From contig NZ_JANCTC010000016.1 of assembly GCF_024297145.1 (NCBI RefSeq), positions 1-64,000 on the forward strand: a stretch of DNA of 64,000 nt, written 5' to 3'. Within the stretch, counting starts at the first letter, position 1. Each line of letters starts with the position of its first letter. Made by a program: the position numbers and the translations under genes. The notes beneath the pieces are model-generated. The model had not been told where the DNA came from and ran no database searches. It was given only the letters and a program-made list of their open reading frames with translations. This stretch comes from Mesorhizobium sp. LMG 17147 (GTDB lineage Bacteria > Pseudomonadota > Alphaproteobacteria > Rhizobiales > Rhizobiaceae). Positions 1 through 64,000 of the stretch are shown here, in pieces.

Positions 1-242
1 ACGCTTTCAAGGGGCTGTCCTTCATCCATCCGGAACGCTTCCAGGAGGATGGCTGGTCGCCTCCGGGCTTCACCGCCTTTGTCTCGTCGATCATCGAATC
101 CGGTGTCGATCCGAGCCGCATGGATGGTATAAGGTCACAGCTGAAGTCGATCGGGCTCGAACCTTATGATTGCCTCAATCCTGGCCTGATGGACTATATC
201 GCCACCTGGACGGCCAAGAGATCCGGCGCGTTGCCGGCCTAG
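1..242 (+). CDS. C-terminal end of an unrecognised protein (partial)
   Basis: An open frame enters from the left edge (first full codon at base 3) and ends at the TAG at 240-242, giving 79 residues. The peptide contains a run reading [12 protein letters not shown] and ends in [13 protein letters not shown] do not recognise the family. The start and most of the gene lie outside the window. It is probably real because the frame is open from the edge with GC-rich third positions. No function is proposed. Confidence 0.5.
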
Positions 243-256
243 TAGCCGCTCGACGA

Positions 257-381
257 TCATCGATCGAGCCGGGCGACGCCGCCCGGCACGATCACGTGCA
301 GGTGCGGACGGTGGGTCATCGCGGAGCCTTGCGTGTGAAGGACGGCGGTGATGCCGATACGGGGCGCCGAGAGCGAAAGCC
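257..381 (-). pseudogene. IS91-family transposase relic
   Basis: On the minus strand this stretch encodes a peptide containing ITAVLHTQGSAMTHRPHLH followed by VIVPGGVARLDR and a stop. It closely resembles the conserved HUH-nuclease core of IS91-family transposases (typically ITAVLHTWGSAMTHHPHVH followed by an IVPGGG motif). Only about 40 residues survive, with no start and an early stop at 257-259. No IS ends were recognised. It is a decayed mobile-element scar beside the toxin-antitoxin pair. Confidence 0.7.
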
Positions 382-577
382 TCGACGCCCTAGTTTTCAG
401 GCATTGCCCATTTCAATCGCCTCGATAGCGCCATTGGCCCGCGCCCAGCGCGAAGATCGGCCACGGCTTTTAGTCGAGGGAATGGGCAATTCGTTCCCAT
501 CCTATTCGCGGAGAGACAGACACTTGAAGATCGGGCCCAATTAGACTAAGTTTCATAGACTAAGTCGGGAGCCCGCA
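382..577. other. Non-coding gap upstream of the antitoxin gene
   Basis: No convincing gene lies here. A plus-strand frame running over 170-544 crosses both the tail of the first gene and the IS91 relic and has no family resemblance. The last 40 bases presumably hold the promoter of the toxin-antitoxin pair. A short repeat (agactaagt, twice between 543 and 566) lies just upstream and could be an autoregulatory site, but this is only suggestive. Confidence 0.4.
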
Positions 578-823
578 ATGCGCACCGTCAATATTCACGA
601 GGCCAAGACGCATCTGTCTCGTCTTATCGACAGGGCGGCCAAAGGCGAATCCTTCATTATCGCGAAATCCGGCAAGCCGATGGTCAAGGTCGTTGCCATA
701 AACGCACCTGCGGCCGGCGAAATGCGTCGCGTTGGGTTTATGGCCGGGCAGTTTTCAGTTCCGGACGACTTTGATCGGATGGCCGCTGAGGAAATCGAGA
801 AGCTGTTTGGCGGCGATGCATGA
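578..823 (+). CDS. Type II antitoxin, Phd/YefM (VapB-like) family
   Basis: This 81-residue protein opens with MRTVNIHEAKTHLSRLIDRA and continues with a GKPMVKV stretch, the usual Phd/YefM layout: an N-terminal DNA-binding alpha/beta domain that dimerises, then a C-terminal arm (about residues 50-81) that wraps the toxin. It should neutralise the PIN toxin encoded next and repress its own promoter. The stop overlaps the toxin start by 4 bases (ATGA), so translation is coupled. Family assignment is firm. The partner assignment rests on adjacency. Confidence 0.9.
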   Translation: MRTVNIHEAKTHLSRLIDRAAKGESFIIAKSGKPMVKVVAINAPAAGEMRRVGFMAGQFSVPDDFDRMAAEEIEKLFGGDA

Positions 824-1206
824 AACTTCTGCTCGATACCCATCTTCTGCTCTGGGCGGCGGGCGAGCCCGAGAAGCTCCCGTCCGCCGCCCTCGCCGAA
901 ATCGAGAATGTCGACAACCACCTGACTTTCAGCGCCGCAAGCCTCTGGGAGATTGCCATCAAACGCGGTCTGGGCCGCCCTGACTTTAGGGTCGATGCGC
1001 GTCTTTTACGTCGGGGGCTGATAGACAATGGCTATCATGAGCTGCCAATCACCGGCGAGCATGCCATTGCGGTGGATGGGCTTCCACCCATCCACAAGGA
1101 CCCCTTCGATCGGATCCTGATTGCTCAATCGATTGTGGAAGGCATCACATTGCTGACCATCGACGATCTGGTCGCGCAGTATCCCGGGCCTGTCCGTCGT
1201 CTCTGA
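820..1206 (+). CDS. PIN-domain ribonuclease toxin, VapC-like
   Basis: A 128-residue PIN-domain protein. It starts MKLLLDTHLLLWA, with the first acidic metal ligand (Asp6), followed by the conserved SLWEIAIK glutamate and the DPFDRILIAQ aspartate. Together with the late TIDD residues these form the Mg-dependent RNase site. Length and motif order match the DTHxxLW subgroup of PIN toxins usually paired with Phd/YefM antitoxins, which is the arrangement here. It looks intact and presumably cleaves RNA when the antitoxin is lost. Confidence 0.9.
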   Translation: MKLLLDTHLLLWAAGEPEKLPSAALAEIENVDNHLTFSAASLWEIAIKRGLGRPDFRVDARLLRRGLIDNGYHELPITGEHAIAVDGLPPIHKDPFDRILIAQSIVEGITLLTIDDLVAQYPGPVRRL

Positions 1207-1246
1207 CAGAGGTGGCCCGGGCGGTGGGCTAAGCGGTTGAAGTCAG

Positions 1247-2077
1247 CTATCGCTTCAGACCACCCATGAACGCCTTTACTCGAGCAGAGTCGACCTGGTT
1301 CCACCAGACGCCGTCGTGCTTCAGCGCGCTGGCGATGATGACCCCGTCGACAATGGCGAGGATATCCTTGGCATTGTCCGCCGTGACACCGCTTCCGACC
1401 AGCGTCGGCAGGCCGGCGGCCTGCTTGATCATGCTTATGTAGCCCAAATCCGCGGCGTGGCCGGTGCGCTGGCCGGTCGCGATGATGGCATCGGCATCGA
1501 AGAAGACCAGATCCTTGACTAGTTCCTCCACCGGACGGTCGGCGACGATGGCATGTGCGCCGTGTTTGACATGGGCATCGGCGAAGATGCGAATGCCGTT
1601 GGCGCGCAGCCTGGCGCGGTAGCGCGCCGCGCGGCCCGACTCGCCTTCGACAAAACCCTCATTGGCGACATAGGCGTTCGCCCATTGATTGACGCGGACG
1701 AAACCGGCGCCGGCAGCGGCGGCGATCGCCAAAGCCGGGATCGCGGCATTGGCCAGCACGTTGATGCCGACCGGTCTGCCGAGCTCGCGGCGGATGCGGT
1801 CGGAAACGACCGCCATATAGGCCGCCGTCTCCGGCCCGATATCGTCAGGCTTGGCGAAAGGGATGTCGCCATGGTTCTCGACGATGACGCCGTCGCAGCC
1901 GCCGTCGAGATAGGCTTTGGCGTCATCGAGCCCGCGCTGGTAGATCACCTCCACGGCCTCGCCGTCATAGCGCGGCGCGCCGGGCAGGGGCGCCAGGTGA
2001 ACGACGCCGATCACTACCTTGGTGCGGCCGAAAAGGTGCAAGAGTGCGTCGCCGCCGGATTGGCCGATCTGGGTCAT
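1247..2077 (-). CDS. BtpA/SgcQ-family TIM-barrel protein
   Basis: A 276-residue protein of the BtpA/SgcQ family (PF03437). Visible signatures are VIGVVHLAPLPGAP near residue 22, the DGVIVENHGDIPF run near residue 62, and the late ATGQRTGHAAD and LVGSGVTADN stretches expected of a phosphate-binding TIM barrel. The family's reaction is poorly defined; SgcQ lies in an enterobacterial sugar operon. Here it is the last gene of a transport and catabolic operon and overlaps the PfkB kinase stop by 4 bases. A role on a phosphorylated sugar is inferred. Confidence 0.85.
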   Translation of the reverse strand: MTQIGQSGGDALLHLFGRTKVVIGVVHLAPLPGAPRYDGEAVEVIYQRGLDDAKAYLDGGCDGVIVENHGDIPFAKPDDIGPETAAYMAVVSDRIRRELGRPVGINVLANAAIPALAIAAAAGAGFVRVNQWANAYVANEGFVEGESGRAARYRARLRANGIRIFADAHVKHGAHAIVADRPVEELVKDLVFFDADAIIATGQRTGHAADLGYISMIKQAAGLPTLVGSGVTADNAKDILAIVDGVIIASALKHDGVWWNQVDSARVKAFMGGLKR

Positions 2078-2982
2078 GAGAGCTCCATTTGATCGATGAG
2101 CACCGCCATCTCGGAGGCGGAAGGACAGGATGCCAGCGTGCCCGGCCGTGTCACGGCAATTGCGGCGGCCGCCAGCGCAAGCTCCAGCGCCGAGGTGACC
2201 AACATGCCCCGCGCAAGCCCGCCGGCGAGACAGCCGCAGAACACATCGCCGGCGCCGCTGGTGTCGAGCGCCTCGACCTGCGGCGCCGGCAAACGAAGCG
2301 GCTCTTCCTGACCCGGGCCAAGCACGAGACAGCCTGCGGCGCCGAGCGTGATGATGACGGTGCCTGCACCTTTGGCCACCAGCGCGCCGGCGGCTGCTGT
2401 CATGTCATCGCGGCCGGTCAGGGTTTTCGCCTCGGATTGGTTGACAACCAAAAACTCCGCCAGGCCAAGATCGGGAACGGATGCCGCATCGATCGGACTG
2501 GCGTTGAGAACGGTGCGTGCGCCGTTTTCCTTTGCTGCTCTGAGGCTGGTATCGGTCGCGGCGGCACGCAAATTTCCTTGGCAGACGAGGAGGTCGCCGG
2601 GAGCGATCCAGCGGACAAGTGCTGTTTGCGCCACCGGATCGAACGCTTCGCTGCAGGCAACGCCGCTGACAATGAAATTCTCGCCGCCTCGATCGACGAC
2701 GATGGTCGAGCGGTCGCTCGGCAGCTCGAATTCGCTGACCTCGAGGTCTGACAGTTCCCTGTCGAGGCGGCTCCTGATCCATGTGCCTTCGCGGTCCTTG
2801 CCGAGCGCCGTCCAGAACGTCACCTCTGCACCAGTCCGCGCTGCTGCGACCGCTTGGTTGGCACCCTTGCCGCCGAGCCCGTCGGCATAGCTCACGGCAT
2901 TCAAAGTCTCGCCCGCGGCAGGGAGGCGGCCGACGCGAAACATGGTATCGATGCAGGCATTGCCGACGACATGGACATGCAT
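2074..2982 (-). CDS. PfkB-family carbohydrate kinase (ribokinase-like)
   Basis: A 302-residue PfkB-family kinase. The N-terminal GGKGANQAVAAARTGA motif and the C-terminal DTSGAGDVFCG motif carry the sugar-binding glycines and the catalytic Asp with its anion hole. It phosphorylates a sugar or nucleoside with ATP in the cytoplasm, and the exact substrate cannot be read. It lies 3 bases downstream of the GATase1-like gene and overlaps the BtpA-like gene, so it belongs to the same minus-strand operon. It probably activates the imported compound or the product of the phosphotriesterase-like enzyme. Confidence 0.9.
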   Translation of the reverse strand: MHVHVVGNACIDTMFRVGRLPAAGETLNAVSYADGLGGKGANQAVAAARTGAEVTFWTALGKDREGTWIRSRLDRELSDLEVSEFELPSDRSTIVVDRGGENFIVSGVACSEAFDPVAQTALVRWIAPGDLLVCQGNLRAAATDTSLRAAKENGARTVLNASPIDAASVPDLGLAEFLVVNQSEAKTLTGRDDMTAAAGALVAKGAGTVIITLGAAGCLVLGPGQEEPLRLPAPQVEALDTSGAGDVFCGCLAGGLARGMLVTSALELALAAAAIAVTRPGTLASCPSASEMAVLIDQMELS

Positions 2983-2985
2983 GGC

Positions 2986-3756
2986 TCAGCTCTCGCCGGT
3001 CGCCCAGCCCAGCATCTGTTCGAACAGGGTCTTGTAGCCTGGCCAGGCGATGAATTGCGGCGGCAGCCAATGCGGCCCGACATCGGATGTCCAGGCCACG
3101 GTGCGGCCCTTGCCGTAATGGCCGGTGACAAGCAGCGGCAGCGAACCATAATCCGACGATACGCTGGCCAGAACTTCCGCATCGTCCTTCAGTGTCACCT
3201 CGTTGAAGCCTAGCAGGATCGGCCAGTCCGAACCGAGGCCCCTGAGGATAGGATGGGTCGACCCTGGTTTCGGCACCGGGGCAAAGCCTTCGGGAACCTC
3301 GACGCGGTCGTCGTAGGCCAGGCAGTTCACCGGCAGCACGTCCTCGATTGCGGTCTTGCGGTAGCGCGCGCCGCCATTGATGCCCTGGAAGCTGTAATAA
3401 CCGCCGAACATCAACAGACCGCCGCCGTCGCTGACGTAATCGCGGAGCAGGCGCAGGCGGTTCGGCGTCGGCTTGGAGTGGACCCAGGTGTCGGGATGCA
3501 GCAGAAGCGTGTTGGCGCCAATGTCGGAGAGCACGACCGCGTCATAGGCCGACAGCGCCTCCATCGTCTGAGGAAAGCCGCGCTGCGCCTCATGCGCCGG
3601 CATGAAGGTGACGTCGAAATCGCTCGCCTTGAGCGCGCCCAGCAATTCGTCGGCGCCGGTGTGATAGGTGACAGTCGGGAACTGGTCGAAACCCTTGATG
3701 TGGGTCGCGGTCGACACCCAGGATTCGCCGGCAAGCAGGATCTTCTTCTTGGACAT
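2986..3756 (-). CDS. GATase1-like (DUF1355-type) protein
   Basis: 256 residues with the class I glutamine-amidotransferase-like fold signature KKILLAGESWVSTATHIKGFDQF at the start and a GGGLLMFGGYYSFQG nucleophile-elbow region near residue 115. The position expected for the catalytic Cys carries Tyr-Tyr-Ser, so ordinary glutaminase chemistry is unlikely. Proteins of this family often sit in sugar catabolic operons with unknown roles. It lies between the phosphotriesterase-like gene and the PfkB kinase. Family assignment is good and the function is unknown. Confidence 0.75.
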   Translation of the reverse strand: MSKKKILLAGESWVSTATHIKGFDQFPTVTYHTGADELLGALKASDFDVTFMPAHEAQRGFPQTMEALSAYDAVVLSDIGANTLLLHPDTWVHSKPTPNRLRLLRDYVSDGGGLLMFGGYYSFQGINGGARYRKTAIEDVLPVNCLAYDDRVEVPEGFAPVPKPGSTHPILRGLGSDWPILLGFNEVTLKDDAEVLASVSSDYGSLPLLVTGHYGKGRTVAWTSDVGPHWLPPQFIAWPGYKTLFEQMLGWATGES

Positions 3757-3774
3757 TTGAACTCCGTCGTAAGT

Positions 3775-4872
3775 CTAGGCCGCTTGGAGCCGCGCGAACA
3801 CGCTCTTCGGATTGGCGATCAGCATGCGGTCGATGGCCGCCTGTTCGACGCCATGCCGTTTCAGGCGCGGTATGAAATGCTTTAGGATATAGCCATAGCC
3901 GAAGCCGCCGAAGCGCGTCAGCATGATCTTGAGGAACACATCCTGCGACAATAGCAGGCGGTCGCCGAAGCCGGCCTCGACAAGGGCGGCGATGGCGCGT
4001 GCGTTCTCCTCGTCGGAGGGCGATTGCGCGTCCTGGTCGGCATAATAATAGTCCATGCCGATCATGTCGTATTCGAGGAACGCGCCGCGCCGGGCGAGGC
4101 TTTTCTGGTAATCGGGATCGTCGTGGCTCGGGTTCATGTGGCAGAGCACCGTGTGGCGGAGATCGGCGCCCTCGGCCTCGACGATATCGAGCACGTCGTG
4201 CGCCAGCCGCTCCCAGCCAGGTAGATGGATCGACAACGGCACGCCGGTGATGCGCGAAGCGCGCGCCGAAGCTCGCAGCGACTTGCGTTCCTCGGCGGTG
4301 AAATCCTTGCTGACGCCGACCTCGCCGATCAGCCCGGCCATGATCGGCGGCTGCGTCTCGCCGCCGCCGACATCGTTGACGATGAACTCGGTCACGGCGT
4401 CGACATCCATGGCCTTCAGCCATTCGGGATGGGTATGCTCGAGATAGAACCCGGTGCCCATGACGATCTTGAGGCCGGACATGCGGCTAATGCGGGCGAG
4501 CTTTTCGGGGTCACGGCCGATCCCGATATTGGTGGCGTCGACGACGGTGTGGCCGCCCAGCGCGCGATAGCGCTGCAGTTCCGACAGCGCCAGGTCGGCG
4601 TCGTCGAGCGAGACATTGTCGCGGTTGACGTAAGGGTTCATGCGCAATTCGCCGATGATCTCGATGTTCACCGGCTGCTCGGCGATCGCCATGTCATTGG
4701 GATGGCAGGGGCATTTCCAGCTGCGCGCGCCGTCGAGCAGTATGTGCTCGTGCATCAGCGTTATCCCCATCTCCTCGACCGGAACCGGGCCGAGCACGGT
4801 CATCACTTGGCCGGTTTCGACCCCGATTGGCAACCGCTGCCTGGGCGCTGCGTCATCGAACAGACCACTCAT
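3775..4872 (-). CDS. Phosphotriesterase-family metal hydrolase
   Basis: 365 residues of the amidohydrolase superfamily, PTE branch. The HEH pair (His41, His43), the GEVG segment around residue 200 (Glu in place of the carboxylated Lys of classical PTE), later His residues in LSIHLPGW and VLCHMNPSHDD, and a late SQDVFLK Asp form a binuclear metal site. Members include lactonases and sugar-lactone hydrolases. In this sugar operon, lactone or ester hydrolysis is more likely than organophosphate hydrolysis, but that is inferred. The permease gene ends 4 bases upstream. Confidence 0.85.
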   Translation of the reverse strand: MSGLFDDAAPRQRLPIGVETGQVMTVLGPVPVEEMGITLMHEHILLDGARSWKCPCHPNDMAIAEQPVNIEIIGELRMNPYVNRDNVSLDDADLALSELQRYRALGGHTVVDATNIGIGRDPEKLARISRMSGLKIVMGTGFYLEHTHPEWLKAMDVDAVTEFIVNDVGGGETQPPIMAGLIGEVGVSKDFTAEERKSLRASARASRITGVPLSIHLPGWERLAHDVLDIVEAEGADLRHTVLCHMNPSHDDPDYQKSLARRGAFLEYDMIGMDYYYADQDAQSPSDEENARAIAALVEAGFGDRLLLSQDVFLKIMLTRFGGFGYGYILKHFIPRLKRHGVEQAAIDRMLIANPKSVFARLQAA

Positions 4873-4876
4873 CGGC

Positions 4877-5881
4877 TCAACGGCTCCGCACGGCGCCGCG
4901 GAACAGGCGGAAGTTCAGCCAGATGGCGATCAGGATGATCGTTCCGGTGACGATCGGCGTCAGGAAGGGCGACAGATGCGCCAGGATCAGGCCGTTGCCG
5001 ATGACGGCCACGGTCAGCGCGCCGAGCACCGTGCCGATGATCGTTCCACGGCCGCCGAACAGGCTGGTGCCGCCGAGCACGACGGCGGCGATGACTTCCA
5101 GCTCGAAACCCTGTCCGGCATTTGAAGATCCCGATCCAAGCCGGGCAGCAATGATGATGCCGGCAAGGGCCGCCGCGGTGGCGGAAATCACATAGACGAA
5201 GAGCGTCGTCTGCCGCGTGTTGACGCCGGCACGCCGCACCGCCTCGGCGTTGGCGCCGATGCCGGTGACATAGCGGCCGAACGGCGTCTCGTTGAAGGCA
5301 AGATAGGCGATGGCCAGGATCGCCAGCGCGATCAGCGCCGGCACCGGCACGCCAAGAAACCAGGCGCGGCCCAGCACGGTGAAAGCGCTTCCGGGCTCGA
5401 TCGGGATGGAATAGCCGCCGGTGATCAGCAGCGCCACGCCCCGGATCACCGAAAGCCCGGCAAGCGTGACGATGAAGGACGGGATGCCCTCATAGGCGAC
5501 GAAATAGCCCTGCACCGCGCCAAGCAGGGCACCGAGCGCGAGCATCACGAGGATAACGACTGGCCACGGCAGGCCAAACTGCAAAAGTGTCGCCGACAGC
5601 GTCGCCACCAGCGCCAGCACGGAGCCGACCGAAAGATCGATGCCGCCGGTGGTGATGACGAAAGTCATTGCCGCGGCAACGATCAGCAGCGGCGCCGACT
5701 GCCGCAGGATGTTCAACAGATTGGGCGATGTCAGAAAGGCATCGGTCGCAACCGAGAAGATGATGCAGACGACCAGAAAGAACAGCGCGATCGAGACGAC
5801 ACTGCCATTGGCAAGCAGCGCATCGCGCCAGGTGCCCTTGCGTACACGTGAGGGCTGGGCGGCGTGGATCGCGTCGCTCAT
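4877..5881 (-). CDS. CUT2-type sugar ABC transporter permease (RbsC-like)
   Basis: A 334-residue, very hydrophobic membrane protein of the RbsC/FrcB group. It has a cytoplasmic N-terminus, about ten predicted helices, the GGIDLSVGS loop near residue 82 and the conserved late GGTSLFGGRGTIIGT segment that contacts the ATPase. It forms the membrane channel of the importer with the ATPase and binding protein encoded upstream. The start overlaps the ATPase stop by 4 bases. The imported compound is unknown but is probably a pentose, polyol or nucleoside. Confidence 0.92.
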   Translation of the reverse strand: MSDAIHAAQPSRVRKGTWRDALLANGSVVSIALFFLVVCIIFSVATDAFLTSPNLLNILRQSAPLLIVAAAMTFVITTGGIDLSVGSVLALVATLSATLLQFGLPWPVVILVMLALGALLGAVQGYFVAYEGIPSFIVTLAGLSVIRGVALLITGGYSIPIEPGSAFTVLGRAWFLGVPVPALIALAILAIAYLAFNETPFGRYVTGIGANAEAVRRAGVNTRQTTLFVYVISATAAALAGIIIAARLGSGSSNAGQGFELEVIAAVVLGGTSLFGGRGTIIGTVLGALTVAVIGNGLILAHLSPFLTPIVTGTIILIAIWLNFRLFRGAVRSR

Positions 5882-6687
5882 GCCGGCGCTCCCCCGCGGT
5901 AGCCGTTGGTGGCGGAACGCGCACTGAACTTGCGGCCGACGATCAGATTGACCACGTCCTCGATGTTGGTCTCGCCGATCAGCCGCTCGGCTACGTTGCG
6001 CCCTTCGTACATGACCTGGATGCGGTCGCAGACGAGGAACAGATCCTGCAGCCGGTGGGTGATCAGGATGACGCTGACACCGCGCGCACTGACCGCACGG
6101 ATCAGTTCGAGCACCGCCTCGACCTCGGCCACGGCAAGCGCTGCCGTCGGTTCGTCCATGATCAGCACGGCCGGCTCGAAGGAAGCGGCGCGGCCGATCG
6201 CGATCGACTGGCGCTGCCCGCCGGAGAGGTTTTCGACCTTGAGTCGCGTGTCGGCAATGACGATGCCGAGCCGATCGAGCATCTGGCGCGTCTCGTCATG
6301 CATGCGCTTTTTGTCGAGAAAGGAAATGCCTGCGATGCGGCGGCGCGGCTCGCGGCCGAGAAACAGATTGCCGGCGACGTCGACCGTGTCGCACAGCGAC
6401 AGGTCCTGGTAGACCATCTCGACGCGCGCCGCACGTGCGTCCGCCGGCGAGCTGAAGATCACCGGCTTGCCGTCGATTTCGATGGTGCCGGCGTCGGGAA
6501 CCACGGCCCCCGACAGCACCTTGCTCAATGTTGATTTGCCGGCGCCATTGTCGCCGACCAGCCCCAGCACCTCGCCCGGCTTCAGCGTCAGCGATACGTC
6601 ATCGAGCGTCTGGATGGCGTTGTAGCGCTTTGAGATGCCGCTCATCCGCACCCGATAGGTCTGGCCACTGCTCATCTGAGATTCCAC
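5878..6687 (-). CDS. Sugar ABC transporter ATP-binding protein (single domain, FrcA-like)
   Basis: 269 residues with one nucleotide-binding domain: Walker A GDNGAGKST near residue 45, signature LSGGQRQSIAIGRA, Walker B VLIMDEPTAAL and the H-loop LITHR. CUT2 ATPases such as RbsA usually carry two such domains. The single-domain form resembles rhizobial FrcA and should act as a homodimer. GTG at 6687 is the longest start, and ATG at 6675 is an equally good alternative. It lies between the binding-protein and permease genes. Confidence 0.92.
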   Translation of the reverse strand: MESQMSSGQTYRVRMSGISKRYNAIQTLDDVSLTLKPGEVLGLVGDNGAGKSTLSKVLSGAVVPDAGTIEIDGKPVIFSSPADARAARVEMVYQDLSLCDTVDVAGNLFLGREPRRRIAGISFLDKKRMHDETRQMLDRLGIVIADTRLKVENLSGGQRQSIAIGRAASFEPAVLIMDEPTAALAVAEVEAVLELIRAVSARGVSVILITHRLQDLFLVCDRIQVMYEGRNVAERLIGETNIEDVVNLIVGRKFSARSATNGYRGGAPA

Positions 6688-6702
6688 GCGATTGCAAGGT
6701 GC

Positions 6703-6731
6703 CCGCGGCGCAGCCTCAGGCGGCGCCGCGG
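6703..6731 (-). terminator. Intercistronic stem-loop between binding-protein and ATPase genes
   Basis: A perfect 9-bp stem (CCGCGGCGC at 6703-6711 with GCGCCGCGG at 6723-6731) and an 11-base loop lie in the 62-base gap after the binding-protein gene. There is no clear T-run, so partial termination or mRNA 3-prime protection is more likely than full termination. The same arrangement follows other binding-protein genes in the window. Confidence 0.6.
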
Positions 6732-6749
6732 CCCGGTCGCCGACGCAGT

Positions 6750-7688
6750 TTACTTGAACATCGCGCGGTATTGGTCGACATTCTTCTTGGTCACGATCGT
6801 CACCGGGATGTTGATGATCGGATCGATTTTCTCGCCCTTCTTGAGCTTGCCCAGCGCTTCGACGGCAGCCTTGCCTTCGCCGGCTGGATCCTGCTGCACG
6901 ACCGCGACCACCCAGCCGTCGTCGATGCCCTGAACGGCCTGCTTGGTCAGATCCCAGCCGAATACCTTGACGTCGCCGGTGCGGCCCTGGCTGGTCACGG
7001 CCGAAACTGCGCCGAGCAAGGCTGGTTCGCCGGTTGCATAGAGCGAGTTCATGTCCGGATTGGCAGTCATCAGGTTTTCCGAAGCGCTCAACGCGGTCTC
7101 CTGAACGTTCTGGCCGTCGACCGTGTCAAGGAAGGTGACGGCCTGGCCGCTTTCGGTCACCGCCTTCTTGAAGCCGTCGAGCCGCTGGTTCTGGATGAAT
7201 GAATTGAGTGCGCCCACGATACCGATCTTGGCCTTGCCGCCCATCTCGGTCTTCACATAGTCGGCGTAGAATTTGCCGATGTCCTCGCCGGCCTTGGTGT
7301 TGTCGACGCCGATGAACGAAATATTGTCGCCGTCGGGGATCTGCGCGTCGATGGCTATGACGGGAATGCCGGCCGCTTTGGCTGCGGTGATCGCAGGCTT
7401 GACGCCGTTGACGTCGATGGCGACTAGAATGATGCCGTCGACTTTCTGCGTGATGTAGTTCTCGATCGCGTCGTTCTGCGCGCTCGGCACATTATTGGCG
7501 TTGAAAATGACCAGCTTGGCGCCGGCGGCGTCGGCTGCCTTTTGCGCGCCCTCGTTGATCTGGTTGAAGAACAGGGCCTGCTGGTTGATGTTGACGAGAG
7601 CGAACGTATCGGCAAGCGCCGAGCCCATGGCTGCCGAGCCCATGGCAACGGCGGCGGCACAGCCGGCGAGAAGTTTGAACAGACGCAT
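6750..7688 (-). CDS. Periplasmic sugar-binding protein of CUT2 importer (RbsB-like)
   Basis: 312 residues with a Sec signal peptide (MRLFKLLAGCAAAVAMGSA, cleavage probably after ALA near residue 26) and a Peripla_BP_4 fold. Visible segments are the early FFNQINEGAQKAADAAGA, the IENYITQKVDGIILVAID run, and the late FGWDLTKQAVQGIDDGWVVAVVQQDP that packs against the ligand. It captures the sugar and hands it to the permease encoded downstream. It is the first structural gene after the XRE-cupin regulator and is followed by a strong stem-loop. Confidence 0.92.
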   Translation of the reverse strand: MRLFKLLAGCAAAVAMGSAAMGSALADTFALVNINQQALFFNQINEGAQKAADAAGAKLVIFNANNVPSAQNDAIENYITQKVDGIILVAIDVNGVKPAITAAKAAGIPVIAIDAQIPDGDNISFIGVDNTKAGEDIGKFYADYVKTEMGGKAKIGIVGALNSFIQNQRLDGFKKAVTESGQAVTFLDTVDGQNVQETALSASENLMTANPDMNSLYATGEPALLGAVSAVTSQGRTGDVKVFGWDLTKQAVQGIDDGWVVAVVQQDPAGEGKAAVEALGKLKKGEKIDPIINIPVTIVTKKNVDQYRAMFK

Positions 7689-7757
7689 TTCGGTTCCCCT
7701 TGCTTGCGGACCAGACGTCGGCCGGTCCCGTTGGTGCTACAGGCACGAGGCAACCAT

Positions 7758-7782
7758 TCAAGAGACTTGAATATTTGTCAAT
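7758..7782 (-). promoter_or_regulatory. Putative promoter with palindromic operator for the 6750-7688 operon
   Basis: Read on the minus strand, TTGACA at 7782-7777 is a consensus -35 box about 90 bases upstream of the binding-protein start. Directly after it lies a perfect 15-base palindrome, TTCAAGAGACTTGAA (7758-7772), where the -35/-10 spacer would be. That is the usual place for a repressor or dual-regulator site. The XRE-cupin protein encoded just upstream is the natural candidate to bind it. No strong -10 is visible. Confidence 0.5.
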
Positions 7783-7804
7783 CCAAATGAAGGCCGAGCG
7801 TTGC

Positions 7805-8431
7805 TCAGAAAGTCGCCGGCGTATTGACCCAGAAAATGCTGGCGCGGTCCTCGCCGATGTTGCGGTAATGATGCGGCAGCTCCGACCTGAACACGAAGGC
7901 ATCGCCCGTGGCGAGAGCATGGCTCTTGCCGTCGACGATCAACTCGATCCGGCCGGCGAGCACATAACCGACTTCCTCGCCGGAATGCTGGATCGGACCT
8001 TCGCTCGAGCCCTCCGCCTCGATGTGATGGATGTTGCATTGTAAAAGGTGGCCAGGCGAATATGGAATGATGCGTTCGAGCGAAATTCCTTCGCCGCGCC
8101 GTAGCGTGTCGAGCGCAATCAAAGGCCTTGCGCCCGCCCGGAATACGATCGCCTCGTTGTCGTCGACTTGCTCGAACATCCAGCCGATGTTGGTGCCGAG
8201 GACCTCGACCAGACGGTGAAGCATGGGCAGGGACGGCGAAGCCTTACCGTTCTCGATCTTGGACAGCAGGCTTTCCGAGCAATTTGCAGCAGCGGCCAGG
8301 GTCTTCAGTGTCATGCCGCGTGTCTGGCGGGCGAGACGCAGCCTAGTTCCAAGTCTCGCGGCATTTACGGTGGCGTCCGTTTCTGACTCTGGCCGCTGTC
8401 GATCGATCTTGTTCATCTGTTCGCCAACCAT
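7805..8431 (-). CDS. XRE-family regulator with C-terminal cupin sensor domain
   Basis: 208 residues. Residues about 25-85 form an XRE helix-turn-helix (LGTRLRLARQTRGMTLKTLAAAANCSESLLSKIENGKASPS region), and about 130-205 a small cupin barrel (HSGEEVGYVLAGRIELIVDG, then SELPHHYRN). Such regulators sense a small catabolite through the cupin and control adjacent transport genes. It lies upstream of, and in the same direction as, the CUT2 operon. A later ATG at 8416 is a possible alternative start. Confidence 0.9.
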   Translation of the reverse strand: MVGEQMNKIDRQRPESETDATVNAARLGTRLRLARQTRGMTLKTLAAAANCSESLLSKIENGKASPSLPMLHRLVEVLGTNIGWMFEQVDDNEAIVFRAGARPLIALDTLRRGEGISLERIIPYSPGHLLQCNIHHIEAEGSSEGPIQHSGEEVGYVLAGRIELIVDGKSHALATGDAFVFRSELPHHYRNIGEDRASIFWVNTPATF

Positions 8432-8933
8432 TCAACGGTCAAGGGCAACTATCGCGCGAGCAAAAGACCTCGGCCGACGATTTGCAAGTGCTGATGCGTC
8501 AAATTCGAGACTTCAGCCGCAGCTGCCGCATCCGGCGAATGCCGCTTCCGCATGAACCGTGCTGATGATCCCGCGCCAGTTATCCCCTGTCGCTTGCCTG
8601 TCCATCGTGGTCGAAATCGCCAGCCGTTACTGCGTTTGCGTCACGTGGCGAGTGGACTTGGGACGACAATGCGTGCAAGGCGGGCCACGTAGCCAATCTA
8701 CACAACCACGGCCGCGCCGACACGATAAAATCTGGACTGTCACCGAATTGCGGGGCGCGCCCAGAAGTCACCCGCGGCAGCGCCCATGGAGTTACGCCCA
8801 GGGCGCGCAGGCTCTCGATAGCCGCTGAAATCCCTGGGCAGTCGCGAGCTTGAGCTTCGGCAATTTTGAAGAAAGTTCAACAGAATTAAGGGACTGGCAC
8901 TTTGCTTATGTAAGTTGCGGAAGCGGCGCGCGG
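8432..8933. other. Gene-poor interval containing a transposase relic
   Basis: About 500 bases without a convincing intact gene. The only recognisable content is the RAYT-like relic at 8580-8688 on the minus strand. Other open frames across this span have no family resemblance. The left end presumably contains the promoter of the XRE-cupin gene. Confidence 0.4.
8580..8688 (-). pseudogene. RAYT/IS200-like Y1 transposase N-terminal relic
   Basis: From a GTG at 8688 the minus strand reads MARLARIVVPSPLAT then a stop. In neighbouring frames it reads HVTQTQ and then a FDHDGQASD-like run. REP-associated tyrosine transposases begin MARLARIVxPxxPHHVTQRGN, followed by an FFDDGDY-like motif, so the pieces match in order but with frameshifts and the rest missing. 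This was recognised by eye only. Confidence 0.45.
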
Positions 8934-9278
8934 TTAATGATTCAGAAGTATAGATACATCTACACGAGGTGCGAAGAAGCAACGCCAATACAGCTGATTG
9001 GTTACAGCATATTTATTTTCGCATATGTGGTATTGACCGTCCGGGGATTCCTGTACACGGTCCCGTGGGATGGTGAAATTATGCGGCAAATAGGTGTACC
9101 CGCCGTCTACCCTGGACCGCACCGAAGACCGAGGTATGGCGCGGCAATCTGAACCGCCGCAGCACTTGAATTTGGTCTGCGGGTCAATCTTATCTTCGTA
9201 CCAATCATGGGCGTTAGCGGCTGTAGCGGCGGCGATACACATCGCCGTGAAGATGAGCCTTCGCATGGCATTCCTCAA
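8934..9278 (-). CDS. Small secreted hypothetical protein
   Basis: 114 residues with a signal peptide (MRRLIFTAMCIAAATAANA, cleaved before HDWYEDK; a second ATG four codons in may be the true start). The mature part carries FKCCGGSDCRAIP and a later CENK, four cysteines suggesting a disulfide-stabilised or metal-binding periplasmic protein. I recall similar short proteins with a CCGGSDC motif from rhizobia but know of no function. It stands alone between gene-poor intervals. Confidence 0.65.
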   Translation of the reverse strand: MRNAMRRLIFTAMCIAAATAANAHDWYEDKIDPQTKFKCCGGSDCRAIPRSSVRSRVDGGYTYLPHNFTIPRDRVQESPDGQYHICENKYAVTNQLYWRCFFAPRVDVSILLNH

Positions 9279-9741
9279 GTATCTGGCAGGCGCTGCTCGT
9301 TGGGGCTTCCATGTATATTAGCGTTTCATTGAAAATACCATTGGCCTCCGACCGACTAACGCAGCTCCAGCCAGTAGCGCCCGCAACGGAAGACCGCGTC
9401 GCGTCACGTCAGGACGACACTTGCGCCGAACAAAGGTCTGCTCTTGTCGCTCCGGGTTTGAAAGCCGACCGTCTGCTCTGCGCCTCAATCTTGGTCATTG
9501 CGCCGTCCGACCCGTCCGCCAGAAGCGGACATCGTCGGCGCTCACCGCCATGAGCTAGTTTGCACAAATCGGCAGAGCTTCCAGCGTCAAGATGCGAAGC
9601 CCCATTTGCAGGTCCTCAAACTTGACCAATTTGATCAGCGCGCCGGAGAAAGCGGCAGTCCGCATCGACTCAAACGCGCAAGTGCTTCGCAGCGACAGAC
9701 TTCCACCTCCGTGCTGTATCGATCGTGATAGGATTGGACCA
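9279..9741. other. Gene-poor interval with no recognised content
   Basis: About 460 bases between the secreted protein and the LacI gene. Short open frames exist on both strands, but none resembles a known family, has a convincing ribosome-binding site or avoids overlapping LacI. I see no hairpin with a T-run or clear operator. Confidence 0.35.
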
Positions 9742-10767
9742 TCAAAGCCCGCAATTATATCGCGTATGGACAAGGATCTGGGAGTGCGCGGGTTCGGCCG
9801 TGACGCCGTTGAGATTGTCCTTGATCCAGCGAGTGGCTGCGGCAAGCTCGCTAGCGAAATCGTGCGAAATCACATAATCCATGATGCCTGCCTCGAGCAG
9901 GTTACGGGAATGGTTCGTCAGTTCGTGGCCAACGAATACCGTCTCGTGCGCCTTGCCGGCTATCTCCAGAGCCTTTGCCACGCCCCGGTTCGCTCCCGCC
10001 ACATTGTAGATTGCGGCAGGGTGACCATTTGCCTCGAAATAGCGCGTCAGCTGCTCGCAGGTGGTTTCGGGTCGGTCATCCGAGATCACGCGCTCTTCGA
10101 TCTTCAGATAGGGGAAATCGGAGCGAAGTACCCTGCGGAAGCCCATCTCCCGCTCCTGCTGGCAACGAAACGGCACGCTCATGACGATCAAGATATCGTC
10201 GCGTTCCATCGGCAGGGCGTTGCCGATCAATAGGGCAGCGACACTGCCTGCGGCATATTGATCGTTGCCGACATAAATGGAGCGGCGCGAACTCGGCAGA
10301 TCTGTGGTCAGGCACACGACTGGGATTCCGATGGTCCGCAGCTTGCGAATCGCGCGGTTGATAGCCGGATGTTCACGCGCGATGATCACCACGCCATCCA
10401 TTCCCTCGCCGCGCTGCTCGATCTGCCGCGCGAATGAGGCGGGTTCAACCTCGCTGGTGCTCACATAGACTCCGTTGATCTCTATGCTTGCTAGCGTGCG
10501 ATTGACCTCTGCGGCGGCCGAGGCCATCGCCGCGTTGAAGGTCTCGCCGGAGTCGCACATCAGCAGGATGCGGAGCGGGACGTCGCGTTCCTTGCTTTCG
10601 CTGCGGAGCTTTTCCAGAGCCGCCACAACGCGCGCTCTTGTCCTGTCCCGCACCCCGCTGCGGTTATTCAGGACCCTGTCCACTGTGGCGGGGCCTACCC
10701 CGGCAAGCGCGGCAATGTCCTGGACCGTAGGGCCTTTCCAAAGCCTTCCTGGGGTGCTGTCGGTCAT
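9742..10767 (-). CDS. LacI-family transcriptional regulator
   Basis: About 341 residues. The N-terminal LacI helix-turn-helix reads TVQDIAALAGVGPATVDRVLNN, followed by a hinge and a Peripla_BP-like sensor domain (INGVYVSTSEVEP, EGMDGVVIIAREHPAI, DDILIVMSVPF). ATG at 10767 is preferred over one at 10782 because GGGAGG lies just upstream of it. It is divergent from the CUT2 operon starting at 10970. Two LacI-type palindromes occupy the gap, so it very probably represses that operon and itself in a sugar-dependent way. Confidence 0.92.
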   Translation of the reverse strand: MTDSTPGRLWKGPTVQDIAALAGVGPATVDRVLNNRSGVRDRTRARVVAALEKLRSESKERDVPLRILLMCDSGETFNAAMASAAAEVNRTLASIEINGVYVSTSEVEPASFARQIEQRGEGMDGVVIIAREHPAINRAIRKLRTIGIPVVCLTTDLPSSRRSIYVGNDQYAAGSVAALLIGNALPMERDDILIVMSVPFRCQQEREMGFRRVLRSDFPYLKIEERVISDDRPETTCEQLTRYFEANGHPAAIYNVAGANRGVAKALEIAGKAHETVFVGHELTNHSRNLLEAGIMDYVISHDFASELAAATRWIKDNLNGVTAEPAHSQILVHTRYNCGL

Positions 10768-10783
10768 CGCCGCCTCCCACATC

Positions 10784-10800
10784 TGATGCGAAACGCATCA
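10784..10800. promoter_or_regulatory. LacI-type operator O1
   Basis: Perfect inverted repeat TGATGCGAAACGCATCA, with 7-bp arms around AAA, directly upstream of the divergent lacI-like gene. Arm and spacer geometry fit LacI-family operators. A near copy lies 92 bases away at 10876-10892. Confidence 0.75.
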
Positions 10801-10875
10801 TTCGGGAAAGTTGCGCTGCTCGCAAGCGCAATGTTCTGAATAGCTTGTGCCACCTTTGTGCCCTGCAGCAAATTT

Positions 10876-10892
10876 TGATGCTATACACATCA
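10876..10892. promoter_or_regulatory. LacI-type operator O2
   Basis: TGATGCTATACACATCA matches the 10784 site at 14 of 17 positions and keeps the TGATG and CATCA arms. It lies about 80 bases upstream of the binding-protein start at 10970. The two sites are nearly nine helical turns apart, compatible with repressor looping. Confidence 0.65.
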
Positions 10893-10969
10893 CGAAGAGC
10901 TCATCATGCTCCTTGAATGATGTTATTTCAATCGGGATACTTGCCTCGTCAAACGAGGGAGGAGCCCCT

Positions 10970-12001
10970 ATGTATATCAAGAAATTGGCAATGCTTTCGG
11001 CCGTGCTCGCCGCCAGCGTGATTGCAGGCACAGCGGATGCGCAGGACAGCGGCAAGCACTACCGCTTCGTCATGGTCTCGCATATCGGATCGAACGATCC
11101 GAACATGAATTGGCTGACGCTGTCGCTGAAGGAGTTCGAGAAGAAATATCCGAACGTGAAGACGGAATACATCTCGACCAACAACTATTCGGTCCAGGAG
11201 CATGTCCGCCTTCTCGAGCAGGCAATCGCGACGCATCCCGACGGCATCGCGGTGCCGATCGTGAGTTCGGACGCATTCGAAGGACCGCTGCGCAAGGCGA
11301 TCGACGAAGGCATCCCGGTCGTTGCCTTCAACATTCCCGACAGCCGGCCAGCCGGCGAGCGCATTCCCTACCTGACCTATGTCGGCGGTGATGAATACCT
11401 GACGGGCAAGAAGCTCGGCGAATACGCGATCGAGCAGGCCAAGGAAGGCAAGATTCCGCAGCCCAAACACGTGGTCTGCGCCAGCCATGATTCCGCCCAC
11501 CAGGGTCTCAAAGCCCGCTGCAAGGGCATGAAGGATGCGATGGCGGCTGTCGGCGCCAAGTTCGACGAGCTGTTCATCGGTGCCGAGCCGGCCGGCGCAC
11601 GCAACGCGCTGCAATCGTTCCTGCAGGCCAATCCGGACACGAACTATGTCTTCACCGTGGCCGGCTGGTCGGCACCCTGGGCTTGGAGCGTTGCCAACGA
11701 GATGAAGCTCGATCCAGATGTCGACGATAAGGGCATGACCATCCTGACGGTCGACGAGGGCCCAGTCTCGATCGAGGGCGTCCGCGCCGGCCACCTTCTG
11801 GCGACCAACAGCCAGGGCTTCTGGCTGCAGGGCTACGCGCCGATGGAGTGGCTCTACTGGAACAAGGAGTTCGGCTACGCGCCGCAGAGCGACATCCTGA
11901 CCGGCCCCGTCATCATCAACAAGGACAATGCCGATCAATGGGCCAAGCAGGTCCGCGTCGTGTTCGGCGACAAGGCCTACGACGAGCAGAACACCTGGTA
12001 A
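10970..12001 (+). CDS. Periplasmic sugar-binding protein of CUT2 importer
   Basis: 343 residues. The start at ATG 10970 is set by the GAGGGAGGAG ribosome-binding site just before it and by the signal peptide MYIKKLAMLSAVLAASVIAG cleaved after ADA. The mature protein has the Peripla_BP_4 order: an N-terminal FVMVSHIGSNDPNM strand, ATHPDGIAVPIVSSDAF, then FTVAGWSAPWAWSV and LTVDEGPVSIEGVRAGHLLATNSQ near the ligand hinge. It delivers an unknown sugar or polyol to the two permeases downstream. Inositol is a candidate because an IolG-like gene follows. A terminator-like hairpin follows immediately. Confidence 0.92.
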   Translation: MYIKKLAMLSAVLAASVIAGTADAQDSGKHYRFVMVSHIGSNDPNMNWLTLSLKEFEKKYPNVKTEYISTNNYSVQEHVRLLEQAIATHPDGIAVPIVSSDAFEGPLRKAIDEGIPVVAFNIPDSRPAGERIPYLTYVGGDEYLTGKKLGEYAIEQAKEGKIPQPKHVVCASHDSAHQGLKARCKGMKDAMAAVGAKFDELFIGAEPAGARNALQSFLQANPDTNYVFTVAGWSAPWAWSVANEMKLDPDVDDKGMTILTVDEGPVSIEGVRAGHLLATNSQGFWLQGYAPMEWLYWNKEFGYAPQSDILTGPVIINKDNADQWAKQVRVVFGDKAYDEQNTW

Positions 12002-12016
12002 GGGTTCCTCCCGAGA

Positions 12017-12056
12017 GGGGCGGCCGAGTTCCTCGGGGAGTGGCCGCCCCTTCTTT
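12017..12056 (+). terminator. Attenuating terminator after binding-protein gene
   Basis: GGGGCGGCC at 12017-12025 pairs with GGCCGCCCC at 12042-12050, followed by TTCTTT. This is a strong 9-bp GC stem with a T-rich tail in the gap between the binding-protein gene and the first permease. Because the operon continues, it probably gives partial termination and excess binding protein. Confidence 0.75.
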
Positions 12057-12097
12057 ATCCGCTTACAGCGGGTCCCGGAACAGCGGAACAAAACTGA

Positions 12098-13054
12098 ATG
12101 AAACACCTTGTTCGCAGCCAGGGTATTGGCGCGGTCATCGGCGTCGCGGTCATGCTTGCCGTCTTTACGCTTCTCGACTTTTCGGGCTGGTGGACGGTTC
12201 AGACCGTGTCGAACGTGACCCAGTTTGCATCCATCCTCGCCTTCGTCACGATGGGCGAGGCACTGGTCATCATGACCAAGGAAATCGACCTGTCAGTGGG
12301 TTCGGTTTACGGGCTGGCGGGCGTTTCCTTCATCACCCTGGAGCCACCGCTTGGCGTCTCCGGTTCGCTGCTCGTGGCGCTTCTCATTGCGGCGCTTGCC
12401 GGCCTGGTCCAGGGCGTTGCCGTGGTCAAGGGGCAGTTGCCGTCAATGATCGTAACCCTGGGCGGCCTCTTCACCGCGCGCGGCATCATCTATGTCTGGA
12501 CGGGCGGATCAGTGCACAATTTCTCTCCCGACGCGCGCGCTCATCCTCTTACCCGTTTGCTCGGCGGAGAGCTGTTTGGGATCGAAGCTGCGACCTTCTG
12601 GCTGATCGCGATTGCAGCGCTTCTCGGCCTGCTGTTGTGGGCAACGCCGTTTGGAAACCGACTGCTTGCGACCGGGGGCGGGCGCGAAAGCGCCGAATCG
12701 CGAGGCGTTCGGACCGAAAGGGTCAAGATCGTCACTTTCGTACTCTGCTCGCTGCTGGCTGGCTTCGCCGGCATCCTGACCTTGTGCAACCAACCGCAGA
12801 CCCACGTGACGCTTGGCGAGAACATGGAGCTTGAGGCAATCTCCGCTGCGGTCATCGGCGGCTGTCTGCTCACCGGCGGGCGCGGGTCGATCCTGGGCGC
12901 CATCCTGGGCGCACTCATCGTGGTGAGCTTCCGCTATGAGCTGATTGCGCTTGGTGCGCCATCGTCCTGGTACATCACTTTCGTCGGCGTCGTGCTCGTC
13001 GCGGCGGTCATCTTCAATCAGAGCCTGGCCCGGCGCCTCGGGCACAGCGTTTGA
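12098..13054 (+). CDS. CUT2-type ABC permease, first of two
   Basis: 318 residues, RbsC-like, about eight to ten hydrophobic helices. The KEIDLSVGSVYGLAG loop lies near residue 65 and the ATPase-contact segment GGCLLTGGRGSILGA near residue 250. It is distinct in sequence from the second permease encoded two genes on, so the channel is probably a heterodimer. It begins about 40 bases after the hairpin and overlaps the region of the ATPase start. Confidence 0.92.
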   Translation: MKHLVRSQGIGAVIGVAVMLAVFTLLDFSGWWTVQTVSNVTQFASILAFVTMGEALVIMTKEIDLSVGSVYGLAGVSFITLEPPLGVSGSLLVALLIAALAGLVQGVAVVKGQLPSMIVTLGGLFTARGIIYVWTGGSVHNFSPDARAHPLTRLLGGELFGIEAATFWLIAIAALLGLLLWATPFGNRLLATGGGRESAESRGVRTERVKIVTFVLCSLLAGFAGILTLCNQPQTHVTLGENMELEAISAAVIGGCLLTGGRGSILGAILGALIVVSFRYELIALGAPSSWYITFVGVVLVAAVIFNQSLARRLGHSV

Positions 13055-13071
13055 CACGGGAGCGCGGCCGA

Positions 13072-13848
13072 ATGACGAACGATCATCCTCTCATCCAGGT
13101 CAAGAACCTCGACCTTTATTTCGGCGCCTTCCATGCGCTCAGGAACGTCTCCGTCGACTTCCACGCAGGTGAGTTGGTAGGTCTCGTCGGCGACAACGGC
13201 GCCGGCAAGACGACGCTGATCCGTGTCCTATGCGGCATTCATGCGCCAACTTCCGGGGAGGTCTTCTTCGATGGCAGGAAGGTTGAGAAGTTCCATCCCA
13301 AGCTCGCCATAGATCAAGGCATCGAGACCATCCAACAGTCGGTGGGACTTTGCGACAATCTGTCGATCGCCCGCAATTTCTATCTCGGGCGGGAGCCGGT
13401 GAAGCGCATCCTCGGCATTCCCTTTCTGGATTTCGCGCTGATGCGCGAGAAATCGGCCCGCGTCATCCGGCAGTTCGGACTTCGCGACAACGTATCTACT
13501 GACGATGAGGTGGAACGCCTGTCGGGCGGTGAGCGCCAGTCGGTCAAGATCGGTCGGGCGGTCGAATTCAAGAACCGCGTCGTCATCATGGACGAACCGA
13601 CCAATCACCTGTCGGTGCGCGAACGCGAACACGTCAACGAGCTTGCCGTGCAGCTCAAGGAACAGGGCCTGCTAGTGATCTACATCACCCACGACATCTT
13701 CCAGGTCCACAAGCTCGCGGACCGCATCGTCATCATGGAGAACGGCGCGAAGGTCGCCGACGCGTCCACCGATGCGATGACGGCCGAGGAGCTGGAGGAA
13801 GTCATCCGTCAGGGCGGCCGCGTGGTCGAGAAGCGGGAGACGGCCTGA
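13072..13848 (+). CDS. Sugar ABC transporter ATP-binding protein (single domain)
   Basis: 258 residues from ATG 13072, chosen because GGGAG lies about ten bases upstream; a TTG at 13051 would extend it. It has a single nucleotide-binding domain: GDNGAGKTT Walker A, LSGGERQSVKIGRA signature, VVIMDEPTNHLSV Walker B and an intact YITHD H-loop. The NHLS after the DEPT is unusual for sugar importers, which normally read AALG. It lies between two permease genes and ends overlapping the next start. Confidence 0.92.
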   Translation: MTNDHPLIQVKNLDLYFGAFHALRNVSVDFHAGELVGLVGDNGAGKTTLIRVLCGIHAPTSGEVFFDGRKVEKFHPKLAIDQGIETIQQSVGLCDNLSIARNFYLGREPVKRILGIPFLDFALMREKSARVIRQFGLRDNVSTDDEVERLSGGERQSVKIGRAVEFKNRVVIMDEPTNHLSVREREHVNELAVQLKEQGLLVIYITHDIFQVHKLADRIVIMENGAKVADASTDAMTAEELEEVIRQGGRVVEKRETA

Positions 13849-14822
13849 TGGCAATGTCGGCCGCCAAACCCCTGATACGGCGTAATGCCGAGATCGGTAT
13901 CTTCCTGATCGGCGCGCTCCTGGTCATCCTATTCGCGTCGACCTCGGATGGCCGATGGGCCAACCTCTACAACGTCGGGACGATCGTCCAGGTGACGGCC
14001 ACACTTGGCCTGATGAGCCTGGGGGTGGCGCTGGTCATCGGAACGGGCGAGATCGACATTTCCGTGGGCTCGACGTTTGGCATGGGCGCGCTGGCCTATC
14101 TATGGCTCGCAGCACATGTCGATCCGCTGGCCGCAGCCGCCGCCGCGATCATCGTGGGTGCGGCCATAGGCCTACTGAATGGGCTGCTCGTGACCCGGAC
14201 CGGCACGCCGTCCCTCATCGTTACGCTTGGGACGCTAATGATCTTTCGAGGCATTGCAATCGCGCTGACCGAGGGGTTCTCATTCTCCATTCCTTATGCC
14301 GCGCGCAAGGGATGGAGCTATTTCCTGCTCGGCGGTGACGATTTCCTCGACTTCAACACCGCACTCTACTGGCTGATCGCCGTAGTCGCCGTCCTACTGG
14401 CGATGTTGAAGGCGACGCCTTTCGGCAACCGGCTGCTCGCCGTCGGCGGATCGGCAGAAAGCGCTCACTCCCGTGGCGTCCGCGTCGGCCGCATCAAGTT
14501 GTCCGCGTTCGTCCTGTGCGGCATGCTGGCGGCGTTCGCCGGCACGCTCGAGGCCGGCAAGCTCGGTTTCGCGGACGGGTCGATGGGTCGTCTCATGGAA
14601 TTGCAGGCAATCGCCTCTTGCGTGCTTGGCGGGTGCGTGCTGGCCGGCGGCCGCATATCGCTTCTTGGCGCGCTGATGGGAGCCTTCGTGCTGTCGTCCA
14701 TCCAATCGTATCTCGTCGTCATGGGCGTGCAGCCGCAATGGTTCGTGCTGATCCTCGGGGTGATCGTGGTACTCGCGGCATATGGCGACAAGTCTCTTCG
14801 CCAGTGGGCCCTCAAAAGATGA
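13848..14822 (+). CDS. CUT2-type ABC permease, second of two
   Basis: 324 residues, RbsC-like, with the loop GTGEIDISVGSTFGMGAL near residue 65 and a late GGCVLAGGRISLLGALMG coupling segment. Its start overlaps the ATPase stop (TGATG). Two different permeases flanking one ATPase suggests a heterodimeric channel, unlike the homodimer typical of RbsC. Cytoplasmic-membrane location follows from the hydrophobic helices. Confidence 0.92.
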   Translation: MAMSAAKPLIRRNAEIGIFLIGALLVILFASTSDGRWANLYNVGTIVQVTATLGLMSLGVALVIGTGEIDISVGSTFGMGALAYLWLAAHVDPLAAAAAAIIVGAAIGLLNGLLVTRTGTPSLIVTLGTLMIFRGIAIALTEGFSFSIPYAARKGWSYFLLGGDDFLDFNTALYWLIAVVAVLLAMLKATPFGNRLLAVGGSAESAHSRGVRVGRIKLSAFVLCGMLAAFAGTLEAGKLGFADGSMGRLMELQAIASCVLGGCVLAGGRISLLGALMGAFVLSSIQSYLVVMGVQPQWFVLILGVIVVLAAYGDKSLRQWALKR

Positions 14823-14832
14823 AAGCAGCAGC

Positions 14833-15855
14833 ATGACCGTTAGAGTTGCGATCGTTGGGGCCGGCATCATGGGGGCCGACCATGCCCGGATCGTGGCAGA
14901 GGAGTTGCCCGGCGCAACCTTGCAGGTCGTGTGCGACGCCTCACCCGAGCGGGCGAGGACCGTGGCGCAGGAACACGGCGCGGGCGACGTCACCACGGAT
15001 CCGGTCGCGACCATCAGGCGTGGCGACATTGATGCCGTAATCATCGCAAGCCCCGACGACACACACGCGCCCTTGTCGCTGGCCGCCATCGAGGCCGGCA
15101 AGCCCGTGCTTTGCGAAAAGCCACTGTCGCAGGACCCGAACGAATGCCTTCATGTGATCGAGGCCGAGGTCGCGCGCGGCCGACGTTTCGTCCAACTCGG
15201 CTTCATGCGCCGCTTCGATCCCTCCTACCGCGAGCTGAAGGCGATGCTGGACGATGGCTCGCTTGGTCGCGCGATCATGATGCACAACTTCCACCGCAAC
15301 GTGGAGGCTCCGGCGAACTTCACCGGTCAGATGGCCGTCACCAATTCGGCCCCGCACGAGTTCGACGTGGCCCGCTTTGTGCTCAGCACCGACTACAAGG
15401 CAATCTCCGTCTTCCAGCCTTCGGTTGTCGATACCATGAAGACCGGCGCGCCGGTTTTCATGGTGCTCGAGACGGACAAGGGCCAGCTCGTCAACATCGA
15501 GATCAACAACAATGCCGCCTATGGTTACGACGTTCGTGGCGAGCTCGTCGGCGAGAAAGGATCGGTCCTTCTGAATGCGCCCGTCTACACGCGCCGCAAC
15601 GATCGGTTCATGGCATACGAACGGTATGCCCCCGACTGGCGGCCGCGTTTCGCGGAAGCCTACAGACTTCAGGACAAGGCGTTCCTGGAATTCGTCCGTT
15701 CTGGCGTGTTTCCGACGGTCGCGGCCGACGCCTGGGACGGCTACTGCGCCGCGCGGGTGGCTGAAGCGGGAATCGAGGCGCTCGCGACCGGCGCGCGCGT
15801 CGGCATCACGATGGAGGCCAGGCCGGATCTGTATCGACGATCGAAGCTGCCATGA
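14833..15855 (+). CDS. Gfo/Idh/MocA oxidoreductase, inositol 2-dehydrogenase-like
   Basis: 340 residues from ATG 14833. An N-terminal Rossmann fold (VAIVGAGIMGADHARI) is followed by the family hallmark VLCEKPLSQDPNE near residue 95, with the catalytic-area Lys. Later segments are GFMRRFDPSYRELK and NSAPHEFDVARFVL, the latter with the HEFD motif of MocA/IolG-type enzymes. It oxidises a sugar or cyclitol with NAD(P). With a TIM-barrel isomerase downstream, myo- or scyllo-inositol catabolism is plausible but unproved. The next gene overlaps its stop (ATGA). Confidence 0.9.
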   Translation: MTVRVAIVGAGIMGADHARIVAEELPGATLQVVCDASPERARTVAQEHGAGDVTTDPVATIRRGDIDAVIIASPDDTHAPLSLAAIEAGKPVLCEKPLSQDPNECLHVIEAEVARGRRFVQLGFMRRFDPSYRELKAMLDDGSLGRAIMMHNFHRNVEAPANFTGQMAVTNSAPHEFDVARFVLSTDYKAISVFQPSVVDTMKTGAPVFMVLETDKGQLVNIEINNNAAYGYDVRGELVGEKGSVLLNAPVYTRRNDRFMAYERYAPDWRPRFAEAYRLQDKAFLEFVRSGVFPTVAADAWDGYCAARVAEAGIEALATGARVGITMEARPDLYRRSKLP

Positions 15856-16193
15856 AGGCACCTGTTGCTCCAGCAGTGTCGCGGTCATGCTTGGCAAGAG
15901 TTGCAGAGGCTTCAGCTAACCGACAGCCGCCCGAGGACATGGCGGCCCTGAAGCAGTGGATAGCCCGCAATTCATCCACCTTTTCCACGGTGACGATCCG
16001 CATAGCCCGGTTCGCGCTGGAAAATCCGACCGAGGTGGCAATCGATAACGGCGCCGAGCTGGCCACTGCCGTCGGCGTTTCCCGCACCTCGATTAGCCGC
16101 TTTGCGTTGGCCTTGGGCTTCGAATGTCATGCGCAGCTTCGCAGCTTCTTTCAAAGAGAAGTCATATCGCGTCAAAAAAAGGATCTATCATGA
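15852..16193 (+). CDS. RpiR-type helix-turn-helix protein lacking the SIS domain
   Basis: 113 residues. Residues about 32-105 match the RpiR N-terminal domain: ALKQWIARNSSTFSTVTIRIARFALENP, then AELATAVGVSRTSISRFALALGF. Normal RpiR regulators are about 280 residues with a C-terminal sugar-isomerase (SIS) sensor, and here the frame ends directly after the DNA-binding domain. Both ends overlap neighbouring genes by 4 bases, so it is embedded in the operon rather than an obvious relic. It may bind DNA without a ligand sensor or antagonise a full-length paralogue. Confidence 0.75.
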   Translation: MKAPVAPAVSRSCLARVAEASANRQPPEDMAALKQWIARNSSTFSTVTIRIARFALENPTEVAIDNGAELATAVGVSRTSISRFALALGFECHAQLRSFFQREVISRQKKDLS

Positions 16194-17149
16194 AGCTGGG
16201 TTTTGTTTCCGACAGTCTTGGAGGCATGTCGTTCGAAGCGGTTCTCGACAACGCGGCGCGCCTCGGCGTCTCGGGTGTCGAGGTGAACACCGGCGGTTGG
16301 TCGACCGCGCCGCACTTCGACCTGGCGTCGATGAAGGCGAAGCCGGAAGCGCGACGGGCTTTCCTGAAGGCGTTCGGCGACAGGGGACTTGAGATTATCG
16401 CCCTCAACGCCAACGGCAATCCCCTGCATCCCACCCAGCCAGAGCAGGCAGCGTGCCTGAAGGACACGATCCGCATCGCCGGAGACATGGGCATCAAGAC
16501 CGTCTGCACCATGTCAGGCTTGCCGGCCGGACGCGAAGGCGACCTGATGCCGAATTGGGTGGTCTCCTCCTGGCCGCCCGAAACGCAAGTGATCCTGCGC
16601 TATCAGTGGGGGGAGAAGCTGCTGCCGTTCTGGGCCGAGATCGCGGATCTGGCGAAGGACAGCGGCGTCGAACGCATCGCGCTGGAATTGCACGGCAGCC
16701 AGTGTGTCTACAACGTTCCTTCGCTCCTCAAGCTTCGTGCGGCCATCGGTTCGGTGATCGGCGCCAACCTCGATCCCTCGCATCTGTTCTGGATGGGGGC
16801 GGATCCACTGATAGCAGCCGAAGCGCTGGGCGAGGCGATCTTCCACGTTCACGCCAAGGACACGATGCTTAATGCGTCGGTTCAAGCGACCACTTCGCTG
16901 CTTGAAAACGGCTCGCTGATGGACATTCCCGGCCGCAGCTGGTCGTACATCACGCTTGGCTTCGGCCATGGCGAGGAGTGGTGGCGCCAGTTCTGCTACC
17001 GACTCAAGATGGCCGGCTACGACGGCTGGCTCTCTGTCGAGCACGAGGATGTGCTGCTCAACAGCCTGGAAGGGCTCGAGAAATCGATCGCTCTGCTGAG
17101 AGGCGTGATGCCTGTAGCCGCAAGCGATTTCAGCCCGCAGGCGATCTAG
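16190..17149 (+). CDS. Sugar-phosphate isomerase/epimerase-like TIM barrel
   Basis: 319 residues from ATG 16190 (ATGA overlap with the preceding stop). It belongs to the AP-endonuclease-2/xylose-isomerase-like superfamily. KLGFVSDSLGGMSFEAVLDNAARLG opens the barrel, and metal-site candidates are the Glu in ALELHGSQ, the Asp and His in GANLDPSHLFWMG, the His in IFHVHAKDT and the Glu in SVEHED. It resembles IolE/IolI-type and hexulose isomerases. It is last in the LacI-controlled operon and likely isomerises a keto-product of the dehydrogenase. Confidence 0.88.
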   Translation: MKLGFVSDSLGGMSFEAVLDNAARLGVSGVEVNTGGWSTAPHFDLASMKAKPEARRAFLKAFGDRGLEIIALNANGNPLHPTQPEQAACLKDTIRIAGDMGIKTVCTMSGLPAGREGDLMPNWVVSSWPPETQVILRYQWGEKLLPFWAEIADLAKDSGVERIALELHGSQCVYNVPSLLKLRAAIGSVIGANLDPSHLFWMGADPLIAAEALGEAIFHVHAKDTMLNASVQATTSLLENGSLMDIPGRSWSYITLGFGHGEEWWRQFCYRLKMAGYDGWLSVEHEDVLLNSLEGLEKSIALLRGVMPVAASDFSPQAI

Positions 17150-17171
17150 AGTCGAGTGCTTATTTGCGAGG

Positions 17172-17410
17172 GGATGCTCGGATGAAGATACGCGCTAGTC
17201 GATCTCGACTTCGCCGTCCTCCCGACCGTCACGGCTTGCGAGCCGTCAGCCGTTCTTCTCGGTAGAGCCGATAGATGCGGTTGATCCCCGATGGTTCGCC
17301 CTCCGGCGCAGCAGGATGAACAGCCGCCGCTAGCCGAGGCGGCTTCCCTCATTGGCAAGCTCGCGCAGCCTTCAGCGCAGCTCCGTCTCCGGCGGGCGAC
17401 CTCGCTCCAG
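17172..17410 (-). pseudogene. IS3-family transposase (OrfB) relic
   Basis: Minus-strand frames read in order RPPETELR-stop-RLRELANEGSRLG-stop-RRLFILLRR, then after a shift GEPSGINRIYRLYREERLTARK. This matches the IS3-group OrfB core (LRxRLRELAxERRRFGYRRLHILLRREG, then NHKRVYRLYREEGLxVRxR). At least two in-frame stops and one frameshift, plus missing ends, show it is dead. It separates the LacI operon from the enolase island. Confidence 0.75.
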
Positions 17411-17506
17411 AACCGGTCCGTCTGTTTCCGGCCCCGAAACGGTCATTATGGATGTCAATTTGCGAGATTTCAGTTCGCGCGGTGCAGGGTGGCGCAAGAA
17501 CGTGGT

Positions 17507-18706
17507 TCAGTCGAAGAAGCCCGCATCCTCTTCCCGGAGATACTTCCTGGCTGCTTCGGCGTCGATGTCGAGGCCCAGCCCCGGCGCTTCCAGCAGGTCC
17601 ACCATGCTGTCCTTCACGATCTGCGACGGCAGGCCGATTACGAGGTCCTCCCACCAGGGGTCGGAGGCGCTCGGGTATTCAAACGCGATGTAGTTGGCGG
17701 GCAGGGTGGCGCAGACATTGATCAGCGCGCCGAGACCTAGAAGGCCGTTCGCGGTGCCGTGCGGTGCCATCAGGATCGAGTGCATGTAGGCGTGCTCGGC
17801 GACCCATTTGAGCTCGGCAATGCCGCCAATATCGGCCGGATCGGGGCCGATGACGCGCACCGCCTGCGTTTCGATCAGCTCCTTGAAATTGTGCCGCAGA
17901 TAGATCTGCTCGCCGGTATGAATTGGCGTCGAGGTGGAGGTGGTCAGCTCCCGATAGGCCTGCGGATTGACCCACGGCACATAGTCGCCGGTCAGCATGT
18001 CCTCGAGCCACATCAAATTGTACTTCTCGACCGCGCGAGCGAACTTGATCGCATCGGGCAGCATCCAGCCCGGGCCGCAGTCGAGCGCCAGGCTGACCTT
18101 GTCGCCCAGCACTTCCTTCATGGCGATCACGCAGTCGAGCATGTGGTTGAAACCGCGCTCGCTGATCACGCCCTGATCCATGGCACCGTGATAGCCAGCC
18201 TTCTTCTGCGTCACGCCGTAATGGAAGCCCTCGACGGTGTCTTTCATGTTGGAGTGGAACGAGATCCCTTGCTTGATCATGAAGAAGTTCTGCGGCTGCT
18301 CCATCATCCATTTCACGTCAGCGGCGTAATCCTCCGGCCGGTCCCCCGTTCGCTTCTGGCGGATCGAGCCGTTATAGACGCGCACCTTGTCGCGCACCTT
18401 GCCGCCGAGCAGTTTGTAGGCCGGCACGCCTGCGGCCTTGCCGGCAATGTCCCACAGCGCATGCTCGATAGCGCTTACCGCCGCGCCATAGGGCTTGAAA
18501 GAGCCGCGTTGGCGGATCTTCAGCATCACCCGCTCGACGTCGGTCGGGTCCTCGCCGATCAGTGCCTCGCGGAAATGCAGCACCCAGGGTTTGAGGTAGG
18601 TCTTGGTGAACTCGACTTCGCCAAGGCCATAGAGGCCCTCGTCGGTAACGATGCGGACGATGGGATGTTTGCCGATGACGGCGCAGCGGAGGTCGGTGAT
18701 CTTCAT
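17507..18706 (-). CDS. Mandelate racemase/muconate lactonizing enzyme-family protein (enolase A)
   Basis: 399 residues of the enolase superfamily. An N-terminal capping domain of about 110 residues is followed by a modified TIM barrel. Candidate metal ligands are Asp209 (LALDCGPGW), Glu235 (WLEDM) and Glu266 (HTGEQ). Asp289 and His316 (LMAPHG) form the usual Asp-His dyad. The second-strand KxK is reduced to Lys145 in MIKQG, which favours an acid-sugar dehydratase over a racemase. It is the last of three consecutive minus-strand enolase genes behind a GntR gene. Confidence 0.88.
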   Translation of the reverse strand: MKITDLRCAVIGKHPIVRIVTDEGLYGLGEVEFTKTYLKPWVLHFREALIGEDPTDVERVMLKIRQRGSFKPYGAAVSAIEHALWDIAGKAAGVPAYKLLGGKVRDKVRVYNGSIRQKRTGDRPEDYAADVKWMMEQPQNFFMIKQGISFHSNMKDTVEGFHYGVTQKKAGYHGAMDQGVISERGFNHMLDCVIAMKEVLGDKVSLALDCGPGWMLPDAIKFARAVEKYNLMWLEDMLTGDYVPWVNPQAYRELTTSTSTPIHTGEQIYLRHNFKELIETQAVRVIGPDPADIGGIAELKWVAEHAYMHSILMAPHGTANGLLGLGALINVCATLPANYIAFEYPSASDPWWEDLVIGLPSQIVKDSMVDLLEAPGLGLDIDAEAARKYLREEDAGFFD

Positions 18707-18723
18707 CTTCGGTTCGTTTCGCC

Positions 18724-20085
18724 TCAGCTCCAGGTGCGGTCCCAGGAATACTCGTTGTCCCAGTGATCCGTGGGCTGCCAGATGCCGGTGACACCCGGCT
18801 GCAGATGCTGCGAGATCACCTCGTCGACGACGTCGTCAATCCCCAGGCCAGGTTTGTGCGGAACAGTGACAAAGCCGTCCTTCACGAGCGGCCTGGGAAC
18901 GCCGGTGACGATATCGTCCCACCAGTCGACATCGGCAGAGTGGTATTCGAGCGCCATGAAGTTTTCAGTCGCGGTCGCAACATGTGCCGCGGCCATTGCG
19001 GCGATTGGACTTTCGGCCATATGGATGGCCATTGCGACGCCGTGGTCCTGGGCCATGTCGCCGATCTTCTTGGTTTCGAGGATGCCCCCGCTGGTGAGCA
19101 GGTCCGGGTGGACAATGGAGACGCCGCCGCTGTTGAGCAGGGGCTCGAAGCCCTCCTTAAGGTAGATGTCCTCGCCGGTGCAGATCGGCACCGTGGTGGC
19201 GGCCTGCAGTTGCCGGTACTGCTCGGTGTACTGCCATGGGATCACATCCTCGAGCCAGGCCGGCACGTATTTTTCAATCCGCCTGGCGAGCCGAATTCCG
19301 TTCTGCAGCGAGATGTGGCCGACATGGTCAATGGCGAGCGGAATATCCATGCCGATCACATCGCGAACCTCGGCAATGTACTGCTCAAGCAGGTCGAGGC
19401 CCTTGTCGGAAAAGTGGAGGCCGGTAAACGGATGGGGGACGTTGTGCAAATCGTAGGCGGCATTGCGGGCGCGTCGCTCTTCAAGGGTCTTGACCGGGCC
19501 GCGGCCGGGATGGACGCGGTATCCTTCAAGTGAGCCGGCAGGAGACACGACCGCACCGGGTACATCCGCGATCTGCATCAGCCCCAGATCCATCTTGAGG
19601 AAGGTGAAGCCGAGCGCCATGCGCTGCTTGAGGCGCTTGCCGGTCTCGGTGCCGCTCGGCACGGTAGCGTCGGTGTCGCAATAAACGCGCACCTTCTCCC
19701 GAAACCGGCCGCCGAGCATCTGGTAGACAGGCACGCCGTAGGCCTTGCCGGCGAGATCCCACAACGCAATTTCGACCGCCGAGACGCCGCCGCCTTGCCG
19801 GCCATGGCCACCGAACTGTTTGATCCGGCGAAACAGGCGGTCGATGTCGCAAGGGTTCTCGCCAAGCAGCCGGCTCTTCAGCATCAGCGCGTAGGTGGCA
19901 CTGGCGCCGTCGCGCACCTCGCCAAGCCCGACGATGCCCTGGTTGGTGTAAATCTTGAGCAGGGTTGAGGTGAACGGCGCGCCGACGATTTCGGCTATCC
20001 GCATGTCGGTGATGCGAAGCTGGGATGGCTTGGAGTTCGCGTTCACCCGATTGAGCGCTTCGTCGGCGCCACCTGTCTTTGCCAT
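18724..20085 (-). CDS. Mandelate racemase/muconate lactonizing enzyme-family protein (enolase B)
   Basis: 453 residues, longer than the usual 370-400 because of extra loops after the cap and near residues 175-215. Barrel residues visible: Lys164 (FLKMDLG), Asp253 (AIDHVGH), Glu279 (WLEDV), Glu305 (TGEDI), Asp328 (HPDLLTSGG) and His355 (AIHMAESP). The full metal set and Asp-His dyad are present, so it should be an active acid-sugar dehydratase or related enzyme. A GAGGATAA ribosome-binding site precedes the ATG. It lies between enolases A and C in one transcription unit. Confidence 0.88.
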
Positions 20086-20140
20086 GACTTATCCTCGTTT
20101 CGGCTTGTCGCCCCGCACCCTGCGCCAGCACAGAGTGTTG

Positions 20141-21307
20141 CTAGCCCAGCTCGATCTCGTGGGCCTGCAGGTAGTCGCGGTCCATCTCAATGCCGAGACC
20201 AGGCTTCGACGTCAGCTTGAGGCTGCCGTTCGAAATGTCGAGTGGTCTGTCGATCAGGTGATCGTATTTGCCCAGGTTCCACTCCGATGTTTCGAGTTTG
20301 TAGAAGTTGGGAACAGTCATCATCACCTGCGCTCCCGCAACCACGTTGATTGGTCCCGCGGCGTCATGTGGCGAGACCGGCACGTAGTAGGCTTCGCACA
20401 GCGCAGAAATTTTCTTGAGTTCGGTAATGCCGCCGGTCCAGGTAACGTCGGGCATGATGTAGTCGGCGAGCCTGTTCTCAAGCACCGGCACGAAATCCCA
20501 TTTCGTGTGGCCGCGCTCGCCCCATGAGATAGCGGTATTGACCTTCTCACGCACCTGTTTGAGCGCGTTAAGGCTCTCGGGCGGGCAGGGCTCCTCAAAC
20601 CAGTCGATCTGGCCGGCCTCCTCGAGGCTCCGACAGAGGCGAATGGCGGTGGGGACGTCGAAGCGGCCATGCGCATCGATGAGAATGTCGATATCGGGTC
20701 CTGCCGTTTCGCGGATCAGAGCCGTGAGCTCGGCGGCTTCGCGCTCGTCCTTGCGGGTCATGCTGCCATCGAGGTAGCCGTCCCGCTGTTCGCGGGGCAG
20801 GCCATCGGCGCTGCGGCCCTGGTGGGGGTAGGGATCGAACTTGAGCGCAGTGTGTCCGGACTCGACAATGTCTAGAATTTCGCGGACCACAGCCTCTTTG
20901 CTGGTGAATTTGGCCTGGTTGGGATGAGTGTAGAGCGCGATTTCATCGCGTACTGGTCCGCCCAGCAGCTCGTAAATCGGCTTGCCGAGAACTTTGCCCC
21001 TGATGTCCCAGAGGGCTATGTCGATGGCGCTCACGCATTCGACGGCGGCGCCGCGGCTGCCCATGTAGGTGAAGCTGCGGAAGATCTTGTGCCAGAGATG
21101 CTCGATGCGCGCCGGATCCTCGCCTGTCACGGCGACGCCGATCTGCCGCAGGATCGTGCAGAGAGCGCGGTTGGCGAGCTTTGTCGTGGTGGTGATCTCT
21201 CCCCAGCCACTCACGCCCTCGTCGGTCGTCACTTCGACGAACAGGAACTCTCCCCAGTAGGAAGCATCGGACTTGATCAGCCAGGGCCGAATGCTCGTGA
21301 TTTTCAT
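20141..21307 (-). CDS. Mandelate racemase/muconate lactonizing enzyme-family protein (enolase C)
   Basis: 388 residues. Barrel residues: Lys156 (ALKFDP), Asp211 and His213 (LIDAHGRFD), Glu238/239 (WFEEP), Glu264 (SWGERGH), Asp287 (MPDVTWTGG) and His314 (SPHDAAGP). The D-x-H arrangement on the third strand is the galactonate-dehydratase-type signature, where the His is the general acid. It probably dehydrates an aldonate or aldarate. It follows the GntR gene on the minus strand and is the first of three enolase genes. Confidence 0.88.
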   Translation of the reverse strand: MKITSIRPWLIKSDASYWGEFLFVEVTTDEGVSGWGEITTTTKLANRALCTILRQIGVAVTGEDPARIEHLWHKIFRSFTYMGSRGAAVECVSAIDIALWDIRGKVLGKPIYELLGGPVRDEIALYTHPNQAKFTSKEAVVREILDIVESGHTALKFDPYPHQGRSADGLPREQRDGYLDGSMTRKDEREAAELTALIRETAGPDIDILIDAHGRFDVPTAIRLCRSLEEAGQIDWFEEPCPPESLNALKQVREKVNTAISWGERGHTKWDFVPVLENRLADYIMPDVTWTGGITELKKISALCEAYYVPVSPHDAAGPINVVAGAQVMMTVPNFYKLETSEWNLGKYDHLIDRPLDISNGSLKLTSKPGLGIEMDRDYLQAHEIELG

Positions 21308-21361
21308 CTCAACTACCTTTGCCTGAAAATGGTCAGCTAACGATGTTCTGGACTGGACATT

Positions 21362-22072
21362 CTATCCGGCCCGAGCTGCGTTGCGCGCTCGCATCTGCTC
21401 CAGAATATGCCGGCCCGAACCCTCGACATGGCGGGAAACGAGTTCGGCCGCCTTGTCGGCCTCTCCCGCCTTCACAAGCGCGATGAGTTCGCGGTGCTCG
21501 CGCATGATCGCGGCACGTCGCGCCAGCGTGAAGTTGAAACGACGGCTCACGGCTCGCAGCACTTCGCGATGCTTCCACCAAAGCTCGGCTGCGTGGCGGT
21601 TGTAGTGCCGCTGGTACATCACGGTGTGGAAAGCGGTATCCAGCTCACTATGCCTGGATGTGTCGGCGAAATTGTTCTCTTCGATCAGGCCCTGGAGACG
21701 TTCGAGTTCGGCGATGTCCTCGCTGGTAGCCATGTTCACAAACCATCGTGTCAGGGCTGGCTCGATCAGAACACCGATCTCGTAGATATCCCGGACAAAA
21801 TCCTGATCTATGGGTCGGACACGCGCCCCGCGGTTGGCGACAAAGGTGACAAACCCTTCGCCGCGCAACAACTGCAGGGCCTCGCGCACAGGATTGGTCG
21901 AGGTGCCGTGACGCCGGGCGAGATCGGTGACGACAAGCCGTTCGTTGGGGGCGAGCCGTCCCTCGATGATGTCTTCCCGGATCAATTCATAAAGCGAGGC
22001 GCCCTCGCTGGAGGCCCCGATGGGATCGGTCCCCACCGGTGGCATCGCTTTGAAATCGCTTGTTTCGGCCAA
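21362..22072 (-). CDS. GntR-family (FadR/FCD type) transcriptional regulator
   Basis: 236 residues. The winged helix covers about 25-90 (YELIREDIIEGRLAPNERLVVTDLARRHG, then TNPVREALQLLRGEGFV), followed by an FCD all-helical sensor whose His residues (HSELDTAFH and the late HVEGSGRH) usually bind metal and a carboxylate ligand. TTG at 22072 is chosen because GGGGAG lies six bases upstream; ATG at 22045 is the alternative. It is divergent from the CUT1 operon at 22281 and upstream of three enolases, so an acid sugar is the likely inducer. Confidence 0.9.
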   Translation of the reverse strand: MAETSDFKAMPPVGTDPIGASSEGASLYELIREDIIEGRLAPNERLVVTDLARRHGTSTNPVREALQLLRGEGFVTFVANRGARVRPIDQDFVRDIYEIGVLIEPALTRWFVNMATSEDIAELERLQGLIEENNFADTSRHSELDTAFHTVMYQRHYNRHAAELWWKHREVLRAVSRRFNFTLARRAAIMREHRELIALVKAGEADKAAELVSRHVEGSGRHILEQMRARNAARAG

Positions 22073-22183
22073 GGCCGGCTCCCCATTTTAATACATACCT
22101 TGCCCGATATCACACACGGCTTTCGCAAACAATGTACGATTCTGCGCGTTGACAGGCAATCCATGATCTGAAAACGTACCAAG

Positions 22184-22228
22184 CGATCGAGAGGATACAC
22201 TGATCTGAAAGAAGCATCCTCGCGATCG
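22184..22228. promoter_or_regulatory. 13-bp inverted repeat in the leader of the CUT1 operon
   Basis: CGATCGAGAGGAT (22184-22196) and ATCCTCGCGATCG (22216-22228) are inverted copies with one mismatch and a 19-base spacer. They lie in the gap between the GntR gene and the binding-protein gene. It may be an operator for the GntR protein or an mRNA leader stem-loop. A consensus TTGACA at 22149-22154 could be the -35 box of the operon. Confidence 0.55.
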
Positions 22229-22280
22229 AAACGAGCAAGGACCGCTTTAGGGCGGCATGGGAGAACCAGGGAGGATACCT

Positions 22281-23759
22281 ATGACGAGAATTGCCCTCGG
22301 CAGTGCCGTCCTGCGCGGCACTGTCGCCACTGCTTTGATCGCATCCCTGACGTCTACATCGGCGCTGGGTGCACCGCCGGTCGACCTGAGCAAGTGGTCG
22401 CCGGAATATGTGCGCTCGATTGCGGGCACACAGGATTTTGACACGGCGGCCGATTGCGCGAAGGTCACCCCGCTCGATTACAAGGGGCGACTGACTTTCT
22501 GGTATCAGGGCGTGTTCGAGGGCGACCCCGACCTCCTGCGCCAGTACTACAAGGATTTCTTCGAGACATTCCGCAAAACCTATCCGAACATCCAGCTCGA
22601 GGAACAAGCCCTTACCTATAACGATCTTCTCGACAAGTTCCGGACCGCGCTCCTGGGCAATGCCGCGCCGATGGCGGTTCGCCTGCAAATCCTGGGTGGC
22701 ACCGAGTTCGCCTCAAAGGGCTATCTGCAGCCGCTCAAGCCAGAGGACGTGGGGTATTCGACCGAGGATTTCTGGCCCGGCGCCATGAAGGCCGTGACCT
22801 GGGAGGGCGTGACCTACGGCATTCCGACCAACAACGAGACGATGGCGTTCATCTGGAACGCCGACATCTTCAAGCGTGCCGGCCTCGATCCGAACAAGCC
22901 GCCGGCAACGTGGGACGACGTGGTCAAGTACTCCAAGCAGATCCACGATAAGCTCGGTATTGCCGGATATGGCCTCGTGGCTCGCAAGAATGCCGGCAAT
23001 ACGCCGTACCGCTTCATGCCACAGCTATGGGCCTATGGCGGCGGCGTCTTCGACGAAGCGACGCCGAATCCAACCTATGAGCAGGTCCAGCTCGATAGCC
23101 CGCAGAGCAAGGCAGCGCTGCAAGCCTCCTACGACATGTATGTTCGTGACAAGTCGGTTCCGGTTTCGGCACTCACCAACCAGCAGGCCGATAATCAGCC
23201 CCTGTTCGTCGCCGGCCAGCTCGGCATGATGATCTCGCACCCGTCCGATTACAACGTGATGCTCGACCTGCAGAAAAAGGCGACGGGCACCGACAAGGAC
23301 AAGGCGCAGACGGTCATTGACAATATGCGCTACGGCCTGATCCCGACCGGCCCCGACGGCAAGCGCGCCGTCGTGTTCGGCGGCTCGAACATTCACATCC
23401 TGAAGCCCGAATATGTCGAGGGCGGCAAGGTGGACGAGCCGGCTGCAAAGGCCATCATCTGCATGTGGACGAGCCCCGAATGGTCGCTGAAGATGGCCTA
23501 CGCCGGCTCGAATCCGGGCAACCTCAACGGCTTCAAGACCAAGTGGATGAAGGAACGTCTGGACAACATCAAGTTCCTCGATGTCACGACCTCGATGCTG
23601 CCATATGGCATCCCGTTCCCAGCGCTGCCGCAGGCCCCCGAGATCATGAACATCATCATCCCGGACATGCTGCAGAATGCCCTGACCGGAGCGATGACCG
23701 TCGACCAGGCAGCGGACGACGCAGCCAAGAGGGTGAGAGAGCTGATGGGCGGACTCTAG
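22281..23759 (+). CDS. CUT1-type extracellular solute-binding protein (family 1)
   Basis: 492 residues from ATG 22281, preceded by AGGGAGGATA. A signal peptide of about 32 residues ends near SALGAPPVD. The mature protein shows GRLTFWYQGVFEGDPDLL, YNDLLDKFRTALLGNAAP, YGIPTNNETMAFIWNADIFKRAGLDPNKPP and the late MWTSPEWSLKMAYAGSNPG, all family 1 hallmarks. It binds an oligosaccharide, polyol or acid sugar in the periplasm. Enzymes of acid-sugar breakdown follow in the same operon. A hairpin follows the stop. Confidence 0.92.
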   Translation: MTRIALGSAVLRGTVATALIASLTSTSALGAPPVDLSKWSPEYVRSIAGTQDFDTAADCAKVTPLDYKGRLTFWYQGVFEGDPDLLRQYYKDFFETFRKTYPNIQLEEQALTYNDLLDKFRTALLGNAAPMAVRLQILGGTEFASKGYLQPLKPEDVGYSTEDFWPGAMKAVTWEGVTYGIPTNNETMAFIWNADIFKRAGLDPNKPPATWDDVVKYSKQIHDKLGIAGYGLVARKNAGNTPYRFMPQLWAYGGGVFDEATPNPTYEQVQLDSPQSKAALQASYDMYVRDKSVPVSALTNQQADNQPLFVAGQLGMMISHPSDYNVMLDLQKKATGTDKDKAQTVIDNMRYGLIPTGPDGKRAVVFGGSNIHILKPEYVEGGKVDEPAAKAIICMWTSPEWSLKMAYAGSNPGNLNGFKTKWMKERLDNIKFLDVTTSMLPYGIPFPALPQAPEIMNIIIPDMLQNALTGAMTVDQAADDAAKRVRELMGGL

Positions 23760-23769
23760 CCCAAGCCTG

Positions 23770-23803
23770 ACCGGCTGGGCCGATGGTCCAGCCGGTTCGT
23801 TCC
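23770..23803 (+). terminator. Intercistronic stem-loop after binding-protein gene
   Basis: ACCGGCTGG (23770-23778) pairs perfectly with CCAGCCGGT (23788-23796) across a 9-base loop, followed by TCGTTCC. It lies ten bases after the binding-protein stop and before the permease start at 23825. It probably causes partial termination or protects the upstream mRNA. Confidence 0.65.
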
Positions 23804-23824
23804 GAAGAATAAGGGCACCCCACA

Positions 23825-24784
23825 GTGACGATCGTAACCGGCAAGGCCGAGGCTCGCCGAAGAGTGCAACCCGGCAGGTCCGGCGCGCTGCGCAGGATCT
23901 GGCAGCATCGCGCGGACTACGCGTACGTGCTCCCAGCGATCGCCGTGATGCTCATCGTGATCGCCTATCCGATCTACTACACGGTCGAGCTGTCGTTCTT
24001 TAAGACACCGCCTGGCCTGCAGCTCCGCGACAAGACCTTCATCGGCCTCGACAACTACACGACCATCCTCACCAGTCAGGTGTTCTGGAAAGTCACCTGG
24101 AACACACTGATCTGGACTCTGGGGTCAACTTTCATCTCCTTTGTCCTGGGGTTTGCCACAGCGCTGGCGCTCCACCGCGACTTCATCGGCCGTGGTGTCT
24201 TGCGCGCTGTCCTGATCATCCCTTGGGTCATCAGCGCCGTCGCCGCCTCCTACATCTGGAAGTGGATCTACCATTCGGACTTCGGGATTATCGGCGCGGT
24301 GCTGGTTGGCCTCGGATTGGCCGACCAGCCGCCGAACTTCATCGACAATGTCAGCACGGTGCTGCCCTCCCTGATCGTCGTCAATATCTGGCGCGAGTTT
24401 CCGTTCGCCATGATCATGATGATGGCCGGCCTGCAGACAGTCCCCGACCAGTTGCTGCGCGCCGCAAAAGTCGACGGCGCCAATGCATGGCAGCGCTTTT
24501 GGCACGTCACCTTCCCGCACTTGCGCAACGTCTCGGTGGTGACGATGCTGCTGCTCGCGGTGGCCAACTTCAATTCCTTCATCATCCCCTGGATCATGAC
24601 CGGCGGCGGGCCGTCGAATGCATCGCATATCTGGATAACCCATATTTATGAGCTCGCCTTCGGACGGCAGCGCTGGGGCGTGGCATCGGCCTATTCGGTG
24701 CTCCTGTTCCTCACACTGATGACGCTGGGCTACTTCTACGTCCGTGCGTTAAGCGGCAACGAGCGGAAAGAGGGGAGCGCATGA
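23825..24784 (+). CDS. CUT1-type ABC permease, MalF/UgpA-like
   Basis: 319 residues from a GTG at 23825. Six or so hydrophobic helices, starting YAYVLPAIAVMLIVIAYPIYY. The EAA-type coupling loop reads QLLRAAKVDGANAWQRFWHVTFPHL near residue 220, and GGGPSNASHIWITHIYELAF follows in the last third. It forms one half of the membrane channel with the next permease, whose start overlaps its stop by 4 bases. Confidence 0.92.
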   Translation: MTIVTGKAEARRRVQPGRSGALRRIWQHRADYAYVLPAIAVMLIVIAYPIYYTVELSFFKTPPGLQLRDKTFIGLDNYTTILTSQVFWKVTWNTLIWTLGSTFISFVLGFATALALHRDFIGRGVLRAVLIIPWVISAVAASYIWKWIYHSDFGIIGAVLVGLGLADQPPNFIDNVSTVLPSLIVVNIWREFPFAMIMMMAGLQTVPDQLLRAAKVDGANAWQRFWHVTFPHLRNVSVVTMLLLAVANFNSFIIPWIMTGGGPSNASHIWITHIYELAFGRQRWGVASAYSVLLFLTLMTLGYFYVRALSGNERKEGSA

Positions 24785-25671
24785 GCACGATTGCCCAGAC
24801 AGCCCCTCGAGCCCAGGCTCGTCGCCGCATGCGCGTCGACGGATGGCGGTGGGCCGGGCGCATATTCCTCGTGTTCATGCTGCTTTATACCGCGTTGCCG
24901 ATGATCTGGATGCTGATCACCTCGATCAAGTCCGGATTCGCGGCGACACAATTCCCGCCGCAATGGTGGCCGGACGAACCTACCCTCGCCAGTTACCAGA
25001 AACTGCTCGATCCGCAGAACAGCGTCGGCCAGGACTTCCTCCGCTTCTTCTGGAACAGCCTTTTCGTGTCGACCGTCACCACAATTCTTTCGGTGATCGT
25101 GGCTGTCCCTGCGGCCTACGCGTTTTCGCGCTTCAGTTTCCCCGGCCGGAATTTCCTGTTCTTTGCCGTGCTGCTGCGCAATATGTTCCCGGCGGTGATC
25201 TTTCTCGTGCCGCTCTTCATCCTGATGCGCGCCATCGGTCTGATAAACACGCACGGCTCGCTGATCCTCACCTATCTCACCTTCGGCCTGCCATTGGCGA
25301 TCTGGCTGCTCAAGGGCTTTTACGACAACATCCCGGTGCAGCTTGAGCAGGCGGCGCGCATTGATGGCGCCACACGGTTCCAGGCCTTCGTCATGATCGT
25401 GATGCCGCTCTCGACGCCGGGGATTATCGCCACCGCAATCTATTCCTTCATCGGCGCGTGGAACGAGTACATCTACGCCTACACCTTCCTCTCCAAAAAC
25501 GAGCAGTTGACGCTGCCGGTCGGCATCCAACGCTTCTTCTCGGAAAATACGACCGACTTTCCGGGCCTGATGGCGGCGAGCTTCATGATGAGCGTGCCCG
25601 TCGTGGTGCTGTTCCTGGTCCTGCAACGATACTTTGTACGCGCCCTTACAGAAGGCGCGGTCAAGCACTAG
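24781..25671 (+). CDS. CUT1-type ABC permease, MalG/UgpE-like
   Basis: 296 residues. Conserved MalG features are [12 protein letters not shown] near residue 40, [12 protein letters not shown], the coupling loop [27 protein letters not shown] and [16 protein letters not shown]. It pairs with the preceding permease to form the transmembrane path. Operon position is between that permease and the MalK-like ATPase, which starts 10 bases later. Confidence 0.92.
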
Positions 25672-25681
25672 GGAGTTGCCG

Positions 25682-26779
25682 ATGGCCCACGTGGTCCTCC
25701 AAGATCTCGTCAAGAGCTATGGCAGCTTCAAAGCTGTCAACCACGTCTCACTGACGGTCAATGACGGCGAGTTCGTTGCGCTCGTCGGCCCTTCAGGCTG
25801 CGGCAAGACAACCACGCTCAATCTCGTCGCCGGGCTGACCCCGATTACATCGGGCGACATCATCATCGGCGAGCGGGTGGTCAACGACCTCGACCCCAAG
25901 GACCGGGACATCGCAATGGTATTCCAGAACTACGCGCTCTACCCGCAGAAATCGGTCTACAAGAATCTGGCGTTCCCGCTTCAAATGCGCAAACTCCCCA
26001 GGGACGAGATCGACAAGAAGGTCAAGGAAGCGGCGCGAGTGCTCGACATGACGCATCTGCTCGAGCGCAAGCCGCGCGAACTTTCGGGCGGACAGCAGCA
26101 GCGTGTGGCCCTTGGCCGTGCCCTCGTTCGCGACCCCGCCGTGTTCCTCATGGACGAGCCACTGTCTAACCTTGATGCCAAACTGCGCGTGCAGATGCGG
26201 TCGGAGATCAAGCGTTTCCACCAGGACCTCAAGGCGACGATCATCTATGTGACGCACGACCAGCTCGAAGCCGTGACCATGGCTGACAAGATGGCGGTGA
26301 TGAATGGCGGCTACCTGCAGCAATACGATTCACCGGCGCAGGTCTTTGCCCATCCGGTGAACATGTTCGTGGCCAGCTTCATCGGCAGCCCGGCGATGAG
26401 CCTTATTCCGCTGGAGGCCTCGATGGCAAACGGCAACACGGTGTTGACTGGTGCCGAGGGCTGGCGCCTTGAGCTCTCAGCGCGCAATGCCCAGAAGGTG
26501 GCGAAAGCGACGACCAGGAAAGTCGTGCTCGGCGCACGTCACTCGACGATCAAGCTCCACAAGAGTGCGGTACCAGGCAGCGTCCCTGCCAAGGCCTATA
26601 CGGTGGAGCCGACCGGCGACGTCACCTTCGTTCAGGCGTTCCTGTCCGGCGCCATCGTCAACATCAGCGTGCCGCCGAACATTGCCGTCGCGCCCGACGA
26701 GCAGATCTGGCTCGAGTTCGACCAGGAGCGGATGCATCTGTTCGACGGCGAAACTGAAATGGCCCTCAAGGCCAACTGA
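25682..26779 (+). CDS. CUT1-type ABC ATPase, MalK/UgpC-like
   Basis: 365 residues from ATG 25682. Walker [13 protein letters not shown] near residue 36, Q-loop [12 protein letters not shown], signature [19 protein letters not shown], Walker [17 protein letters not shown] and H-loop YVTHDQLEA. It ends in a C-terminal regulatory TOBE/OB domain (about 240-365) typical of MalK/UgpC. It energises the importer encoded upstream and could be shared with other CUT1 systems. All catalytic motifs are intact. Confidence 0.93.
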
Positions 26780-26811
26780 GATAGGGCGAATGCGCGTGGA
26801 ACGTGGGCTGG

Positions 26812-27975
26812 ATGACTGAGAAGCTTAAGATCACCGCGATCAAGCCCTATCCGGTGTGGGTAGGAACCCGCAATCAGATGCTCGTCAAGATCGAGACCGA
26901 CCAAGGCATCTTCGGCTGGGGCGAGAGCGGCTTGAGTGGTCGCGAGAGGGCCGTGGCCGGCGCGGTCGAGCACTATCGCGAGTTTCTCATCGGCTGCGAC
27001 CCGATGCAGATCGGACGGATCTGGCAGGAGGTTTACCGCAGCCAGTACTTCGAAGGTGGGCGAGTCCTTCAGGCGGCGATTTCCGCCATCGACATCGCCC
27101 TTCACGACATCAAGGGCAAGGCGCTGGGGGTGCCGGTCTATGAGCTGCTGGGCGGCAAACAGCGCGACCGCATCCCCACCTTCGCCTCGACCGGCGACGA
27201 GGCCGAAGGCGATGTTGCCATCGAACGGGCGCGCGAACTTCGCGCACAGGGGTGGCAGGCAATCCGCTTCTTCCCTTTCGGGCAAAACAGCAAGGACATC
27301 TTCGAGCCGCGCGAGTCCATCGGCCCTACCGCGAGTATGCTGAACAAGGCGCGCGAGGCGCTGGGCGACGACGTGGTCCTCGGCCTCGACTATCATCATC
27401 GGCTGTCGGTGGCAGAGGCGGCGAGCTTCTGCAACAAGCTCGGCCGCGGCGTGCTTGATTTCCTTGAGGAGCCGATACGGGCCGAAACGCCGGAGGCCTA
27501 TGAATCACTGCGGACAATGACCGACATCCCCTTTGCCATCGGCGAGGAATTTGCCAGCAAGTGGCAGTTCCTGCCCTACATCGAGCGCGGCATCCATCAG
27601 TTCAACCGGATCGATGTCTGCAATGTCGGCGGGCTCACCGAGGCGATGAAAATCGCTGGTTGGAGCGAGGCGCATTATGTGGACCTGATGCCGCACAATC
27701 CGCTTGGTCCAGTGTGCACGGCCGCGACCGTGCATCTCGCTGCAGCGGTACCCAACTTCGCGTGGCTCGAGACCAGGGCGCCCGAAACAAAGCTGGGCTT
27801 CGACAATTCCGACTTCTTCCCCGTGCAACCACGGCTCGACGGGACCGATTACCCGGTCGGCGATCTGCCGGGGCTCGGCGTCGAGGTCAACGAAGTTGCG
27901 GTCCAGGCGCAAAGTCTGCGTTTCTGGGAAGCGCCTCACCTTAGGCGCCGCGACGGTTCTGTTACGAACTGGTAG
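26812..27975 (+). CDS. Galactonate dehydratase-like enolase-superfamily enzyme (enolase D)
   Basis: 387 residues from ATG 26812 (a GTG at 26803 would add three). Barrel residues: Asp193 and His195 in LDYHHRL, Glu219/220 in FLEEP, Glu245/246 in IGEEF, Asp268 in the RIDVCNVGGLTE run, and His295 in MPHNPLGP. The pattern follows D-galactonate dehydratase (DgoD), including the NPLGPV run after the His. It should dehydrate an aldonic or aldaric acid to a 2-keto-3-deoxy acid. It sits in the transporter operon just before an RraA-like aldolase gene. Confidence 0.9.
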   Translation: MTEKLKITAIKPYPVWVGTRNQMLVKIETDQGIFGWGESGLSGRERAVAGAVEHYREFLIGCDPMQIGRIWQEVYRSQYFEGGRVLQAAISAIDIALHDIKGKALGVPVYELLGGKQRDRIPTFASTGDEAEGDVAIERARELRAQGWQAIRFFPFGQNSKDIFEPRESIGPTASMLNKAREALGDDVVLGLDYHHRLSVAEAASFCNKLGRGVLDFLEEPIRAETPEAYESLRTMTDIPFAIGEEFASKWQFLPYIERGIHQFNRIDVCNVGGLTEAMKIAGWSEAHYVDLMPHNPLGPVCTAATVHLAAAVPNFAWLETRAPETKLGFDNSDFFPVQPRLDGTDYPVGDLPGLGVEVNEVAVQAQSLRFWEAPHLRRRDGSVTNW

Positions 27976-27997
27976 TTACATTCAATCGGAGTCCACA

Positions 27998-28747
27998 ATG
28001 ACGCATACTTCCGACATCATGCGGCCGCCTAAAGACCTGATCGACGCACTCAGGGAGATCGGCGCCGCGACGGTTGCCGGCACGCTGGGCCACATGGGCT
28101 TCCGCAATCCGCACATGGTCGGTCCAGTGGCGCAAAACCACGGGAAGTCGATCGTCGGGCCGGCGCTGACGCTGCAGTTTCTGCCGCAGCGACCGGACCT
28201 CTTCACCGAGGCAGAATATGCCGATCCGGAGACGCAACTGCACCGGCACGTGCTCTATCACGCGCAGGAGGGCGATGTCGTCGTGGTCGACGCGCGCGGC
28301 GACATGAGCTCGGGCGTCTTCGGCGATATGATGTCGACGTATTTCAAGGGCAGGGGCGGGGCGGGTATCGTCATCGACGGGTGCATGCGCGACCGGCCCA
28401 ATGTCGAAAAGCTCGATTTGCCCCTATGGCTGCGCGGCTGGACGCCAAACTATCATGTGCAGACCAGCATCTATCCCAATGCCGTCAACGTCCCGATTGC
28501 CTGCGGCGGTGTCACGGTGATCCCCGGCGACATCATCGTCGCCGACGACGACGGCGTGGTGGTGCTTCCCGTCGTGATGGCCCCGAAGGTGATCGAAGAA
28601 TCACAGAAGCATCACGATTGGGAGGAGTTTTCGCGAGCGAAGCTCATGGAGGGCGGCCCGTTGCAACGCTACTATCCGCTGCATGACGATGCCCGCGGGG
28701 AGTACGAGGAGTGGCGCAAAGCAAACCGCCCCGAGAACCCGAGTTAG
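27998..28747 (+). CDS. RraA/HMG-aldolase-like protein
   Basis: 249 residues from ATG 27998. Family features are GAATVAGTLGHMGFRN near the start, DVVVVDARGDMSSGVFGDMMS, and GIVIDGCMRDRPNV with the Arg-Asp pair that binds substrate and metal in HMG/CHA aldolases. Despite the RraA name, most members are metal-dependent aldolases or decarboxylases of 2-keto acids. Directly downstream of a galactonate-dehydratase-like gene, it may cleave the 2-keto-3-deoxy product. That role is inferred from position. Confidence 0.85.
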   Translation: MTHTSDIMRPPKDLIDALREIGAATVAGTLGHMGFRNPHMVGPVAQNHGKSIVGPALTLQFLPQRPDLFTEAEYADPETQLHRHVLYHAQEGDVVVVDARGDMSSGVFGDMMSTYFKGRGGAGIVIDGCMRDRPNVEKLDLPLWLRGWTPNYHVQTSIYPNAVNVPIACGGVTVIPGDIIVADDDGVVVLPVVMAPKVIEESQKHHDWEEFSRAKLMEGGPLQRYYPLHDDARGEYEEWRKANRPENPS

Positions 28748-28919
28748 CTAGTAGACTACCTCGTGGCGGGCGGCAGAGCTTCTGGCGGCTTCGCCACGGT
28801 GCTCCCGCAGAGGAGGTACGTGGGCGGCGAAGTGCCGCTTGGAAGACGCCTTCCCAAAAAAGACAGTGCAGGCCGTGAATTGCGCCATGCATCGCCAACT
28901 CCCAAGCTGGCCCGGCCAC

Positions 28920-30062
28920 TCACTTGGTAGGGAGGCGTGCATTTTCTGGCGCGGTACCCAGCTCCGAGCGTATCAGGCGCTTTGGTCTCATCCATTCGCT
29001 GCGCGCTTTTTCGGACAGTACCAATCCATGGCCAGGTCGATCGGGCGCATAGGCGTAGCCGTCCCGGATTTCGATGGGCTGCTCCACCAGATGATCGAAG
29101 TTCTGAAACGAATATTCCAGCCATTCGACTTCCGGAAGCGCGACCGCCATGTGCACGCCGATCTCCAGAAAGGTGTTGCCGATGCTGACCGGGATGCCGA
29201 GCTCGGCGGCCAGCCAACCGATGCGCATAACATCGGTGACCTGACCGTGGACATTCAGGATGTCGGCTGCGTGGGCTTCCAGAAGAAGCCGTTTGCCTTG
29301 AAGATCCAGATACTCGCCGCTGTTGATCTGAGTCCATGTTATTGCCTGCCTGAGCATTCTCAATCCTTCGTGGTCGTGACGCAGGATTGGATCCTCGACC
29401 CAGAGAAGATCGTGACCGGCATCGCGGATCGCCACCAATTTCATTAGGGCTTCCTTCGAAGACCATGCCTCGTTCGGGTCGATCATGATTTCCGAGCCTG
29501 CCGGCACACAGGATTTCAACAGCTCCAGGCGCCGCAGATCGCGACCGAAATCCGGGTGGCCGACCTTGATCTTGAAAGCGGAATAGCCAAGCGATGCCGC
29601 GTGGGAAAACAAGGAAACGAAAGCATCATCGTCGAGGTGAAAATCAAGGCCACTGGCGTAGGCTTTCACACGGTTGCGACGACTGCCGAGCAGCACGTGA
29701 AGGGGCAGGCCAGCTTCCTTTGCCGCAAGGTCCCAAAGCGCCACCTGAACCGCTTCATGAAAAGGCAGGGAGTACGGCCGCTGATTGCCGCCGCGCGGGC
29801 GGTTCACGCGATGAACCAGGGCGGTCGCCTTGTGTCCTTTCAGGGCCGGCCAAACCTCGTTTTCGAAAACGGTCTCAATCTCGATCTGGTCGGGCAGGGG
29901 ATTGAAGAGCGTCTGGATGAAGCCCAGTCCCACCTCACCACTTTTCGAAACGAGTTCCAGCGCGGCGACGTTTACATCGTCGGCTCGAACCTGACTGTCC
30001 CCGATTACCCGGTCGCGGGCGAACTGAAATCGAGTTATACGAAAATGCGAAAGGCTCATCAC
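28920..30062 (-). CDS. Enolase-superfamily protein with altered Asp-His dyad (enolase E)
   Basis: 380 residues. The second-strand KIK (Lys164, Lys166) is intact, as are the three metal ligands: Asp195 (IDPNEAW), Glu223 (WVEDP) and Glu250 (NSGEY). The usual Asp of the sixth strand is replaced (NVHGQ, residues 270-274), and the usual His of the seventh strand is Asn296 (SIGNTF). The fold and metal site look functional, but the acid-base partner must differ, so this may be an epimerase-like or unknown reaction. It is divergent from a GntR gene, and a palindrome lies between them. Confidence 0.88.
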   Translation of the reverse strand: MMSLSHFRITRFQFARDRVIGDSQVRADDVNVAALELVSKSGEVGLGFIQTLFNPLPDQIEIETVFENEVWPALKGHKATALVHRVNRPRGGNQRPYSLPFHEAVQVALWDLAAKEAGLPLHVLLGSRRNRVKAYASGLDFHLDDDAFVSLFSHAASLGYSAFKIKVGHPDFGRDLRRLELLKSCVPAGSEIMIDPNEAWSSKEALMKLVAIRDAGHDLLWVEDPILRHDHEGLRMLRQAITWTQINSGEYLDLQGKRLLLEAHAADILNVHGQVTDVMRIGWLAAELGIPVSIGNTFLEIGVHMAVALPEVEWLEYSFQNFDHLVEQPIEIRDGYAYAPDRPGHGLVLSEKARSEWMRPKRLIRSELGTAPENARLPTK

Positions 30063-30090
30063 ACGGGCTTTCTGATCGTTTAGTGCGGGA

Positions 30091-30107
30091 AACTGATCTA
30101 TCAGTCT
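30091..30107. promoter_or_regulatory. Putative GntR operator, copy 1
   Basis: AACTGATCTATCAGTCT lies between the enolase E start (30062, minus) and the GntR start (30144, plus). Its core CTGATCTATCAG is palindromic apart from the centre. The same 17-mer with one change occurs upstream of the next operon at 30902, so it is probably the binding site of the GntR protein encoded between the two copies. Confidence 0.7.
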
Positions 30108-30143
30108 AGATGTCTCAGTACCGAATCAACGGAGGTGCCGCAA

Positions 30144-30830
30144 GTGGCGGGCAAAGCAAAAGCCATCTCTCATACCCTGGTGGCGGCCACCCGTATGAGC
30201 GATGTTGCCTATGAACGAATTCTGGAACGCTTGTTCGACAGGCGCGTTCCGGTCGGGGCATTCGTTTCGCAGAGCGAACTGTCCGCGATCGTTGACGTGC
30301 CCGTCGCCCCGCTTCGTGACGCTCTGCGCAAGCTTGAAGCGGAAGGAATTCTCACCATCCATCCACGCTCCGGAATCCAGTTCATAAAACCTGGAATGGA
30401 GCTCACGCGCGCCACCTACCAATTCCGCGCCATCATCGAGCGCTCGGCAATTCGCGTCTTTGCCGAGCAGGGCGATGAAGCCATCATGAATGCCTTGGAA
30501 ATGCGGCACTCCCGGCTGGTCCGGCGCATCGAACGGGAGGGTGTGGGAAAGGAGCAACTGGAGGAGATGGATGCGCTTGAGGGAGAGCTGCATGGCGCAA
30601 TCATCGGCGCGCTGCGCAATCCCTTGATCGACAGCACCTATCGGCGCATGCACAACTATCTGCGCCTTTTGCGGTTGGACAGCAAACTCACCTCGCCGAT
30701 CATGATCCGGACGCTCAAGGAGCACCTCGACATCCTTGAGGCTTGCAGCACCAGAAATGCCGACGCTGCAGAAGCAAAGCTGCAGTCCCATTTCCAGGCG
30801 GCCATGCAGCGGAACCTTGGTCTGGTCTGA
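30144..30830 (+). CDS. GntR-family (FCD) transcriptional regulator
   Basis: 228 residues from GTG 30144, favoured because GGAGG lies at 30131-30135; a GTG at 30135 would overlap that site. Winged helix at about 20-85 (AYERILERLFDRRVPVGAFVSQSELSAIVDVPVAPLRDAL region), then an FCD helical sensor starting near YQFRAIIERSAIRVFAEQ. The 17-base palindromic site occurs upstream of this gene and of the following transporter operon. It therefore probably controls enolase E, itself and the CUT1 genes at 30947. Confidence 0.9.
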   Translation: MAGKAKAISHTLVAATRMSDVAYERILERLFDRRVPVGAFVSQSELSAIVDVPVAPLRDALRKLEAEGILTIHPRSGIQFIKPGMELTRATYQFRAIIERSAIRVFAEQGDEAIMNALEMRHSRLVRRIEREGVGKEQLEEMDALEGELHGAIIGALRNPLIDSTYRRMHNYLRLLRLDSKLTSPIMIRTLKEHLDILEACSTRNADAAEAKLQSHFQAAMQRNLGLV

Positions 30831-30901
30831 CACGTCCTCGTTTGCCATTTGCCTCTCCCGCGCGGTTGCACGGCTTGGGAAATGATGTTACCCAACACTC
30901 C

Positions 30902-30918
30902 AACTGATCGATCAGTCT
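30902..30918. promoter_or_regulatory. Putative GntR operator, copy 2
   Basis: AACTGATCGATCAGTCT differs from the copy at 30091 in one base. Its core CTGATCGATCAG (30904-30915) is a perfect 12-base palindrome. It lies about 30 bases upstream of the binding-protein start at 30947, where a repressor would block transcription or initiation. Confidence 0.72.
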
Positions 30919-30946
30919 GCTGATCTGATATCTTGGAGGAGGTCGC

Positions 30947-32185
30947 ATGCAGTTGAACAAGAGGCAGTTTCTCGTGGGTTCGGCGGCTCTCGCGATGGCA
31001 GGGCACATTGGTGGTGCCCGTGCCGCGAGTGCCATCAGTTACTGGCACCACTTCACCAGTCAGTCGGAAATGGCCAGCTTGCTCAAGATCATCGAGTTGT
31101 TTCAGGCGGCGAATGCAGATGTGGCGGTAACCCAGGAGAACATCCCGAACTCGGAATATATGGCCAAGGTTTCATCGGCCGTGCTGGCCGGCGGGCGCCC
31201 CGATACCGCCATGGTGATCGCCGAGCGCTTCGCCGATCTTACCGCGATGGAGGGATTGATCGACCTTACCGAGCGCGTGAATGGGTGGGCGGGCAAGGCG
31301 AACTTTCCCGACAACCGCTGGACCGGGCTTTCCAGCAATGGCGCCATCTATGCGGTTCCCGCCTTCGCCTTCGTTGACTGGATGTACTACCGCGCAGACT
31401 ATTTCGAGGAAGCTGGGCTGGCAGGGCCACCGCGAAATTTCGACGAATTCCTGCAGGCATCTCGCAAGCTGACCAATCCTTCGAAGGGCAGGTATGCGTT
31501 TGGCATGCGCGCCGGCGCTGGCGGGTTCAAATATGTTATCGATGTCATGGAGGCGTTCGGCTCGCCGATCGTCAAGGACGGGCAGCCGGCCATCGACAGG
31601 GCCGCGGCGATCGAGGCGATAACGTTCTATTCCGATCTATTCCTGAAGGAAAAGGTCGTGCCGCCGAGCGCGCCCCACGACAGCTACCGTCAGATCATGG
31701 AGGCCTTCCGCACCGGGCAGACTGCGATGGTGTGGCATCATACCGGTTCGCTGAACGAAATCTCGAGTGCGATGAAGCAGGGCGAACAATTCTCGACCGC
31801 GCCTATGCCGGCCGGTCCGAAGGCGCATGTCGCTCGCGTCGCGTACGCCGGCAACGGCGTCATGAAGGAAGACAATATCGAGGCTGCCTGGCGGTGGGTG
31901 AGTTTCTGGGGCCAAACAGACGCTGCCTTGGCCCTGCTCGAGGGGACCGGCTATTTTCCGGCTTCCGCCGCCGCGCTGCAGGATCAGCGGATCACCGGCA
32001 ATCCGATCTATAGTGCGGCGACGGAAACGCTCAAGTTCGGACGCCTGCCGAACAATTTCGTCGGCGCCGCGGGCTGGTCCGAAAATGTCGTCAATCCCGC
32101 TTTCCAGTCGGTGCTGACGGGTCAGTCGACGCCGGAACAGGCGGTGGACCGCATGATCCAGGGCCTGGAGGCGGCGCTCCGCTGA
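30947..32185 (+). CDS. CUT1-type extracellular solute-binding protein (family 1)
   Basis: 412 residues with a strong GGAGGAGG ribosome-binding site. The N-terminus MQLNKRQFLVGSAALAMAG with cleavage near GARAAS is a Sec or weak Tat-like signal (only KR, not RR). The mature protein shows ISYWHHFTSQSEMASLLKIIELFQ, YAVPAFAFVDWMYYRADYFEEAGL and VARVAYAGNGVMKEDNIEAAWRWVSFWG, typical of family 1 sugar binders. It is first in an SBP-permease-permease-ATPase operon. No hairpin follows it, unlike the other binding-protein genes here. Confidence 0.92.
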   Translation: MQLNKRQFLVGSAALAMAGHIGGARAASAISYWHHFTSQSEMASLLKIIELFQAANADVAVTQENIPNSEYMAKVSSAVLAGGRPDTAMVIAERFADLTAMEGLIDLTERVNGWAGKANFPDNRWTGLSSNGAIYAVPAFAFVDWMYYRADYFEEAGLAGPPRNFDEFLQASRKLTNPSKGRYAFGMRAGAGGFKYVIDVMEAFGSPIVKDGQPAIDRAAAIEAITFYSDLFLKEKVVPPSAPHDSYRQIMEAFRTGQTAMVWHHTGSLNEISSAMKQGEQFSTAPMPAGPKAHVARVAYAGNGVMKEDNIEAAWRWVSFWGQTDAALALLEGTGYFPASAAALQDQRITGNPIYSAATETLKFGRLPNNFVGAAGWSENVVNPAFQSVLTGQSTPEQAVDRMIQGLEAALR

Positions 32186-32245
32186 TCCCCACACCTGCAG
32201 CCGTGTTCAGAGCGCAACGGGACGGTGCTTTCGCATCGCAGATTC

Positions 32246-33178
32246 ATGACAACAGCCTCGAGCAGATATCTGCCTTTGCGGGCTCTCGGCGAACTGTCCG
32301 AGACCCGATACTGGATGTATCTGCTGCTCCTTCCCAGCCTCGCCCTTATCCTTCTCGTGATCGCCTATCCGACGCTTTACGGCATGGCAATCAGCTTTCG
32401 CGAGATGCGTCTGACGCGTCCCGGGTTGGATGGCTGGGTGGGCTTCAAACATTATGTGGCGATGTGGTCAGACCCGGTCTTCTGGATCGCATTGAAGAAC
32501 ACAGTCGTGTGGGTTGCTGCCGCGGTCGCGCTGGAATTGTCGCTTGGTCTTCTCGCCGCGACAGCTCTCAATAGGGATTTGCCAGGCACGAAAATCTTCG
32601 CCGTGCTCATCCTGCTTCCCTATTTCCTGCCCAACGTCGTGGCGGGCCATATGTGGGCCTTGCTGCTCGATCCGCGGCTCGGAGTGATCAACGATCTTCT
32701 TGTCCGGATAGGCGTCCTGCAGTCCTACAAGGCGTGGTTTGCTGATCCCAACACTGCCCTTGCGGCGACCATTCTCGTCGAGGCCTGGCATGGGTTTCCA
32801 TTCTTCGCGCTGCTGCTGCTCGCGGGCCTGAAAGGTATTCCCGAGGATCTCTATAAGGCAGCGGCGGTCGACGGCGCGGGCCTGGCGGCGCAGCTCAGGT
32901 TGATCACTTTGCCCATGCTCAAGACCGTCATCGCGGCGGCGGTGATCCTGCGCGTCATCGGTCTGGTCAATTCGCCCGATCTGCTCCTCATTCTCACTGG
33001 CGGCGGACCGGGAGATGCCACGCAGGTGCTGTCGTTGTATGCCTTTCAGACCGCCTACAAGGAATTCAATTTCGGCTACGCATCCGCCCTGTCGGTGGTG
33101 ATGTTCGTGACCCTGATGATCTTCGCGGCCGGGTATATCCGCATCTCCAGGATTACCAAAGGACAGGGCGATGATTGA
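32246..33178 (+). CDS. CUT1-type ABC permease, MalF/UgpA-like
   Basis: About 310 residues from ATG 32246 (GTG at 32225 is possible). Helices start at YWMYLLLLPSLALILLVIAYP. The coupling loop reads DLYKAAAVDGAGLAAQLRLITLPML, followed by a GGGPGDATQVLSLYAFQTAY segment as in MalF/UgpA. It forms the channel with the next permease, whose start overlaps its end by 8 bases. Confidence 0.9.
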   Translation: MTTASSRYLPLRALGELSETRYWMYLLLLPSLALILLVIAYPTLYGMAISFREMRLTRPGLDGWVGFKHYVAMWSDPVFWIALKNTVVWVAAAVALELSLGLLAATALNRDLPGTKIFAVLILLPYFLPNVVAGHMWALLLDPRLGVINDLLVRIGVLQSYKAWFADPNTALAATILVEAWHGFPFFALLLLAGLKGIPEDLYKAAAVDGAGLAAQLRLITLPMLKTVIAAAVILRVIGLVNSPDLLLILTGGGPGDATQVLSLYAFQTAYKEFNFGYASALSVVMFVTLMIFAAGYIRISRITKGQGDD

Positions 33179-34016
33179 AAGTAAGCGTCAGCGGCGGATG
33201 ATCGCGAATATCGCCACCTATATCGTGCTCGCAAGCCTGACGGTGTTCTGCATCGGTCCGATGATCTGGATGTTCCTGACATCCCTCAAATATGAGGCCG
33301 ACATTGTCACCCAGACGATGCAGTACCTCCCGAGCCGCGTTACCTTCGATAATTATGTCGCCATCTGGACGCAGTCAGGTTTCCCGCGGCTTATAGGCAA
33401 CAGCCTCGTCGTTACCTTCCTGACGGTGACGGTCTGCGTCGTCACGGGCACGCTTGCCGCCTATGCATTTTCTCGCTTCGCGTTTCGAGGCCGGGATCAG
33501 CTCATGCTCGGCTATCTTGTCGTTCGCATGTTCCCGGCAGTCATGATGATCATTCCCCTTTACGTCGTTATGCGCGGTGTGGGGCTCGTGGACAGCCGTT
33601 TCGGCCTGGCGCTTGCCTATACGAGCTTCCTGCTGCCGCTGTTCGTATGGATGCTCAAGGGGTTCTTCGATTCCGCACCTAAGGAACTCGAGAGCGCAGC
33701 ACGCATCGACGGCTCGACAAGGCTTGGCGCCATGGTCCGTATCGTCATGCCCCTTGCGCGGAACGGCCTGGTCGCAAGTTCGGTGTTCATTGCCATCGCG
33801 GCCTGGAACGAGTTCCTGTTCGCCCTGATGCTCACGACCGGGCAGGGGTCCCGCACCTGGCCCGTGGGCCTGCAACTAATGGTCGGAGAGTTCCAGCTTC
33901 CCTGGGGCGTTCTGGCGGCAGGCGGCATTCTCAGCATCATCCCGGTCATCGTGCTCTTCGCGATCGTCCAACGAACCATGGTCCAGGGGCTGACCGCAGG
34001 CGCCATCAAAGGCTAG
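33171..34016 (+). CDS. CUT1-type ABC permease, MalG/UgpE-like
   Basis: 281 residues. Conserved parts are [29 protein letters not shown], the coupling loop LESAARIDGSTRLGAMVRIVMPLARNG and AIAAWNEFLFALML. It completes the CUT1 channel. The start overlaps the preceding permease, and the ATPase gene starts 11 bases after its stop. Confidence 0.92.
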   Translation: MIESKRQRRMIANIATYIVLASLTVFCIGPMIWMFLTSLKYEADIVTQTMQYLPSRVTFDNYVAIWTQSGFPRLIGNSLVVTFLTVTVCVVTGTLAAYAFSRFAFRGRDQLMLGYLVVRMFPAVMMIIPLYVVMRGVGLVDSRFGLALAYTSFLLPLFVWMLKGFFDSAPKELESAARIDGSTRLGAMVRIVMPLARNGLVASSVFIAIAAWNEFLFALMLTTGQGSRTWPVGLQLMVGEFQLPWGVLAAGGILSIIPVIVLFAIVQRTMVQGLTAGAIKG

Positions 34017-34026
34017 GAGTAGTCGC

Positions 34027-35106
34027 ATGGCGACACTTTCCATCAGGGACGTGCGCAAGTCTTATGGCTCCGTACAGGTTCTTCACGGAGTCGACATCGA
34101 GCTCGAGGACGGAGGCTTTCTGGTTCTGCTCGGGCCATCCGGATGCGGCAAGTCGACCTTGCTCAACATCATTGCCGGCCTCGACGACACCTCCGGCGGT
34201 GACATCCTGATCGGGGGACGCTCGGTCCTCGACCTTGCACCCAAGGACCGCAATATCGCGATGGTGTTCCAATCCTACGCCCTTTATCCAACCATGTCGG
34301 TCGCGAGGAATATCGGCTTCGGATTGGAAATGCGTGGCGTGGGCGCCGACCAGCGCAAGCGCGCCGTGGAAGATGCCGCGCGAATGTTGCAAATCTCGCA
34401 TCTGCTCGACCGACGCCCCGCCAACCTTTCGGGCGGACAGCGACAACGCGTTGCCATGGGCCGCGCGATCGTGCGTGACCCGGAGCTGTTCCTCTTCGAC
34501 GAGCCGTTGTCCAATCTCGATGCCAAGCTTCGCGTGGAAATGCGCACGGAGATTAAGCGCCTGCACGAGCGTCTCGGCACGAGCATCGTCTATGTCACGC
34601 ATGATCAGATCGAGGCGATGACGCTGGGCACCAAGGTGGCCGTCATGAAAGGCGGCTACATCCAGCAATTGGACGACCCGCGCACCATCTATGAACGGCC
34701 CGCCAATATGTTCGTGGCAAGTTTCATCGGATCTCCGGCAATGAACTTCCTTGCCGGACGACTGGTCCCGGATTCGGAAGGTGTCCAGTTTCAAGCGAGC
34801 GGAGTATCGATCGTCTTGCCGACGCGGAACCGGCCGGTGGACTCTGAGCGACCGGTGGTGCTGGGCATACGGCCTGAAGAGCTGAGGACCGTTCCGCGCA
34901 ATCGAGCTTCGATCATGGGGGAGATCGATGTGGTAGAGCCCACCGGGCCTGAAACCATGGTGACTGTGCAGGTCGGCGAGCACGCGATCATCGCGCGCCT
35001 GCCGCCGAGGTTTGCCGGCCGGCGCAAAGAGCCAATATGTCTTGCCGTGGATCCAGCGAGCGTCAACCTGTTCGATCCGGATAGCGGACGGCGCATCGAC
35101 ATTTAG
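34027..35106 (+). CDS. CUT1-type ABC ATPase, MalK/UgpC-like
   Basis: 359 residues. Walker A GPSGCGKSTLLN near residue 37, Q-loop AMVFQSYALYP, signature LSGGQRQRVAMGRAIVRDP, Walker [17 protein letters not shown] and H-loop YVTHDQIEA. A C-terminal OB/TOBE region (about 240-355) contains the VLGIRPEEL segment. It powers the importer of the GntR-linked operon. All motifs are intact. Confidence 0.93.
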   Translation: MATLSIRDVRKSYGSVQVLHGVDIELEDGGFLVLLGPSGCGKSTLLNIIAGLDDTSGGDILIGGRSVLDLAPKDRNIAMVFQSYALYPTMSVARNIGFGLEMRGVGADQRKRAVEDAARMLQISHLLDRRPANLSGGQRQRVAMGRAIVRDPELFLFDEPLSNLDAKLRVEMRTEIKRLHERLGTSIVYVTHDQIEAMTLGTKVAVMKGGYIQQLDDPRTIYERPANMFVASFIGSPAMNFLAGRLVPDSEGVQFQASGVSIVLPTRNRPVDSERPVVLGIRPEELRTVPRNRASIMGEIDVVEPTGPETMVTVQVGEHAIIARLPPRFAGRRKEPICLAVDPASVNLFDPDSGRRIDI

Positions 35107-35230
35107 GGCGTGGATATCAAGCGGCTGGACGCAGTGGCGCAGGGTTCCGCGATCTCGCCCCGAAACTCATCTGGAGCGAGTGCGGACCGCTTGCCGTCAA
35201 CCTGCATTGACCGGCATCTCGGCAGGGTAG

Positions 35231-36064
35231 TCAGCAGGCCGTGGCGATCAGTTTTGCCAGGCAATCGGCAGCCTCAGTCCCCGGCACGCCAAGATCTCTG
35301 ACACTGTCCATGTGGTTGCGGTTCGAGAGCACATGCGACGTTACCAACGATCCCTGCCGCAGCAAGCTTGCTTTGAATCGATCGGCTTGCTGATGGAAGG
35401 GTGGCGTCTCGTTGGCTCCGACCAGAACCGCCGTCTTGGTTTGAGGATCATGCCGATAAGCGAGAGGTGTGAACATGGCGACTTCCTCGTCGGTGATTCC
35501 AATCTCGTTGGCGAGAAAGGAATCCTGGAGCGGCTTCAAATCATAGAGCCCGCTCAACAGAAGGGCTGCCCTCACATTCGAGGGGGTATGCTCTCCCTCG
35601 AACAGAAACGTTGCAAGATGTGCTCCTGCCGAATGACCACTGACAGTCAGGGCCATCGGGTTTCCACCATGATCGGCGATGTTGGCCAGGACCCACTGCT
35701 TGGCGCGGCGCACCTGGTCGACGATCGTCGCCATTCTGACCTTGGGCATCAGAGCGTAATCAAGGATGACGGCAATAGCCCCGGCCTGGGTAATCGTCGT
35801 CGCCATGTATGAATAATCGCGCTTGGAGAACATTCTCCAGTAGCCGCCGTGGACAAAGATGTGCACTGGCAGGGCCGTTCTTTTGCACGCGGGAAAGAAC
35901 AGGTCCATGGTTTCGGTCGGATCCGGTCCGTAGGCCACGTCAGCGGTCATCGCAATGGTGGCGCGGGCGGCCTCGCTGCGATCAATGAAGTCCTGCACGA
36001 TTTCGTCAAAATCCGCGACGTGGTCACGGATGCGAAAGGGATCGCCTTGCATTCTTCTGCTCAC
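35231..36064 (-). CDS. Alpha/beta hydrolase, kynurenine-formamidase/esterase-like
   Basis: 277 residues. The oxyanion-hole motif HGGYW lies at 72-76 and the nucleophile elbow GHSAGAHLA has Ser145. An Asp/His pair is expected near the C-terminus (NRNHMDSV). It resembles the KynB-like/carboxylesterase branch of the alpha/beta hydrolases and acts in the cytoplasm, having no signal peptide. Its start overlaps the aldehyde dehydrogenase stop by 4 bases, placing it last in an ADH-ALDH-hydrolase unit. It may cleave an ester or formamide that feeds or drains that pathway. Confidence 0.85.
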   Translation of the reverse strand: MSRRMQGDPFRIRDHVADFDEIVQDFIDRSEAARATIAMTADVAYGPDPTETMDLFFPACKRTALPVHIFVHGGYWRMFSKRDYSYMATTITQAGAIAVILDYALMPKVRMATIVDQVRRAKQWVLANIADHGGNPMALTVSGHSAGAHLATFLFEGEHTPSNVRAALLLSGLYDLKPLQDSFLANEIGITDEEVAMFTPLAYRHDPQTKTAVLVGANETPPFHQQADRFKASLLRQGSLVTSHVLSNRNHMDSVRDLGVPGTEAADCLAKLIATAC

Positions 36065-37548
36065 ATGCTGATGGCGAGGTATTTCGCCGCCATGAATTCC
36101 GCAATGCCGTGATGCTGCCCTCCCTCGCGGCCGAGCCCGCTCTGCTTGACGCCGCCGAAGGGGGCTGCCGGATCGGACATCAGCCCGCGGTTCACAGCGA
36201 TCATCCCGGCCTCGATCCGGGAGGCCACCCGCATGCCGCGCGCCAGATCGCGCGTGTAGATGTAGGCAGCAAGCCCATATTCAGTGTCATTGGCGCGCGC
36301 GATGACCTCGGCCTCGGTTTCGAAGCTGGAGATTGGCGCCACCGGCCCGAATATTTCCTCATGCGCCATCTTTGCCTCGGCTGGCACGTCGCGAAGCACT
36401 GTAGGAGGGTAGAAGAAGCCACGTCCGGCCAGGACTGAGCCGCCGCACATGACCCGCGCGCCGCGTGCGACCGCGTCGGTGACAAGGCGGTCTATCTTCT
36501 CGACCGACTGTTTCGTGATCATTGGCCCGCATTCCGTGTCCGGATCAGTGCCGGGGCCGACTTTGAGCGACGACATCCGCTTCTCGAGACCATCCGAGAA
36601 GGCTTCGTAGATGCCGGATTGCACGTAGAGGCGGTTCGCGGCCGTGCAGGCCTCGCCGGCGTTGCGCATCTTGGCCACCATTGCGCCATCGAGCGCCGCT
36701 TCGAGATCGGCGTCGTCGAACACGATAAAAGGGGCATTGCCTCCGAGCTCCATCGAACACGAAACCACATGCCTGGCAGCTTCTGCCAGCAGAGCGCGAC
36801 CCACACCCGTCGAGCCGGTGAAGGAGAGTTTGCGCACTCGCGGATCGGCCAGCATGGCGGCTGTCAAAGGCCCGGGACTGGAAGTTGTCAGGACGTTGAC
36901 CACCCCCGGAGGAACGCCTGCGTCCTGGTAGAGCGCAGCCAGCGCGTAGGCGGTAAGCGGGGTCTCACTGGCCGGCTTCAGGATCACCGTGCATCCAGCG
37001 GCAAGTGCCGGCGCGATCTTGCGCGTCGCCATCGCGGCAGGAAAATTCCAGGGCGTGATCAGGACGCAGATGCCGATCGGTTCGTAGTCGACCACGATGC
37101 GGTTGGTGCCGGAAGGCGCAGTACCGAATTCACCGGTAATGCGAACCGCCTCCTCGGCATTCCAACGGAAAAACTCCGCGGCGTAAGCGATCTCGCCTCG
37201 GGCATCCCGCAGGGCCTTTCCATTTTCCAATGCGATGAGAGTAGCCAGCGCTTCCGATCGTTCCGTCATCAGTTCAAAGCAGCGTCGGAGGATCTCGGAG
37301 CGCTTTCGCGGCGACGTTGTCCGCCAGCCATGGGCTGCCTTGGCAGCGGCGGCCACGGCGGCGGCCGCGTCCTCCAAGGTCGCATCGGGTACGGCAGCGA
37401 TGATGGCTTCCGTCGAGGGATCGATGACCGGAATTACCTTGCCATCAGCGGACTGCCGCCATTGGCCGTCAATATGGAGCCCGTGCGAAATTGTGTGGAA
37501 GTCGCTGACGCCCTGATCATACGACAGAACCTGTGAAAACGTGTTCAT
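36061..37548 (-). CDS. NAD(P)-dependent aldehyde dehydrogenase, succinate-semialdehyde type
   Basis: 495 residues, full length for the family. Catalytic Cys301 sits in NAGEACTAANR, the general-base Glu267 in MELGGNAPF, and the oxyanion Asn168 in TPWNFPAAM. Similarity is greatest to GabD-like enzymes, but glutarate or glycolaldehyde semialdehydes are also possible. It lies between the Fe-alcohol dehydrogenase (18 bases upstream) and the hydrolase. It probably oxidises the aldehyde made by the alcohol dehydrogenase. Confidence 0.92.
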   Translation of the reverse strand: MNTFSQVLSYDQGVSDFHTISHGLHIDGQWRQSADGKVIPVIDPSTEAIIAAVPDATLEDAAAAVAAAAKAAHGWRTTSPRKRSEILRRCFELMTERSEALATLIALENGKALRDARGEIAYAAEFFRWNAEEAVRITGEFGTAPSGTNRIVVDYEPIGICVLITPWNFPAAMATRKIAPALAAGCTVILKPASETPLTAYALAALYQDAGVPPGVVNVLTTSSPGPLTAAMLADPRVRKLSFTGSTGVGRALLAEAARHVVSCSMELGGNAPFIVFDDADLEAALDGAMVAKMRNAGEACTAANRLYVQSGIYEAFSDGLEKRMSSLKVGPGTDPDTECGPMITKQSVEKIDRLVTDAVARGARVMCGGSVLAGRGFFYPPTVLRDVPAEAKMAHEEIFGPVAPISSFETEAEVIARANDTEYGLAAYIYTRDLARGMRVASRIEAGMIAVNRGLMSDPAAPFGGVKQSGLGREGGQHHGIAEFMAAKYLAISM

Positions 37549-37566
37549 CTCGATATTCCCGATTGT

Positions 37567-38802
37567 TTACACCGCTGAGCTGGCGAGGTCGCCATCAAAG
37601 GCGGCCTGGACCAGGCGTCGCATGGACCTCAAATCGAATGGCCGCGGATTGTTCTTGATGAGGCGCTCGATACCGATCGCTTGTTCCGCCGTCCAATCGA
37701 GCTTGTCGGCGGGCAGCCCTAGCTCGGCCAACGAGGGGGTGATCCCGATTGCCCCAAACAGGCGACTGACCTCGCCAATGGTCGCATCGGCCAACTCGTC
37801 TGGCGTCCGGCCTTTTCCATCGAGGCAGAGCGCGCCGGCGATCTCGGCCATCTCGGTCGCTGCGGCTGTTCTGTTGTACTTCATGACATACGGCAACATG
37901 GTGGCGACACCCAATCCGTGAGCGGTGTGGGTTATCGCGCCGACCGGATATTGTACGGCGTGCGCTGCCGCCGTGCCGGCCGTTCCGAACGCGCAGCCGG
38001 CTGCAAGTGCGCCCATCATCACGTCGGCCCGGGCGTCCTCGTCAGAGGGCCGGCGGTATGCCGTTTCAAGGCTTCTGCCAAGCAGCTTGATCGCCAGCAG
38101 GGCGAAATGATCGGTCAAGGCGGTTTTGCCGATAAAGACATGTTTCTGCGGAAGGCCGGGATCGGTTCCGCGCCTGGCGGCGGTGAAGGCCTCGATTGCA
38201 TGCGTCAGCGCATCGGCGCCTGCGATCGCCGTCAATCCCGGCGGGCATGTCATCGTCAGTTCAGGGTCGCATATGGCTGCGGCCGCGATCAGATAAGGGC
38301 TGGAGATGCCGACCTTCAGTGTGCGATCCGGATCCGAGATCACGGCAACCGGGGTCACTTCAGAGCCGGTTCCCGCTGTCGTCGGCACCGCGATCAACGG
38401 CAGCGTTGGACCGGGCACCTTGAACTCGCCGTAGTAATCCTGGAGCTGACCGCCGTGGCTGATGAGCAACGCGGCGCATTTGGCCATGTCGAGACAACTG
38501 CCGCCGCCCATGCCGATCACCATGTCGGGAGCGAACTTCCGCGCCTCCTCGACGCAGACGGCAACGGTGTCTCGGGGAACGTCAGGTAGTACTCGGTCAT
38601 GCACCAGCACATCTATCGCGGCGGCTCGCAGCGCCGCGACAATCTCTGCGAACGGGCCCGTTGCGGCAAAACGTTCATCGGTGCAGACGAGCGCGCGACG
38701 CCCGAGCCTGGCCGCGACAACCGGAATGACGTGGCGTTGGCCCTTCCCGAAGAGGATTTCGCGCGGCAGCCTTATGGCAGCGAAAAGGCTCATGACCTGC
38801 AT
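37567..38802 (-). CDS. Iron-containing alcohol dehydrogenase
   Basis: 411 residues of the group III Fe-ADH family. An N-terminal Rossmann-like domain carries GMGGGSCLDMAK, followed by VPTTAGTGSEVTPVAVI. The metal site includes Asp and His in the GADALTHAIEAF stretch and His in ITHTAHGLGVATMLPYVMKYN. It interconverts an alcohol and an aldehyde or ketone with NAD(P). ATG at 38802 or 38793 may be used. It is first in the minus-strand unit with ALDH and esterase, and divergent from a GntR gene. Confidence 0.9.
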   Translation of the reverse strand: MQVMSLFAAIRLPREILFGKGQRHVIPVVAARLGRRALVCTDERFAATGPFAEIVAALRAAAIDVLVHDRVLPDVPRDTVAVCVEEARKFAPDMVIGMGGGSCLDMAKCAALLISHGGQLQDYYGEFKVPGPTLPLIAVPTTAGTGSEVTPVAVISDPDRTLKVGISSPYLIAAAAICDPELTMTCPPGLTAIAGADALTHAIEAFTAARRGTDPGLPQKHVFIGKTALTDHFALLAIKLLGRSLETAYRRPSDEDARADVMMGALAAGCAFGTAGTAAAHAVQYPVGAITHTAHGLGVATMLPYVMKYNRTAAATEMAEIAGALCLDGKGRTPDELADATIGEVSRLFGAIGITPSLAELGLPADKLDWTAEQAIGIERLIKNNPRPFDLRSMRRLVQAAFDGDLASSAV

Positions 38803-38891
38803 CCTATGTCCGGAAAGGCTGCGGGCGCGGCACGCTGCTCCCGCAGGGCCACCGCTAGCGCCATTGTTTCGTCTCGTAACGGCGGCAAATG

Positions 38892-38919
38892 ATATCCTCT
38901 ATAAAATCGTATAGGATAT
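38892..38919. promoter_or_regulatory. Inverted repeat, putative GntR operator
   Basis: ATATCCT (38892-38898) and AGGATAT (38913-38919) are perfect inverted arms, with further symmetry inside (TA at both edges of the AT-rich centre). They lie in the 170-base gap between the Fe-ADH and GntR genes. It is the likely control site for both directions. Confidence 0.65.
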
Positions 38920-38975
38920 AGGATTGGATTGGCCGGAGCATCGTGTTAGCAACTCAATGTGTCAAGAGGCAAAAC

Positions 38976-39677
38976 ATGCAGGCCATTAACTTACTCAATG
39001 CGCACGATACGAACCTCGGCGGCGGGCGTATCCAGCGCTCCAGCAGCCTGGTTGAGGACGTCTACGAAGCGATTTTTGCGCAACTCATGTCGCTGAAGAT
39101 TGCGCCGGGTTCGCGCGTCACGGTCGACAGCCTGGTCAAGGAATTCAACGTCTCCCATACGCCGATCCGCGAGGCGCTCGGCCGGCTCGAGGGCGAAGGC
39201 CTGGTGCTGAAGACGCATCTGATCGGTTACCGCGCTGCGCCGCAGATCACGAAACGACGGTTCGACGAACTCTACGAGCTTCGCCTGCTGCTAGAGCCTC
39301 ATGGTGCAGCCAAGGCGGCGGTGCTCATGGATGAGGTAAAGCTCGCACAACTTCAGAAATCGGCCGGCGTCATGGCGCGCCATGAGGGCAAGGACGAGCG
39401 CCTGCGGTATTCCAACTTCGCCCGCCAGGATGCCATTTTCCATGACAAGGTCATGGAATTCGCCAACAACGAACTCGTGCGCGAGACACTGGCTCACCAG
39501 CATACCCACTTCCACATATTTCGCCTGATGTTCCATTCGCGCGTCACCGAGGAGGCGCTTGACGAGCATGAGGCCATTCTGGCCGCTTTCGCTGCGGCCG
39601 ATCCTGCCGCTGCCGAGCAGGCGATGCGTCGCCATATCGAGCATTCCCGCGACCGTTTGTTGTTGGCGTTCGACTGA
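38976..39677 (+). CDS. GntR-family (FCD) transcriptional regulator
   Basis: 233 residues from ATG 38976 with AGAGG upstream; GTG 38943 would extend it by eleven. Winged helix at about 20-85 (VEDVYEAIFAQLMSLKIAPGSRVTVDSLVKEFNVSHTPIREALGRLEGEGLV region), then an FCD domain with YELRLLLEPHGAAKAA and the His-rich LAHQHTHFHIF run that probably binds metal. It most likely regulates the divergent Fe-ADH, ALDH and hydrolase unit through the 38892 repeat. Confidence 0.9.
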   Translation: MQAINLLNAHDTNLGGGRIQRSSSLVEDVYEAIFAQLMSLKIAPGSRVTVDSLVKEFNVSHTPIREALGRLEGEGLVLKTHLIGYRAAPQITKRRFDELYELRLLLEPHGAAKAAVLMDEVKLAQLQKSAGVMARHEGKDERLRYSNFARQDAIFHDKVMEFANNELVRETLAHQHTHFHIFRLMFHSRVTEEALDEHEAILAAFAAADPAAAEQAMRRHIEHSRDRLLLAFD

Positions 39678-39778
39678 GACTGTCCCGATGTCCCCGTACC
39701 CGCCATCGACGATCATCACGCAGGCCAGTGCCAACGAAGACTACTTCCCCGATTCAGCCTTCTAGAAACTCAAGCTTA

Positions 39779-39803
39779 CCGGGCGAGTACAGGTCTCGCC
39801 CGG
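39779..39803 (+). terminator. Stem-loop between GntR and DJ-1/PfpI genes
   Basis: CCGGGCGAG (39779-39787) pairs with CTCGCCCGG (39795-39803) over a 7-base loop. It lies 100 bases after the GntR stop and 28 before the next gene. There is only a short T-containing tail (GTTCTC), so it may be a weak terminator or a leader hairpin. Confidence 0.5.
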
Positions 39804-39830
39804 CCCCGTTCTCACAGGAAAGGAAGTACC

Positions 39831-40424
39831 ATGCCAGGCAAAAAGATCCTGATGCTGACCGGTGAATTCACCGAGGAATACGAAATCTTCGTCTACCAGC
39901 AGGCTATGGAAGCGGTGGGCCACACCGTTCACGTCGTGTGCCCAGACAAAAGCGCCGGAGACCTGATCAAAACATCGCTGCACGATTTCGAGGGCGATCA
40001 GACCTACACCGAAAAGCTCGGTCACTATGCACTGATCAACAAGACCTTCTCCGACGCCGAGAAGCAGCTGGAGCAATACCACGCTGTTTACTGCGCTGGC
40101 GGTCGTGGGCCCGAATACATCCGCACGGACAAGCGCGTCCAAGCGATGGTGCGTCACTTCCACGAAAGCAAGAAGCCGATTTTCACGATCTGCCACGGCG
40201 TGCAGATCCTGATCGCGGTAGATGGCGTCGTGCGTGGCAAGAAGGTCGGTGCACTGGCGGCATGCGAGCCGGAGGTGACGCTTGCGGGCGGCACCTATAT
40301 CGACCTGTCTCCAACGGAGGCATATGTGGATGGGACGATGGTTTCGGCAAAAGGTTGGACGGCGCTTGCTGCGTTCATCCGCGAATGCCTGAAGGTGCTG
40401 GGAACCGAAATCCGCCACGCGTAG
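39831..40424 (+). CDS. DJ-1/PfpI-family protein
   Basis: 197 residues. Start KKILMLTGEFTEEYE with the conserved acidic residue, and the nucleophile elbow FTICHGVQIL with Cys121-His122 and a loop GGRGPEYI ahead of it. Members are proteases, glyoxalases/deglycases or hydratases, and this class cannot be narrowed by eye. It has a GGAAAGGAAG ribosome-binding site and seems to be monocistronic. In a sugar-rich locus, detoxifying reactive carbonyls is a reasonable guess. Confidence 0.88.
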   Translation: MPGKKILMLTGEFTEEYEIFVYQQAMEAVGHTVHVVCPDKSAGDLIKTSLHDFEGDQTYTEKLGHYALINKTFSDAEKQLEQYHAVYCAGGRGPEYIRTDKRVQAMVRHFHESKKPIFTICHGVQILIAVDGVVRGKKVGALAACEPEVTLAGGTYIDLSPTEAYVDGTMVSAKGWTALAAFIRECLKVLGTEIRHA

Positions 40425-40478
40425 ACCTTTGCTCCGACAGCATCTCAAAGGGGGTGCGTCGGTTCCAAAAGTCTATCG

Positions 40479-41390
40479 CTATGCATTGATGCTCGTTTCA
40501 TCAAATCGGGTAAGCGAACGCATCAGTGTTTTCCTTGCTGAAGCCAGATGCGCTCGGCAGGCCACTTCAACCCGAGTAGAGTTGCGGCTCTCAAGCGCAT
40601 CGATATAGGCGATGTGTTCGTGGATCGCGGCAAGGTTGCGCTGCTTTTCGTCCTGCTTGTTCCATTGATAGTGGTAGTGAAAAATGAAGGTGATGATGTC
40701 GTAGAGATCGTCGATGAAGCGGTTCGGAGATGCCTCGTTTATGAGCCGGTGAAACCGGTTGTCCAGGCCGGAGAAGTCGTGAAAACGGCTTTCAATCCGC
40801 TCCAGCAGGTCGGCATGCGCCGTCTTGAGCGCGGCGAGTTTCGACCATAGCGGGGAACGGTCCGGCTGCAGTGAAAACAGGTGTGCCGAACGCAGTTCGA
40901 ACATCACCCGGATCTCGAAGAGCTCAAGTGCAAAGTCTTCGGTGAAACCCTTGAAAAGCCAGCCTGTATTCGGCCTTTTCTCGATCAGCCCAAACCGGCT
41001 GAAGCGGATCAGGAATTCGCGAATTCCGTTGGTCGCGACGCCGAATTGGCGCGCAAGCTCGAGCTCATTGATGCTGGTGCCGGGCCTGGTGTCACCCCGC
41101 AGCATCCACTCCATGAATTGCTGTTCGACATGCTTGGCGCGAGGCGTGGTTTCGGCGTCCGGATAGTAGTCGTTGTCGCTGACCGGGCGGCCCGTCGACC
41201 TGAGGCCGTGGCGTTCGGTGATAAGTTCGCGGTGAACCAGTTCCCGCAAAACCTTTCTGACGGTTGTGCGGCTGACGCACATTCGCCGTCTAAGCTCATT
41301 TTCGGAAGGAAGTTCACCGGCCAGTTGCCCGTCGCGCAACATATTCGCAGCTCGATTGAAGGCCTTCTTGTAGACGGTGTCGGTTCTCAT
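40479..41390 (-). CDS. GntR-family regulator with two winged-helix domains
   Basis: 303 residues. The first winged helix is at about 5-65 (LAGELPSENELRRRMCVSRTTV and onward) and a second winged-helix-like unit at about 88-150 (FMEWMLRGDTRPGTSINELELARQFG, then TNGIREFLIRFSRFGLI). An FCD-type helical domain follows from about 155 (LELFEIRVMFELRSAH, HDFSGLDNRFHRLI). Normal FCD proteins have one winged helix and about 230 residues. It is divergent from a CUT2 operon, and a long inverted repeat lies between them. Confidence 0.85.
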   Translation of the reverse strand: MRTDTVYKKAFNRAANMLRDGQLAGELPSENELRRRMCVSRTTVRKVLRELVHRELITERHGLRSTGRPVSDNDYYPDAETTPRAKHVEQQFMEWMLRGDTRPGTSINELELARQFGVATNGIREFLIRFSRFGLIEKRPNTGWLFKGFTEDFALELFEIRVMFELRSAHLFSLQPDRSPLWSKLAALKTAHADLLERIESRFHDFSGLDNRFHRLINEASPNRFIDDLYDIITFIFHYHYQWNKQDEKQRNLAAIHEHIAYIDALESRNSTRVEVACRAHLASARKTLMRSLTRFDETSINA

Positions 41391-41435
41391 CGGATTTTCC
41401 TTGGGAACAATACCTTGTCCTTTTTAGCATGAACT

Positions 41436-41489
41436 TTATCCATAAAAAACAACTTGACCCGGGCCGGGCCGGTTGTTTTTTATCGATAA
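41436..41489. promoter_or_regulatory. 18-bp inverted repeat flanking a promoter-like element
   Basis: The left arm TTATCCATAAAAAACAAC (41436-41453) and right arm GTTGTTTTTTATCGATAA (41472-41489) are inverted copies with one mismatch and an 18-base GC-rich spacer. TTGACC at 41454-41459 begins the spacer and TTTTAT at 41478-41483 could be the -10, so each arm lies on or beside a promoter element of the plus-strand operon. It is the likely site of the tandem-winged-helix GntR protein. Confidence 0.72.
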
Positions 41490-41559
41490 GAAGAGGACCT
41501 GAACACAAATTGAGTTTTTGACGACGCGGCTCGTACGGGCCGCGGCGGGGAGGGGAAAT

Positions 41560-42612
41560 TTGCCTGAAACGGGAAACACCGGCACGACTGTCGGCGAGGC
41601 CGCGTTGCCAGCATCCAGGAAGTCAGAAGCCGTTCCCGGCCTTGCGCTCGGCCTGATGCTGCTGAGCGCTGGTCCGGTGGTCATCCTCGTGTTGCTGATC
41701 GCCGTCCTCAGCTTTCTGTCGCCCTATTTCCTGACAGGTCGCAATCTCGGCAACATCCTAGCCCAGACCGCCGTCATCTCGGTTGTCGCCATGGGTCAGC
41801 ATCTGGTCATCCTGACACGCGGCATCGATCTCTCCGTCGGTTCGAACCTTGCACTGGCTTCCGTCGTCGGCGCGCTGAGCTTTCATGCCGGCGCTCCTGC
41901 CTTCGTTGTGATCGCGGTGATGGTTGGCTGCGGTGGCGCGGTCGGCGCCGTCAACGGGCTGTTCTACGTCTTCGGCCGACTGCCGCATCCCTTCATCATC
42001 ACGCTGGCAACATTGAGCATCGCCAAGGGGCTGGCCCTGCAACTGGCCGATGGCCGCGCCATCCCTGGCATGCCGGATTCGATCGATGCGCTTGGCCGCG
42101 AGGCGGTTTGGGGCCTGCCTGGATCGGTTTTCGTGGTTGCAGGCGTTACCGCGGTCCTTTTCATCATGGCCAAAACCATGGTCTGGGGGCGCTGGATTTA
42201 TGCCGTCGGCGGCCGGCCCGACGCCGCGCTGCGCATGGGCATTCCCGTGTCCTGGGTGCTGGTTTCGGTCTATGTGATCTCAGGACTGTGCGCCGGCATC
42301 GGATCCGTCATACTTGCCGGCCGTACCGACGCGGGTTCGCCGCTGTTCGGCAATCTGCTCGAACTGGACACGATTGCGGCGGTGATCATTGGCGGCGCCA
42401 GCTTTCTTGGCGGTCGCGGCCACCTCGGCCATGCCCTGATCGGCGCCATCATGATCGGCGTCATTCGCAACGCGCTCAACCTGCTCAACGTCAACGTCTT
42501 TTTCCAGCTCATCGTCATCGGCGTGGTCATCGTGATCGCGGTCGAGGCCGACGTGCTGCGCAATTATCTCGAAGGGCGTGTGCGTGTCCTGCAAGCCGGG
42601 AGGCAGTCGTGA
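41560..42612 (+). CDS. CUT2-type sugar ABC permease (RbsC-like)
   Basis: 350 residues from TTG 41560, chosen because GGGGAGGGG lies directly upstream; TTG at 41518 is in frame but has no such site. Helices begin at LALGLMLLSAGPVVILVLLIAVLSF. The conserved loop TRGIDLSVGSNLALAS and the coupling segment GGASFLGGRGHLGHALIG identify the family. The stop overlaps the ATPase start (GTGA). Confidence 0.9.
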   Translation: MPETGNTGTTVGEAALPASRKSEAVPGLALGLMLLSAGPVVILVLLIAVLSFLSPYFLTGRNLGNILAQTAVISVVAMGQHLVILTRGIDLSVGSNLALASVVGALSFHAGAPAFVVIAVMVGCGGAVGAVNGLFYVFGRLPHPFIITLATLSIAKGLALQLADGRAIPGMPDSIDALGREAVWGLPGSVFVVAGVTAVLFIMAKTMVWGRWIYAVGGRPDAALRMGIPVSWVLVSVYVISGLCAGIGSVILAGRTDAGSPLFGNLLELDTIAAVIIGGASFLGGRGHLGHALIGAIMIGVIRNALNLLNVNVFFQLIVIGVVIVIAVEADVLRNYLEGRVRVLQAGRQS

Positions 42613-43394
42613 GCGCCGTTGCGGCCAAAGTCGATCACGCCGCCGCCTCCGACCATGCCGTTTTGGCGGCACGCGGTGCTACCAAGCGTTTCGGTTCGGT
42701 GCTCGCCCTGGACGATGTCAGCATCGAGGTGCGGCGCGGCGAGATCGTCGGCCTGCTCGGCGACAATGGCGCGGGTAAGTCGACGCTGACCAAATGCATC
42801 AGCGGGGTGCACCAACTCGATGCCGGCGCGATCCTGTTGGACGGCGCGCCAACGCAGATACGCTCCCCTGCGGATGCGCGCTTCGCCGGCATCGAGACCG
42901 TCTACCAGGATCTGGCGCTGTTCGACAATCTGACACCGGGGCAGAACTTCTTCGCCGGCCGCGAGCTGGCTGGCCCGCAATGGCTTCCGCGCGGCCTGCG
43001 GTTTCTGCAGCAGCGCCGGATGGACGACGAGACCCGCGCTCTGCTGGCAAATCTGAAGGTTACGTTGCCGCGGCTGGATGCCGTCGTCGCCATGATGTCT
43101 GGCGGTCAAAGGCAAGCGATCGCCGTGGCCCGCTCGACCGTGTTCGCCCGCAAGGTTGTCATTCTGGATGAGCCGACCGCCGCCCTCGGCCTGCGTGAAT
43201 CACGCCAGGTGCTCAATTTGGTCGCTGCGCTCCGCGACCAGGGCAATGCCGTCATCCTGATCACTTACAACATGGAACACGTCGTCGAGCTCGCCGATCG
43301 CGCGGTGGTACTTCGCCAGGGCCGCAAAGTCGGCGAACTGGTGCCGACCAAGGGCAACAAACAGGAATTGATTTCCATGATCGTTGGAGCCTGA
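42609..43394 (+). CDS. Sugar ABC ATP-binding protein with altered H-loop
   Basis: 261 residues from GTG 42609, overlapping the permease stop. Single domain: Walker A GDNGAGKSTLTKC, signature MSGGQRQAIAVARS, Walker B VVILDEPTAALGL. The H-loop reads LITYNMEH, where family members have LITHN: the switch histidine is Tyr (codon TAC rather than CAC). Every other ABC ATPase in the window keeps this His. Activity may be impaired or work by another route. The rest of the protein is intact and FrcA-like. Confidence 0.92.
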   Translation: MSAVAAKVDHAAASDHAVLAARGATKRFGSVLALDDVSIEVRRGEIVGLLGDNGAGKSTLTKCISGVHQLDAGAILLDGAPTQIRSPADARFAGIETVYQDLALFDNLTPGQNFFAGRELAGPQWLPRGLRFLQQRRMDDETRALLANLKVTLPRLDAVVAMMSGGQRQAIAVARSTVFARKVVILDEPTAALGLRESRQVLNLVAALRDQGNAVILITYNMEHVVELADRAVVLRQGRKVGELVPTKGNKQELISMIVGA

Positions 43395-43481
43395 CCCGTT
43401 CGAAATTTGGGGACCTTTCCGGTCCGCAAATGCCTGAAGCGTCTCCCGCCGGGAGGCGTCTCAATCCAAGGGAGGAACAAA

Positions 43482-44402
43482 ATGCCAATGAACCGAAAAC
43501 TGTTCGCAGGGCTGGCGATCGCGATTGCGCTTTCCGTGCCGGCTTCGGCCGCAGACAAGATCAAGGCCGGCCTGATTACGAAATTCCCGGTGCCGTTCTA
43601 CTCGACCATGGAGGACGCCGCCAAGAAATACGCGGCCGCTCATCCGGAGATCGAACTGGTCACAGGGCAGGGCCAGGCGGCTACCGACATTGAAGGCCAG
43701 ATCGCTCTGATCGAATCCATGATCACGCAAGGCGTCAAGGGGCTTGCAATCACGCCGGTCGACCCGACGGTCGCGCCGGCGCTCGACAAGGCGGTGTCCG
43801 CCGGCATCAAGGTGGTTCTCGTCGACAACAGCATCCCTAACTGGAAAGGCCAGACGGCATTAGTCTCGACCAATAACCTCAACGGCGGCAAGATCGCCGG
43901 AGAGTATCTCAAGACAGTGCTCAAGAGCGGTGACAAGATCGGTATCTTGCAAGGCGTTCCCGGCGTGCCGGCTCTGGATGACCGGGTCACGGGCATGATG
44001 GAGGGATTGGGCGACGTCAAAGTCGATGTCGTCGGCAAGGGTGCAACCAACTGCACGCTGGAACTTGGTACGTCAGTGACCGAAGACATCCTGACCGCCA
44101 ATCCCGATCTCAAGGCGATCTACTCGGCCTGCGGCCCGCCGATCCCTGGCGCCGTCAAGTCGATCAGCAATGCCGGCATTGCCAATGACAACCTCATAGT
44201 GGTCGGCTTCGACGCCTGCTGCGGTGAGATCGAAGCGATCAAGTCGGGAGCGGAGGACGCCAGCGTAGCTCAATTTCCCGCGAAAATGGGTGAGCTTGGC
44301 ATCGACACTGTCGTCAAGGCCATCCGTGGCGAATCCGTCGAGGCCAATGTGGATACCGGCGCCGGACTGGTGACGCTGCAGAACGTCAAGGACTTCGAGT
44401 GA
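43482..44402 (+). CDS. Periplasmic sugar-binding protein of CUT2 importer
   Basis: 306 residues from ATG 43482 after AAGGGAGGAAC. Signal peptide MPMNRKLFAGLAIAIALSVP is cleaved after ASA. Mature Peripla_BP_4 features are KAGLITKFPVPFYSTMEDAAKKYAA, ALIESMITQGVKGLAITPVDPT, LVDNSIPNW and VGFDACCGEIEAIKSGAEDASVAQFP. It is last in a permease-ATPase-SBP operon, the reverse of the order in the other two CUT2 operons. A 13-bp hairpin follows the stop. Confidence 0.92.
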   Translation: MPMNRKLFAGLAIAIALSVPASAADKIKAGLITKFPVPFYSTMEDAAKKYAAAHPEIELVTGQGQAATDIEGQIALIESMITQGVKGLAITPVDPTVAPALDKAVSAGIKVVLVDNSIPNWKGQTALVSTNNLNGGKIAGEYLKTVLKSGDKIGILQGVPGVPALDDRVTGMMEGLGDVKVDVVGKGATNCTLELGTSVTEDILTANPDLKAIYSACGPPIPGAVKSISNAGIANDNLIVVGFDACCGEIEAIKSGAEDASVAQFPAKMGELGIDTVVKAIRGESVEANVDTGAGLVTLQNVKDFE

Positions 44403-44408
44403 TCCACC

Positions 44409-44450
44409 AGTGGTCCGGCGGATTGCACCGCCGGACCACTTCCTGTTGCC
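44409..44450 (+). terminator. Strong terminator-like stem-loop at operon end
   Basis: AGTGGTCCGGCGG (44409-44421) pairs perfectly with CCGCCGGACCACT (44428-44440) over a 6-base loop, followed by TCCTGTTGCC. The 13-bp stem directly after the binding-protein stop probably ends or stabilises the transcript. Confidence 0.75.
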
Positions 44451-44484
44451 AGACTCCGGCTTAGCAAAGGCGTGAACTGCAGTC

Positions 44485-45522
44485 ATGGACCCCACCATCA
44501 CAGTCGTGCGATGCGCTGAGCCGGGCAGGCTGGTGTTTGAGGAGCAGCAGGCACCAGGCACTCCGCCCGAAGGCTGGGCACCGGTCGATGTCGCCTTTGT
44601 CGGGATATGCGGAACCGACTACCACATCTTCGAAGGCAGGCATCCTTATCTCGCCTATCCGCGCGTCATGGGCCATGAGGTTTCGGGAACGATCGCCGCA
44701 ATCAACGCACCTGTGGACCTGTCGGTCGGAGAGCAAATCCTCGTCAATCCCTATCTTGCCTGCAGAAATTGTGCCGCCTGCCACCAGGGCAAGCCGAACT
44801 GCTGCATGTCGATCGAGTGCTTGGCGTGCACCGTGACGGTGCCATGAGTGAGCAGATTCTCGTGCCGGCGCAGAACTTGATTCCAGCGGCCGGCCTGTCA
44901 CCGGTCGAGGCTGCCACGGTCGAGTTTCTGGCCATTGGTGCTCACGCGGTCCGCAGATCCATGGCGGGGCCGGGCAATCGCACCCTGGTTATCGGCGCCG
45001 GGCCGATTGGCCTCGGCATCGCGCTCTTTGCGCGCATAGCGCAACTCAACGTGACGGTCATGGACGTCGATGCCGAGCGGCTGGCCTTTGCCGCAAGGCA
45101 ATTGGGCTTCCTGGTGATCGACGGGTCGAAGGGGATCGATCATCGAAACGATAGCCGAGCGAATTGCGGGAGTAGGTTTCGACGTCGTCTTCGACGCAAC
45201 GGGGAACAGCCGTTCGATGCAGTCTGCTTTTGCCTATGTTGCCCACGGCGGCGTCATGGTGATGGTCAGTGTTGTGCCGGACGACATAACCTTCTCAGAT
45301 CCAGAGTTCCACAAACGGGAAATGATGCTGATCGGCAGTCGCAACGCGACACGCGGGGATTTCCAGCACGTCATTGCCTCGATCCGCGCTGGAAAGATAC
45401 CAATTGACCAGCTCGTCACCCACCGCACCACCCTGCGCGACAGTCCACGCGATATTGCGATCTGGGCGCAGCAGAAGTCCGGTCTCATCAAGGCCGTCAT
45501 CGACGTAGCAGGATCTGGCTGA
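44485..45522 (+). pseudogene. Zn-dependent alcohol/polyol dehydrogenase with two compensating frameshifts
   Basis: The reading continues through three frames as one medium-chain dehydrogenase of about 345 residues. The first part has VGICGTDYHIFEGRHPYLAYPRVMGHEVSG and the structural-zinc CRNCAACHQGKPNCC. The middle part has IGAGPIGLGIALFARIAQL and the last part FDVVFDATGNSRSMQSAFAYVAHGG. A base is missing near 44818-44821 and one is extra near 45135-45140, so the frame is restored at the end. It resembles L-idonate/galactitol dehydrogenases. It may be decayed, or the two shifts may be sequencing errors. Confidence 0.8.
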
Positions 45523-45851
45523 CTTCAGCGACACTGTCAGGATATGCAATCGCAGCCCTGGTGCTGCATTGTGTGAGGGGGAGTTGCTCGGCGACGCCAG
45601 GCTAAACGTCGCGCCTGACACGATATTCGGCGTGATTTTCCTCAGAGAACAATAGTCCCTGCGGAACTGGCTTGGCGTTTCACTGGTTGCAGCGGCCGCA
45701 GTTCTCGTCGCATATAAAGGCTTAAGCCGTGGAACGACGATCCTTCCGGCACAAACCTGTTTCACGCAAAGTCCACGATTCGCACCGCTTGAGCATCCGA
45801 TGTCTCTATTCAATATGATGCGTGATGTTGATGCGCACCAAGAAGGGCAAC
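45523..45851. other. Intergenic region with no recognised gene
   Basis: About 330 bases between the broken dehydrogenase and the next antitoxin. Open frames on the minus strand here have no family resemblance. The right end must contain the promoter of the antitoxin (AGAAGGG ribosome-binding site at about 45841-45847). Confidence 0.4.
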
Positions 45852-46079
45852 ATGAGAACCACACTGGCGATCGATGACGATGTCCTGATCGCGGCCAAGG
45901 CTATCGCCCGGCACCAGGATCGCAGCCTCGGCGAGGTCATCACCGATCTCGCCCGGCGTTCGCTGCGCCGGCATCGAGCCCGCGGCGAGCGCAACGGGAT
46001 CCCCCTTCTGTTGCCTCGGCCGGATGCACCTCCTGTCACGCTTGAGACGGTCAACGCCTTGCGAGACGAACTGCCGTGA
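45852..46079 (+). CDS. VapB-type (ribbon-helix-helix) antitoxin, orphaned
   Basis: 75 residues from ATG 45852, start chosen by AGAAGGG upstream. It begins MRTTLAIDDDVLIAAKAIARHQ and continues SLGEVITDLARRSLRR, a typical ribbon-helix-helix DNA-binding unit, with a C-terminal tail that would hold the toxin. The partner toxin gene next to it (46076-46476) is broken, so this antitoxin is probably orphaned. Confidence 0.8.
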   Translation: MRTTLAIDDDVLIAAKAIARHQDRSLGEVITDLARRSLRRHRARGERNGIPLLLPRPDAPPVTLETVNALRDELP

Positions 46080-46476
46080 CGTTTCTGCTCGATGTCACGT
46101 GCTGGTCGCGTTGATCGATCCTGGCCACGTCGCCCACGACAACGCGCATGGCTGGTTCGAAGACACTGGTAACTCCGCATGGGCTACATGTCCCATCACC
46201 GAAAACGGCGTCCAACCTTAGATATCCCAATTCTGCGGGCTCGCCCGCCGTCGTGGGGCAAATCGTTACCAAGTTGCGGACCTTGAATGGGCACAGCTTC
46301 TGGCCTCCGGCGACATCGATGCAGCGAAAATCCTAACCTCGGCACAGGTCACCGATACGCATCTTCTTGCGCTCAACAAGGTGCGTGGCGGCCATCTTGG
46401 GAGCTTTGACCGCAAGCCGTCACTGGCGGCCGTGAAGGGCGGGAAGTCCGCACTGCACCTGATTCCCACAAGATAG
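46076..46476 (+). pseudogene. VapC-type PIN toxin, frameshifted
   Basis: Starting at the GTG overlapping the vapB stop, the frames read in turn TFLLDV (first PIN Asp), then LVALIDPGHVAHDNAHGWF and CPITENGV, later RYPNSAGSPAVVGQIV, and finally ILTSAQVTDTHLLALNKVRGGHLGSFDRKPSLAAVKGGKSALHLI. All PIN toxin pieces appear in order. A base is missing right after LLDV and others near 46205-46215 and 46310. The product cannot be made in one piece. Confidence 0.8.
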
Positions 46477-47175
46477 ACCGCCCGGGCTCTTTGGTCTGTT
46501 CCCGCAGTTCGAGATAGGCGTAGCCGCGCAGCACAATCAGACCGTTGCGCTCAGGCGCAAACGCGCGACCGTTGCTCGAAGGCTCGATTGTCTCGATATA
46601 CCGCCTCTCATCGAAAGCGCTTGTTTCCTGGGCTCCAGAAAGCCCGGCTCGGATTCTACACGGCGGTCACGATCCAAGATCGCCTCAGTTGGCCGGCTCG
46701 CGGTTCTTTCTGTTTCGGCCGCTTTTCCGGCGCCCGCCGTTTCGATGCTGCGCTCGCCGACAGTTGGATACGTGTGGATCGTCCCGACACGGCTTGTGTC
46801 TGACGCGCGGCTGCCTTGTCGGCGATGGTTCAATGGGTCCGCTATACCACGCCGGCTTCGTCGAAGGGATGAGGCGGCATGCCAGGAAAATCTGGCCCCC
46901 AGCATTGCAGCCACCCTTCCGCATATCGGCGCGTTATCGAATGCCAAGGCCCCTTGTGCCCTTTTTGCGCAAACAGGATTTTCCGTGTTGCCGGCCGACC
47001 GGCGGGGCAGGCCCCTCTGGGCACAAAATGCCTTCCTGGCCAGATGCGCAGGTTGCCAGGTCGTTGTCGGTCAAAGTTCGGCGAGAAAATCGCGGCGTCC
47101 AAGGGCAGCTCGGAATCGAGAGGGTCGAAGGCTTCGGCACGTCGAACAATATAGGCAGGTGGTCGAGCGAAGAGG
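46477..47175. other. Gene-poor interval with remnants of unknown coding sequence
   Basis: Nearly 700 bases with overlapping open frames on both strands and no intact recognised gene. On the minus strand one frame reads RYIETIEPSSNGRAFAPERN, then GLIVLRGYAYLELREQTKEPG (about 46480-46610). Another reads METDLFARPPAYIVRRAEAF, then DPLDSELPLDAAIFSPNFDR (about 47080-47190). Both look protein-like but match no family I know. They may be parts of one decayed minus-strand gene broken by stops and shifts. Confidence 0.4.
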
Positions 47176-47595
47176 TCAGTTTCCATTCGCGAGCGGCCCG
47201 AGAATTCGGACTCCCTGGCGGCGCGCGGCAAGTGCGAGCTTGCGATCGAGGGTGGCCAGCGGCAACTCGGTTTCGATTGCCAGCGCAAGATAGGCGGCGT
47301 CATAGGCGCTGAGCCCGTGCGAAGCCGCTAGCGTCAGCACCGCGCCGTCCGACCCGCCGCCCGCATCCTCCAGCGGCAATCGGCGCAGCCGTGCCATGGT
47401 GGTGGCAGCTTCGCCCGCCGCGATGCGGCCACGCCGCTCGGCAATCAGTACGACGTTCCGCGCCTCGTGCCAGAACAGGGAAGGGACAGGCGCCGTTGTT
47501 CCCGGCAATTGTCGCATCAGGGCGGCCGCCGCCTCGCTGTCTTCATCAGGAAGAATCCAGGCAGCCGCCATGGAAAGGTCGACAACGAAAGGCAT
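47176..47595 (-). CDS. PIN-domain toxin, VapC-like
   Basis: 139 residues from ATG 47595 (ATG 47631 is an alternative that overlaps the antitoxin). The four acidic PIN positions are visible: Asp in FVVDLSMAAAW, Glu in WHEARNV, Asp in SAYDAAYLALA and Asp in LATLDRKLA. It appears intact. It pairs with the Phd-type antitoxin gene just upstream on the same strand and should be an Mg-dependent RNase held inactive by it. Confidence 0.88.
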   Translation of the reverse strand: MPFVVDLSMAAAWILPDEDSEAAAALMRQLPGTTAPVPSLFWHEARNVVLIAERRGRIAAGEAATTMARLRRLPLEDAGGGSDGAVLTLAASHGLSAYDAAYLALAIETELPLATLDRKLALAARRQGVRILGPLANGN

Positions 47596-47611
47596 CAGAC
47601 GATGATCGCCA

Positions 47612-47887
<276 letters not shown>

Positions 47888-48041
47888 CTAGCCGTGTTCA
47901 TTGCCGTTGAGCTTAAGTGTGGGTTGCCCGACAATCGCTGTACACGACAATAGGCGCAATGCTGACACTTGGTCAAGGCTTGGTCAAGTCACTAGGCCTG
48001 GACATTGGCGACCCCTCGCATGCCGCAAGGCGGGCCCTCTC

Positions 48042-48239
48042 TCAACAAGGCGAAATTGTTCGTTCTGGTGGAACGGGGCTTCTGATCGTGCGCTGAAAGA
48101 GCTCGGACCCGATTGCGCTCTCCAGATTCTTGATGCGGGTGCTGATGGTCGACTGCGTCAATCCCAACCGATCGGCGGTCCGGTTGAAGTTTCGCGACTC
48201 GATGATGTCGAGAAAGGTTTCGATGTGATCTAGCTGCAC
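48042..48239 (-). pseudogene. LysR-family regulator, N-terminal stump
   Basis: 65 residues reading MQLDHIETFLDIIESRNFNR, then TADRLGLTQSTISTRIKNLE and SAIGSELFQR, a good LysR helix-turn-helix. It then runs into SPVPPERTISPC and a stop. LysR proteins are about 300 residues, so the whole effector-binding domain is missing and the frame is lost soon after the DNA-binding domain. It is divergent from the amidohydrolase gene at 48373, which it presumably once regulated. Confidence 0.75.
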
Positions 48240-48372
48240 GTGACCTCCGATCGAAAAAGTCGATCATATTGCGCAGGATCATAAGCTTGATCAAACAATA
48301 CTCAAGGCGGAAGCTGCACTCGGTGAAATCGGCCGGCAGATCGACCAGGCTGAAGCTACGGAGCTGAGCAAC

Positions 48373-49455
48373 GTGTTCATAGTCGACTGCGATTGTCACA
48401 ATTACTGGTCAAGCGCGACCGTATTGGAGCCTTACCTTTCCGGCCTATGGAAGGACATGTTCGTCGAAGGCGAGAAGACAGGTCCCGTTGGCGCCTTCCC
48501 GCATGGCCATCGTCCCTGGTTTCATCCGCAGGACTTCTCCCGCAAGGACGTCCGTCCGAAAACGGAAGCCGACAACTATCTCATCATGAAGGAAAAGCAC
48601 CTCGACAAGTACAAGGTCGATGTAGCGATCCTGACCGGCGATGAGCCGATCGAGGCTTCCACCCTCGCTAATCCCTATTATGCCAGCGCCCTCGTCAGCG
48701 CCTATAATGATTACCAGATCGACCAGTGGCTGCCGAAGGACGACCGCTTCATGGGCTCGATCATCATCGCGCCACAGGATCCGAAGCTCGCGGCCGCCGA
48801 GATACGCCGCCTGGGCAATCATCCGCGCATGGTTCAGGTTCTCGCTTCGCAAGGCTCCGTCAAGCCCTATGGCGATCCTTTTTACCATCCGATCTATGAA
48901 GCCTGTGCCGAAGTGGGGCTGCCCTTTGCCATACATCTGGGCGGCCATGGCGGCGTGAATTCGACTGCGATTGCTCCGGCCCCGACGACGTTCTTCTGGG
49001 AGACGCACGCCATCCTGCACATGTCCGCGATTTCACATGTCGCAAGCATGATTGCGCATGGCGTTTTTGAAAAATGGCCGGACCTCTACTTCGTCGTCAT
49101 CGAGTGCGGCGTCGCCTGGGTGCCATCGGTACTGTGGCGCCTTGACGCCGATTACAAAGCCCTACGCAAAGAGACGCCATGGCTGAAGATGCTGCCGTCG
49201 GAATATTGCCGGCGCAACATCCGCTTTTCGACGCAGCCGCTGGAGCAGCCCGCAAACATTCAGCATCTCTGGTCCACTCTCGAGGCGATGGACGGGGAAA
49301 ACACGCTGATGTTTGCCTCCGACTATCCGCATTGGGATTACGACGACGCCAACACGCTGCAAATCCCTCCCGCCTGGAAGAGCAAGATCATGGGGCTGAA
49401 TGCGCTGGAGGTCTACAAGCGCATTCCCTGCGCGCAAGCGGCGAACGCCGCCTGA
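48373..49455 (+). CDS. Amidohydrolase family 2 (ACMSD-like) metal enzyme
   Basis: 360 residues from GTG 48373. This is the amidohydro_2 TIM barrel: the first-strand motif VDCDCHNYW, the central FAIHLGGHGG and the late FASDYPHWDYDD supply the D/H, H and D metal ligands. The family contains decarboxylases (ACMSD, resorcylate) and hydrolases. The Rieske gene starts 11 bases later, and a peptide-type importer follows. A role in breaking down an aromatic or heterocyclic carboxylate is plausible but inferred. Confidence 0.88.
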   Translation: MFIVDCDCHNYWSSATVLEPYLSGLWKDMFVEGEKTGPVGAFPHGHRPWFHPQDFSRKDVRPKTEADNYLIMKEKHLDKYKVDVAILTGDEPIEASTLANPYYASALVSAYNDYQIDQWLPKDDRFMGSIIIAPQDPKLAAAEIRRLGNHPRMVQVLASQGSVKPYGDPFYHPIYEACAEVGLPFAIHLGGHGGVNSTAIAPAPTTFFWETHAILHMSAISHVASMIAHGVFEKWPDLYFVVIECGVAWVPSVLWRLDADYKALRKETPWLKMLPSEYCRRNIRFSTQPLEQPANIQHLWSTLEAMDGENTLMFASDYPHWDYDDANTLQIPPAWKSKIMGLNALEVYKRIPCAQAANAA

Positions 49456-49466
49456 GGAATCTGACG

Positions 49467-49820
49467 ATGCCCGAGAAGACATACATCTGCCGTGTCGATG
49501 AGATCGAAACCGGATCTCCCTTCATCGCCAAGATACGCAGCCTTTCGGTCGGCGTTTTTCGCGTCGGAGACTCATTCCATGCGCTGCTGAACGTTTGTCC
49601 GCACCGCGGCGCTCCGCTTTGCGAGGGGCCGCAATGCGGAACAACTGCACCGGTCGAAGAGGCGCAATTCATCTATCACCGCGAAAACGAGATTGTGCGC
49701 TGCGCTTGGCATGGCTGGGAATTCGACATCAAATCAGGCGCGGCCTTGGTCGATCCGTCCGTTCGCGCGCGCACATTTCCAGTAACCGTCGAGGCGGGCA
49801 GCATCTATGTGACGGCCTGA
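49467..49820 (+). CDS. Rieske [2Fe-2S] protein
   Basis: 117 residues. The cluster motifs are Cys44-Pro-His46 (NVCPHRGAPLC) and Cys79-Ala-Trp-His82 (RCAWHGWEF). Thirty-two residues separate the two motifs, roughly twice the 15-17 usual for Rieske oxygenases, because of an inserted stretch containing CGTTAPVEEAQ. It probably acts as an electron carrier. No oxygenase subunit is encoded nearby, so its redox partner is unknown. It lies directly after the amidohydrolase gene. Confidence 0.9.
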   Translation: MPEKTYICRVDEIETGSPFIAKIRSLSVGVFRVGDSFHALLNVCPHRGAPLCEGPQCGTTAPVEEAQFIYHRENEIVRCAWHGWEFDIKSGAALVDPSVRARTFPVTVEAGSIYVTA

Positions 49821-49932
49821 TCGAGGTCCGGATTCGAAGAGTAGAATAAAAAGTGATCGAAGATAACGAGCAGATTTCTTCACGGGTGCTTGACGAACAA
49901 TAACGCGGGGAATTCCGCAATGGGAGAGTCAA

Positions 49933-51540
49933 ATGTCAGAATCTGAATACAAGCTTGGTATCGCTCAAAGCCTGATTGGTCGCGGCAAGATTTCCCGTCG
50001 CGACTTCATTCATCTTGGGCTCGCCGCGGGGCTGACGCTCACCGCTGCCGACAAGCTCTTCGTCAGCACGGCCCGGGCCGAACCGCTGCAGGGCGGCTTT
50101 GCGAAGCTCGGCATGGCACATGGCGCAACGACGGATTCGATCGATCCGGCCGGCTACCTGGACACATTCACACAAACCGCGTTCTCGGGCTCGATGTCCA
50201 ACAGCCTCACCGAGGTCGACGCAAAAGGCAATGTCCAGCCGGACCTGGCCGAGAGCTTTGAATCGTCCGATGGCGCCAAAACCTGGGTCTTCAAGCTGCG
50301 CAAGGGCGCAACCTTCCACAACGGCAAGAATGTGACGGCGGACGACGTCGTGACTTCGCTGCGCTATCATATGGGCGACGAAACCAAATCGGCGGCGAAG
50401 CCGCTGCTTGAGCCCGTCGCCAGCATCAAGGCGGATGGCCCGGAAACGGTTTTGTTCACGCTGAAGAGCGGCAACGCCGATTTCCCCTACATCATGAGTG
50501 ACTACCATCTGGTCATCATGCCGGCAAAGGACGGCAAGGCGGACTGGGGATCGGGCGTTCGCACCGGTGCTTTCGTGCTTGAAAATTTCCAGCCCGGCGT
50601 TTCGGCCAAGCTCAAGCGCAATCCAAACTACTTCAAGAACGGCAAGCCCTATCTCGACGAGGTGGAGTTCATCGCCATCACCGATCTCGCCGCTCGCATG
50701 GCCGCGCTATCGACGGGGGAGGTGGACTATATTGGCCGCGCCGACCTCAAGACCCTCGGCATGTTGAAACGCAACCCAAAGGTGGAGATCGTCGAGGTCA
50801 CCGGCTATGGCCACTATACTTTGCCGATGAATGTCACGATGGCGCCGTTTGACAATCCGGACGTCCGAATGGCTTTGAAATGGGCGATCAATCGTCAGGA
50901 GATCGTCGATAAGATCTTTCTCGGCCACGCCACCGTGGCCAACGACAACCCGATCGCGCCGGCGATCAAATTCGCTACGAATCCGCAGCCGCAGCACAGT
51001 TTCGATCCGGAAAAAGCCAAGCATTATCTGAAAAAGGCCGGGATGGAAAAACTGAAGGTGGACCTCTCGGTCGCCGATGCCGCTTTTGCGGGCGCTGTGG
51101 ACGCGGCCGCGCTCATCCGCGAGACGGCCGCCCAGTGCGGCATCGACGTAAACGTCGTGCGTGAGGCCGAGGACGCCTATTGGGACAATGTCTGGCTCAA
51201 GAAACCTTGGTGCGCTTCCTATTGGAGCGGTCGCGCGACGGCCGACTGGATGTTCACGCAAGCCTTCGCCGCAGACTCCAGCTGGAACGAGTCGTTCTGG
51301 AAAAATCCCCGCTTCAACGAGTTGCTTGTCCAGGGGCGCGCCGAGACGGACGAGGCCAAGCGTGCGGCAATGTATGCCGAGATGCAGCAACTGACCCATG
51401 ATGATGGCGGCAGCATTGTGCTGGTCTTCAACAATTTCGTCAGCGCCAAATCCAGCAAGCTCGCACATGGTGAGGTGGCGCCGAACTGGGAGAACGATGG
51501 ACTGAAAATGGCCGAACGCTGGTGGATCGCCACTGCGTGA
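49933..51540 (+). CDS. Peptide-type ABC substrate-binding protein (family 5), Tat-exported
   Basis: 535 residues, with GGGAGAG ahead of ATG 49933. The N-terminal segment KISRRDFIHLGLAAGLTLTAA carries a twin-arginine (SRRDFI) signal, so it is probably exported folded by Tat and cleaved near ARAEPL. Mature SBP_bac_5 features are LAESFESSDGAKTWVFKLRKGATFHNGKNVTADDV and, later, NPDVRMALKWAINRQEIVDKIF. These proteins bind peptides, opines, amides or glycosides. A hairpin follows the stop before the permease gene. Confidence 0.92.
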   Translation: MSESEYKLGIAQSLIGRGKISRRDFIHLGLAAGLTLTAADKLFVSTARAEPLQGGFAKLGMAHGATTDSIDPAGYLDTFTQTAFSGSMSNSLTEVDAKGNVQPDLAESFESSDGAKTWVFKLRKGATFHNGKNVTADDVVTSLRYHMGDETKSAAKPLLEPVASIKADGPETVLFTLKSGNADFPYIMSDYHLVIMPAKDGKADWGSGVRTGAFVLENFQPGVSAKLKRNPNYFKNGKPYLDEVEFIAITDLAARMAALSTGEVDYIGRADLKTLGMLKRNPKVEIVEVTGYGHYTLPMNVTMAPFDNPDVRMALKWAINRQEIVDKIFLGHATVANDNPIAPAIKFATNPQPQHSFDPEKAKHYLKKAGMEKLKVDLSVADAAFAGAVDAAALIRETAAQCGIDVNVVREAEDAYWDNVWLKKPWCASYWSGRATADWMFTQAFAADSSWNESFWKNPRFNELLVQGRAETDEAKRAAMYAEMQQLTHDDGGSIVLVFNNFVSAKSSKLAHGEVAPNWENDGLKMAERWWIATA

Positions 51541-51590
51541 GAGTGCGGGCCGGACGCGCGATGGTTGCGAGGGTTCGGTTCGTCTCGGCG

Positions 51591-51614
51591 TGCCCTGCCG
51601 GGTGGGGCAGGGCA
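51591..51614 (+). terminator. Intercistronic stem-loop between binding-protein and permease genes
   Basis: TGCCCTGCC (51591-51599) pairs with GGCAGGGCA (51606-51614) over a 6-base loop (GGGTGG). No T-run follows. It lies 50 bases after the binding-protein stop and 27 before the permease start, so it is more likely an mRNA-stabilising or attenuating hairpin than a full terminator. Confidence 0.6.
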
Positions 51615-51640
51615 GCGGCGGCAACGGGAAACGCGTGTAA

Positions 51641-52687
51641 ATGAACCCCGTCGCAAGAACGGTTCTGCAGCGCCTTGGCCTCGGCCTGGTCACGCTGTTC
51701 ATCGTGTCCATCATTATCTTCTCTGCGATTGCAATGCTGCCGGGCGACTTCGCCAGGGCGATGCTCGGGCAATCCGCGACACCCGAAACGGTCGCCGCCT
51801 TCCAGCGAGAAATTGGTATCGACCGTCCGCCCGTCGAGCGCTACTTCGTCTGGGTCGGGCAGATGCTCCACGGTGATTTCGGCTCTTCGTTCGCGAGCCG
51901 CACTGGATATCGGCGCACCGTCGCCGAGATCATCGCGCCACGCCTCTACAATACGATGTTCCTTGCGTCGATGACCGCGCTCATAGCAGTTCCGCTGGCC
52001 CTGGGGCTGGGCATTCTCGCTGCGCTCTACCGCAATGGCTGGTTCGACCGGCTGGTGAACGCAGTGACGCTGACAACCATTTCGTTCCCGGAGTTTTTCG
52101 TCGCCTATATGCTTGCCTATCTCGTCATCTCGCGCGACACGTTCATCGGATCCGAGTTCGCACAATCCCTACCGCACTGGCTCGCACTGTCACTGAACTG
52201 GATACTCAACGCAGTTCCCAAGTTCCCGACCTTGTCGAATGTGAATGACCAGACGCCGTTCTGGGAGCATGTCTGGAGAGTGGCCTTGCCGGCGATCACT
52301 CTTACGCTCGTGATCGTGGCGCACATGATGAGAATGACACGAGCGGCGATCATCAACATGCTGGCAAGTCCCTATATTGATATGGCGCGGCTCAAGGGAA
52401 TGTCGCCCATGGCTATTGTACTCAGGCACGCCTTGCCCAACGCATGGGCGCCGATCGTCACGGTGGTGGCGTTCAATCTTGCTTATCTCGTTGTCGGAGT
52501 AGTCGTGGTCGAAGTGGTGTTCGTCTATCCCGGCATCGGTCAGCTGATGGTTGATGCGGTGAAATCCAGGGATGTTCCGGTTGTCCAGGCCTGCGCCCTT
52601 ATTTTCGCGGCGACCTACATCCTCCTCAATCTGACTGCCGATGTCATTTCCATCGCCACCAATCCAAGGCTCTTGCATCCACGATGA
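51641..52687 (+). CDS. Peptide/opine-type ABC permease, DppB-like
   Basis: 348 residues. The N-terminal helix reads VLQRLGLGLVTLFIVSIIIFSAIAMLPGD, the hallmark of DppB/OppB. Then IGIDRPPVERYFVWVGQMLHGDFG, and a late coupling loop YIDMARLKGMSPMAIVLRHALPNAWAPI. It pairs with the next permease (overlap ATGA) to form the channel for the family 5 binding protein. Confidence 0.92.
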   Translation: MNPVARTVLQRLGLGLVTLFIVSIIIFSAIAMLPGDFARAMLGQSATPETVAAFQREIGIDRPPVERYFVWVGQMLHGDFGSSFASRTGYRRTVAEIIAPRLYNTMFLASMTALIAVPLALGLGILAALYRNGWFDRLVNAVTLTTISFPEFFVAYMLAYLVISRDTFIGSEFAQSLPHWLALSLNWILNAVPKFPTLSNVNDQTPFWEHVWRVALPAITLTLVIVAHMMRMTRAAIINMLASPYIDMARLKGMSPMAIVLRHALPNAWAPIVTVVAFNLAYLVVGVVVVEVVFVYPGIGQLMVDAVKSRDVPVVQACALIFAATYILLNLTADVISIATNPRLLHPR

Positions 52688-53568
52688 CCAGCTACGAACC
52701 CATCGCTCAGGTTCCCAGGCTGAGGCGCTCGCGCGCCACCCGGGCCAAAACGGCGCTGAAGAAAGCACCCTTCAGTGCCTGGTTCGGCCTCCTCGTGATC
52801 CTAGGCTATGTCATCGTTGCGGTCTTCGCGCACTGGATCGCCCCATACGGCGAAACGCAGGTCTTCAGCGAAGCCTTCGCACCGTGGAGCCAGCAGTTCA
52901 AACTGGGAACCGACCAGCTCGGCCGCGATATGCTCACGCGCTTGATCTATGGAGCTCGCAACACCATCGGTATCGCGGTTGCGACCACATTGCTCTCCTT
53001 CGCAGTCGGCGTCTCGCTCGGCCTTCTCGCGGCATTGTACAGGGGATGGCTCGACCAGATACTGTCGCGTGCGGTGGACGTGTTGATGTCGATCCCAAGC
53101 CTGATCTTCGCCCTGGTACTGCTCTCGATCTTCGGCTCGTCGATCACCAGCCTGATAATCATTATTGCGCTGCTCGATTCCACCCGCGTCTTTCGGCTCG
53201 CACGCGCCGTCGGGCTTAACGTGGCGGTGATGGAATATGTCGAGGTGGCCCGATTGCGCGGCGAAGGCCCGAAGTGGATCGTCGCCAAGGAAATCCTTCC
53301 CAATGTCATGCCGCCGCTGGTAGCGGAGTTCGGCCTGCGATTTTGCTTCGTATTCCTCACGATCGCGGCGTTGTCCTTTCTGGGCGTCGGTATTCAGCCG
53401 CCGACTGCCGATTGGGGATCGATGGTGCGCGAGAATGCGACCCTGATCACCTACGGCGATGTCACGCCGCTGCTGCCGGCCGGCGCCATCGCCCTCCTCA
53501 CGGTCTCCGTCAATTTCGTGGTCGACTGGTTCCTGCACGCAACAAGCGGGTTGCGGGATGAAAGGTAG
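52684..53568 (+). CDS. Peptide/opine-type ABC permease, DppC-like
   Basis: 294 residues. DppC hallmarks are AHWIAPYGETQVF, LGTDQLGRDMLTRLIYGARNTIGIA near residue 75, the coupling loop YVEVARLRGEGPKWIVAKEILPN and LSFLGVGIQPPTADWGSMV. It starts 4 bases inside the DppB-like gene, and its last 11 bases overlap the ATPase start. Cytoplasmic-membrane component of the same importer. Confidence 0.92.
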   Translation: MTSYEPIAQVPRLRRSRATRAKTALKKAPFSAWFGLLVILGYVIVAVFAHWIAPYGETQVFSEAFAPWSQQFKLGTDQLGRDMLTRLIYGARNTIGIAVATTLLSFAVGVSLGLLAALYRGWLDQILSRAVDVLMSIPSLIFALVLLSIFGSSITSLIIIIALLDSTRVFRLARAVGLNVAVMEYVEVARLRGEGPKWIVAKEILPNVMPPLVAEFGLRFCFVFLTIAALSFLGVGIQPPTADWGSMVRENATLITYGDVTPLLPAGAIALLTVSVNFVVDWFLHATSGLRDER

Positions 53569-55189
53569 CGGTCCCGCCTCGCGCGAAAAAGGCAAGGATC
53601 TGCTTCAGATCCGCAATCTGCATGTGGAGGGTTTCTCGGACGAGCGGTGGCATCCCATTGTCCGCGGGGTCGATCTGGCGCTGAAACGGGGGGAGGTTCT
53701 TGGCCTGATCGGCGAGTCAGGCGCCGGCAAATCCACCATTGGCCTCGCGGCGATGGGTTACGCCAAGCCGGGCTGCCGTATTACACGGGGCTCGATCCTG
53801 TTCGACGGGATCGATCTTCTGGCACTCAGCGAAACAGGGCGGCGGCGTCTCAGAGGCTCCCGTATCGCCTATGTCGCGCAAAGCGCCGCGGCCTCTTTCA
53901 ATCCGGCCCACCGGCTCCTCGACCAGACTGTCGAAACAGTGGTAGCGCATGGGATTGCCAGCCGAGAGAAAGCGAACCGGAGTGCCGTCGATCTTTATCG
54001 GCGTCTTCAGCTTCCAGACCCGGAGACCATCGGCTTTCGCTATCCTCATCAGGTTGCCGGCGGACAGTTGCAACGAGCAATGACCGCGATGGCGATGGCC
54101 TGTCGTCCGGACCTCATCGTCTTCGACGAGCCAACGACGGCGCTCGATGTGACGACACAGGTCGAAGTTCTCGCCTCCATCCGCAACATCGTGGAGGAAT
54201 TCAACACCGCTGCAATCTATGTGACGCATGATCTGGCGGTGGTGGCGCAAATGGCGGACCGAATCATGGTTTTGCGCCATGGACTTACCGTGGAGGAGGC
54301 AGAAACGCGCCAGATGCTCGCTTCGCCCAGCCAGGAATATACCAAAACGCTCTGGGCCGTGCGCAAGCTCGCCAAGCCCGAAGTTCCGGCCGATGAATAT
54401 CTGCTTACGATAGACAACGTCACCGCGGCTTACGCGCGGACGGTCAAGGTGCTCCAGAATGTCTCAATCAAAGTTCCACGTGGAAGAACAGTGGCTGTGG
54501 TCGGCGAGTCCGGTTCCGGGAAATCGACACTCGCTCGCGTCGTAACCGGCCTGCTACCGCCGCTTTCAGGGTCGATTTCCTTTGCCGGCCAGGCCCTTTC
54601 CAAGGCCCTGAAAACGCGCCCAAAAGAGATCCTGCGCCGCATACAGATGATTTATCAAATGCCCGACAACGCGCTAAATCCGCGCCAGACGGTCGAAGAA
54701 GTCATAGCTCGTCCGCTTGAATTCTACCTCGGCCTCAAGGGTGCGCAGCGGGATCGGCGGATCGGCGAACTCATGCACATGGTCGAGATGAGCGAAACTT
54801 ACCTTGACCGTCTGCCGGCCGAATTATCGGGGGGCCAGAAGCAGCGCGTTTGTATCGCCCGGGCGTTGGCCGCCGATCCGGAGCTCATCATCTGCGACGA
54901 AATCACGTCCGCGCTCGACCAGATTGTGCAGGAGGAAATCCTGAAGCTCTTAATGCGGCTTCAGCGCGAGCTCGGCATGAGCTACATTTTCATCACCCAC
55001 GACATTGCCATCGTGCGAGCGATCGCCGACGAAATTGTGGTCATGCACCAGGGCAAAGTCGTTGAGCAGGGATTAAAGAGCGAAATTCTCACGCCGCCGC
55101 ATGCCCCCTATACCGAGCGGCTTTTATCCTCCGTGCCGGAAATGGATCCGGACTGGCTCACAAGGCTGCTGGCCAGCCGGAGGATGTGA
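53558..55189 (+). CDS. Dual ABC ATPase (DppD-DppF fusion)
   Basis: 543 residues from ATG 53558. The first domain (about 15-260) has Walker A GESGAGKST, signature VAGGQLQRAMTAMA, Walker B IVFDEPTTALD and H-loop YVTHD. The second domain (about 285-530) has GESGSGKST, LSGGQKQRVCIARAL, a Walker B reading ICDEITSALD, and FITHD. The first signature has Ala where most have Ser (VAGGQ), and the second Walker B has DEIT instead of DEPT. Fused ATPases of this sort pair with DppBC-like permeases. Confidence 0.92.
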   Translation: MKGSGPASREKGKDLLQIRNLHVEGFSDERWHPIVRGVDLALKRGEVLGLIGESGAGKSTIGLAAMGYAKPGCRITRGSILFDGIDLLALSETGRRRLRGSRIAYVAQSAAASFNPAHRLLDQTVETVVAHGIASREKANRSAVDLYRRLQLPDPETIGFRYPHQVAGGQLQRAMTAMAMACRPDLIVFDEPTTALDVTTQVEVLASIRNIVEEFNTAAIYVTHDLAVVAQMADRIMVLRHGLTVEEAETRQMLASPSQEYTKTLWAVRKLAKPEVPADEYLLTIDNVTAAYARTVKVLQNVSIKVPRGRTVAVVGESGSGKSTLARVVTGLLPPLSGSISFAGQALSKALKTRPKEILRRIQMIYQMPDNALNPRQTVEEVIARPLEFYLGLKGAQRDRRIGELMHMVEMSETYLDRLPAELSGGQKQRVCIARALAADPELIICDEITSALDQIVQEEILKLLMRLQRELGMSYIFITHDIAIVRAIADEIVVMHQGKVVEQGLKSEILTPPHAPYTERLLSSVPEMDPDWLTRLLASRRM

Positions 55190-55355
55190 TAGTCGGACAG
55201 TGCGTCGCGTGTCTTCCATGTCGGCACGGTTTACAGCCTCGCTGTCGGCGCTCGGCGATGCAGCGTCGCCCGTCCATACGAGGATAGCGACCCTTTGCCG
55301 TCACTCGGTTTTCTGAGAGCATGATGGACTACTGCGATGCGGGAGCCGAGATTCC

Positions 55356-56213
55356 ATGCCGACAAGAAGCGATGCTAGTGAAGCGCGCCGGTGGTTTGCC
55401 GAAGACCTGCGGGTCTCGTCACCGGTCTTGCACAACCCTGCTGTCATCGAGGCCTTCGCAAAGGTTCCGCGCGAACACTACCTTGGCAGCGGGCCATGGC
55501 GTATCCATTCGAGATTGCAGATCGGGGCGGTCCATACCAGCCCTTCAGCCGCACTTCATGAGATTTACCACGACGTTCTGGTCTCACTTGACGAAAAGCG
55601 CGGATTAAACAGCGGTTTGCCGTCGCTTTGGGCCTTGGTGTTCGACCATGTGAACATCGCTCCCGGCCAGACCGTCCTTCAGGTAGGCGCCGGTGTCGGC
55701 TATTTCACCGCCCTCCTCGCTGAACTGACGGGTTCTGAAGGACGCGTGATTGCCTATGAGATCGACGAAGAACTCGCCCGGCGCGCGCAAAGCAATCTTG
55801 CTCATTATGCCCATGTCGAAGTGGTATCCGGTGATGCAACGCACGCAGTTGATCTGCCGGACCTCGATGTCGTTGTCGCCTTTGCCGGAGTGACGCACGT
55901 GCCGGAACGGTGGCTTTCAAATTTGTCCGACGCTGGCCGGATGGCGCTGCCGTTCACGGGCGAAGACCAACGAGGCTTCATGATGCTTCTGGAAAGGGCT
56001 GGCGATACCTTTCCCGTACGGCCACTTGTGCCATGCGGGTTTTACCCCTGCAGCGGAGCCAGGCGCATTGACGAAGAAAAGGCCTTGAAGGCTGCCCTCA
56101 AGGGGGCCCGAGGCAAAGTCACCGGTCTCGCGCAATATCATCGAGGCCGACCAGCAAACGGCATCGAGAACGCTTGGCTGGTGACTGAGACGTACTGGAT
56201 TTCGAAGGCCTAG
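55356..56213 (+). CDS. Protein-L-isoaspartate O-methyltransferase-like protein
   Basis: 285 residues. SAM-binding motif I is TVLQVGAGVGYFTALLAEL near residue 110, followed by VIAYEIDEELARRAQSNL and VEVVSGDATHAVDLP. The N-terminal region includes the VPREHYLG and IGAVHTSPSAALHEIYHD stretches used by PCMT to bind substrate. It should methylate isoaspartyl or a related carboxylate, possibly in protein repair. The C-terminus is longer than in E. coli Pcm (208 residues), so the substrate could differ. It faces ftsH convergently. Confidence 0.8.
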   Translation: MPTRSDASEARRWFAEDLRVSSPVLHNPAVIEAFAKVPREHYLGSGPWRIHSRLQIGAVHTSPSAALHEIYHDVLVSLDEKRGLNSGLPSLWALVFDHVNIAPGQTVLQVGAGVGYFTALLAELTGSEGRVIAYEIDEELARRAQSNLAHYAHVEVVSGDATHAVDLPDLDVVVAFAGVTHVPERWLSNLSDAGRMALPFTGEDQRGFMMLLERAGDTFPVRPLVPCGFYPCSGARRIDEEKALKAALKGARGKVTGLAQYHRGRPANGIENAWLVTETYWISKA

Positions 56214-56303
56214 AGATCGACATCAATGTCGCGTGTCGCCGTCGTAGCGTGCGGCACGGCTTTCCAAGGGCGATCCATCCGTCGGGAGCAGTCCTGGGCA
56301 TTG

Positions 56304-58235
56304 TCATTGCGTCCGAAATTTCCCCGGTCCGCGCGTGGGGATTGCGGCCGCGGTCCTGGCCGGCTGCAGCACAGGCTTCCTCTTGTCCGACGACTGACCA
56401 GACCCATCCCGTGCAACACGATCCGCCGAGACGTCTCCGACCAGCGACGCAAGTTCGGTCTCGTCGAGCGTCTCGGTCTCGAGCAGCCTGCGTGCCGCCC
56501 TTTCCAGCACGTCGCGCCGCTCGGTGAGCAGGCCGACGGTTCGTTCGAACGCGGCCGCCACAATGTCGTGTACTTCCGTGTCGATGGCATCGGCGGCGGC
56601 TTCGCCGTAATCGTGCTCGCGCGGTCCGCCGGCGAGCGGGTTGGGGCTCAGGAAGGAGCGTGGGTCTTTTTCCAGCGCCACGTGCCCGAGTTTTGCCGAC
56701 ATGCCGTAACGCGTCACCATGGCGCGCGCTATGTCGGTTACCTTGGCGAGATCATCGGCGGCTCCGGTAGACAGATGGCCGAATACGATCCATTCGGCCG
56801 CCCTGCCGCCGAGCAGCACCGCCATCTTGTTGTCCAGCTCCTCGCGTGTCATCAGGAAGCGGTCCTCGGTCGGACGCTGGATAGTGTAGCCGAGCGCGCC
56901 GACGCCGCGTGGTATGATCGACACCTTGTGCACCGGGTCGACGCCAGGCAGCGCCATGGCTACCAGCGCATGACCCATTTCATGATAGGCGACGATCTCG
57001 CGTTCCTTCGGGTTCAGGAGCCGGTTGCGCTTCTCCAGTCCCGCGACGATGCGCTCCACCGCATTGTTGAAATCGTCCATCGTTACCGCATCCGCCTTGC
57101 GGCGCGTGGCGAGCAACGTCGCCTCGTTCACAAGATTGGCCAGGTCAGCACCGGTGAACCCGGGCGTCAGCGCGGCCACTTTTTCCGCATCGACGTCCGT
57201 CGCCAGCTTGGCCTTGCTCATGTGGACCTGCAGGATCTTGATGCGACCCTGCTTGTCGGGCCGGTCGACCAATACCTGGCGGTCGAATCGGCCGGCGCGC
57301 AGAAGGGCCGGGTCAAGGATTTCAGGACGGTTCGTTGCGGCCAGCAGCACCACGCCGATCTGTGGGTCGAAACCGTCGAGTTCGACGAGAAGCTGGTTGA
57401 GCGTCTGCTCCTTTTCGTCATGCCCGCCGACCATGGTCCCGCGGGCGCGGCCAAGAGCATCGAGCTCGTCGATGAATATGATGGCGGGAGCCTTGGACCG
57501 CGCCTGCTCGAAAAGATCGCGCACACGCGCGGCCCCGACCCCCACGAACATCTCGACGAACTCCGAACCGGAGATCGAAAAGAACGGAACCTTGGCTTCG
57601 CCCGCGACGGCCTTGGCGAGCAGGGTTTTGCCCGTCCCCGGCGGCCCGACCAGCAGCACGCCCTTGGGCATGCGTCCTCCGAGGCGGCCGTATTCGCCCG
57701 GGTTCTTGAGAAAATCCACAATCTCCTGCAGCTCGGCCTTGGCCTCGTCGACCCCCGCCACATCGTCGAAGGTCACGCCGGTATTGGCTTCGACATAGAT
57801 TCTGGCCTTGCTCCTGCCAATTTGCATCAACCCGCCGACGCCGCCGTCCATGCGCCTTAGAAGCAGCATCCACAGGCCAAAGAAGACGACCACCGGCACA
57901 ACCCAGGAAAGCAGGTCGCCCAGGAAGGTGCTTTCGACCTGGCCAGTCACAGTGACGCCGTGTTCCTGCAGGTCACGGGCGAGGTTCGGCTCGACGCGTG
58001 TGGTGATAAACAGCGGCCTGCCGTCTTGCGGCTCCTTGAAGCGGCCCTGGATGAATCGGTCCGAAACCTGCACCTCGGCGATTTTGCCGGCGTTCAGCAG
58101 GGCCTCGAACTGGCTGTACGGTATCTGGGCGACGTGTTGCGTCGTGGCATAGATGTACTGGACGACCATCACGCCCACGAATGCCGCGATCCAGTACCAG
58201 ATATTGAACTGGGTCTTTCTGTTGCTCATGTCCAT
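56304..58235 (-). CDS. ftsH: ATP-dependent zinc metalloprotease FtsH-like
   Basis: 643 residues from ATG 58235 (GGAGG nine bases upstream). Two membrane helices at about 11-30 and 108-127 flank a periplasmic domain. The AAA module has Walker A GPPGTGKT (197-204), Walker B IIFIDE (252-257) and the second region of homology at about 298-318. The zinc motif HEMGH is at 418-422. It should degrade membrane and soluble proteins. Its position beside Kai and stress genes, not hflX-type or tilS-type genes, suggests an accessory rather than housekeeping FtsH. Confidence 0.93.
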
Positions 58236-58351
58236 GGCGGCCTCCACAGGGAAACGGATATAGGTCGCCCAACCCGCGCGGCATCGGTGTAGGCCAGGTC
58301 CGGCGCAAAAAAGTGGGAGGCCCAGACCGGCCGGCGACGACAATGGGTCGG

Positions 58352-59134
58352 TCATTGTTCTTTCCTGTGCGGCATGCCCGGCCCACCTGTCACGCCGTTT
58401 TCCTCCGCCGGATAGACCCCCTTCAAGACGTCGTTGAAATGATGGCTGACGGCCGCATTGCACTCGCAGGCATGCGAGCGCAACCCTTCTGGACTGCGTA
58501 CCGCAAGCCGGGAGCGCCGGGTTTCGATGACGCCGCGCTGCCTCAGGTCTCGAATGACTCGGCTCAGATAGGAGCGGCCGACCCCCAGCATTGTTGCAAG
58601 CTGTTCCTGCGTCACCGCCAGGTTTTCGGCGCCTGTCCGTTCTGTCGCGGCCAACAGCCATCTTGCCGTGCGCTGTTCGATCGAATGCGCTGCGCTGCAG
58701 GCGACGGATTGGAATACCTGCGCCATCAGGCAATCGGCGTAGCGGGCAAACAGGTGACGCAATGTCAAGGACCGCAATTTGGCTTCTTCGAGATGGTGCA
58801 GGTCGATCCTGAAGAATGAACCGCCGAGTTGAACTTCGGCCCGTGCATACGCCGGAAGTCTCCCTTGACTGACGATGCCGCCGACCGCTCCTTCACGTCC
58901 GATGAGCGCAGTCTCGATCGCTCGCCCGTCGCTCAGCACGACGCGGTAGGAGACCAGGGCCGATCCGCGAGGGAAGTAGGCGTAACGGACTGCATCGCCT
59001 GGCTCGTGCAGCAAGGTCCCGGCGGGCGCCGACCATTGTTCGAGCCTCCGTTCCAGGATCTCCCAGTCGTCGGCTCTGAGGGCCCGAAGCAGGTTGTTTC
59101 CGATCGGGTCTGGTTGTTTTCGAGGGTTCTCCAT
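58352..59134 (-). CDS. Crp/Fnr-family transcriptional regulator
   Basis: 260 residues. The N-terminal part is a cyclic-nucleotide-binding-like domain (GTLLHEPGDAVRYAYFPRGSALVS). The C-terminal Crp-type HTH is at about 165-225 (EQLATMLGVGRSYLSRVIRDLRQ). There is no Fnr-type N-terminal cysteine cluster and no obvious cAMP-binding Arg-Ser signature, so the signal is unknown. It is divergent from kaiB, with a 258-base gap, and probably controls that operon. Confidence 0.88.
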   Translation of the reverse strand: MENPRKQPDPIGNNLLRALRADDWEILERRLEQWSAPAGTLLHEPGDAVRYAYFPRGSALVSYRVVLSDGRAIETALIGREGAVGGIVSQGRLPAYARAEVQLGGSFFRIDLHHLEEAKLRSLTLRHLFARYADCLMAQVFQSVACSAAHSIEQRTARWLLAATERTGAENLAVTQEQLATMLGVGRSYLSRVIRDLRQRGVIETRRSRLAVRSPEGLRSHACECNAAVSHHFNDVLKGVYPAEENGVTGGPGMPHRKEQ

Positions 59135-59392
59135 CGCGCTCCTCCTTCCAAATGGCGGCGTTTACAACGGACGGCGCGGAGAAATGTTCAAAAGTGCGCA
59201 GACGAGGCGGGCGCGGCTATCTACACATTGCACAGGGGCGCTGATCCAGGCCTCACCGAGCGCGAGCCGTGGTGCATCGGCTTCCAGGCAGACCGACGGC
59301 TGCTGAGGGAAGAAAAATGCCGGCGACTGGATTCCGTGGCGTGGCGCCTCGTGCACGCCAAAAACTGCAACTCCCTGCAGCAAGGCGTGAAC
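59135..59392. other. Divergent regulatory gap between Crp/Fnr-like gene and kaiB
   Basis: 258 bases between the two starts. I see no gene here and no clear Crp/Fnr palindrome (TTGAT-N4-ATCAA) or strong hairpin. The promoters of both directions must be in it. Confidence 0.35.
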
Positions 59393-59713
59393 ATGAGCGT
59401 CAGTGACCGGTCCAATCCAGGGGCCAACGGCCTGCTTCGACTCTATGTCGCCGGCGATGGGCCGGGCGCCCGCCGGGCGCTGGAAAGCCGTCTGAGGATC
59501 GTGGAGGAGTTGGCCGGCGGTATCGAAATCCAGGTCGTCGACGTCCTCGCGCATCCTGAAGAGGCGGAAAGGGCCGGCATTCTGGCGACGCCGACGCTCT
59601 CGGATGAGTCAACCACTCCTCCGCGCCGGCTGATTGGCGACATCAGCAACATCACTCAGGTTCTCGACTATTTCGGTTATCGCAAGAAGGACAGTGGCTA
59701 TGACCACAGCTGA
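59393..59713 (+). CDS. kaiB: KaiB-like clock-associated protein
   Basis: 106 residues. The thioredoxin-like KaiB fold is clear from LLRLYVAGDGPGARRALESRL, the central IQVVDVLAHPEEAE and the late ILATPTLSDESTTPPRRLIGDIS run, which align with cyanobacterial KaiB. It should bind KaiC and affect its phosphorylation state. It overlaps the kaiC start by 14 bases and so is co-translated with it. There is no kaiA gene in the window. Confidence 0.92.
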   Translation: MSVSDRSNPGANGLLRLYVAGDGPGARRALESRLRIVEELAGGIEIQVVDVLAHPEEAERAGILATPTLSDESTTPPRRLIGDISNITQVLDYFGYRKKDSGYDHS

Positions 59714-61187
59714 AGAGATCCTCATCGATCCTGTGCTCGAACGCGTCAGGACCGGTATCGAGGCATTCGACGATCTTGTGATGGGCGGCCTGCCGCGCGG
59801 GCGCACCACGATCGTCGGAGGCACGCCGGGCAGTGGCAAGACTGTGTTTGCGACGCAGTTTTTGGCCCACGGCATCACCGTGCTCGACGAGCCCGGCGTC
59901 TTCGTCACGTTCGAGGAATCGCCGGTCGAGATCGAGGTCAACATGGCCAGCTTCGGCTGGGACATCCGCCGTTGGCGCGAGATGAACAAGCTGGTCTTCG
60001 TCGACGCCAGCCCGCGTGACCACGACCAGATGATTATCGGCAATTTCGATTTGTCAGGTTTGCTGACGCGTGTCCTGCACGCTGCGCGACAGGCCGCGGC
60101 GAAGCGCATCGTGCTGGATTCCGTCACGCAACTGTTCGACCACTTCGTGGCCGAGCAGACATCGGTGCGTCGGGAGCTCCTTCGCACCGCGACGGCGCTA
60201 AAGAGGGATGGTTTGACGGTGCTGATGACCGCCGAACGCAACAGCGAGTATGGCGAGATCTCCCGCCACCGGATCGAGGAGTTCGTTGCCGACAACGTGG
60301 TAATCCTGCGCAACGCACTCGACCGCGAGCGGCGCAGGCGCACGATCGAAGTTCTCAAGATGCGGGGCAGCCGCCACGTCGAGGGCGAGGTGCCGATCAC
60401 GCTTGTGGTGAAGCAAGGCATAGTGGCGGTGCCATTGTCTTCATTGCGGCTCGAGCAGCAATCCAGCACCAAGCGGGTGACGAGCGGCAATCCGGAACTC
60501 GACAGGATGTGTGGCGGTGGATTCTTCCGCGACAGCGTCACCCTCGTCAGCGGTGCGACGGGCACCGGAAAGACGCTGCTGGTGACAAACTTTCTGGCAG
60601 GCGGCGCAGCGGCTGGCGAACGTGCCTTGCTGGTCGGCTACGAAGAGAGCCGCGGCCAGCTGTTCCGCAATGCGCGCGGCTGGGGCGTCGACTTCGAGGC
60701 CATGGAGGCGGATGGCCGGCTTAAGGTCGTTTGCATTTACCCGGAAGCGCAGAACTTGCCGGACCACCTGTTGATGATCCGCGAGCTCGTTGAGGAGTTC
60801 AACCCTGACCGGATCGCTATCGACAGCCTGTCGGCATTGGAACGGATCGCACCAGAGACCGGTTTCCGTGAATTCCTGATCAGCCTCACTTCCTTCATCA
60901 AGAAACACGAGATCGCTGGCCTTTGCACGGCCACCAACAAATCGCTCGTCGGCGGCCAGAGTGCCAGCGAACAGCATATTTCAACCCTCACGGACTCGAT
61001 CATCCTGTTGCGGTACATCCAGGAAGGGGATTTCATGCATCGGGGGATCATGGTGCTGAAAATGCGCGGCAGCGAGCATGACAAGCAGATTCGGCGCTTC
61101 ACAATCGACGGCGCCGGCATGCATCTCGGTCAGCCCTTCGACGGCGCACCGGACGTGTTCGGCGACTCCGCCGCGTCCTCGGCGTGA
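59700..61187 (+). CDS. kaiC: KaiC-like circadian clock ATPase/autokinase
   Basis: 495 residues from ATG 59700 (AGAAGGA upstream). The two RecA-like domains are complete: Walker A at 40-48 and 285-292, catalytic glutamates 72-73 and 315-316. The phosphosites are conserved as Ser428-Thr429 in HISTLTDS, corresponding to Ser431-Thr432 of Synechococcus. The C-terminus is about 24 residues shorter than Synechococcus KaiC (519), lacking much of the KaiA-binding tail. It probably cycles without KaiA. A histidine kinase follows directly. Confidence 0.94.
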   Translation: MTTAEEILIDPVLERVRTGIEAFDDLVMGGLPRGRTTIVGGTPGSGKTVFATQFLAHGITVLDEPGVFVTFEESPVEIEVNMASFGWDIRRWREMNKLVFVDASPRDHDQMIIGNFDLSGLLTRVLHAARQAAAKRIVLDSVTQLFDHFVAEQTSVRRELLRTATALKRDGLTVLMTAERNSEYGEISRHRIEEFVADNVVILRNALDRERRRRTIEVLKMRGSRHVEGEVPITLVVKQGIVAVPLSSLRLEQQSSTKRVTSGNPELDRMCGGGFFRDSVTLVSGATGTGKTLLVTNFLAGGAAAGERALLVGYEESRGQLFRNARGWGVDFEAMEADGRLKVVCIYPEAQNLPDHLLMIRELVEEFNPDRIAIDSLSALERIAPETGFREFLISLTSFIKKHEIAGLCTATNKSLVGGQSASEQHISTLTDSIILLRYIQEGDFMHRGIMVLKMRGSEHDKQIRRFTIDGAGMHLGQPFDGAPDVFGDSAASSA

Positions 61188-61198
61188 GGAGCGTTGAG

Positions 61199-62341
61199 AT
61201 GGCGCGCGGCGCAGCCGAAATCTTGGACCAATACAGCGACGCAAGTCTGGCGGGCATCAGCCAGCTTGACTTCCGACGGCTGATCGAAACCACGGCCGAC
61301 GGGGTTCTCGTCGTCGATCTGTCGGGAACGGTGCTTTATGCAAATCCGGCGGGGGCCGCGATCTTCGGTTATCCGGCTGCCGATCTCGTCCACATTCCCC
61401 TCGGGCGGCCAGTCATATCGGGTGAAACCACGGAAATCACCGTCCACAGGCCCAATCGAGCACCAGCCGAAGTGGAAATGAGGACGGTTGAGCTTAGCTG
61501 GGACGGTAGGCCGGCGCTGCTTGCCAGTGTTCGCGACGTCTCCGCGCAACGCGCGCAGCAGGAGCGTCGACGTCAATCACAAAAGCTCGAAGCGGTCGGC
61601 CGGCTCGCCGCCGGCATCGTTCACGACATCAACAATCTGCTCGCGGTGTTCGAATCGGGGCTGCGACTGCTTCAGAAGCAGCTGCGCGACGATCCTGCCA
61701 ATCCAAACACGGCGATTTTGATCGAAGAGTTGCTCAAACGAACGCAAAACGGCGGTGCGCTCACGCAGCAATTGCTCGCGTTCTCTCGCGGACAGTCGCT
61801 GTATCCGGAGACAATCGACCTGAATGGACGAATCGAAGCCGTCACGATGCTGCTGGAGCGGACGCTGGGGAACGGGATCCGCATCAGCCTTGAGCTGGAT
61901 CCGGCACTTGGCCCTGTCCTCGTCGACGCCAATCAGCTGGACGTCGCCATCCTGAACCTGGCTGTGAATGCCAAGGACGCGATGGCCGGCAGGGGCACGC
62001 TGGCGATCGAGACCAGCGACACTCCCGACGACATCGAAGACGTGGCCGCTCTGGCTGCTTCTTTCGTTCGGGTCACGGTCAGCGATACGGGGTGCGGGAT
62101 GAGCAAGGAGGTCCTGGCCCAAGTGTTCGAGCCGTTCTTTACCACCAAGGCGGATGGCCGCGGAACCGGACTTGGGCTTAGCCAGGTTTACGGCTTCATC
62201 AAGCAGTCTGGGGGCCATGTTCGGATCGAGAGTGCGGTCGGCGAGGGAACAAGCGTTCATCTCTTTCTTCCCCGCGCGCCCAGCACAGGAAATCACGAGC
62301 CGCAAATGCAGGGCGAGATCCGGCTTAATACACGTCGGTGA
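61199..62341 (+). CDS. PAS-domain sensor histidine kinase
   Basis: 380 residues from ATG 61199, with GAGGAG upstream (a GTG at 61184 overlaps the kaiC stop). PAS domain at about 27-130 (FRRLIETTADGVLVVDLSGTVLY), HisKA with VHDINNLL near residue 160, and the ATPase domain with N-box LNLAVNAKDAM, DTGCGMS and FEPFFTTKADGRGTGLGLS. No transmembrane helix is seen, so it is cytoplasmic. It has no receiver domain and its partner response regulator is not in the window. It may relay KaiC output. Confidence 0.9.
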   Translation: MARGAAEILDQYSDASLAGISQLDFRRLIETTADGVLVVDLSGTVLYANPAGAAIFGYPAADLVHIPLGRPVISGETTEITVHRPNRAPAEVEMRTVELSWDGRPALLASVRDVSAQRAQQERRRQSQKLEAVGRLAAGIVHDINNLLAVFESGLRLLQKQLRDDPANPNTAILIEELLKRTQNGGALTQQLLAFSRGQSLYPETIDLNGRIEAVTMLLERTLGNGIRISLELDPALGPVLVDANQLDVAILNLAVNAKDAMAGRGTLAIETSDTPDDIEDVAALAASFVRVTVSDTGCGMSKEVLAQVFEPFFTTKADGRGTGLGLSQVYGFIKQSGGHVRIESAVGEGTSVHLFLPRAPSTGNHEPQMQGEIRLNTRR

Positions 62342-62461
62342 AAAGGCGGCCCTGTGTTTCGGCTACCGATGTGCCTGGCCGCAACGCCTGCAACGGCAGA
62401 CCGCATCCATGGCGGTTGAAAAAAAGCGAGCCCGGAAATCCAGGCCCGCCGGCGATGCTGG

Positions 62462-62827
62462 TCAGGCCGTTGAAAGCGGACGGTCGCCGAAGAACCAGAG
62501 GCTTCCGGCAGCCAGGGCCGCCACGATGACGCCCACGATCACATGAGCCCACATGGCCGCTGCCAGGGCCGAAAAACCGAGGGCCCAAGGCGAGATCAGC
62601 GTCCACAGCCCAACCACCAGGTTTGCCCATTCCTCATAGGCATGGAACGCAACCAGCGCACCCACGGCGATCAGGGCGATCACCGCACCGGCGATCCAGG
62701 CGTTCCAGGCTGCATGGGGTTCAGCCGCAAAGCCGAGATACCAAGGCGACAGGACCAGCGCTATGCCGGCGATCACATTGACGATATCGATCACCGGACG
62801 TTTTTCAGCTTTCAGCCATTTCTCCAT
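62462..62827 (-). CDS. SPW-repeat membrane protein
   Basis: 121 residues with four hydrophobic helices arranged as two repeats: IVNVIAGIALVLSPWYLGF and WANLVVGLWTLISPWALGF, each ending in the SPW-x2-GF motif of PF03779. The function of this family is unknown. It is convergent with the histidine kinase, and its start overlaps the end of the omega-like gene. Confidence 0.88.
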   Translation of the reverse strand: MEKWLKAEKRPVIDIVNVIAGIALVLSPWYLGFAAEPHAAWNAWIAGAVIALIAVGALVAFHAYEEWANLVVGLWTLISPWALGFSALAAAMWAHVIVGVIVAALAAGSLWFFGDRPLSTA

Positions 62828-63174
62828 TGTTCATCCTCCTTTCTTGACCTTATCAGTGCACCGCCCTCTGAGCGAAGGCGGGTGCGGCAGCCAGGGATTG
62901 CCCTTCGCCACCGCGAAGCTTTTCTTCGTCGGCCGGGCCGAACCCGGCCATCGCGCGGAACCGAACCGGCCAGAACGAAGGGCTTGACCTCGTCGGGCTG
63001 GAAGCGGTTGCCGGCGATCTCGCGCAGGGCGAGTTCGACGGGCACGGTCACTTTGTCGGACAGGCGAGGCTCAGCGCCCCGGGTGAGCGCACGAGCCCGC
63101 CCCGCCGCGGCGACGGCCAGTGCGAAACGGTTCGGCACGGTATTTTCACAATCGAGCACGATCAGCGGATCCAT
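62812..63174 (-). CDS. RNA polymerase omega (RpoZ)-like protein
   Basis: 120 residues as read. Residues 1-60 resemble omega: MDPLIVLDCENTVPNRFALAV, then the AAAGRARALTRGAEPRL stretch and VELALREIAGNRF. This compares with the DCxxxVPNRFxL, RARxxxxG and ALREIA pattern of RpoZ. The window shows no spoT neighbour, so it is likely a second copy. The tail after residue 70 is very Arg-rich. Shifting one frame there gives a more ordinary tail (AGFGPADEEKLRGGE), so a frameshift near 62955 is possible. Confidence 0.7.
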   Translation of the reverse strand: MDPLIVLDCENTVPNRFALAVAAAGRARALTRGAEPRLSDKVTVPVELALREIAGNRFQPDEVKPFVLAGSVPRDGRVRPGRRRKASRWRRAIPGCRTRLRSEGGALIRSRKEDEQWRNG

Positions 63175-63183
63175 GACGGCACC

Positions 63184-63933
63184 TCACGTTGCCTTCTGCT
63201 TCTGTTGAGGAATGGAAACGGCCAGGTTCGCTGCCGTAACTGGCTCCAGTGCGAGCAGGGCCAACTCCACTTCGTCGAGCCGTGTCGGACGCGCGTTTTC
63301 CGGCATCCCCTCGGCCGTCGCGAGATCGACCAGATACTCGTTCCATGCCCAGTTTCGCAGGATGGCGCGTTTCTCGTCGGCCGCCAGAAGAGGATCGACG
63401 ACCACGTCCATCGGCGATGCATAAAACGCCTCCGGGTCCGTCAGCGCCGGTCCATAATGAGGCGCCTGCGAAACACCGCCGTGTCTGCTCTGCAGCAAAG
63501 CCAACTGGAGGCGGTTCCAGACAACGTCTGCGCCGGCCTGCAGGCGCTTGTCCGCATCAGAAGATTCGACACTGGACTTTTCGGCCGCCGGGCTTCCTTG
63601 AACCGCGTAGGCAAGCCCCTGGCGTTTGGCATAGTCGATGGCCGCCTGAGCCGTCGGAAAATCGAGCTCCACCTGGCTCAGCGTGTCACCGCTTCCGGTG
63701 TAGCCCATCAGCGGTTCAATGACCGGCGCAGCACGCCGCTCGAACACCAGCCGCCAGCCCTTCGGCCGCGCACGGCCCGAGGTCATGACTGAGCGGCAAG
63801 GCTTGTAAATCCGTGCGATCGCATCACGCGGGAACTCGGATCGGCCGAACGACGGCGCTCGCCCGCGTTTGTCGTTTGCCGGTCCGAGATTTTCTACGAC
63901 TGGTGTGACTTCTCTTTCTTGCTTCTGCATCAC
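63184..63933 (-). CDS. NDUFS4-like (complex I 18-kDa) domain fused to an unknown domain
   Basis: 249 residues. Residues about 38-112 match the ETC complex I subunit conserved region (PF04800): ARIYKPCRSVMTSGRARPKGWRLVFE, PLMGYTGSGDTLSQVELDF and AIDYAKRQGLAY. The remaining half (about 130-249) contains FYASPMDVVVDPLLAADEKRAILRNWAWNEYLVDLATAEGMPEN, which I do not recognise. Alphaproteobacterial NDUFS4 is usually about 100 residues and single-domain, so this is a fusion. It is upstream of the omega-like gene on the minus strand. Confidence 0.8.
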   Translation of the reverse strand: MMQKQEREVTPVVENLGPANDKRGRAPSFGRSEFPRDAIARIYKPCRSVMTSGRARPKGWRLVFERRAAPVIEPLMGYTGSGDTLSQVELDFPTAQAAIDYAKRQGLAYAVQGSPAAEKSSVESSDADKRLQAGADVVWNRLQLALLQSRHGGVSQAPHYGPALTDPEAFYASPMDVVVDPLLAADEKRAILRNWAWNEYLVDLATAEGMPENARPTRLDEVELALLALEPVTAANLAVSIPQQKQKAT

Positions 63934-64000
63934 TCATCCCTCCCATTTTTGGCGAAGGATGCGCCGGAGGCAGCGGCGTGCCGCCTCCGACCTGGTCCAT

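Follow-up and report, generated by a model that had tools for sequence, protein, structure and literature searches.

The analysed window, a stretch of 64,000 nucleotides from the soil- and plant-dwelling Mesorhizobium sp. LMG 17147 (contig NZ_JANCTC010000016.1), carries eight tightly packed genes on its minus strand, running from position 8431 down to 1247. In gene order they are as follows.

7805..8431, minus strand: XRE-type HTH and cupin regulator, 208 aa (Pfam HTH_31/HTH_3; Cupin_2, 66 bits)
6750..7688, minus strand: CUT2-type periplasmic substrate-binding protein, 312 aa (Peripla_BP_4, 193 bits)
5878..6687, minus strand: ABC ATPase with one nucleotide-binding domain, 269 aa (ABC_tran, 113 bits)
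4877..5881, minus strand: CUT2 permease, 334 aa (BPD_transp_2, 141 bits)
3775..4872, minus strand: PTE-family metal hydrolase, 365 aa (PTE PF02126, 215 bits)
2986..3756, minus strand: GATase1_like protein, hereafter GAT, 256 aa (PF07090, 374 bits)
2074..2982, minus strand: PfkB (ribokinase-like) sugar kinase, 302 aa (PfkB, 153 bits)
1247..2077, minus strand: BtpA/SgcQ-family (beta-alpha)8 barrel protein, 276 aa (PF03437, 248 bits)

The Pfam scores of all these genes lie far above the curated cut-offs, and both the gene set and its end points agree with the original prediction. The intergenic gaps from the ATPase to BtpA are only -4, 4, 18, 3 and -4 bases, while 62 bases separate the binding protein from the ATPase and 116 bases follow the regulator. 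Because the gaps are short, the eight genes likely constitute a single operon. The original prediction of a catabolic operon in which the enzymes follow an XRE-cupin regulator and a CUT2 importer is supported.

The Peripla_BP_4 binding protein, BPD_transp_2 permease and ATPase together fit a CUT2 ABC importer, although the single-domain ATPase covers the N-terminal half alone of the RbsA/AlsA models of about 500 aa. The nearest solved structure to the binding protein is 5hsg (347 bits; runner-up 124 bits). The regulator scored 77.5 bits against the PuuR model, below its cut-off of 211.

A ribose operon consists of a CUT2 importer and the ribokinase RbsK, and the window resembles it in having such an importer and a PfkB kinase of the ribokinase branch. 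The kinase belongs clearly to PF00294 (cut-off 25.8), and the catalytic Asp of the GAGD motif was found in 70 of 70 aligned kinases. However, it reached only 207.5 bits against the ribokinase equivalog TIGR02152 (cut-off 299.65), and its Q-G-N motif places Asn, as found in 64 of the 70 aligned kinases, where the ribokinase rows have Glu. Plain ribose catabolism was rejected on this cut-off and motif. Moreover, the window differs from the ribose operon in its additional PTE, GAT and BtpA genes and in its single-domain ATPase.

The PTE-family assignment is equally firm (cut-off 22.4), and the six metal-ligand positions H41, H43, E184, H216, H245 and D311 were invariant in 11 of 11 sequences. Some of these ligands were assigned from the alignment with PTER; the others we take to be ligands as well. 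The best structure matches were 3k2g (434 bits), the PTE-related protein 9efa (231 bits) and Pmi1525 (3rhg, 230 bits). PTER lies in the same PTE branch, 9efa being the second-best PDB match, and the two proteins align at the His residues and the bridging Glu that bind metal. PTER is an N-acetyltaurine hydrolase for which R204, R233 and H300 were proposed as contacts by docking (PMC11374699). The aligned window residues are G219, P248 and F313, and N-acetyltaurine hydrolysis was rejected for the window protein on these docking-based contacts.

GAT scored far above the PF07090 cut-off of 27. Its AF2 model (pLDDT 89.3) aligned best in VIA-align with 2gk3 (Z 35.0), 3soz (34.1) and 3rht (28.8), followed by the ThuA-like 1t0b (18.2). 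The catalytic Cys that a class I glutamine amidotransferase carries at the nucleophile elbow was absent, and no Cys is invariant in GAT. The motif G118-G119-Y120, conserved in all of the 17 and all of the 30 aligned sequences, directly follows the strand 113-117 and may represent the elbow, according to our reading of the model. E11, D225 and H229 are invariant residues as well.

BtpA was likewise placed in the BtpA/SgcQ family by TIGR00259 (230.8 bits, cut-off 153.4) as well as PF03437 (cut-off 30). It shares this family with the E. coli sgc locus and cyanobacterial BtpA, whose gene neighbours presumably differ from those of the window; it also fell below the cut-off of the photosystem I biogenesis BtpA model NF045918 (195.4 bits versus 400). 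The best fold matches of its AF2 model (pLDDT 79.9) were the phosphate-binding barrels HisF, HisA and TrpA (VIA-align Z 18.4-19.3, rmsd 2.9-3.7 and 208-244 aligned residues among the best 50 matches). The protein is thus modelled as a HisF/TrpA-like phosphate-binding (beta-alpha)8 barrel, a shared fold which does not imply a shared function. As the best fold match of BtpA is HisF and GAT is GATase1-like, a glutaminase-barrel pair like HisH/HisF or PdxT/PdxS was considered. It was not adopted, because the cysteine is missing from GAT and some loci with GAT have no BtpA. BtpA may also be a Schiff-base aldolase, but K171, although invariant in the 26 BtpAs of one alignment, is Glu in L101-L104 and is therefore no family feature.

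A gene neighbourhood comparison, as suggested with the original prediction, was performed on those 80 of the 586 confirmed loci that are nearest to the window, so that the counts describe near relatives; 70 of the 80 had enough flank for counting. Under a strict adjacency rule, PTE lay directly upstream of GAT in 47 of the 70 loci. All 47 carried the binding protein, ATPase and permease, 43 the PfkB kinase and 44 BtpA. The gene set, though not in every case its order, was also found in Pantoea and Klebsiella (Enterobacterales), Caballeronia and Pararobbsia (Burkholderiales), Palleronia (Rhodobacterales) and Inquilinus. This recurrence demonstrates that the set is no chance assembly. Three loci (L041, L044 and L068) retained PTE, GAT and M20 without PfkB and BtpA, so the two halves of the operon can part. 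Seven ORF families flanking the operon recurred in at least 4 loci; judged by eye, they comprise one regulator of the LysR type, four ABC permeases, one aminotransferase and the HTH-PfkB fusion described below, the last being the only clear pathway enzyme among them.

An amidase-type or TenA-like gene, absent from the window, was present in the cluster of 36 of the 47 PTE-GAT loci: an M20 carbamoylase-type gene in 32, a TenA-like gene in 4 and an M20 deacylase-type gene in 1, with one locus having two. Rhizobium johnstonii 3841 carries the version with TenA. The one carbamoylase-type protein examined against the hydantoinase/carbamoylase model TIGR01879, that of L003, scored 386.7 bits (cut-off 204), and its type conserves the metal-binding residues, with H83, D94, E129, H193, H385, N278, R291 and H292 invariant in 12 of 12 aligned sequences. 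As these relatives add C-N hydrolase-type genes, the substrate probably contains nitrogen. Both gene types are missing from the counted span in 9 Mesorhizobium loci with enough flank, which represent the lineage of the window, and in 2 further loci. Elsewhere in the window genome, the best M20 matches, on other contigs, were only 40% and 32% identical, and the search for TenA returned no match, an empty result that shows little. Because its lineage lacks M20 and TenA and the best genomic M20 is so distant, the nitrogen step may be dispensable there or carried out elsewhere.

GAT homologues outside the operon adjoin further hydrolases or importers of a nitrogen type: HyuA/HyuB, together with SIS and fructoselysine-kinase genes, on a Ti plasmid, a nitrilase in some loci and an M20 gene with a RhaS/LsrB-like importer in others. 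PfkB kinases also recur beside them, fused to an N-terminal HTH in 4 loci (L083, L087, L093 and L100), the LacI domain being confirmed by Pfam in L083 only. Other neighbours (a nitrate transporter, a chloride channel, an MR/MLE enzyme and a peptide importer) point elsewhere or are unrelated. Nucleoside-related neighbours are two single cases: in Palleronia the cluster is immediately preceded by a nucleoside hydrolase gene and a BMP importer, and in one Kaistia GAT adjoins a PnrA-type binding protein. Among the 5 contexts of distant BtpAs that were read, 4 have a kinase for sugars or carbohydrates next to BtpA, one of them together with a ureidoglycolate lyase.

The analysis establishes which genes are present, how they are spaced and conserved, and what folds and residue patterns their products have; from this we infer the reactions, their order, the regulation and the substrate. 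Our favoured reading, which we hold tentatively, is that the operon serves the import and breakdown of a nitrogen-containing glycoside, either an N-glycoside or a nucleoside-like compound. In its favour are the conserved gene set, the C-N hydrolase-type genes of relatives, the neighbours of GAT and of distant BtpAs, the barrel matches of BtpA and the ribose phosphorylation by the Salmonella kinase RikA; against it stand the lack of M20 and TenA in the lineage of the window, the loci without PfkB and BtpA, and the scarcity of nucleoside-related neighbours. The CUT2 importer would bring the compound into the cell, where the PTE-family hydrolase would cut an ester, lactone or cyclic-amide bond. 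At the same stage, the M20 carbamoylase/deacylase or TenA-like protein of most relatives would remove an N-carbamoyl, N-acyl or amine group, and GAT would help to handle the nitrogenous or glycosyl-amine part. The PfkB kinase would then phosphorylate the sugar part, and BtpA, as a phosphate-binding barrel, would isomerise or cleave the phosphosugar for central metabolism. The XRE-cupin protein would repress the operon and sense an intermediate.

Alternatively, the substrate could be a nitrogen-free sugar lactone or ester, with PTE opening the lactone, PfkB phosphorylating the acid or sugar, BtpA acting as an aldolase and M20 and TenA as hitch-hikers. We regard this as unlikely, although several observations agree with it: sugars are the usual cargo of CUT2 importers; some PTE relatives, such as Pmi1525 and the phospho-furanose lactonases, are lactonases or esterases; the lineage of the window has no M20 or TenA; and three distant BtpAs occur with FGGY kinases, SDR genes, DeoR regulators and CUT1-type importers. 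However, the window PTE scored only 90.4 bits against the phospho-furanose lactonase model NF045706 (cut-off 630), and different branches of one and the same cluster contain M20 genes of two types and a TenA-like gene. A plain lactonised or phosphorylated sugar, an option of the original prediction, is thus less supported as the first choice since the relatives add C-N hydrolases, while its nucleoside-like option gained some support from M20 and TenA in relatives and the few nucleoside-transport neighbours.

Another possibility, in our opinion rather improbable, is that the operon breaks down an adduct of a sugar and an amine, of the Amadori or opine-like kind, and that GAT is the shared protein that handles such sugar-amines. 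This reading draws on the Ti plasmid pTi2788, in which a GAT gene lies beside HyuA/HyuB, SIS-domain and fructoselysine 6-kinase genes, and on the PfkB/ribokinase genes in several GAT contexts. Nevertheless, the pTi2788 GAT is only 41% identical to that of the window, and an SIS-domain gene was absent from the annotation of ten PTE-GAT loci, whose gene tables are incomplete. The boldest reading, to which we give a small chance, is that the operon is devoted to nucleosides that are damaged or have an opened ring, such as ribosyl-ureas, hydantoin ribosides and the like. PTE would then be a new cyclic amidase, GAT would represent a new family of cysteine-free glycosyl-amine enzymes and BtpA would isomerise or split a phosphosugar as a lyase.

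The pyrimidine half of thiamin is salvaged by a YlmB/TenA/ThiD scheme. Salvage or breakdown of this moiety by a YlmB-like M20 deformylase, a TenA aminopyrimidine hydrolase and an HMP-kinase-like PfkB would suit the joint presence of TenA-family and M20 amidase genes in L010, L083, L095 and the Klebsiella locus L106, but it was rejected as the main reading and is the least probable of all: an Rfam search of 7 loci and window positions 1-30000 gave no family at threshold, including the TPP riboswitch, the TenA-like protein of L008 reached only 44.2 bits against the thiaminase II/TenA equivalog (cut-off 130), no cysteine is invariant among 9 aligned TenA-like sequences, and the kinase resembles ribokinase, its Phos_pyr_kin score barely reaching the cut-off (27.8 versus 27).

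In agreement with the original prediction, our open-licence literature search yielded no characterised operon with the full set. The search did find a four-gene Salmonella cousin, rikA-stm3548-stm3549-stm3550, whose authors suggest a possible pathway, without naming its substrate, and report that the kinase RikA phosphorylates ribose in vitro (PMC13432705, 2026). Like the window, this locus combines a PfkB kinase, a GATase1-like protein, a PTE and a transporter; unlike it, the transporter is of the DMT type, and no BtpA, M20 or TenA is named in the passages on it. The authors doubt that the N-terminal extension of the Salmonella kinase is translated (PMC13432705); in the Proteus version (L017), the extension of the kinase ORF resembles a DeoR HTH by eye, and this kinase keeps Glu at the position where most aligned kinases have Asn.

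The Klebsiella pneumoniae locus L106 brings together TenA, BtpA, PfkB, a binding protein, LacI, ATPase, permease, PTE, GAT and M20. It differs from the window in its LacI regulator, its two divergent arms and a kinase gene that IS1 has split in that strain, the two pieces matching PDB 3i3y at 98.5% and 100%. Its annotation assigns no function. The 5.4-Mb record that contains this locus is labelled as a plasmid.

No assigned reaction was found for PF07090 or BtpA/SgcQ in the open-licence literature search, and the gene set ties these two widespread families to one testable pathway. Structures have been solved for relatives of the binding protein (5hsg), the kinase (3i3y), PTE (3k2g) and GAT (2gk3/3soz), which await an assigned role here. 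Since these structures exist, a single ligand found to fit the binding protein could be the key to the entire pathway. Given a nitrogenous substrate, as suggested by the relatives, the operon would provide rhizobia, Pantoea and Klebsiella with a source of both carbon and nitrogen. Should the damaged-nucleoside reading be true, two large orphan families would obtain a function at once.

The minus strand from 8431 to 1247 contains all eight genes of the original prediction, with strong Pfam matches, and from the ATPase to BtpA the intergenic gaps are -4, 4, 18, 3 and -4 bases. Beyond the BtpA end lies a gene identified by Pfam:
820-1206, convergent with the operon end: PIN-domain gene
By its GAT, which shares 97% identity with the one in Mesorhizobium sp. 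LSJC280B00, the host groups with Mesorhizobium. At E <= 1e-100, 82 of 146 genomes of Mesorhizobium give a GAT match; identity is at least 85% in 48 Mesorhizobium genomes, operon type being judged from identity alone, and 58-62% in other places. Across the genus the operon-type GAT is patchily distributed. The window's own genome contains a single BtpA and, on another contig, a second GAT (41% identical). The literature search returned no paper describing the full gene set, and no characterised operon with the same set and a known substrate, which would count against the original prediction, was found in it. The catabolic operon is real and conserved, without an assigned substrate.

Two further clusters were observed in the window. 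Next door, at 9742-17149, is a second CUT2-type operon with a divergent LacI regulator; it encodes an importer (a binding protein, with two permeases and an ATPase named by eye), a Gfo/Idh/MocA oxidoreductase and a xylose-isomerase-like barrel. The region 17507-30062 holds five MR/MLE (enolase superfamily) genes in 13 kb:
17507-18706, minus strand: MR/MLE gene 1, enolase superfamily
18724-20085, minus strand: MR/MLE gene 2, enolase superfamily
20141-21307, minus strand: MR/MLE gene 3, enolase superfamily
26803-27975, plus strand: MR/MLE gene 4, enolase superfamily
28920-30062, minus strand: MR/MLE gene 5, match to the C-terminal domain only
Also present in this dense, sugar-acid-type cluster are an RraA-like gene and a binding protein of the CUT1 type.

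For the gene-neighbourhood comparison, a genome scan was built on the GAT alignment and the nearest 80 of 586 confirmed relatives were kept, a non-random sample of near relatives. A set of 32 reference proteins served to name the neighbour genes by blastp, and counts take the 70 of 80 loci that have at least 5 kb before GAT and at least 4.5 kb beyond it; the remaining 10 were left out. PTE directly precedes GAT in 47 of the 70. Adjacency was applied strictly: L075, L081, L083 and L086 fail despite a nearby PTE, and L060 has no called PTE. All 47 PTE-GAT loci carry the binding protein, ATPase and permease; PfkB is present in 43 and BtpA in 44, and an XRE-cupin protein occurs in 39 and a LacI in 8. 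L041, L044 and L068 keep PTE, GAT and M20 without PfkB and BtpA, and no PfkB was called in L036. Added genes encode a carbamoylase-type M20 protein (32 loci), a TenA-like protein (4) or a deacylase-type M20 (1). M20 and TenA are absent from 11 of the 47, namely nine Mesorhizobium loci of the window's lineage (L021, L022, L024, L026-L030 and L096), L070 and L074.

On Rhizobium, Shinella and Aureimonas plasmids, the operon's last gene is a "Zn-dependent hydrolase". The one tested, from locus L003, passes the hydantoinase/carbamoylase model, and N-carbamoyl amino acid hydrolases are among its nearest solved structures. In 12 aligned carbamoylase-type M20 proteins, H83, D94, E129, H193 and H385, which we take to be metal ligands, and N278 and R291, presumably substrate carboxylate contacts, are invariant. 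A second branch, whose regulator is of the LacI type, in R. johnstonii, Palleronia, Pannonibacter, Pantoea and Klebsiella carries the TenA-like protein, and a different, ArgE/DapE-like M20 occurs in Pantoea, Klebsiella and Caballeronia. The presence of such differing C-N hydrolase types in one and the same cluster points, by inference, to a substrate containing nitrogen. We tentatively favour a nitrogen-containing glycoside, perhaps nucleoside-like.

A plain sugar lactone, to be set against these C-N hydrolases, is a rather improbable substrate. The nearest structure to PTE is 3k2g, followed by 9efa ("Phosphotriesterase-related protein") and Pmi1525, and all 11 aligned sequences share H41, H43, E184, H216, H245 and D311. 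G219, P248 and F313 stand in the window PTE where the N-acetyltaurine hydrolase PTER has R204, R233 and H300, contact residues proposed by docking in PMC11374699. This mapping used the 9efa alignment, shifted by +7 in that stretch of the chain, so that PTER E169, R204, R233 and H300 land on E, R, R and H. As the PTER N-terminal His pair requires +3, a short insertion between the two stretches distinguishes the 9efa chain from mouse PTER. The predicted GAT model (pLDDT 89.3, weak loop 16-28) matches its own family best (Z 29-35); next come ThuA-like proteins (Z 16-18) and IFT52 (Z 16-17), followed by GH42 domains (Z 13-16). No invariant cysteine was found at the expected nucleophile turn in the GAT alignments; G118-G119-Y120 is invariant.

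The catalytic Asp of PfkB is present in 70 of 70 aligned kinases. The window PfkB and 3i3y read Q-G-N where four ribokinase rows read Q-L-E or Q-N-E, a Glu that we assume contacts ribose. The final letter is N in 64 of the 70, E in 2 (Proteus and Rhodococcus) and a gap in 4 (HTH-kinase fusions). PfkB is the fastest-changing operon gene, with a median identity to the window of 51.5% across L031-L068 against 74-86% for the other seven, matches of 40% or less being left out. The predicted BtpA model (pLDDT 79.9, weak stretch 172-177) best matches HisF, HisA, TrpA and MJ1099 (Z 18-19); G228-S229-G230 and A249-S250, presumably the phosphate-binding place of such barrels, are invariant among 26 aligned. 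In K. pneumoniae L106, a 5.4-Mb record that bears the label plasmid, two divergent arms together hold the complete system; in this strain IS1 splits the kinase gene (L106 4783-6407). Since the two pieces match 3i3y at 98.5% and 100%, 3i3y is in all likelihood the kinase of this locus. A Salmonella cluster PfkB-GAT-DMT-PTE is reported in PMC13432705; ribose kinase activity was shown there for the kinase RikA, and the authors found no functional studies of the remaining three.

An Amadori or opine-like adduct is quite unlikely as substrate; on pTi2788, GAT does occur with HyuA/HyuB, SIS and fructoselysine 6-kinase. Elsewhere GAT adjoins a RhaS/LsrB-like importer and M20 deacylase (in four loci also an HTH-PfkB fusion), a nitrilase, or, in Rhodococcus, PfkB, a luciferase-like monooxygenase and flavin reductase. 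In Kaistia it is accompanied by a PnrA-type binding protein (L084) or by an MR/MLE enzyme and CUT1-type binding protein (L098). Others of its neighbours are clearly unrelated (NarK, ClcB) or encode a peptide importer. Two GAT systems lie back to back in Agrobacterium albertimagni (L083, 259-15844), the first importer-PTE-GAT-PfkB-BtpA-TenA-M20 and the second a LacI-PfkB fusion, GAT, importer and M20. In 4 of 5 distant BtpA contexts a sugar or carbohydrate kinase adjoins or lies near BtpA: three have FGGY, and one combines a "carbohydrate kinase family protein" with ureidoglycolate lyase. In the remaining context the set consists of PIG-L deacetylase, sugar isomerase and Gfo/Idh genes; there, a gene for tagatose-6-phosphate kinase lies 5 kb off, past an IS3 element.

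The TenA-like proteins bring in a thiamin pyrimidine, a very improbable substrate. No invariant cysteine was found in 9 aligned TenA-like sequences, Ala or Gly stands opposite the 1rtw Cys with invariant E137 opposite Glu, and we take this pattern to resemble the cysteine-free TenA type. The nitrogen-containing glycoside is kept as our tentative reading, and the operon pathway is testable, its component parts being known enzyme kinds.
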